From a virus: DNA of 27,063 nt. This document shows, one piece after another, positions 1-27,063 of the stretch. The position numbers were made by a program, and so were the translations under genes. The notes below the pieces were generated by a model. That model saw only the letters and a list, made by a program, of their open reading frames with translations. It was not told the origin of the DNA and did not search any database. The DNA is taken from the IMG/VR virus record IMGVR_UViG_3300042475_002819, positions 1 through 27,063 of that record; one strand, 5' to 3'. The stretch's first letter is position 1. The number at the start of each line of letters is the position of its first letter.

Positions 1-1426
1 TCAGGTGATCGAGGATCTCGGTCAGGTAGCGCGGGGCCTTCTTTCGATCCGCGACGCCAGACAGGAACATGCCGAACTCGTCCTGCTGAAACAGGATCGC
101 CGGATGGCGAAACGCGGCACTCAGCAGACCGCTGCCCGAGGCGATCTTGTTGCCGCCCAGGTAGTCCCCGAGACCGGCCTCCGAGAATGCGAGGTTGATC
201 ACCTCGCGCGCGGCGTTCTTTCCCGCGCCGCTGTCCGCGATGCCGATGACGTAGACGTTCGACCTGAGATTGGTCGGCGTCGCGTAGCGCCGCCCCATCA
301 GCACGCCGATCGCCGCGATGCATGCGCCGACAGCCAGGATCGGCTGCGGGCGACGCGCGGACTTGATGATCGCGTCGAACATCATCTGCATCGCGCCGCC
401 GAGGTCGAAATATCCGACAGGCGCGGCCTTCGGCGCGGGCCGCTCTTGCGGCTGCGGCTGTGCCTTCTTCTTCTTTCCTGGCGCATGCTTCTCGACGAAC
501 GCGCTTACATCGACAGCAGGCTCAGGCGGCTGCATGCCGAGCCGCTCGCGCAGCCATTGCGTGGCGCTCTCCAGATCGCTGCCCGCCGCCGCCATGACGA
601 GGTCGAGCGGCGTGTAATTGCGCCCCTCGCCCCAGTCGGTGATGCCCTGCGGATGGATCGAGACGTTCGCGCGCTCGCAGCCGCGCCAATGTGCGATCAC
701 GCGATAGCTGCCGTCGCGCCGCGCCTTCGACATCGGAAACAGATCCGGCACCCAGGCGTCGAAGTTCGACATCGCGGTGTCGTTGACCTCGCGCCAGTAT
801 GCGTTGCCGTCGCCCTCGCCAGACGAGCGGCGCGTTGTCGGCTCTCGGTCCTCTTCGGTCTGATACGGACGCACGACGCGCTCGATCTGCTCGATCAGAT
901 CGGCGGGAAGCTCAGGCAGTTCGTCTGCGGACACGCCTTCCAGCGTGTCGGGCGTCAGCCACGAGTATTCCATGCCGTCAGGATGCAGCGTCGGCGGCAG
1001 CACGGTCTGCCGCCCGTGCGACAGGATCTCGATGACCGACTGTCTGCCGACGTTCCACTTGCGCGAGGGCAAGTCGCTCGCGCGATAGAACGCCGTGTAT
1101 CCCTTCGCGCCACGCTTGCGGACGGGGCTGGGCGGGATCAGCGCTTCGAGCGCGGCGCGAAGCTCGTCGGGGCCGTAGTCGAAATCGACTGCGATCAGGT
1201 TCGACGCCTTGCCGAGCGCGACGCAGACGCCCGCGTCGGGCCAGCCGTTCCAGATGTCGATCTCGAACACGGTCGGCAGTCGGTCGCAGTACCGCTGCCA
1301 GTCGATCATCCCGCGCCACTCGCCGCGCGTGAACTCGCCTGGACGCTTTTCGCCGGGAACGATCGGGATGACGCTGTAGCCGCTGTCGATCAGCCGCTGC
1401 GCCACGCGCGCGTAGGGCGACTTCAT
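1..1426 (-). CDS. Bifunctional DNA primase/polymerase (PrimPol) fused to a P-loop ATPase, 3' part cut by the window edge
   Basis: Translated by hand from the ATG at 1426 (reverse strand): 475 codons with no stop, running off the window at base 1, so the C-terminus is missing. Residues about 1-160 match the PrimPol N-terminal family (PF09250-like): VDFD (D81, D83) fits the catalytic DxD, KGYTAFYR follows near 108, and IEILSHGRQTVLPP then LHPD (E133, H148) is the family's third block. After a Lys/Pro/Gln-rich linker (about 315-337) comes an ATPase module with Walker A GIADSGAGKN (about 396-405) and Walker B FQQDEFG (about 448-454). It would prime and possibly extend DNA at the phage origin, with the ATPase as a helicase-like motor. 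The start overlaps the RusA stop (ATGA), so the two are co-transcribed. A long frame on the other strand is its shadow. Sure of PrimPol; the exact ATPase family (DUF3987-like?) is inference. Confidence 0.88.
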   Translation of the reverse strand, partial: MKSPYARVAQRLIDSGYSVIPIVPGEKRPGEFTRGEWRGMIDWQRYCDRLPTVFEIDIWNGWPDAGVCVALGKASNLIAVDFDYGPDELRAALEALIPPSPVRKRGAKGYTAFYRASDLPSRKWNVGRQSVIEILSHGRQTVLPPTLHPDGMEYSWLTPDTLEGVSADELPELPADLIEQIERVVRPYQTEEDREPTTRRSSGEGDGNAYWREVNDTAMSNFDAWVPDLFPMSKARRDGSYRVIAHWRGCERANVSIHPQGITDWGEGRNYTPLDLVMAAAGSDLESATQWLRERLGMQPPEPAVDVSAFVEKHAPGKKKKAQPQPQERPAPKAAPVGYFDLGGAMQMMFDAIIKSARRPQPILAVGACIAAIGVLMGRRYATPTNLRSNVYVIGIADSGAGKNAAREVINLAFSEAGLGDYLGGNKIASGSGLLSAAFRHPAILFQQDEFGMFLSGVADRKKAPRYLTEILDHL

Positions 1427-1926
1427 TTGCGCTCCCCCGCGAGATGATCAAGCTGATAATGCAGGCGCGACGACGCATCCTGCGGCGCGCGCGTGATGAA
1501 GGCTGTGACGAGCGCTTGGGGTCCGTATCGTTTCTCGGCTGCGACGCGCACGACCTGTGTGTCGTCGCGATAGACGATGCCGTTCAGAGCGTCGAGCCAC
1601 GCCTTGAGAATGTTGTCGAGATCGGGCCGCACCGTGTGTGCGATTTCGCGACCGATCGCGGCGGCACGCTTCTTCTGGCTCCATGATGCGGGCGGCTCGA
1701 AGACCGCGAGGAGGTCGATGCGAACGGGTCCGTCGAACGGCAGGGACATGAGACCGCTCAACGTCTCGACCTCTGTGCGCGCAGCGGCACGCACGCGCTC
1801 CTCATAGCTCGCGGTCTTGTCTGGCGTCCGCATGTGTATCCGCAGCTTGCCGCCGCGTGCGCGACGCAGAGACGCGCGAGGGCGTCCCTTCGCGACAGGC
1901 TCGCCCGCAAGAGATATCGTGATCAT
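1423..1926 (-). CDS. rusA: RusA-type Holliday junction resolvase
   Basis: 167 residues from the ATG at 1926, chosen because GGAGG lies 7 nt upstream and residues MITISLAGEPVAKGRPR start like RusA homologues; an upstream ATG at 1983 lacks this. The diagnostic RusA block is at residues 99-122: RPDLDNILKAWLDALNG followed by YRDD, giving the acidic residues D102, D104, D121/D122 and K108 expected for metal-dependent cleavage of four-way junctions. RusA enzymes are homodimers that cut Holliday junctions symmetrically, and in phages they resolve recombination or replication intermediates before packaging. It is the first gene of the leftward operon and overlaps the PrimPol start by 4 nt. The length is slightly above the E. 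coli enzyme (120 residues), with extra residues at the C-terminus. Confidence 0.9.
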   Translation of the reverse strand: MITISLAGEPVAKGRPRASLRRARGGKLRIHMRTPDKTASYEERVRAAARTEVETLSGLMSLPFDGPVRIDLLAVFEPPASWSQKKRAAAIGREIAHTVRPDLDNILKAWLDALNGIVYRDDTQVVRVAAEKRYGPQALVTAFITRAPQDASSRLHYQLDHLAGERK

Positions 1927-1954
1927 CGTGCCGTCCTCCGTTGTCGAGGCTGAG

Positions 1955-1983
1955 AACATGAGGGCTTGACGCCCCCACGTCAA
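1955..1983 (-). promoter_or_regulatory. Leftward promoter of rusA-primpol, diverged copy of the repeated promoter module
   Basis: On the minus strand TTGACG (1983-1978) is followed by TGGGGGCGTCAAGCCCT (17 nt) and CATGTT (1960-1955). The spacer keeps the GGGGGCG half of the palindrome seen in the six rightward modules but has a degraded right half, and the -10 is weak (3 of 6 consensus bases). On the plus strand TTGACG-CCCCCA-CGTCAA (1966-1983) forms a perfect 6-bp inverted repeat. Assignment rests on spacing and similarity to the other modules. Confidence 0.5.
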
Positions 1984-1993
1984 CGCTGCGCGA

Positions 1994-2013
1994 CTGAGCG
2001 TTTACACGCTCAG
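1994..2013. repeat. Perfect 8-bp-arm palindrome containing GCGTTTACAC, in the divergent intergenic region
   Basis: CTGAGCGT-TTAC-ACGCTCAG: two perfect 8-bp arms around TTAC. It sits just upstream of the leftward promoter and upstream of the rightward replication promoter, the natural place for an operator or replication-protein site. The core GCGTTTACAC (1999-2008) recurs at 10531-10540 and, reversed, at 16930-16939 and 25160-25169, with a 9-of-10 copy at 14729-14737. Confidence 0.65.
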
Positions 2014-2034
2014 GGAATTTTCGATGTTTTGTCC

Positions 2035-2064
2035 TTGCGTGAAGCTCTGCGAAGAAAATATAAC
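2035..2064 (+). promoter_or_regulatory. Possible rightward promoter of the replication operon
   Basis: TTGCGT (2035-2040), an 18-nt spacer and TATAAC (2059-2064), 63 nt before the ATG at 2128, within the only AT-rich stretch of the divergent region. It has no palindromic spacer, so it appears to be under different control from the later modules. The -35 is weak; assignment is by eye. Confidence 0.4.
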
Positions 2065-2070
2065 GCCGAC

Positions 2071-2095
2071 AGTTGAGTTGCGTTTAGTTGAGTTG
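2071..2095 (+). repeat. Two direct copies of AGTTGAGTTG in the 5' leader of the replication operon
   Basis: AGTTGAGTTG at 2071-2080 and 2086-2095, a 15-bp period (about 1.5 helical turns), directly after the putative -10. Position suggests an operator or RNA-level site; function unknown. Confidence 0.6.
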
Positions 2096-2127
2096 AACGA
2101 AATCGAAACCCAATCAGGAGATCGAAC

Positions 2128-2547
2128 ATGAAGGCCAAGAAGTCCGTCGCGCCGAAGGCGCGCACCGTCGAGCAGATTGCCGACGAGCTAGCGAACGCGA
2201 AGCGCATCGAGAGCGATGCGAACAAGGCGCGCGTCGCCATCGAAGAGGAACTCATCAAGGCTCTCGCCTTCGACAAGGTCGAGGGTTCCTCGACCTATGA
2301 GGTTGGTGAGTACAAGGTGACGCTCACCGCGAAGCTCACGCGCAAGCCGACCGACATGTCGGTCTTCGTCGATGCCGTGATCGCGAACATCCCCGAGGCT
2401 CTGCGCCCGATCAAGATCAAGCCCGAGGTCGATGCGACGGGGCTGAAGTACTTGCTCAACAACGAGCCGGATCTCTTCGCGAAGATCGCGAAGCATATCG
2501 TCACCGAACCCGCGAAGACCGCCGTCGCGATCTCGCGCAAGATCTGA
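2128..2547 (+). CDS. Conserved phage protein of unknown function, first gene of the replication operon
   Basis: 139 residues. ATG 2128 with AGGAG 7 nt upstream (2116-2120). The N-terminus is basic (MKAKKSVAPKAR), followed by a helical, charged segment (about 14-45, coiled-coil-like) and an alpha/beta part with YKVTLTAKLTRKPT (about 62-75) and NNEPDLFAKIAKHIVTEPAKT (about 111-131). I recognise this pattern as a small phage family that habitually lies just upstream of Sak4-like ATPases, possibly the group listed as DUF7173, but I cannot confirm the name. By context it may be a partner of the ATPase and the DUF669 protein downstream. No catalytic motif is visible. Confidence 0.8.
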   Translation: MKAKKSVAPKARTVEQIADELANAKRIESDANKARVAIEEELIKALAFDKVEGSSTYEVGEYKVTLTAKLTRKPTDMSVFVDAVIANIPEALRPIKIKPEVDATGLKYLLNNEPDLFAKIAKHIVTEPAKTAVAISRKI

Positions 2548-2561
2548 AAGGAAATCGATCA

Positions 2562-3413
2562 ATGGCTATCTCTCTGTCTTCCCTGCGGCGCACTTCGGTG
2601 CGCCGTCCGCCGCGCCTGTTCTTGTACGGCATTCATGGCGTCGGCAAGTCCACGTTCGCCGCTGCCGCGCCGAACCCGGTCTTCATTCAGACCGAGGACG
2701 GTCTGGACGCGCTCGACGTGCAGGCGTTCCCGCTCGCGAAGTCTTTCGACGACGTGATGGAGGCGATCGGCTCGCTCTACGAGGAGGAGCATGATTTCAG
2801 CACGCTCTGCATCGACAGCGCCGACTGGCTGGAGCAACTCATCTTCAAGGATGTCGCCGCCGAGCAGAAGGTCTCCTCCATCGAGGACATCGGCTACGGG
2901 AAGGGCTACGTCTTCGCGTCCAGCCGCTGGGCGACGCTGCTTGAGGGTCTCGATCTGTTGCGGAACGAAAAGAACATGGCGATCGCTCTGATCGGCCACG
3001 CTCAGATCCGCCGGTTTGAAGATCCGATGGTCGATGGTTACGATCGCTATTCGCCGGATTTGCACAAGGTCGCGAGCGCGACGCTGTGCGAGTGGGCAGA
3101 CGTTGTTGCGTTCGTGAACTTTCGCGTCGCGACGAAACAGGTCGATGCTGGCTTCAACCGCAAGGTCGCGAAGGGTGTCGGCTCCGGTACGCGCACGATG
3201 TATCTGGAGGAGCGGCCCGCGTTTACCGCGAAGAGCCGCTGGCGCATCGGATCGGACTGCCCGCTTGACTGGGCGACGTTCGAGGCGCGACTGAACAAGG
3301 CGCAGGGCGGCGAGGATGCCGCGCCTGCCGAGCAATCCGAGCCTGACCAGCCGCAACCGGCTCAGGATGCACCGCAGAAGTCTGCGGTGAAACGCGGCAC
3401 CAAGAAGGAGTGA
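2562..3413 (+). CDS. RecA-like P-loop ATPase of the phage AAA_24 / Sak4-like group
   Basis: 283 residues from ATG 2562, preceded by AAGGAAA, 14 nt after the previous stop. Walker A is GIHGVGKST (23-31), and Walker B is LCIDSADW (about 82-89). A conserved HAQIRRFEDP follows near 147, where these ATPases carry a post-Walker-B segment that reads the nucleotide and DNA. This layout is that of phage AAA_24 proteins, which include single-strand-annealing-associated Sak4-like ATPases. The C-terminal 40 residues are Pro/Gln/Glu-rich and end in KRGTKKE, probably a disordered tail. Placed between a conserved phage protein and a DUF669 protein, with a Cas4-like nuclease nearby, it likely acts in homologous recombination or replication restart. 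An exact annealing or strand-exchange activity is inference. Confidence 0.85.
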   Translation: MAISLSSLRRTSVRRPPRLFLYGIHGVGKSTFAAAAPNPVFIQTEDGLDALDVQAFPLAKSFDDVMEAIGSLYEEEHDFSTLCIDSADWLEQLIFKDVAAEQKVSSIEDIGYGKGYVFASSRWATLLEGLDLLRNEKNMAIALIGHAQIRRFEDPMVDGYDRYSPDLHKVASATLCEWADVVAFVNFRVATKQVDAGFNRKVAKGVGSGTRTMYLEERPAFTAKSRWRIGSDCPLDWATFEARLNKAQGGEDAAPAEQSEPDQPQPAQDAPQKSAVKRGTKKE

Positions 3414-3419
3414 CGAATC

Positions 3420-3626
3420 ATGTCCGAAGAGAAGAAGACGAAGAAGACCACCGCGACCAAGGCTCCCGCGAAAGATCCGGTCGTCTACGTCCTGTATCGC
3501 GGCGAAGCCGAGATCGTCGGCGTCTGCACGCGCGCGGACACCGCGATGGAGACCATCTCGGCTGATCGTGACGTTCAGTTCGCGCGCGTCGCGATCGCGC
3601 GGCAGAAGCGTGGCACCCGCGCCTGA
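3420..3626 (+). CDS. Small Lys-rich hypothetical protein
   Basis: 68 residues from ATG 3420, with AAGGAG 10-15 nt upstream overlapping the end of the ATPase gene. The first 20 residues are Lys/Thr/Ala-rich (EEKKTKKTTATKAPAK), then a compact beta-rich part contains VVYVLYRGEAEIVGVC. No known family recognised. A strong Rho-independent terminator follows 9 nt after the stop, so this may be the last gene read at full level from the operon promoter. The basic tail is compatible with nucleic-acid contact, which is only a guess. Confidence 0.7.
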   Translation: MSEEKKTKKTTATKAPAKDPVVYVLYRGEAEIVGVCTRADTAMETISADRDVQFARVAIARQKRGTRA

Positions 3627-3634
3627 TTGGCGCT

Positions 3635-3664
3635 GCGGGGCCAGGATCGTCCTGGCCCCGCTTT
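3635..3664 (+). terminator. Rho-independent terminator or attenuator within the replication operon
   Basis: Perfect 12-bp stem GCGGGGCCAGGA (3635-3646), loop TCG, TCCTGGCCCCGC (3650-3661), then TTTAAT. The T-run is short, so partial read-through into the DUF669 gene 20 nt downstream is likely. No obvious promoter lies between them. Confidence 0.8.
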
Positions 3665-3684
3665 AATCGAACGAGGAAATCACA

Positions 3685-4191
3685 ATGGCAAATCTCGGAA
3701 GACGTTTTGACGCGGACGAAGTGCCGCCGAGCGAATATCAACCGATCCCCGTTGGCAGCTACCGCGCCGAATTCGTCGCGAGCGAGATCAAGGCAACGAA
3801 GAGCGGGAGCGGTCAATACATCGAGTTCCAAGGCACCTTGCTCGACGGCGAGTATCAGGGTCGCCGCTTCTGGGACCGCATCAATCTTTGGAACGAAAAT
3901 CGGCAAGCGGTGCAGATCGCAGAGCGCACGTTCGCCGATATGTGCAAGGCGTGCGGGAGGGGCGCGATCGAGGACACCGACGAACTGCATCAGATCCCGT
4001 TCGTGCTGAAGGTCAGGATGCAGAAGAACAAGATCACGGGCGAGATGCAGAATGCATACGGCTACGCACCGGACGGCGAGCCGCAGGCTCCTGCCCGCGC
4101 GCCCGCGACGAGCAGGCCCGCGCCGCCATCGGCACCCGCCCAGGCGACCCCCGCAAAACCCGCTGGGAAGCCCTGGGAACGCAAGCGCTGA
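3685..4191 (+). CDS. DUF669-family phage protein, putative single-stranded-DNA-binding partner
   Basis: 168 residues from ATG 3685, with GAGGAAAT upstream. The N-terminal 120 residues fit DUF669 (PF05037): PIPVGSYRAEFVASEIKAT, then SGQYIEFQGTLLDGEYQGRR with FWDRINLWNENRQAVQIAER, and an FVLKVRMQKNK strand near 110. The fold is expected to be a small beta-barrel. Residues 130-165 are Ala/Pro-rich, ending PWERKR, like the flexible acidic or Pro-rich tails of SSB-type proteins, though this tail ends basic. DUF669 genes commonly neighbour phage recombination ATPases and Cas4-like nucleases, as here. The SSB role is inferred from that context. It lies between two strong terminator-like hairpins. 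Confidence 0.8.
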   Translation: MANLGRRFDADEVPPSEYQPIPVGSYRAEFVASEIKATKSGSGQYIEFQGTLLDGEYQGRRFWDRINLWNENRQAVQIAERTFADMCKACGRGAIEDTDELHQIPFVLKVRMQKNKITGEMQNAYGYAPDGEPQAPARAPATSRPAPPSAPAQATPAKPAGKPWERKR

Positions 4192-4210
4192 ACGTCCGCT
4201 ACCCAACCCC

Positions 4211-4247
4211 CAGCCCGCTGGCTTTCGCTCGCCAGCGGGCTGATTTT
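4211..4247 (+). terminator. Rho-independent terminator or attenuator ahead of the nuclease gene
   Basis: Perfect 12-bp stem CAGCCCGCTGGC (4211-4222), 8-nt loop TTTCGCTC, GCCAGCGGGCTG (4231-4242), then ATTTTC. The nuclease SD (CTGGAGGG, 4253-4260) follows directly. The leader GATTTTCGGCCCTGGAGG resembles the leader of the minus-strand gene starting at 12481. Confidence 0.75.
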
Positions 4248-4264
4248 CGGCCCTGGAGGGCACA

Positions 4265-5239
4265 ATGGCAAAGCTCCCCCCGCTCGACCACAACGACCCC
4301 GTCATCGACGCGATCAACCGCGCCCTTGAGGAGCGCCAGGAGGACACGCCCCGCGCGTACCTGGGCGCGTCAGCGATCGGCCAGTCGTGCGAGCGCAGGC
4401 TCTGGCTGGATTTCCGCTGGGCGCGCAAGCGGAGCATCGCGGCGGCGGGGCTGTGCGCGATCGACGATGGGCATCGCGGCGAGCGCATCATGGCGGATCG
4501 CCTGCGAATGGTTCCCGGCGTCAGCTTGATCACCGAGGACGAGGCCGGGAATCAGATCGGCTTCGCAGATCTCGGCGGGCACTTTCGCGGCAACGCGGAC
4601 GGTCTCATCGAGGGTCTGCCACAGGCGAAAGCGCTGCATGTCTGGGAATGTAAAATCGCCAACGAAAAGAAATTCGAGAAGTTGATCGATCTGAAAACTC
4701 GGCTTGGCGAGAAGGCTGCATTCGCGAAATGGGACGCGACCTATTACGCGCAGGCGCAGATCTACATGCATTACCTGGGCGCGCATCGGCACTACCTGAC
4801 TGTCGGCTCGCCGGGGGTGCGCCGCATGGTGACCGTGCGAACGGAATACGATGCGATGGCTGCGCTGAACTTGGTCTCGAAAGCGCAGCGCGTCATCGAG
4901 GCGCAGCGCATGCCGGTCAGCATCTCGACTGATCCGTCGTGGTACGAGTGCCGGTTCTGTCCGCATTACGACGGCTGTCACGCTGCTGATCGGAGCGCGC
5001 CGACGAGCGCGGCGTCGAACTGTCGGACGTGTCTGCACTCGACGCCGCTGATGACCGGCGGCTGGCATTGCGCGCGGTTCGAGAAGATGATCGACGTTGA
5101 AACGCAGCGCGCCGGGTGCCCTGCACATCTCTACATTCCCGACCTGATCGACGGAGAGCAGACCGACGCAGGAGACGACTGGATCGAGTACCGGCTCTTG
5201 AATGGCAAGTTCTGGTGGGACGGGAAACAGGAAGATTGA
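4265..5239 (+). CDS. PD-(D/E)XK nuclease, Cas4-like with cysteine cluster
   Basis: 324 residues from ATG 4265 (GGAGG 4-9 nt upstream). Nuclease core: GHRGE (69-73), RGNADG with D112, WECKIA with E128 and K130, and the QxxxY-type helix YYAQAQIYMHY (160-170). C42 in QSCERRLW plus C229, C232 and C238 in YECRFCPHYDGC form the one-plus-three cysteine pattern of Cas4/AddB-type iron-sulfur nucleases. A second set, C253, C256, C269 and C285, follows. It is probably a 5'-3' or 3'-5' exonuclease acting with the Sak4-like ATPase in recombination. The C-terminus WWDGKQED and stop lie in a 23-bp direct repeat that recurs at the end of the next gene, showing that the next gene was inserted here. Polarity and substrate cannot be read from sequence. 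Confidence 0.87.
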   Translation: MAKLPPLDHNDPVIDAINRALEERQEDTPRAYLGASAIGQSCERRLWLDFRWARKRSIAAAGLCAIDDGHRGERIMADRLRMVPGVSLITEDEAGNQIGFADLGGHFRGNADGLIEGLPQAKALHVWECKIANEKKFEKLIDLKTRLGEKAAFAKWDATYYAQAQIYMHYLGAHRHYLTVGSPGVRRMVTVRTEYDAMAALNLVSKAQRVIEAQRMPVSISTDPSWYECRFCPHYDGCHAADRSAPTSAASNCRTCLHSTPLMTGGWHCARFEKMIDVETQRAGCPAHLYIPDLIDGEQTDAGDDWIEYRLLNGKFWWDGKQED

Positions 5240-5247
5240 CGCGGGGG
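5225..5247 (+). repeat. Left copy of a 23-bp direct repeat flanking the inserted gene
   Basis: Starts AAACAGGAAGATTGACGCGG and ends GGG; identical to 6038-6060. It covers the end of the nuclease gene (KQED and stop) and a TTGACG box. This copy is followed by AGGCGAGACG instead of a -10, so the promoter is broken here and its G-run now serves as the SD of the next gene. Confidence 0.95.
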
Positions 5248-5257
5248 AGGCGAGACG

Positions 5258-6052
5258 ATGTCTGACACGTTCAAAACGCCAATCTTGCAGCGCATAGAGC
5301 GCGAGATACCGCATGTCGCCGGATATCTGCATGAGAGATATATCGAAGACCATCGAAATGAAGCCGAAATAATTGGCGATCTCAGGCGGCTCGTCTTGAT
5401 CGCGCTGACCGAAGACGACAAAAGGATCGACCTCGCCACTCCCATTGCCAAGGCCGTTGCCAAAGCCGTCAAGCAAACAGAGGGAACGATTAGAATGGCG
5501 TCATGGAACGCCGACATGAACCTATCCTCTGCGGAGCTAAATGAGCGAAAGGAGCGCGCGACTGCAATTCTGAAGCGGATATTCAGCGCCGACAAAGTCA
5601 CGGTGATGGAGAATTTAGACGTGACCCTGTTTCGCGAGGGCGCAATGAAGCGTCTTTGCTTTGATGGGCGTCAGCGCTTTGCGGAAGCAATAAGGCTCGT
5701 CAATAACGGCATCAGCATTGATGATCTCCCCGTCGTGTCCGAAGCCAACTACAAGACCGCCCGCGATCTCAGCGAACAAGATCGTCTCAATTTAGAGAAG
5801 AGAATTGCCGAGCTAGAAGATCGAGAAATTATGCTCGCGGACGACCTGAGAATCGAGAAGAGGCTTTCCCGCGAAGCCGCGACCGCTGCCGCCGCTGAAC
5901 GTGAGCGGCTGATCAAGCTGGCCGAGACGGCGCAGCGTCAGGCGGGCGAGGTGCAGAAGCTGCTGGCCGAGGCGAGGGCCGCGCAAAACGAAACTGAGAA
6001 GCAAGGCCTCCTGGCGAAAATGAGCGCCGCCTTGTTTAAACAGGAAGATTGA
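5258..6052 (+). CDS. Inserted, AT-richer hypothetical gene (moron-like), coiled-coil C-terminus
   Basis: 264 residues from ATG 5258. The SD GGGGGAGG (5243-5250) is made partly from the left direct repeat. No family recognised. The first 95 residues are helical with hydrophobic patches (LRRLVLIALTEDDKR). Residues about 165-255 are a long Glu/Arg/Ala-rich predicted coiled coil (LEKRIAELEDREIMLADDL and AAAAERERLIKLAETAQRQ). Composition differs sharply: 59 of 120 bases (49%) are G/C at 5281-5400, against 42 of 60 (70%) at 4381-4440 in the nuclease gene. It also uses ATA, AGA, TTA and AAT codons that its neighbours avoid. The direct repeat gives it the same KQED C-terminus as the nuclease. I infer a recently acquired gene. 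It could be a membrane-independent structural or defence protein; nothing shows which. Confidence 0.8.
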   Translation: MSDTFKTPILQRIEREIPHVAGYLHERYIEDHRNEAEIIGDLRRLVLIALTEDDKRIDLATPIAKAVAKAVKQTEGTIRMASWNADMNLSSAELNERKERATAILKRIFSADKVTVMENLDVTLFREGAMKRLCFDGRQRFAEAIRLVNNGISIDDLPVVSEANYKTARDLSEQDRLNLEKRIAELEDREIMLADDLRIEKRLSREAATAAAAERERLIKLAETAQRQAGEVQKLLAEARAAQNETEKQGLLAKMSAALFKQED

Positions 6053-6060
6053 CGCGGGGG
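6038..6060 (+). repeat. Right copy of the 23-bp direct repeat, inside an intact promoter module
   Basis: Identical to 5225-5247. Here it continues into the full palindrome and TATATA, so this copy keeps the promoter of the helicase gene. Removing one repeat plus the gene between (813 bp) would restore a nuclease gene followed directly by the helicase promoter. Confidence 0.95.
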
Positions 6061-6122
6061 CGCAGCGCCCCTATATAGATCCGGTCCTCCGGCATCCCGC
6101 TGGGGAGAGACAGGAGCTACCG
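6049..6122 (+). promoter_or_regulatory. Promoter-operator-leader module 1, upstream of the helicase
   Basis: TTGACG (6049-6054), 17-nt spacer, TATATA (6072-6077). The spacer holds GGGGCGC-A-GCGCCCC (6057-6071), a perfect 7-bp-arm palindrome abutting the -10 and a likely repressor site. The -35 overlaps the stop codon of the upstream gene. The leader has a weaker hairpin than the other modules (CTCCGGC 6087-6093 with GCTGGGG 6099-6105, two G-U pairs, loop ATCCC). The SD is AGGAG (6112-6116), 6 nt before the ATG. Confidence 0.85.
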
Positions 6123-7721
6123 ATGACCATCACCCTTCGCGACTATCAGGCTCAGGCAATCCAGTCGATCTGGACGTGGTTTTCGACCCGCGACGGCAAC
6201 CCGCTGATCGAGTTGCCGACCGGCACCGGCAAGAGCCTCGTCATCGCTGGCCTGTGCCAGCAAGTGCTGGAGCAGTACGAGGACTCGAAAATCCTAGTGG
6301 TCACCCATGTGCGCGAACTGATCGCGCAGAACTACGCAGAGCTTCTGCGGCTCTGGCCGGAAGCGTCCGCTGGCATCAACAGCGCTGGCATCGGTCGCCG
6401 CGACTTTCGCCAGAAAATCATCTTCTGCGGCATCCAGTCGGTTGCCGACCACGCGCATAAATTCGGAAAAGTCGATCTGATCTTGGTCGATGAGGCGCAC
6501 CTGATCCCGCGTGATGGGGCGACGCGCTATCAGACATTCATCAACGACCTTCGCGCCGCGAACCCGTATGCGCGCGTCATCGGCTTGACGGCGACGCCAT
6601 ATCGCCTCGACAGCGGTCGCCTCGACCAGGGCGACGACGCGCTGTTCTCGGGCACGGCATACAGCTACCCCGTCGTTCAAGCGATCAAGTCGGGCTACCT
6701 GTCGCCGCTCGTAAGCAAGGCGACCGGCATGAAGCTCGACGTTGCTGGGGTCGGTACGCGCGGCGGCGACTACATCGCTGGCGATCTGGAGCGCGCAGTC
6801 AATATCGATGCCGTCAACCGCGCCGCGATCAAGGAGGTCACCGAATTCGCCGCGCGCGACGGTCGCCGCTCCTGGCTGATCTTCGCCGCTGGCGTCGATC
6901 ACGCGCAGGCTCTCGCGGCGATCGTGCGCGAGCATGGCGTGTCGGTCGCGACGATCTTCGGTGACACCGCGAAAGCGGAGCGTGACGCGACCATCGCATC
7001 GTTCAAGCGCGGCGAGATCACCTGTCTGGTTTCGATGGGCGTGTTGACCACCGGGTTCAATGCCCCGGCGGTTGACCTCATTGCCATGCTGCGCCCGACG
7101 CAATCGACCGGCCTGTACGTCCAGATCTGCGGTCGCGGGATGCGCCTCGCGCAGGGCAAGAAGAACTGCCTCGTGCTGGACTTCGCGGGCAACATCTTGC
7201 GGCACGGCCCGATTGATGCGGTCGCGCCGAAGGGCAAGGGCAAGGGCGACGGCGAGGGCGAAGCCCCGGCGAAGGAGTGCCCTAGCTGCGGCTCGTATGT
7301 GCATGCGTCGTCGTCCGAGTGTCCAGATTGCGGTCACATTTTCCCGAAGCCCGAGCCGAAGATCGCGAGCGTCGCGGACACGTCTGCGATCTTGAGCGAC
7401 AGCACGCCGAAGTGGGTCTCGGTCACCGGCATGTCGTTCGCTCGCCATTCCAAGCTGGGCAAGCCCGACAGCCTGCGCGTCACCTACCAGACGCGCACGG
7501 CGAGCGTCTCGGAGTGGATCTGCCTGGAGCATGATGGCTACGCGCGCGATAAGGCCAAGGCATGGTGGAAGCGCCGCGCGAGCAGCGCTGCGCCGAGCAG
7601 CGTGACCGAGAGCATGAAGCGGCTGAACGAGGTCCGCCAGCCGAGCGAGATCAAGGTTCGTCAGGTTGGACGCTATTTCGAGGTGCTTGATGCGCGCGAT
7701 ATGCCCGTGCGGTCGAGGTGA
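6123..7721 (+). CDS. Superfamily 2 DEAD/DEAH helicase with C-terminal zinc ribbon
   Basis: 532 residues from ATG 6123. The Q-like motif LRDYQAQAI (5-13) precedes motif I LPTGTGKS (31-38), motif Ia VVTHVRELIAQN, motif II DEAH (123-126), motif III LTATPYR (155-161), and motif VI QICGRGMRLAQGKKN (about 335-349). This is the RAD25/UvsW-like layout common in phages. A zinc ribbon follows: C386/C389 and C400/C403 (CPSC then CPDC). After it comes a 120-residue C-terminal part without known motif. It likely unwinds or branch-migrates replication and recombination intermediates, acting with RusA and the nuclease. It has its own operator-bearing promoter, so its expression is separable from the upstream operon. 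The next gene starts inside its 3' end. Confidence 0.92.
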   Translation: MTITLRDYQAQAIQSIWTWFSTRDGNPLIELPTGTGKSLVIAGLCQQVLEQYEDSKILVVTHVRELIAQNYAELLRLWPEASAGINSAGIGRRDFRQKIIFCGIQSVADHAHKFGKVDLILVDEAHLIPRDGATRYQTFINDLRAANPYARVIGLTATPYRLDSGRLDQGDDALFSGTAYSYPVVQAIKSGYLSPLVSKATGMKLDVAGVGTRGGDYIAGDLERAVNIDAVNRAAIKEVTEFAARDGRRSWLIFAAGVDHAQALAAIVREHGVSVATIFGDTAKAERDATIASFKRGEITCLVSMGVLTTGFNAPAVDLIAMLRPTQSTGLYVQICGRGMRLAQGKKNCLVLDFAGNILRHGPIDAVAPKGKGKGDGEGEAPAKECPSCGSYVHASSSECPDCGHIFPKPEPKIASVADTSAILSDSTPKWVSVTGMSFARHSKLGKPDSLRVTYQTRTASVSEWICLEHDGYARDKAKAWWKRRASSAAPSSVTESMKRLNEVRQPSEIKVRQVGRYFEVLDARDMPVRSR

Positions 7722-8013
7722 GCGGGGGTTCATCTTCCAGACGCCGCGCAACAAGCGGCGTCTGGGCGAACCCGCGCAGCCAGAATACTATTGCTCGATG
7801 AAGTGCATGGATGGGAGAGAAAACGTGATCGATCCGACGACAGACGAACTCGCCTCGATAGAGGCGGGCGGGCACAAGGGCGGCGAGTTTCTCGACGAGA
7901 TCGGAAAGAGCGATCTCGCGACGCTGACAAGGCAGGAGTGGCTGATGTTTTGTCGATGCGTCATCACCGGCTACATCGCTGAGATGCAGCATCGCATCCA
8001 GCCGCCGTTTTGA
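7690..8013 (+). CDS. DUF6511-like small phage protein with cysteine pairs
   Basis: 107 residues from ATG 7690, chosen for GAGGTG 6 nt upstream and because the cysteine motif begins at once (MRAICPCGRGERGF); this start overlaps the helicase end by 32 nt. C5 and C7 pair with the later YYCSMKC, a typical zinc-finger arrangement. The second half, IDPTTDELASIEAGGHKGGEF then LDEIGKSDLATLTRQEWLMF, matches my recollection of the DUF6511 family of phage proteins that often follow helicase or replication genes. Function unknown. The overlap suggests translational coupling to the helicase. Confidence 0.75.
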   Translation: MRAICPCGRGERGFIFQTPRNKRRLGEPAQPEYYCSMKCMDGRENVIDPTTDELASIEAGGHKGGEFLDEIGKSDLATLTRQEWLMFCRCVITGYIAEMQHRIQPPF

Positions 8014-8024
8014 TGGAGGACGTG

Positions 8025-8195
8025 ATGGATGATGATGCTTTGGCAGAGCGTCTCGCGCGCTCAGATGTTGGGGAGCGTTTCTTGGACAACGTGACGCCGC
8101 ATTTTAAGCGCCACGCCATCGAGCGATGGAAGGACACGATCAGGACGATCAGGCTCGCGGGGCTGGCGGTCGTGGAAGCGGAGGATGGACGATGA
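8025..8195 (+). CDS. Small hypothetical protein
   Basis: 56 residues. The start at 8025 (MDDDALAERLARSD) is preferred over 8010/8013 because GGAGGA (8015-8020) lies 4 nt upstream. Acidic N-terminus, then a helical segment with RWKDTIRTIRLAGLAVVEAE. No family recognised. It overlaps the next gene by ATGA (8192-8195). Confidence 0.65.
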   Translation: MDDDALAERLARSDVGERFLDNVTPHFKRHAIERWKDTIRTIRLAGLAVVEAEDGR

Positions 8196-8626
8196 CCGAG
8201 ATCAAAACGTGGCAGCAGCGGTGCATGGAGCATCCCGATCACCAGACCGGCATGGTCTCGGACGAGATGATCCGCGCCCGTATGTGCGAGGAGGCCGGGG
8301 AGTTGCGCGCCGAGCTTGAGAGGCGCACGCGCAATCATCGCAAGCTGTTGCAGGGATTGGCGCGCGGCGATTACGAAATCGTCTACGCCTCCGACGAGGG
8401 CGAGGTGGTCACGATTTTTCCCGTCGCTTTTTACGAGGACCGACACAGCGATCCCGAAGCGGACGAGCGCATTATCGACCGGATCGCGAACGACCCGCTG
8501 GCAAAGCGGGCGGACATATCGTTCCCTCAACAAGAGGGGCGAGAAGAGCAGCAGCGCAAGATCTGGCGCGCGAGGCTCGCGCAGATGCGGCGCGTGGGCA
8601 TCGTCATCTCGGAGACCGGGCGATGA
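8192..8626 (+). CDS. Hypothetical protein, copy A of a duplicated gene pair
   Basis: 144 residues. Nearly the same protein is encoded at 17129-17560: IKTWQQRC near the N-terminus, GMVSDEMIRARM, LARGDYEI in the centre, IANDPL, and IWRARLAQMRRVGIVIS at the end. Identity also holds at DNA level in blocks over 20 bp, for example around 8203-8222 and 8252-8277. Such 'WQQRCMEHPDHQ' proteins are common small phage proteins of unknown role, with a helical middle (EEAGELRAELERRT). It overlaps both neighbours by 4 nt, so it is translationally coupled in the small-gene operon. Not assignable to a function. Confidence 0.8.
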   Translation: MTEIKTWQQRCMEHPDHQTGMVSDEMIRARMCEEAGELRAELERRTRNHRKLLQGLARGDYEIVYASDEGEVVTIFPVAFYEDRHSDPEADERIIDRIANDPLAKRADISFPQQEGREEQQRKIWRARLAQMRRVGIVISETGR

Positions 8627-8856
8627 AGCAGAAATCAATCTGTGTTGGATGCGCTTACGCGAGGTGGGACCGCTACCCATCGGGTCGCCTGGATAAACAC
8701 AAGAGCGGGAAATGCACATGGACTCTGGACGCTAGACTGCCGAAGGCATTCATCTGGATTCAGACTCCAACTCCAATCGGCGGCCGGATCAACAGAAAGC
8801 GTCTATTCAACAGCGACCCAACAGCCTGCGACTTCAGAAAGGAAGAAGAGAAATGA
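8623..8856 (+). CDS. Small Cys-containing hypothetical protein
   Basis: 77 residues from ATG 8623 (ATGA overlap with the previous stop). It contains ICVGCAYARW (C7, C10), GKCTW and TACDF, so four spaced cysteines could bind one zinc, as in other small phage 'CxxC...GxCTW' proteins. It is basic overall, with a Lys/Glu tail (RKEEEK). Slightly lower GC than its neighbours. Function unknown. Confidence 0.7.
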   Translation: MKQKSICVGCAYARWDRYPSGRLDKHKSGKCTWTLDARLPKAFIWIQTPTPIGGRINRKRLFNSDPTACDFRKEEEK

Positions 8857-8936
8857 AAGAGGCATCAATCATCACGCTATGCGCGGTTGCGACCATCGTC
8901 GTCGTGACGTGCCTTGCGCTAGCGGTGCTGCGATGA
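8853..8936 (+). CDS. 27-residue single-helix membrane peptide
   Basis: The ATG at 8853 (ATGA overlap with the previous stop, AAGGAAGAAGAG upstream) opens a 28-codon frame ending at 8936: MKEASIITL, then the hydrophobic run AVATIVVVTCLALAVLR. The next gene's ATG (8933) overlaps its stop, so it sits in a continuous chain of ATGA overlaps, which is the main reason to call it real. A one-helix inner-membrane peptide, possibly antiholin-like, holin-like or a host-protein modulator. No homology can be argued at this length. Confidence 0.6.
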   Translation: MKEASIITLCAVATIVVVTCLALAVLR

Positions 8937-9127
8937 TCGGCTTTGCGTTCGCGCTCGTCGTGCTGGCGTGCCCGGTCAACGTGCCGGTCGCGGAGCGCGA
9001 CTGCGTCGCCGTCGTCGCGGAGGTCGAGACCGTCGCGGAGTGCCGAGCGCTCTACCGCGAGATCCAATCGACGATGCCCGAGGGCATGCGTCTCACGTTT
9101 CCCGAGTGCGTGAGGAGGAAGAAATGA
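8933..9127 (+). CDS. Small exported or lipoprotein-like protein
   Basis: 64 residues from ATG 8933 (overlaps the previous stop by 4 nt). MIGFAFALVVLACPV is a short hydrophobic leader with a cysteine at 13, loosely like a lipobox (VLAC). The mature part has VAERDCVAVVAEVETVAECR and FPECVRRKK, so three more cysteines, possibly disulfide-bonded in the periplasm. Paired with a membrane peptide immediately upstream. Could act in lysis or superinfection exclusion; unproven. Frame chosen because it fits the overlap chain. Confidence 0.62.
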   Translation: MIGFAFALVVLACPVNVPVAERDCVAVVAEVETVAECRALYREIQSTMPEGMRLTFPECVRRKK

Positions 9128-9258
9128 GCGAGCAGAAGAAGAAGCCGGAACCACTCAGCGTCGGCATCGACGCGCTCGAAGCCCAGGTGCGTGCGCTCAA
9201 GCGAGCCGTCGTGAAACTGCACGTTCGCAAGCCCGCACGAGACGAGCTGAATGAATAA
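9124..9258 (+). CDS. Small basic hypothetical protein
   Basis: 44 residues from ATG 9124, with GAGGAGGA upstream and a 4-nt overlap with the previous gene. The sequence is Lys/Arg-rich: MSEQKKKPEPLSVGIDALEAQ, then RALKRAVVKLHVRKP. A single amphipathic helix is likely. No family recognised. Confidence 0.6.
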   Translation: MSEQKKKPEPLSVGIDALEAQVRALKRAVVKLHVRKPARDELNE

Positions 9259-9640
9259 GCGCGGCGGCTTCATACCGGGCTGGACAGGCAGCGCTAATTG
9301 TCGCGTCCACCTCGACCATCAGCGAGAAAAGGCGACAGTCGCGTCGGCGCAGCAAAGCTGGAAGGGCGCGCGCGACGGCGTCGATCCCGCTGTGCGTCGG
9401 CTCGCGGAATTGCTGGAGCCGCACGCTGGCTATCTGCCGAGAATTTTCAAACGCGCGGGCGTCGAGCGATCGACGGTAGTAAAATGGATTCGGTGCGGGA
9501 AAGATCCGAAATTGTCGTATTTTCGCGCGACGCTGAACGCTCTAGGATACGATCTCAAAATAGTGAGGATGCGACATGCAATCGATGACGATGAGATGCC
9601 TGGAGACGCGCGCGAGGACGCTAGAGGCGATCGCGAATGA
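9251..9640 (+). CDS. Helix-turn-helix regulator (Cro/C1-like)
   Basis: 129 residues from ATG 9251, overlapping the previous gene by 8 nt. Residues about 46-104 form a HTH domain: LAELLEPHAGYLPRIFKRAG, then VERSTVVKWIRCGKDPKLSY with the recognition helix near 71-82, then TLNALGYDLKI, an ending typical of small phage or plasmid repressors. The N-terminal 45 residues are basic and unlike the family; the C-terminal tail is acidic. It lies about 110 bp upstream of promoter module 2 and is a candidate for the protein that binds the repeated GGGGCG palindromes. That link is inference. Confidence 0.75.
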   Translation: MNKRGGFIPGWTGSANCRVHLDHQREKATVASAQQSWKGARDGVDPAVRRLAELLEPHAGYLPRIFKRAGVERSTVVKWIRCGKDPKLSYFRATLNALGYDLKIVRMRHAIDDDEMPGDAREDARGDRE

Positions 9641-9746
9641 TGCCGACTGGGAGAGGGACCACGCGCGCGCGTCTGCGATCCGCCGGATCGCGCGCGACAT
9701 GCGCGCCCGAGTGGCGGCGGGCGAGCGCTCTGAGCCGACGTTTTGA
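9576..9746 (+). CDS. Small Arg-rich hypothetical protein overlapping the HTH gene
   Basis: 56 residues from ATG 9576, with GAGG 8 nt upstream, overlapping the HTH gene's 3' end by 65 nt in another frame. The sequence runs MRCLETRARTLEAIANDADW, then a helical Arg-rich part (SAIRRIARDMRARVAAGE). It stops 5 nt before promoter module 2. Helical content and the SD support it; the long overlap and GC-rich setting count against. Function unknown. Confidence 0.5.
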   Translation: MQSMTMRCLETRARTLEAIANDADWERDHARASAIRRIARDMRARVAAGERSEPTF

Positions 9747-9751
9747 GGTGC

Positions 9752-9830
9752 TTGACACGGGGGCGCGACGCCCCTATTTAGGTGCCCAGGCCCGCCACCC
9801 CGGCGGGCTGACCCTCCGATGGAGCCTCGC
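9752..9830 (+). promoter_or_regulatory. Promoter-operator-leader module 2
   Basis: TTGACA (9752-9757), 17-nt spacer, TATTTA (9775-9780). Spacer palindrome GGGGCG-CGA-CGCCCC (9760-9774). Leader hairpin GCCCGCC (9790-9796), loop ACCCC, GGCGGGC (9802-9808). CTCC-GAT-GGAG (9814-9824) could fold over the SD; ATG 6 nt later. This is the best -35 of the set. Confidence 0.9.
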
Positions 9831-10526
9831 ATGCCTTCTTTCTCCGACCTCGTCCGCGCCCCGAAGACCGTTCCCGTCGCCGCGCCCGCGCCGGTCGTCG
9901 AGCAGCCCGCCGACAACGACGACGGTGCCGTCACCGTCGCCGCGCTCGACGCCGCGATCCAGCGTTTCAACGCGCGCGTCGTCGCGGCGCATGCCGCTGG
10001 CCGCGCCGACTTTCGGGCCGAAAAAAACATCGACGCCTGCGCGTCGCTCGCGGCGGCGCTGCGCCGCTACCGCAGCCTGACCGAGAAGCAGACGAGCTAC
10101 GCGCGCGCCCTGATCGGCTGGTCGCAGGATCAGCAGCCTGCCGTTGCCCCCGCCGGTCGCCCCGCGCCGGTCGCGCGCCCGAAGACCTGGGCGGCGCTCC
10201 AGCCCTTCGCGAAGCTGCACGCCGGTCGCCTGTCGTTCGCGAAGAAGAACGGCGAGCCGCTCTGGTGGGTGCTGTTCGACGACGCGCTCGTCGGCAAGGC
10301 CGAAGACGAGACGGTCATCAGTTTCGGTCAGAAGGTCCGCGCCGCCGGTCTCGACGCTGCCGACATCCTGGCTGCGCTCGACGAGTTCGAGCGCGACCCC
10401 GCCGCCGCGCTCAAGGCGCACGGCATCGCGACCGGCTCGTGCGGCTGCTGCGGTCGGGAGTTGACCGACCCCCAGAGCATCGAGCGCGGCATCGGCCCGA
10501 TCTGCTGGGAGCGCGGCGGGTTCTGA
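9831..10526 (+). CDS. DUF6011-like zinc-binding phage protein
   Basis: 231 residues. ATG 9831 chosen over 9819 because GGAG (9821-9824) sits 6 nt upstream, as in the other modules. The N-terminus is Ala/Pro-rich (about 1-35). A helical middle contains YRSLTEKQTSYARALIGW, then a beta-rich part SFAKKNGEPLWWVLFDDALV. The end SCGCCGRELTDPQSIERGIG with PICWER is a clear DUF6011 signature, in which paired cysteines probably bind zinc. DUF6011 domains occur at the ends of many phage and bacterial proteins that act on nucleic acids; the activity is unknown. First gene of module 2, followed by a promoter-less hairpin leader and the SprT-like gene. Confidence 0.8.
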   Translation: MPSFSDLVRAPKTVPVAAPAPVVEQPADNDDGAVTVAALDAAIQRFNARVVAAHAAGRADFRAEKNIDACASLAAALRRYRSLTEKQTSYARALIGWSQDQQPAVAPAGRPAPVARPKTWAALQPFAKLHAGRLSFAKKNGEPLWWVLFDDALVGKAEDETVISFGQKVRAAGLDAADILAALDEFERDPAAALKAHGIATGSCGCCGRELTDPQSIERGIGPICWERGGF

Positions 10527-10530
10527 TCGA

Positions 10531-10588
10531 GCGTTTACACGACCGGCCCCCGGCACTCGCCGGGGGCAAAACTCCGAGGGAGATGATC
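10531..10588 (+). promoter_or_regulatory. Promoter-less hairpin leader with GCGTTTACAC box (SprT-like gene)
   Basis: GCGTTTACAC (10531-10540) replaces the promoter. Then GACC and hairpin GCCCCCGGC (10546-10554), loop ACTC, GCCGGGGGC (10559-10567), and CTCC-GAG-GGAG (10572-10582), 6 nt before ATG 10589. Same leader design as the promoter modules but without -35/-10. Confidence 0.85.
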
Positions 10589-11206
10589 ATGCCGACGAAG
10601 AAGAAGACGAAGACGAACGCCACGCGCGAGGCGTGGCTGCAAAAGGGCGCAGAAATCCTGACGCGCACGGTGTTTCGCGACGCCGCGATCGCGGTGCCGC
10701 CGGTTCGCACCTCCTGCTCCTGGCCCGGTGGCGGCAGCGCACGCACGCGCATCGGTGAGTGCTGGCCGAGCAAGATGTCGGCGGCGGGCGTCAACGAGAT
10801 CTTCATCTCGCCGCGCATCGAGGATGCGATCCAGGCACTCGACATTCTGGCGCATGAACTCGTCCACGCGAGCGACGACTGCGCGAGTGGGCACGGCGCA
10901 GAATTCGTCCGCCGCGCGCGCGCCATCGGCCTGGAAGGCAAGCCGACTGCGACAGTCGCGAGCGCTGCGCTGCGCGCGCGCCTGGAGACGATCGCCGCCG
11001 ATCTCGGCGCGTATCCGCATGCGCGGCTGGATCTCAGCAGCCGAAAAAAACAGACGACGCGCATGATCAAGGTCTCGTGCTGCGACGAGGATTGCGCGGG
11101 CGTGTTCCGCTGCGCTCGCAGCCACATCGAGAAGGCGAAGAACAATCTGTCCTGCCCGTTCTGCGGCGGCGAAGAAGTTGAGATCCAGGGAGGCGAAAAT
11201 GAGTGA
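10589..11206 (+). CDS. SprT-like zinc metallopeptidase
   Basis: 205 residues. ATG 10589 (MPTKKK) is preferred over 10583 because it gives the same 6-nt SD spacing as the other leaders. The zinc-protease site is LDILAHELVHASDD with HELVH (89-93), and GHGAEF gives H102 as a probable third ligand, the SprT/Spartan arrangement. The C-terminal zinc ribbon has C164/C165, C169 and C175, then CPFCGG (C189, C192). SprT-like proteases cut proteins cross-linked or bound to DNA. A phage copy could clear DNA-bound host proteins or process replication blocks; target unknown. Lys-rich N-terminus. The last 8 nt overlap the next gene. Confidence 0.85.
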   Translation: MPTKKKTKTNATREAWLQKGAEILTRTVFRDAAIAVPPVRTSCSWPGGGSARTRIGECWPSKMSAAGVNEIFISPRIEDAIQALDILAHELVHASDDCASGHGAEFVRRARAIGLEGKPTATVASAALRARLETIAADLGAYPHARLDLSSRKKQTTRMIKVSCCDEDCAGVFRCARSHIEKAKNNLSCPFCGGEEVEIQGGENE

Positions 11207-11378
11207 CGGGGGGAAGGAGTGGAGCGCTCAACCGAGCGCTCCGAAGCACGATCCGCTGATCGAGGCGTCGTGCGTCCGCATCTGCGGCGCACGCACGCAG
11301 GAGCAGATCGTCGAGGCGCTCATCTACGCAATGGCGTGCGCGTGCGTCGCCCACAATCGCGGATGGAGGATGACGTGA
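11199..11378 (+). CDS. Small hypothetical protein
   Basis: 59 residues from ATG 11199 (AGGGAGGCG upstream), overlapping the SprT-like gene end by 8 nt. MSDGGKEWSAQPSAPKHDPL is followed by a helical part with EQIVEALIYAMACACVAHNR; three cysteines. No family recognised. The stop overlaps the next gene's GTG start. Confidence 0.65.
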   Translation: MSDGGKEWSAQPSAPKHDPLIEASCVRICGARTQEQIVEALIYAMACACVAHNRGWRMT

Positions 11379-11698
11379 GGGCCGAGGAGAAATTCGCCGA
11401 TCTTGAGTGGCGCGCGTTTCTGCGCGCGTCGCGCGCGGATCATACGCGCAATCTCTCGCGCCCCTGGTATGTCTCCGAGCGTGTCGGCGACAACTCGGCG
11501 CGCAAGCGCTGGGACCGACAGGCGCAGCGCTACGCGGACTGGTACGTCCGAAGCGCGATGCGTCTCGACGGTTACGTTCGAGAGGTCAGGCGGATCGGTA
11601 GAATCGGCGCGGTTGCGTGTGCAGTCGTCGGCGGGAAATTCAAATACATCATGCTGCCCGATCACGTCGTGCAGCCAATGTCAGGAGAGCAGAAATGA
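11375..11698 (+). CDS. Hypothetical protein with GTG start
   Basis: 107 residues. The GTG at 11375 is chosen because GGAGGA (11365-11370) lies 4 nt upstream and GTGA overlaps the previous stop; the longer frame upstream is a shadow of the previous gene. The sequence is Arg/Trp-rich (LEWRAFLRASRADHTRNLSR, RKRWDRQAQRYADWYVRSAM). It has a small hydrophobic core near 80 (IGAVACAVVGGKFKYIML). Unknown function; the charge suggests nucleic-acid contact. Confidence 0.65.
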   Translation: MRAEEKFADLEWRAFLRASRADHTRNLSRPWYVSERVGDNSARKRWDRQAQRYADWYVRSAMRLDGYVREVRRIGRIGAVACAVVGGKFKYIMLPDHVVQPMSGEQK

Positions 11699-11919
11699 AC
11701 ACGTTCGACGGCGCGGCCATGCGCGAAGCCGCGCGCATTCTGTTTGGACCGCAGGCGTGGTGCAGCCAGCTATCTCATCGCGTCGGCATCGCGGCCGGAA
11801 CGATCCGCCGCTGGTCGGTCGGGGGCGGCAACCCGCCGCATCCCGATGTCGCGGCGCGCATCCGCGACGTGCTGCGCGAGCGGCTCGATCAGGCGGCGGA
11901 TCAGATCCGGCGCATCTAG
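11695..11919 (+). CDS. Small helix-turn-helix protein
   Basis: 74 residues from ATG 11695 (ATGA overlap, AGGAGAG upstream). WCSQLSHRVGIAAGTIRRWS (about 20-39) reads as a HTH: helix, turn at GIAAG, recognition helix TIRRW. The rest, HPDVAARIRDVLRERLDQAA, is helical. Similar to small Cro-like or excisionase-like phage regulators. It ends in CTAG, which also forms the stop of the convergent minus-strand gene. It is the second candidate for the regulator of the repeated operators. Confidence 0.72.
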   Translation: MNTFDGAAMREAARILFGPQAWCSQLSHRVGIAAGTIRRWSVGGGNPPHPDVAARIRDVLRERLDQAADQIRRI

Positions 11920-12131
11920 TGGCGCGTCGCCAGGGTGATCGCGGCGATCGCCATCTCCATCTGGCAGTCGATCGCGCGCGCGCGGGTCTCTAGGTCGCTC
12001 GCGTCGCGCGCGAACCGCGCGAGGTCGAGATACGTCGCCGTCGCGCCGCAGCGCTCGCAGCTGTAGTCGGCGCGCGAGCGCTTGCCGCCCTCCGCGCGGC
12101 GCACAGCCGCGAGCCGAAACGGGCACGTCAT
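11916..12131 (-). CDS. Small Cys-containing protein, minus-strand islet
   Basis: 71 residues from ATG 12131 (reverse strand), overlapping the upstream gene's stop by ATGA. C3 in MTCPFRL and the pair in YSCERCGATATYLDL (C25, C28) look like a small zinc site, followed by a helical part LETRARAIDCQMEMAIAAIT. Second gene of a two-gene leftward operon within otherwise rightward genes. The stop overlaps that of the convergent gene in the tetranucleotide CTAG. Function unknown. Confidence 0.7.
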   Translation of the reverse strand: MTCPFRLAAVRRAEGGKRSRADYSCERCGATATYLDLARFARDASDLETRARAIDCQMEMAIAAITLATRH

Positions 12132-12481
12132 CGGCGGCGCGCGAGATACAGGTAGTCGCGATCCCCGAGGCGACGCTGGAGCAGATCGACGTGACGCTGG
12201 AGCGTCGCGTCGAAGTAATTCGCGCGCCATCGCAGCACCTGATTGATCGCTGAGACCTGTAGCCCCGCCGCGTATTGCGCTGCGCGCCGGATCGCGCCCG
12301 CGCGCATCGCGATCTGATGAGCGAGCGACAGGTCACCGATCGCGAGCCTGACGTGTTCCGCCGAGCAATCGCGGGCAAGCAGCCCCCGATGGTAGACGAT
12401 CTGCTCACCGGGGGCGGCTACGTCGAGCCACGACATGAGCGTGGACTGGTCGATCGAGGTCATGGGGTCGAGGGTCGGCAT
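12128..12481 (-). CDS. Hypothetical phage protein, minus-strand islet
   Basis: 117 residues. The ATG at 12481 is chosen because GGAGG lies 7 nt upstream; the longer frame upstream runs through a large hairpin. AAPGEQIVYHRGLLARD (about 25-41) is a motif I recognise from many small phage/prophage proteins without known role. The rest is helical and Arg-rich (AINQVLRWRANYFDATLQRH, then DLLQRRLGDRDYLYLARRR), resembling a nucleic-acid-binding helical bundle. Its leader (GGATTTTCGCCCCTGGAGG) is close to that of the nuclease gene at 4265. It points against all surrounding genes, so it may be controlled separately. Confidence 0.75.
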   Translation of the reverse strand: MPTLDPMTSIDQSTLMSWLDVAAPGEQIVYHRGLLARDCSAEHVRLAIGDLSLAHQIAMRAGAIRRAAQYAAGLQVSAINQVLRWRANYFDATLQRHVDLLQRRLGDRDYLYLARRR

Positions 12482-12510
12482 AATGTGGCCTCCAGGGGCG
12501 AAAATCCGGT

Positions 12511-12576
12511 CGCTGGCGCGAGGAAGACCTCCGAGGGGTAGTCCTGGGCACCCCCCAGACCTTCCTCGCGCCAGCG
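12511..12576 (-). repeat. 16-bp perfect inverted repeat in the leader of the minus-strand operon
   Basis: CGCTGGCGCGAGGAAG (12511-12526) and its exact complement at 12561-12576, separated by 34 nt. In the leftward direction it is followed by GGATTTTCG and then the SD, like the attenuator ahead of 4265. A second inverted repeat, GGGGCT-AAAATC-AGCCCC (12577-12594), lies beside it. Probably a leader attenuator for the leftward genes, or a barrier between opposing transcripts. Confidence 0.75.
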
Positions 12577-12615
12577 GGGCTAAAATCAGCCCCAGAAATA
12601 AATCGCACAAGGACG

Positions 12616-12693
12616 TTGACCTGGGGGCGCAGCGCCTCTATGTAGATGCCAGCCCGGTCGTCCGACCGGGCGGCACCTCCGATGGAGCAGACC
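12616..12693 (+). promoter_or_regulatory. Promoter-operator-leader module 3
   Basis: TTGACC (12616-12621), 17 nt, TATGTA (12639-12644). The spacer GGGGCGCAGCGCCTC has one broken palindrome position. Hairpin GCCCGGTC (12652-12659), loop GTCC, GACCGGGC (12664-12671). CTCC-GAT-GGAG (12677-12687), ATG 6 nt later. Confidence 0.87.
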
Positions 12694-19108: not shown

Positions 19109-19467
19109 GCGAAGAGAACAAGACGCCGCTGTACCCGCGCCCCGCGTTTCAACACGAGGACGTTGCCGTGCGATTAGAGAGCTTGCTCCGATGCGATGGC
19201 GCGACCTCGCTTGTGCGAGGCACGCGCGAAGTCCCCGCCAAGGATTTGTTCGACGCCTGCCACGAGATCAATTTCTTGCGTGAGAACCGCGCTGCGGCAT
19301 GGGAGCGCGTCGAGATCCTGCGGAAGTTCATCGTTCGATATCGAGCCATGCTCGTGAAGTGGGATGCGCTCCGGCTGCATGAGCTTGTCGGCAACGCAGA
19401 TGCGATGAAGGCTCTGAGAGAGATCGAAGAGGAAACGCGCGAGTTCCTGCATGGAGACAAGCCATGA
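19105..19467 (+). CDS. Helical protein, junction-train member 7
   Basis: 120 residues from ATG 19105; junction CTGGAGACGATGCCATGAGC. FQHEDVAVRLESLLRCDGAT, then CHEINFLRENRAAAWERVEI and a coiled end MKALREIEEETREFLHGDKP. It carries the same EIxxLR core as members 1-4. Function unknown. Confidence 0.7.
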   Translation: MSEENKTPLYPRPAFQHEDVAVRLESLLRCDGATSLVRGTREVPAKDLFDACHEINFLRENRAAAWERVEILRKFIVRYRAMLVKWDALRLHELVGNADAMKALREIEEETREFLHGDKP

Positions 19468-19886
19468 GCGACGACTGCATGAAGCGCGACATGCTGCACC
19501 AGCCGCCGGTCGAGCAGCAGCCGTACCGGCTGGCCTGGGTCGGCGTCGAGGGGCGGACCTATCTGGTCGGCGTCGCGATCGAGCAGCGGTCGGGGACGAC
19601 GAGCGACCACGAGGTGGAGGAGATCGCGCTCTACGTCGCGCAGCGGCGGCATCTGCGGGAGACCGGCACCCTGCCGCCGAGGGAGTACTCCGTCGTTTAC
19701 ATGTTCCCGGCGGGCAGCGTCCTGGGCGTCGAGCCGGGGGAGATCGACTGCCCAGCGAGCGCAGAACCACAGGTTGTGATGGCTGGCGCGCGCACAATCT
19801 CCAGGCGAGGCGACCGGATCGTGGTCTCGATTGCCCAGCCGGGGGACGCGGACGTGGACGGCGGGGATTACCTACCCCAGGACTGA
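19464..19886 (+). CDS. Hypothetical protein, last gene of the junction train
   Basis: 140 residues from ATG 19464; junction TGGAGACAAGCCATGAGC. PYRLAWVGVEGRTYLVGVAI, then IALYVAQRRHLRETGTLPP and YSVVYMFPAGSVLGV suggest a beta-rich domain with one helix; acidic end (DADVDGGDYLPQD). No coiled core and no KP ending, so it differs from the other members. No family recognised. Followed by a 776-bp non-coding region. Confidence 0.7.
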   Translation: MSDDCMKRDMLHQPPVEQQPYRLAWVGVEGRTYLVGVAIEQRSGTTSDHEVEEIALYVAQRRHLRETGTLPPREYSVVYMFPAGSVLGVEPGEIDCPASAEPQVVMAGARTISRRGDRIVVSIAQPGDADVDGGDYLPQD

Positions 19887-20108
19887 AACATGCACGCTAG
19901 GGCCGGTTTTCTGGTCGCTGGTGAGCGAAGCGTAGCAGGGGGTGACCTGGGTAGCGGGTCGCCCCTTTCGCTTATCAGGGGCCAGGAAATCGGCCTTTGC
20001 GGGCATCGGGGCGGCGCAGGGGGATAGTGCAGATATGGCTAGGGGCGAGGGGGAGGGGCTTGCATTATCTCGGAGGCCCCTAAGCCATTGATCTGAAACG
20101 GCTTTTAG

Positions 20109-20170
20109 CTCTTAAGAAGAGATAATATAAATAATATAAATAATATAATATATATACTACTACTACTACT
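20109..20170. repeat. AT-rich island with nested repeats
   Basis: CTCTT-AAG-AAGAG (20109-20121), then three ATAATATAA-type direct repeats, an AT alternation, and five TAC units (20155-20169). About 40 bp here have almost no G or C, in a genome otherwise near 65%. This looks like a DNA-unwinding element or a bent or flexible site. Confidence 0.85.
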
Positions 20171-20470
20171 GGTCTCTCTAGGGGGTGTCTCTGGCTATCT
20201 GTGTCTGTCTGTAAGCAGTATTATCTGTTTTATCCGCATTTACCCTTCGGGCGGGGCGCAAGCTGCTGACATGAAACAATTATTGGGAACGGGGAGAAAA
20301 TGCAGGGCGTCCGACGGGATCTCGCAGGATCTGCAAGATCCCCCTGGCCCGCCGCAGCCCGCCAGGATGCCCCAGGACGCGCGATCGGGGCGGCTGGCAC
20401 CCGTGCCGCCCCCGGCCCGCTTCCGCGCGCCTAGGCCCCCTGCAATCGGCGCGCAGGGGCACGCGCAGCG

Positions 20471-20493
20471 GCGAGCGCAGCAGCGAGCGCAGC
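20471..20493. repeat. Tandem GCGAGCGCAGCA repeats upstream of the terminase genes
   Basis: GCGAGCGCAGCA (20471-20482) followed by GCGAGCGCAGC (20483-20493), then GAGCAGG. Short tandem repeats next to a small-terminase gene are a usual form of terminase-binding site; here this is only positional inference. Confidence 0.55.
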
Positions 20494-20662
20494 GAGCAGG
20501 AATGTGTTGCCCCGGCCCGCGCCCCTGCCCCATGCTGATCACGGCGCGCGCTGTAGCCGCCCGACCGCTCGCCGGGGTGCCTCCCCCCGCCTGGACCCCG
20601 GTCGTCGTGCCCCTGGTCAGGCGGCGAGTAGCCGGGGGACATATCCAGCGAGAGGGACCGCG

Positions 20663-21190
20663 ATGCGAGGCGTCAGGAAGAAGATCAAGGCCAAGGGCGT
20701 CCGCAAGGGCGCTATGGGACGCCCATCCGTTTATTCCGAGGAGCTAGCCGAGAAAATCTTCTCGCGCATGTCGCGAGGCGAGAGCCTGACGCGCATCCTG
20801 CGCGACGACGGAATGCCAGATATGACGCAGATCTGGCGATGGCTCGATAAGCCGATCACGGAAGACTTCCGCCCCCGATACGCGAGAGCGAGAGAGCTTC
20901 AAGCCCATGCTCTGATCGACGGTGTGTTCGATATCAGCGACGACGCGCGCAACGATTATGCGGTCGATGACAGTGGAAATCGCATCGTCGATCACGAACA
21001 CATCAATCGCTCGCGTCTGCGTGTCGATACGCGGAAATGGTATGCCTCCAAGGTGCTGCCGAAAATTTACGGTGACAAGCTGATCAGCGAAGTCACCGGA
21101 AAAGATGGCGGAGCGATCAAAGTCGAGGACACGACGCGAGCAAACACGCTGGCAGAAATCATGGCCGCGTTGAAACGCAAGGAGACGTGA
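20663..21190 (+). CDS. terS: Terminase small subunit (Sf6-like family)
   Basis: 175 residues. ATG 20663 has GAGGGA 5 nt upstream; a longer upstream frame is Arg/Pro-rich and rejected. GRPSVYSEELAEKIFSRMSR, then GESLTRILRDDGMPDMTQIW with RWLD (about 20-65) is the N-terminal HTH that binds packaging DNA. Then YARARELQAHALIDGVFDIS with DDARNDY, and RLRVDTRKWYASKVLPKIYG, is the oligomerisation part, as in Sf6-type small terminases. It recognises viral DNA and feeds it to TerL. The start of the next gene follows the stop by 2 nt. The Lys-rich first 20 residues (KKIKAKGVRKGAMG) are longer than usual. Confidence 0.88.
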   Translation: MRGVRKKIKAKGVRKGAMGRPSVYSEELAEKIFSRMSRGESLTRILRDDGMPDMTQIWRWLDKPITEDFRPRYARARELQAHALIDGVFDISDDARNDYAVDDSGNRIVDHEHINRSRLRVDTRKWYASKVLPKIYGDKLISEVTGKDGGAIKVEDTTRANTLAEIMAALKRKET

Positions 21191-21192
21191 CG

Positions 21193-24100
21193 ATGGGCGC
21201 GAAGAAGATCGTTGAGGGCGCGAAGAAGAAGGCGTCCAAGTCTTTCAAGGACACGACGCGAAAGCTGTCCGCGCCCAGCATCAACCAGCCCGATCGATCG
21301 GTCCCAAGCCCAGAGCTTCTTGCCCAGCAGCTTGAGGCTGGCCTCACGCCAAACAGCAGGACAGGGACAATCGATGTCCCGTATGGCTCTTCCAAGATCA
21401 CGCCCAGCCAGCTTGAAGAGATGAATGCGGCCCTGCGAACCGAGCCGATAACGCTCGGAACCGCTGGCCGCACGCCTCAAGCTGCGATCGAGTTGTATGG
21501 AGCGGATCGTCCAATATTGCGGGAAGACATTCGGAGGACGCCAGAGTTTCTGAGGCCCGGTACTGACGTTTTACTTCCGTTCCTCGGCGACCGAAGCGCC
21601 GTTTATCGGCTGCTTGGATATCGAGGGGCAAACCTGTCTCAGCCAGTCAACATCCCTGGCGGGCATGATTATGCGCGGCAGCTTAAATCAGGCATCTGGA
21701 GATCTGGAAGCGCCGTTCAGAACAAGTTGATGGATGCTGCCCGAGCGATAGACAGCAGAGGATACAATCCGGTCGGAATTTATTTTCCGATGGGACCAGA
21801 AGCGACTGACGGGGCCATGTTTTCTCGGCAGATCGTGGACGATATCTTGCGTAAATCGAAGAGGCGCAAAGAAGTCAGCCCCGAAACCCTCGAACGACTT
21901 GCGGATCGTGTCAGATCGGAAAAGGTGACAACGGAAGACAAGGGAACCATCTACCCGTATCAAGATTTCCCAGGGTTCTCTTCCCGGAAATACGGGGACT
22001 GGATGGACCGCTCGTTTAACAACCGAGCTGCTGTCATAGACATGATGGGGGCAAAAGCCATGCAGGATGCTGGCATGCCCAACGTCACTGGTCTCCGCCA
22101 CGCCATACAAGACGACGAGCTTCGCGGCCTCCCGAAAGAAGGACCGGGGTTCAATCCTTATGAGACGTATGGCGGGCAGATGATGTCTTACGTCAACACG
22201 TCGCCTCGCGCGCTGCGGTCTGGAGACAGAACGTGGCTCGACAATCCAAGCTATCCCGTCGATATGGCGGGTGACTACATGGGTGGGTTCAGCATCCCCG
22301 TGCCGCGCAGCATCATGTTTCGAGATTTCGTCACTTCGTTCCCGTCCCATCCGAAAGGCATTCAGCGATCAATGGTGATGCGAGTTCCTCCGATTCAGAA
22401 GGTCGATCAGCAGTTGATCGACGAGGCAATGAAATGGACGGAGGGGGCAGACAGGCTTGGCATCATGGATCTTCTGTCTCGCTACGCAGATGGCGGCGCG
22501 GTTCAGCGCTTCGACGAAGGCGGACTGAAGCGCCAGAAGTCCAAGTTCGCTGCTGCGGCGAGCGTCGCGAAGGGCGCGCTCGGCGCGTTCCGCGACGCGC
22601 CGACGAAGAAGATCGAGGACTGGAAGTGGCGACCGCTCGCTGACGTGCCGGAAGCGCAGCGCATGGCTGGAGAGCCGCTGCCCGCGCATATCCATCCGTT
22701 CGGTGACTTGATGGTCGAGCAGGCCGAGCGCGCCGACATGAAGGGGCTGACGCCGCGCGACTTGGTGAAGGCCTACACGTTGACGCGCTCGTCGATCCAA
22801 CGCGGCGCGCTCAAACGTGCGACGGTCGAGGAGACCGGCCTGCCGATCTCAAGCAGCGACGAGATGATCCGCCCCGAAGGAGCGTTCGCCGACTGGCTGC
22901 GAACGCCGATGGGCCAGCGCTATCTCGATGCTGCGGTGAAGGGCAACATCGACCAGAGCGCCATCGACGATGCGATGATGAAGATGCGCCCGTTCGGCTT
23001 GCACAACAGCCTCGGCGACGACCTCGTCTACGGTGCGAAGGACATCCCCTCGCTTGCGCCCGCCGCGAGCGACCTCGTCGCGCGCGCGTATCACGGCAAG
23101 AGCGATCCGCAGGAGTGGCGCAACTTGATGCGCGGCGTTCATGGCGTCGATGCCTCGAAGAGCGGCTTCATGTCGTCGATGCTTGGGCGCGGCGACAACC
23201 CGACGCTCGATGCGCGCCAACTCAAGATGCACACGCCTGACGACACCAAGCTGGGGGTGTACGGCAGGCGCTCGTCGAAGAAGCTGCCGATGACCGGCGG
23301 CGACGAAGCGGTCGAGCGTCTCGCGGCGCGTCAGCGTGCGCTCGGTCTCGACATGCCGTCGCGTTTCGATCCGATGTATCAGCATCTCACGCACCACGGC
23401 ATGTGGGATGCGTCAAGCGGCACGCAGACGACGCATCAGGACATCATCGACGCGATGCGATACGAGAGCGGCGGCAAGGTCGAGAAGGACAGCGAGCGGT
23501 TTAAACGCGAGGCGGACGAACGCATCGCCGCTGATCGCGCGCAGTATGACCGCGACATCGCGCGACGCAGAGAGCAGGGCGGTAGCGCGCCGCGCCGCTT
23601 CATCGATCAGGCGGCGAAGTCCGCCAGAACGCAATGGTCGTCGCTGGATAGTGAGGGGAACCCGGTTGCATTCTGGAAAGCGGGCGACGCGCCTGGAATG
23701 CTGTATGACGTGGCCTCCATGCCAGCGGATCTCACGGAGATATTCGAGGCCGATATCGGCGGAAACGCAGCGGGCGATTACTCGAAGGATGCCAGCAAGC
23801 ACATGGAGCGCTTGCGTGCGGCTATCGGCAAGGAGACGGAGGTTGCCCCGGCGAAGGGCATGATCGAGCATGCCGGTTCGTCGTTCGGCAACATGATCGG
23901 GCAGATCCCGCTGCTGCCGCTCTTGCCGCTTCGTGCTGGCAAGCAGGCGATCGATGCGGGAATAGCCGCCGCTGGTCCGCTCAAGAGGGCGGCGAAAACT
24001 GCGTTTGAATTCATCAGCCCGACTCTGGCTCCGAAGTTTTCTCGCAACATCGCAACCGGAACCGGCATCGGGACCGGCATCGGATATGGAATAGAGGCTC

Positions 24101-25548
24101 TCATGGGAAACGATGAAGAAGCTCAGGTTGGCTACAACGAAGGCGGCGGGGTGAAGTCGAAGATCGCGCCGCTCGTCAATCTCGCACGCGGTGCCGTGCG
24201 TCGCATTGGCGAGGGCACCGGATACAGGAGCGTCCCAGGCAAGCCCGCGACGGTCGAGATCCCGACCATCGGGCGCGTCGAGACGCTGCCGATCCCGCAG
24301 CTTGAGGACGCGGCGGCGAGCTACATGCGATCGATCGGTCGCCCTGGCGAACACGTCATCACCGAGTATCCCGAGTTCGACGAGGATCTCGCGCGCCGTC
24401 TTGCGCGCGCCTACGACGAAATGAAGCACGACCCGGCTGATCCGCGCGTGCAGCGGTCGTATCAAGCGCTCGCTGATGAAACGATGGCGCAGCTTGAAAA
24501 GGTCAAGGACAGCGGCTTGGACATTCGCTTCCTCAAGGAAGGAATGGACGATCCGTATGCGAAGTCACCCGCGCTCGGCTACGCAGACATCATCGAGAAC
24601 AACCGGCTCTACACGTTCCCGACCGACTTCGGCTTCGGCACGACGGACTCGAACGCAGAGCTTCTGTCGCAGTTCAAGCACCCGATGCTGACGAAGATCG
24701 GCAGGCTGGGCGACAAGGACAATGCCGTCGTGAACGACGCATTCCGTGTCGTCCACGATGCGTTCGGCCACTTCGGCCCCGGCAATCCGTTCTTCCGCCA
24801 CAAGGGCGAAGAGCGCGCGTGGCTCAATCACGCGCCGATGTATTCGCCCGAGGCGCGGCCCGCTGCTGCGGTCGAGCTTCGCGGGCAGAACAGCTACCTC
24901 AACTTCGGCCCGCACGCGGAACATAACGCGACGGCAAGCGGTGCCGACACGGTCTACGCCGATCAGAAGCTCGGCTTGATGCCGGAATGGGCTGTGACGG
25001 AGAAGTCCAAGAAGAAGCCAGTACAGAAGGCCGAAGGCGGAAGCGTCACCGGCAGCGGCATGAACATGGAAAACAAGATCGAGCGCGCGCCGCTGCCGAA
25101 GCCCGAGACGCCGACGTTCGACGGCATGTCGTTCGAGAAGGCGTTCGCCGCCGCTCGTCGTGTAAACGCGCCACGCTTCATGTGGCGCGGCAAGCCGTAC
25201 ACGACCGAGTTGAAGCGTGAGAGCGCGGGCGACATCGAGCGGCGCGTCGAGCGGCGCATCCCGCAGGCACCCGCTCCGCAGCAGGACGAAGCAGCGGTGC
25301 GAGAAGCCGAGATGCCGTCGCGGCTCTACCAGCGTCCCGCCGCCCAGGCCACTCCCGCCCACGATGCGTTCGGCCCGCCGCGCCCGTTCCTGAGCGCTCC
25401 AGAGCAGATGGATGGTCTGATGCCATATGAGGGCGCAGCCGCGCCCAGGCTCAATCCAGCGCAGATGCAGGGCACTCTGCGGCGCTTCGGTCGGATGGAC
25501 ATGGACCCGTCGAGCTTCGCATATCGGTTCGCGCGCACGATGAGGTAA
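21193..25548 (+). CDS. 1,451-residue modular polyvalent phage protein with GG linkers
   Basis: ATG 21193 preferred over GTG 21187 because GGAG lies 8 nt upstream. Four linker motifs split it: ADGGAVQRFDEGGL (432-445), YESGGKV (757-763), YNEGGGV (981-987) and KAEGGSV (1279-1285). Module A (about 55-420) has LLPFLGDRSAVYRLLGYRGA and NIPGGHDYARQL, a recurring phage module of unknown role. Module B (about 450-750) includes NPTLDARQLKMHT. Module C (about 790-975) has hydrophobic IPLLPLLPLR and a glycine-zipper-like TGTGIGTGIGYGI. Module D (about 1000-1265) has a conserved VHDAFGH block (HDAFGH at 1188-1193) and AVELRGQNSYLNFGP. Such multi-domain proteins are typical polyvalent or ejected virion proteins. 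Its position between terS and terL is unusual. Composition shifts along it (about 50% GC near 21720, 73% near 23280), suggesting a mosaic origin. The true activity is unknown. Confidence 0.85.
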   Translation: MGAKKIVEGAKKKASKSFKDTTRKLSAPSINQPDRSVPSPELLAQQLEAGLTPNSRTGTIDVPYGSSKITPSQLEEMNAALRTEPITLGTAGRTPQAAIELYGADRPILREDIRRTPEFLRPGTDVLLPFLGDRSAVYRLLGYRGANLSQPVNIPGGHDYARQLKSGIWRSGSAVQNKLMDAARAIDSRGYNPVGIYFPMGPEATDGAMFSRQIVDDILRKSKRRKEVSPETLERLADRVRSEKVTTEDKGTIYPYQDFPGFSSRKYGDWMDRSFNNRAAVIDMMGAKAMQDAGMPNVTGLRHAIQDDELRGLPKEGPGFNPYETYGGQMMSYVNTSPRALRSGDRTWLDNPSYPVDMAGDYMGGFSIPVPRSIMFRDFVTSFPSHPKGIQRSMVMRVPPIQKVDQQLIDEAMKWTEGADRLGIMDLLSRYADGGAVQRFDEGGLKRQKSKFAAAASVAKGALGAFRDAPTKKIEDWKWRPLADVPEAQRMAGEPLPAHIHPFGDLMVEQAERADMKGLTPRDLVKAYTLTRSSIQRGALKRATVEETGLPISSSDEMIRPEGAFADWLRTPMGQRYLDAAVKGNIDQSAIDDAMMKMRPFGLHNSLGDDLVYGAKDIPSLAPAASDLVARAYHGKSDPQEWRNLMRGVHGVDASKSGFMSSMLGRGDNPTLDARQLKMHTPDDTKLGVYGRRSSKKLPMTGGDEAVERLAARQRALGLDMPSRFDPMYQHLTHHGMWDASSGTQTTHQDIIDAMRYESGGKVEKDSERFKREADERIAADRAQYDRDIARRREQGGSAPRRFIDQAAKSARTQWSSLDSEGNPVAFWKAGDAPGMLYDVASMPADLTEIFEADIGGNAAGDYSKDASKHMERLRAAIGKETEVAPAKGMIEHAGSSFGNMIGQIPLLPLLPLRAGKQAIDAGIAAAGPLKRAAKTAFEFISPTLAPKFSRNIATGTGIGTGIGYGIEALMGNDEEAQVGYNEGGGVKSKIAPLVNLARGAVRRIGEGTGYRSVPGKPATVEIPTIGRVETLPIPQLEDAAASYMRSIGRPGEHVITEYPEFDEDLARRLARAYDEMKHDPADPRVQRSYQALADETMAQLEKVKDSGLDIRFLKEGMDDPYAKSPALGYADIIENNRLYTFPTDFGFGTTDSNAELLSQFKHPMLTKIGRLGDKDNAVVNDAFRVVHDAFGHFGPGNPFFRHKGEERAWLNHAPMYSPEARPAAAVELRGQNSYLNFGPHAEHNATASGADTVYADQKLGLMPEWAVTEKSKKKPVQKAEGGSVTGSGMNMENKIERAPLPKPETPTFDGMSFEKAFAAARRVNAPRFMWRGKPYTTELKRESAGDIERRVERRIPQAPAPQQDEAAVREAEMPSRLYQRPAAQATPAHDAFGPPRPFLSAPEQMDGLMPYEGAAAPRLNPAQMQGTLRRFGRMDMDPSSFAYRFARTMR

Positions 25549-25551
25549 GAC

Positions 25552-26997
25552 GTGCCGCTGGACCTGTCACCGAAGGATCTCGCAGCGCTGTCGGATGACG
25601 ATCTACTCGTCATCCGATGGCGTCTTGCGTTTCTGGAGCGTGCGCGCGCAAACCAGACAGAGCCGCCAGGAGACTGGGGCATCTGGGGCATCATGGCGGG
25701 GCGCGGCTTCGGCAAGACTTTCGCGGGCGCGAACTGGATTGCGAGCGAAGCGCTCGTCGATCCGAAGTCGATCAGCCACGTCATCGCTCCGACGTGGAGC
25801 GACGCGCAGCACGTCTGCTTCGAGGGACCGGCTGGTCTGCTCGCGACGATCCCGCACCAGCTTGTGAAGGACTACAACCGCTCCGATCTGATCATCACGC
25901 TCTACAACAACGCGACCATCCGAGCGTTCTCGGCGGAGAAGCCCGATCGTCTGCGCGGCCCGCAATGCCATCGTGCATGGTGCGACGAGCTTGCTGCGTG
26001 GCAACGCGCGCAAGAGACATGGGACATGCTGATGATGGGCCTGCGCCTTGGCGCAAGACCGCGCGTCGTTTTCACGACGACGCCGAAGCCCGTGCCGATC
26101 GTGCAGTCGCTGGTGAGGGACAAGCGCTGCGTGATCACGCGCGGCTCGACATACGACAACCGCGCGAACCTCGCGCCGACGTTCTTCGATCAGCTTACGA
26201 AATATGAGGGCACGCAGCTTGGTCGCCAGGAGATCCACGGCGAACTGATCGATCCCGAGGAAAGCGGCATCGTCAAGCGGACGTGGTTCAATCTGTGGCC
26301 CGCAGACAAGCCGCTGCCCAAGCTGTCGTTCGTCGTGATGTCGCTCGACACGGCATTCACCGAGCGCACGCGCGACAAGAAGACCGGCGAGGGCGACCCG
26401 ACAGCGTGCAGCGTCTGGGGCGTGTTCGAGCATGAGAAGAAGAAGAACCTGATCTTGCTGGACTGCTGGCAGGACTGGCTGTCGATGCCCGACCTGATCA
26501 CGCGCGTGACCAGGGAATTGAAGGTCGAGTATGGCGAGGTCGATGCGCCGATCATCAAGCCGATGTTCGGACCGTCGATCGTGGCTGGCAGCGGCAAGAA
26601 GATCGATCTGCTGCTGATCGAGGACAAGGGTAGCGGCATCTCGCTCAGACAGATGTTGGAGCGAGAGGGCGTCGTGGCGTATGCATACAATCCTGGCAAC
26701 GCCGACAAGCTCTCCAGGCTCCACATGGTCTCGCATATTCCAGCCAATGGTCTCGTGTGGCTCCCCGAGAGCCAGAAGATCCCCGGTGCGCCGCGCACCT
26801 GGGCAGAGCCGCTGCTCGCGCAGCTATGCGTTTTCACGGGCGAAGGATCGACCAAGCACGACGACTTCGTCGATAGCACGACGCAGGCGTGGCGGCTGTT
26901 CGCGGACAAGAACCTGCTGTCCGCCACCGGCTACAAGCCCGAGAAGCGCGACCCCGGCCCGCCCGCAAAGCCGAAGGTCAATCCCTATGCGATCTGA
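25552..26997 (+). CDS. terL: Terminase large subunit
   Basis: 481 residues from GTG 25552, preceded by GAGGTAAGA; the start abuts the previous stop by 3 nt. ATPase: Walker A GRGFGKT (50-56), and Walker B with HRAWCDELAAW (D145, E146). TTTPKP (175-180) fits the coupling motif. RNase H-like nuclease: SLDTAF (D266), LLIEDKGSG (E357, D358) and KHDDFVD (D437, D438, D441). This is the Terminase_6 type: it pumps DNA into the procapsid and cuts it. The length is typical. Closest context: terS upstream of the giant gene, with a likely portal or head gene beginning at 27006. Confidence 0.95.
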   Translation: MPLDLSPKDLAALSDDDLLVIRWRLAFLERARANQTEPPGDWGIWGIMAGRGFGKTFAGANWIASEALVDPKSISHVIAPTWSDAQHVCFEGPAGLLATIPHQLVKDYNRSDLIITLYNNATIRAFSAEKPDRLRGPQCHRAWCDELAAWQRAQETWDMLMMGLRLGARPRVVFTTTPKPVPIVQSLVRDKRCVITRGSTYDNRANLAPTFFDQLTKYEGTQLGRQEIHGELIDPEESGIVKRTWFNLWPADKPLPKLSFVVMSLDTAFTERTRDKKTGEGDPTACSVWGVFEHEKKKNLILLDCWQDWLSMPDLITRVTRELKVEYGEVDAPIIKPMFGPSIVAGSGKKIDLLLIEDKGSGISLRQMLEREGVVAYAYNPGNADKLSRLHMVSHIPANGLVWLPESQKIPGAPRTWAEPLLAQLCVFTGEGSTKHDDFVDSTTQAWRLFADKNLLSATGYKPEKRDPGPPAKPKVNPYAI

Positions 26998-27005
26998 GGT
27001 GCGAC

Positions 27006-27063
27006 ATGTCTGAGAAGAACAAGCTGGTCGGAGCGCTGAACGCTCTCAAGCGCATTGCAGAGC
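27006..27063 (+). CDS. Start of the next structural gene (truncated by the window)
   Basis: ATG 27006 with GAGGTG 6-7 nt upstream, 8 nt after terL. Nineteen codons remain: MSEKNKLVGALNALKRIAE, then the window ends. By order, a portal or head protein would be expected; the residues themselves do not show it. Confidence 0.6.
   Translation, partial: MSEKNKLVGALNALKRIAE

Follow-up and report, generated by a model that had tools for sequence, protein, structure and literature searches.

An orphan gene between 23-bp direct repeats at a viral nuclease–helicase junction, probably gained once in an ancestor

Several systems have been described in which additional genes separate neighbours that are adjacent in related genomes. 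A moron is such an extra gene, and in the typical case it has a promoter and a terminator of its own (PMC3029335). Mycobacteriophage LRRHood contains a 1.35-kb extra segment (genes 43-46) surrounded by 29-bp direct repeats that are single in its relatives, one copy lying where the upstream gene ends and the other ahead of the downstream gene (PMC3029335). Gene 68 of mycobacteriophage Island3 is an inserted orphan; through a repeat of ~50 bp, its 18 C-terminal residues are similar to the end of the upstream gene's product, and a relative, Brujita, is without the gene; the direction of the change, gain or loss, is left open in that account (PMC3029335). In T4-type phages, promoter early stem-loop cassettes (PeSLs; Arbiol 2010 and Comeau 2014, cited in PMC4503421) are promoter modules that mediate shuffling.

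Herein we analysed one entire virus record (IMGVR_UViG_3300042475_002819, 27,063 bases, hereafter the window), in which an orphan gene, X, separates a nuclease gene from a helicase gene. The features of the junction are:

4265..5239, + strand: Cas4-type exonuclease gene, 324 aa, the upstream neighbour (PHROG 1990, Cas4-domain exonuclease, E 3e-67)
5225..5247, + strand: left 23-bp copy, holding the last codons and stop of the nuclease, a TTGAC without a -10, and a G-run; identical to the left copy in the relative L003
5258..6052, + strand: inserted orphan gene X, 264 aa, whose product, in a low-confidence structure model, is largely helical and carries a coiled-coil-like helix at its C-terminus; it has no family matches
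6038..6060, + strand: right 23-bp copy, holding the last codons and stop of X (KQED) and the -35 of the helicase module; the right copy in L003 differs at 3 of 23 bases
6049..6122, + strand: complete promoter-like helicase module, with TTGAC, a GC-rich palindrome in the spacer, TATATAGAT, a leader hairpin and a Shine-Dalgarno (SD) sequence; it recurs in the window
6123..7721, + strand: RadD/DEAD-type helicase gene, 532 aa, the downstream neighbour (PHROG 16, DNA helicase, E 8e-102; its score against NF053632 RadD lies under that model's cut-off)

The insertion of X is of the LRRHood and Island3 kind, with a repeat standing twice around an extra gene and once in relatives where the site is empty. 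The LRRHood segment differs in comprising four genes, including a known repressor, and the account of it, as excerpted, does not mention a promoter module. As in Island3, X is an orphan, and the repeat gives it a C-terminus that agrees with that of the upstream gene, although the Island3 repeat is ~50 bp long, similar rather than exact, and gene 68 has an 85-aa product. X had been called a moron in a preliminary description of the locus, and the name fits in so far as X sits between genes that neighbour each other in related phages and deviates from the genome in composition. Typical morons, as described, have their own promoter and terminator, but no intact promoter immediately precedes X, and we therefore call it moron-like and not a classic moron. 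The recurrence of promoter-plus-hairpin modules where gene content turns over resembles the PeSLs; unlike the PeSLs, turnover among the window's relatives is generally not at the modules (one of five differences, a small sample).

A pattern spanning the helicase leader matched L003 (equivalent to L130, L065 and L186; IMG/VR contig 3300045999_009590, IMGVR_UViG_3300045999_009590), L004 (equivalent to L169 and L185; 3300042860_002991), L005 (3300044646_000818), L006 (3300036719_002315) and the more distant L007 (3300035663_000746), and nothing else. In L004, L005 and L006 (~91% DNA identity to the window, and mutually 100% identical in the genes compared) the site is empty, with the nuclease stop, one module and the helicase following consecutively, and it is likewise empty in the outgroup L007 (~72% DNA identity). 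The window's flanks, joined without the insert and one repeat copy, align gap-free to L004, which bears out the earlier statement that this deletion rebuilds the order nuclease stop, promoter, helicase; the empty site that had been proposed as a check in related phages does exist. L003 carries X at the same site (88% amino-acid identity to the window's X) and is the only relative with X among the nuclease–helicase loci that were fetched. A search of IMG/VR with the 23-bp repeat pattern returned, among the matches listed, mostly unrelated contigs. Farther afield, the gap between nuclease and helicase in distant relatives ranges from -53 to 4232 bases (an overlap or other genes), and thus the junction accepts different genes; one annotated phage relative that was examined has two genes there, annotated as a transposase and an HNH endonuclease. 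Many distant relatives (among L008-L033) carry a gene of ~60-70 codons (…ILKALDxYAY…) at this junction, with no sequence kinship to X.

The repeat (AAACAGGAAGATTGACGCGGGGG) is present in exact copies at 5225-5247 and 6038-6060, as had been described, and at no other site in the 27,063-base record at up to three mismatches. It ranks third by length among the exact direct repeats of the window, and 60 first-order Markov simulations yielded repeats of at most 18 bp, against the 23 bp observed. The earlier assignment of the two copies also holds: the left one combines the stop of the nuclease ORF (4265-5239) with a module that has no -10, AGGCGAGACGATG lying downstream of it, and the right one combines the stop of the X ORF (5258-6052) with a complete module, running on into CGCAGCGCCCCTATATAGAT. 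Translation confirms that the nuclease and X both end in KQED, as both genes cross the repeat in the same frame, and the last residues and stop codon of X come from the right copy. The ATG of X lies 18 bases beyond the nuclease stop, and the G-run of the left copy (GGGGGAGG, ten bases 5' of the ATG) is probably its ribosome-binding site. No promoter-like site was found directly upstream of X, and a terminator-like match lies at 6012-6029 (four such matches, where shuffled sequence gave a mean of 1.3, sd 1.4). In alleles that lack X, the TTGAC of the helicase module shares bases with the nuclease stop (GAT TGA C); the repeat spans this overlap, and its duplication therefore leaves both neighbours intact. 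Had X been inserted without the duplication, either the nuclease end or the promoter would suffer damage.

Modules like that of the helicase recur at 9752, 12616, 13397, 14102 and 15063, giving at least six with the one at 6049; each has the TTGAC, a spacer taken up by a GC-rich palindrome, TATNTAGAT and a leader hairpin. Although its sequence varies among copies and relatives, the palindrome keeps most of its symmetry (as in AGGGTCATGGTGACCCT of L130), which suggests that a dimeric DNA-binding regulator acts on several genes. A sigma-70 consensus scan of 5100-6200 called zero promoters, and the earlier label "promoter" therefore rests on the recurrence and position of the module. A module-leader pattern searched in IMG/VR gave zero matches.

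X departs from its surroundings in composition. Its codon usage is the poorest fit among the 18 window genes tested, in agreement with the atypical codons reported earlier, and its GC content is 55%, against 63% in the nuclease, 64% in the helicase and 64% overall, while GC3 is 0.65 against 0.80-0.83 in the neighbours. The earlier count of 59 G or C among the 120 bases at 5281-5400 is correct; the contrast drawn there with about 70% GC next door is true locally but too steep for the genes as wholes. X is thus an outlier but has company, because some small genes (8623-8856 and 9251-9640) have similarly low GC3. We found no homologues of X in phage and plasmid records, in GTDB genomes (peptide-word scan) or elsewhere in IMG/VR, so that X is known from one site only, and no family matches in Pfam, NCBIfam or PADLOC. 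A single coiled-coil match in PHROGs was at chance level, and PDB returned only coiled coils, at E 0.2 or worse. The structure model has a mean pLDDT of 55, with values above 70 only at residues about 170-260, and a long C-terminal helix. Since no relative of X was present in the databases searched, the case for a foreign origin, which we regard as probable, rests on composition and the empty alleles.

To place the event in time we compared the occupied and empty alleles. The maximum-likelihood tree groups the window with L003 (bootstrap 86%), and these two have 82 derived sites in common, against 54 and 43 for the two alternative groupings; one gain of X in their shared ancestor is thus the simplest history. 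Between the window and L003, dS is 0.249 for X, 0.222 for the nuclease and 0.263 for the helicase, and dN/dS for X is 0.22, which indicates purifying selection. With a dS like that of its neighbours and this dN/dS, X has been resident long enough for selection to have kept it. The preliminary description was hence right that X was acquired, as the empty sites and foreign-looking codons indicate, but the acquisition was not recent, X being common to L003 with a dS that matches the flanks. Reading the exact repeats as the mark of a young event is unsafe, since the right copy of L003 carries its three changes; the identity of the two copies in the window is a matter of chance, constraint or conversion.

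We consider a single ancestral gain of moron type, in which an orphan gene with foreign codons was joined into the nuclease–helicase junction with a 23-bp duplication, to be the best reading, at a probability of roughly three in four. On this account, the gene would have entered the junction while a 23-bp stretch, containing the overlap of nuclease stop and helicase -35, became duplicated. The left copy would close the nuclease, its G-run probably serving translation of X, and the right copy would close X in frame with KQED and a stop, so that the helicase promoter stays whole; X would be transcribed by read-through from the nuclease. Illegitimate joining may have produced the structure, through two unequal events that perhaps involved two copies of a replicating genome, with selection retaining the product in which both neighbours were intact. 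The 23-bp duplication could alternatively have been made by an enzyme supplied in trans.

The same alleles could have arisen by loss, if X were older and recombination between the repeats had removed it from the empty close relatives. Such recombination would yield precisely the empty structure, with the junction restored exactly, and the three-lineage split is shallow, with only 86% support for the grouping. X is nevertheless absent from the site in the outgroup L007 and in more distant relatives, its codon usage is foreign, and an extra step is needed, which leaves loss unlikely, if the least so among the alternatives; a gain followed by loss in the empty lineage is a further possible history, the simplest being one gain.

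The preliminary description had gone further and taken the recurrent modules to be general insertion points. X could in that case have arrived as a cassette with its own module copy, recombined through module homology, the left module later losing its -10 and leader. The window does hold at least six occurrences of the module, and the left copy runs into a leader-like GGGGGAGGCGAGACGATG, which resembles the G-rich leader ends of other modules. Against this, 11 of the 23 repeat bases (AAACAGGAAGA) are the 3' coding end of the nuclease and are found at no other module. Gene content was also compared among the window, L130 and L169, a small sample. The window gene 8192-8626 is missing at that place from both relatives, 11379-11698 is missing from L130 and present in L169, L169 has an additional gene at about 8968-9353, and a block is replaced (L169 3181-5386 versus window 8846-9620). 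All four differences fall at start/stop overlaps, at ribosome-binding sites or within genes and none at a module, so that X itself is the only one of five at a module. With this count and the nuclease's own share of the repeat, a general role of the modules as insertion points is unsupported in this small sample, and we regard the cassette route as distinctly improbable. The genes at 8192-8626 and 17129-17560 are two versions of a single gene that have diverged (DNA identity 72%, flanks included), and the absence of the former from its place in L130 and L169 suggests that it was duplicated and inserted where start and stop codons overlap. At 17853-19485, near-identical start sequences (GGAGGCCAAGCCATGAGCGA) precede at least five consecutive small genes, forming a repeated translation-start element.

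A mobile element that lacks a transposase of its own, is moved in trans and leaves a 23-bp target-site duplication would account for the exact duplication around a 790-bp insert and for the gap-free joining of the flanks. Terminal inverted repeats are absent, though, X occurs at a single site, and the target copy encodes its last four residues and its stop, an arrangement that an independent element would not require; we give this very little credence. The right junction coincides with the exact centre of a palindrome (TGTTT|AAACA at window 6038), which extends in L130, at 7312, to a perfect 14 bp (CCTGTTT|AAACAGG, one of two such in 12.6 kb). This position is not predicted by random joining and is a counter-point to it; the palindrome may have arisen by chance or may reflect joining guided by a hairpin. 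It would be bolder to propose a dedicated transposase-free process of hairpin-guided gene capture at compact stop/promoter overlaps, in which ~23 bp are duplicated and the insert end is the inverted complement of the target start, and we hold this to be the most speculative suggestion of all. We reject a transposon with a target-site duplication, as the insert ends share only an offset 5-bp inverted match and no transposase was recognisable in the 790-bp insert in Pfam, PHROGs and NCBIfam searches.

Read as a single ancestral gain, the locus, represented by empty, occupied and outgroup alleles, is a clear case from nature of a phage gaining an orphan gene while tightly overlapping neighbours are spared: the overlap of stop codon and promoter is duplicated, and one function is retained per copy. 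It also illustrates that atypical composition together with exact repeats need not signal a recent event, because X has been kept by selection through considerable divergence.

Follow-up and report, generated by a model that had tools for sequence, protein, structure and literature searches.

The locus studied here raises two questions: what a 1,451-residue protein encoded between the two terminase genes of a virus is made of, and what the short glycine-pair linkers that divide it are for. The window, by which we mean the whole 27,063-nucleotide stretch analysed (positions 1 to 27,063 of IMG/VR record IMGVR_UViG_3300042475_002819), carries the gene at 21193..25548 on the plus strand, with AAGGAG 5' of its ATG. 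As the earlier note had claimed, terminase genes flank it. The upstream ORF (20504..21190, plus strand; true start probably near 20663) matches TerS (PHROG 1482, E 5e-45), and the downstream one (25552..26997, plus strand) matches TerL (PHROG 38, E 1e-23) and shares 60% identity with its counterparts in the Caulobacter phages RLK and GB2A, which makes Caulobacter and other freshwater Alphaproteobacteria candidate hosts. Full-length homologues of the protein occur in the related loci L002 (43% identical) and L005 (56%), and the TerS-gene-TerL order recurs in L002, at about 43% identity. Long antisense ORFs are also present in the window. Their occurrence would suit a spurious ORF in GC-rich DNA with random GG pairs, a reading that we regard as extremely improbable and that conservation rules out, given the dozens of homologues, the ribosome-binding site and the motif statistics.

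Four GG-x-V linkers had been proposed to separate modules of different character, and all four lie where they had been placed, with glycine pairs at residues 434 (YADGGAV), 760 (YESGGKV), 984 (YNEGGGV) and 1282 (KAEGGSV). Linker 1 (YADGGAVQRFDEGGL, residues 431-445, 22483..22527) contains an extra copy, RFDEGGL at 443, after its first motif; linkers 2, 3 and 4 occupy residues 757-763 (23461..23481), 981-987 (24133..24153) and 1279-1285 (25027..25047), all on the plus strand. The consensus of the seam motif is [YF]-A-[DE]-G-G-x-V. Linkers 1 and 2 are the lowest-confidence stretches of the two-module AlphaFold model (pLDDT <50 at residues 433-445 and 760-767), whose pTM is 0.54. Structure prediction, which the earlier note had suggested as a check, thus gives no single continuous fold across these two linkers.

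The motif also marks the ends of the modules, which we call SEG1, SEG2 and HDA, in other phages. Among relatives carrying the modules, its density was 22.6 per 1,000 residues over the 30 positions that follow a module versus 0.03 inside (Fisher p 5e-54) and 0.02 in minus-strand ORFs, and its placement is therefore not due to chance. When every GG pair was taken for an unbiased count, [FYMHW] at -3 and V/I at +3 accompanied 42% of pairs after SEG1 or SEG2 and 0% inside modules. SEG1 was followed by the motif in 35 of the 40 relatives whose chains continue for at least 60 residues. Modules encoded as standalone genes nearly lack it, indicating that the modules themselves do not need it.

Homology between relatives begins and ends at the same seams. 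Breakpoints of protein homology fall within 10 residues of a motif in 64-72% of cases, compared with 8% expected at random. At linker 3, 94% DNA identity with L001 starts exactly at 24133 and an 86% block common to L003 starts at 24139; at linker 4, homology blocks of L002, L003, L004 and L005 stop at 25034-25049. L002 and L005 differ by an additional module of about 260 residues between two linker copies. The modules occur as SEG1-SEG2-HDA, SEG2-SEG1, HDA-SEG2-SEG1 and HDA-SEG1, as separate genes, and within proteins of 2,000-4,000 residues. The protein therefore comprises at least three independently inherited modules joined by disordered, motif-bearing linkers, and these linkers are points of module exchange, insertion and reordering.

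The linkers could be passive, that is, GG-rich disordered seams at which recombinants survive without any recognition. The concentration of breakpoints at the motifs, the disorder of the linkers and their near absence from standalone modules all agree with this account, which we consider credible though not probable. It sits less well with the conservation of Y/F at -3 and V/I at +3 at junctions across divergent phages, and with the recurrence of the motif outside junctions, in array proteins. Synonymous codons at the motif are also slightly more alike than chance would have it (0.52 versus 0.42), a modest excess, so that DNA-level repeats alone do not explain the motif.

Turning to the modules, SEG1 spans residues 126-424 (21568..22464, plus strand; 79 viral-locus domain hits). 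Its model aligns with YTHDF2 at VIA Z 7.1-7.6 over 136-147 residues, below the safe level of Z 8, and we assign it tentatively to the YTH/PUA-like folds, a class often binding modified bases. The SEG1 alignment is very divergent, and scanning viral contigs with SEG1 alone gave no match. Segment 3 (residues 768-980, 23494..24132, plus strand) is Ala/Gly-rich, homologous in L002, L003 and L005, and swapped for unrelated sequence in L001 and L004. A hydrophobic glycine-zipper part, also proposed earlier, proved only mildly hydrophobic and has no convincing transmembrane helix (best 19-residue Kyte-Doolittle mean 0.95). The Pro/Ala-rich C-terminal part (residues 1286-1451, 25048..25545, plus strand) is conserved in L001 only (91%) and partially elsewhere.

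SEG2 (residues 466-757, 22588..23463, plus strand) is predicted with good support to adopt an OGG2-like HhH-GPD DNA glycosylase fold. Its model aligns with the Tm, Ss and Mj OGG2 structures at VIA Z 16.2-17.0 (200-205 residues, 2.7-2.9 Å) versus Z 8-10 for other HhH-GPD enzymes, and the Foldseek match has E 0.016 and probability 1.00. Lys656 (23158..23160) and Asp673 (23209..23211, both plus strand) are invariant in all 45 nonredundant members. By hhalign, Asp673 aligns with the invariant catalytic Asp of the GPD motif in OGG2, in a profile match that is itself weak (E 0.022); in the same weak alignment Lys656 falls one position off the canonical OGG2 lyase Lys, which makes lyase activity uncertain. 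Since the PF22175 family profile had no match in the window record beyond this hhalign value, we file SEG2 as a fold-alike and not as a member of PF22175. A PDB sequence search with the SEG2 profile found nothing.

The earlier note had singled out an HDAFGH module, and HDA (residues 1033-1270, 24289..25002, plus strand; HDAFGH at 1188-1193; 127 viral-locus domain hits) does stand apart, with a confident AF2 fold (pLDDT 86.9, pTM 0.84) and homologues of its own. Its invariant residues (H1188, D1189, H1193, E1206, H1213 and E1228) suggest a metal-dependent enzyme. Searches of the PDB gave a best Foldseek E of 1.0 and no VIA Z of at least 2, which does not in itself prove a new fold, and nothing with the HDA sequence profile; of the aromatic amino acid hydroxylases, which have a similar HDxFGH motif, tryptophan hydroxylase reached just Foldseek E 3.2 and TM 0.18. 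In cellular genomes the domain occurs at 80 loci, including standalone homologues on bacterial chromosomes, and adjoins SAH-hydrolase-like genes, so HDA need not be an anti-defence domain. None of SEG1, SEG2 and HDA obtained a function from scans against Pfam, PHROGs and NCBIfam; HDA matched only phrog_3170, which has no assigned function. An Rpn3_C match (E 0.21) was rejected as noise, and the depositors' names 'RelA/SpoT', 'lysin', 'type I restriction enzyme' and 'yenB' found no support in domain scans.

The earlier note had also taken the protein to be polyvalent, a phage class that includes P1 DarA and DdrB and the N4 virion RNAP (Iyer et al. 2017, PMC5512222). SEG1, SEG2 and HDA place several disparate globular domains in one chain, and TerS and TerL place that chain beside packaging genes. 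Catalogued domains (ART-PolyVal, M15, GNAT, SLT, PBECR5 and InPase) occur in the same chains or adjacent genes of relatives only; in L012 the seam motif brackets ART-PolyVal, M15 and GNAT within the adjacent gene, and L117 shows the same bracketing of ART-PolyVal and M15. The domains in or next to the relatives' chains thus support the class, although Pfam scans of the window protein itself turned up none of the catalogued ones. In the phage collection the gene cluster was seen in no cultured phage, only in the uncultured record MW202675, a complete genome in which portal, scaffold-like and MCP genes lie near polyvalent genes. The motif is concentrated there in the polyvalent genes, in a basic protein that bears it in arrays and in the product annotated as 'internal virion protein D'. 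That basic protein, a disordered neighbour, has no folded modules.

That the protein may be delivered is suggested by this class and context. Were it not ejected, it might instead work in the cytoplasm of the producing cell as a multi-enzyme protein made either early or late, as the chromosomal homologues of HDA would allow. We find this improbable in view of the position of the gene among packaging and portal genes, and of neighbours with M15, SLT, ART-PolyVal, PBECR5 and InPase, typical of polyvalent proteins (PMC5512222).

Residue conservation at the seams is stronger than flexibility needs, and the sites are disordered in the model. Both features would fit protease sites of a polyprotein that is split into its modules within the prohead or once delivered, as would the processing known for the polyvalent proteins DarA and DdrB of P1 (PMC5512222). 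Yet a Pfam search of the window protein yielded no peptidase domain, and the annotated genes of MW202675 include no prohead protease, only M15 and SprT-like ones. Its MCP and acidic scaffold-like protein lack the motif, and arrays in a disordered basic protein are unexpected for a pure domain-release site; cleavage is in our judgement unlikely. An embedded MPTase (zincin) processing domain is common, not universal, in polyvalent proteins; Pfam detected none in the window protein, and the motif of HDA is HDxxGH, not HExxH. As no dedicated protease was found, the motif may serve for docking or be merely flexible. No relevant literature was found on a GGxV or KKGGKV motif in phage.

Taken together, we think it probable that this is a modular polyvalent-type phage protein, with uncatalogued modules, seam-motif linkers as exchange points, and delivery by the virion. 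By analogy with its class, it would be made late, packaged alongside the viral DNA and passed into the host. There the putative base-reading SEG1 and glycosylase SEG2 modules might act on damaged or modified bases of incoming phage or host DNA, while the target of HDA might be a small molecule or something different. The motif would most likely be a recognition sequence common to the internal proteins of this phage group, doubling as a hinge, and module swapping at the seams suggests a delivered multi-tool takeover protein. A bolder and rather doubtful version makes [YF]xxGGxV a dedicated code for internal or ejected proteins, in which one partner reads every module boundary, either a virion hub, perhaps acting through the basic GG-array protein, or a putative protease, and any motif-flanked domain is cargo. 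If true, it would give virion effectors a plug-in cargo system and add the OGG2-like glycosylase as a new type of effector.

The seam motif offers a simple ruler for dividing otherwise unreadable giant phage proteins, bounding known and unannotated domains alike. It brings out three module families that Pfam lacks, one of them with a predicted DNA glycosylase fold inside a polyvalent protein, and makes testable how phages put together and exchange the sets of effectors they deliver.

Compared with known systems, the YTH domain of the YTH/EVE (PUA-like) modified-base readers is covered almost completely by the alignment with the SEG1 model, which shares no sequence similarity with them. SEG2 shares the fold (Z ~17, 200 residues) and the invariant GPD aspartate of OGG2-type 8-oxoguanine DNA glycosylases (3n0u, 3fhg, 3knt), but is just 7-11% identical, goes unrecognised by PF22175, and differs in its Lys shifted by one residue and its embedding in a polyvalent chain. 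HDA is homologous to the domain of phrog_3170, Mycobacterium phage Bxz1-like gp107 and bacterial HDxFGH proteins, which, unlike the window protein, are mostly single-domain genes without GG seams. Relative to phage polyvalent proteins, Pfam has no match for SEG1, SEG2 or HDA and the conserved GG-x-V seam is not mentioned in the main text of PMC5512222, whereas the window protein is likewise large, multidomain and beside packaging genes, with disparate modules, and its relatives likewise come with ART-PolyVal, InPase, PBECR5, SLT and M15.

The window gene (21193-25548, plus strand) starts with an ATG that has AAGGAG 5' of it and translates into 1,451 aa. It is directly flanked by TerS (PHROG 1482, E 5e-45) and TerL (PHROG 38, E 1e-23). 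Since this order is kept in the relative L002, whose protein is only ~43% identical, the position is no accident of the window's assembly. In other relatives, the gene cluster lies between the portal and scaffold/capsid genes. The TerS-TerL locus of Caulobacter phage RLK (L178) looks as if it accepts insertions: TerS and the TerL that matches that of the window are separated by a methyltransferase gene and by a 222-aa gene, likewise annotated as a large terminase. The 27,063-base window is the entire IMG/VR record, itself probably a fragment. Positions 1423-7721 hold a replication/recombination block encoding a RusA-like resolvase, a Sak4-like annealing protein, an SSB-like protein, a Cas4-domain exonuclease and a helicase.

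The four GG-x-V sites that the earlier note placed at residues 434, 760, 984 and 1282 (linkers 1-4) are confirmed there, and a fifth GG (RFDEGG at 443) adjoins the first. These seams, marked by a motif of the type [YF]-A-[DE]-G-G-x-V, are points of module exchange. The window DNA is 94% identical to that of L001 from 24133 onwards, exactly where the YNEGGGV codons start. With L003 it shares an 86% block that spans 24139-25040, from linker 3 to linker 4, and the blocks shared with L002, L004 and L005 stop at 25034-25049, within or just past linker 4. L002 and L005 differ by an extra ~260-aa module between two linker copies, in surroundings that are 96-98% identical. Over all motif-bearing proteins, internal homology ends lay within 10 aa of a motif in 64% of 78 cases at an identity of at least 70% and in 72% of 29 at at least 80%, against 8% at random, these partly non-independent ends representing 62 and 25 distinct ORF bins, respectively.

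Comparison with relatives from viral contigs and phage records, confirmed by tblastn, shows that the window protein is a modular chain. Profiles of its modules SEG1 (residues ~126-424), SEG2 (~466-757) and HDA (~1033-1270, named after its HDAFGH motif) gave 79, 85 and 127 domain hits in viral loci, where module order varies: SEG1-SEG2-HDA in the window, L002 and L005, SEG2-SEG1 in most loci, HDA-SEG2-SEG1 in L021 and HDA-SEG1 in L057. In L104, L129 (whose contig ends within SEG2), L131 and L132, HDA sits in the gene immediately 5' of a SEG2-SEG1 gene; HDA is a separate gene of ~290-600 aa in many loci and part of chains of 2,000-4,000 aa in others.

Within ORFs carrying SEG1 or SEG2, the motif is nearly absent inside modules (0.03 per 1,000 aa; 1 in 31,004 aa), independently of how the SEG profiles were trimmed. 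Over the first 30 residues past a module, its rate is 22.6 per 1,000 aa (75 in 3,312; Fisher p 5e-54 against the inside of modules), a size that depends on trimming because these profiles end just short of the motif. Rates were 5.4 before modules and 2.3 elsewhere, and 0.02 per 1,000 aa in minus-strand ORFs. When all GG pairs were tallied without imposing the motif, [FYMHW] at -3 together with V/I at +3 was seen in 42% of the pairs that follow SEG1/SEG2, in 0% of those within modules and in 14% of the others. Among module copies continuing for at least 60 aa, a motif followed within 40 aa in 35 of 40 for SEG1, 27 of 48 for SEG2 and 11 of 36 for HDA; in short genes, it is absent inside the cores and rare beside them. 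In several loci, motif copies that lie no more than 40 aa from the C-terminus are mostly basic (K/R-GG-K-V), and internal ones are often acidic (D/E-GG).

Modelling of residues 101-776 (mean pLDDT 83.7, pTM 0.54) shows the seams as predicted disorder, with pLDDT below 50 at 433-445 (linker 1), 760-767 (linker 2) and a few other short stretches. The SEG2 model matched OGG2-type 8-oxoguanine DNA glycosylases (Z 17.0, 16.9, 16.6 and 16.2; 200-205 residues, 2.7-2.9 A), followed by other HhH-GPD enzymes at Z 8-10, and Foldseek agreed (E 0.016, probability 1.00). Asp673 and Lys656 are invariant across 45 nonredundant members. In a profile alignment with archaeal OGG2 proteins retrieved via PF22175 (E 0.022), Asp673 falls on the invariant OGG2 Asp and Lys656 one residue off the OGG2 Lys; this Asp and Lys are the catalytic residues of OGG2. 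SEG2 is predicted to adopt a glycosylase fold with a conserved Asp; lyase chemistry is not supported. The assignment draws more on structure than on sequence. The SEG1 model covers nearly the whole YTH domain of YTHDF2 at Z 7.1-7.6, below the tool's safe level, and is tentatively a base-reader fold; the YTH and EVE domains belong to the PUA-like readers of modified bases (PMC7641849).

In the HDA model (pLDDT 86.9, pTM 0.84), confidence drops at either end, toward linkers 3 and 4. It found no match in a PDB fold search and clearly matches models of viral proteins, some of which carry polyvalent or ART-PolyVal-like annotations; a putative metal site is predicted. Homologues on bacterial contigs (L203, L214, L200, L206, L204, L213) are standalone chromosomal proteins of ~240-300 aa, from Nocardia, Streptomyces, Aquimarina, Chryseobacterium and Ruegeria. 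An SAH-hydrolase-like NAD-binding gene (PF00670) adjoins several, DUF3293 follows in L200, and all three are fused in an 814-aa protein of Actinophytocola (L213), which looks like an uncharacterised enzyme set.

The motif extends to other proteins. In L012 and L117, a neighbouring gene encodes M15 and ART-PolyVal (L012 also has GNAT), and the motif recurs between these domains; the L012 protein runs HADGGRV (52), GNAT (64-121), YASGGYV (218), M15 (294-378), YADGGEV (413), ART (569-721) and HARGGVA (736). Other relatives have SLT, PBECR5, InPase and ART-PolyVal in the same chain; the domains that PMC5512222 lists for phage polyvalent proteins include ART, PBECR, InPase and lysozyme. The window's clade also encodes, downstream of TerL, a second large motif-bearing protein (L002:7357-11079, with ART-PolyVal; L005:4832-8443), in a region the window stops short of. 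In the complete relative genome MW202675, motif copies are concentrated in the polyvalent genes, 'internal virion protein D' and a basic, disordered protein that repeats K-x-G-G-K-V; a few other genes have single loose matches, and portal, TerL, TerS and MCP have none. In ~18 of ~50 loci, the gene after SEG2-SEG1 codes for a basic array protein of this kind (pI ~10, 4-13 GG-x-V/I/A); disordered examples include L012:9778-10926, L021:4049-5470 and L108:9648-11261.

We propose that the window protein would be packaged and delivered with phage DNA, and that its modules may act on bases early in infection. Purely passive linkers are a real possibility, albeit short of an even chance; the conserved Y/F and V of the motif speak against them and point beyond mere flexibility. 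The motif is most likely recognised, besides giving flexibility. Cleavage at the motif is unlikely, given that no protease dedicated to seam sites was found by Pfam on the window protein or among the annotated genes of MW202675, and that motif arrays occur in a protein without folded modules. The arrays favour docking, and we lean towards a docking partner, as against a protease, as the candidate reader of the motif; the rest of the weight goes to recognition without cleavage, or to something else. The polyvalent class is already known. SEG1, SEG2 and HDA are absent from Pfam, and the main text of the paper defining that class (PMC5512222) does not mention the seam motif, which would make the window protein a variant on phage polyvalent proteins.
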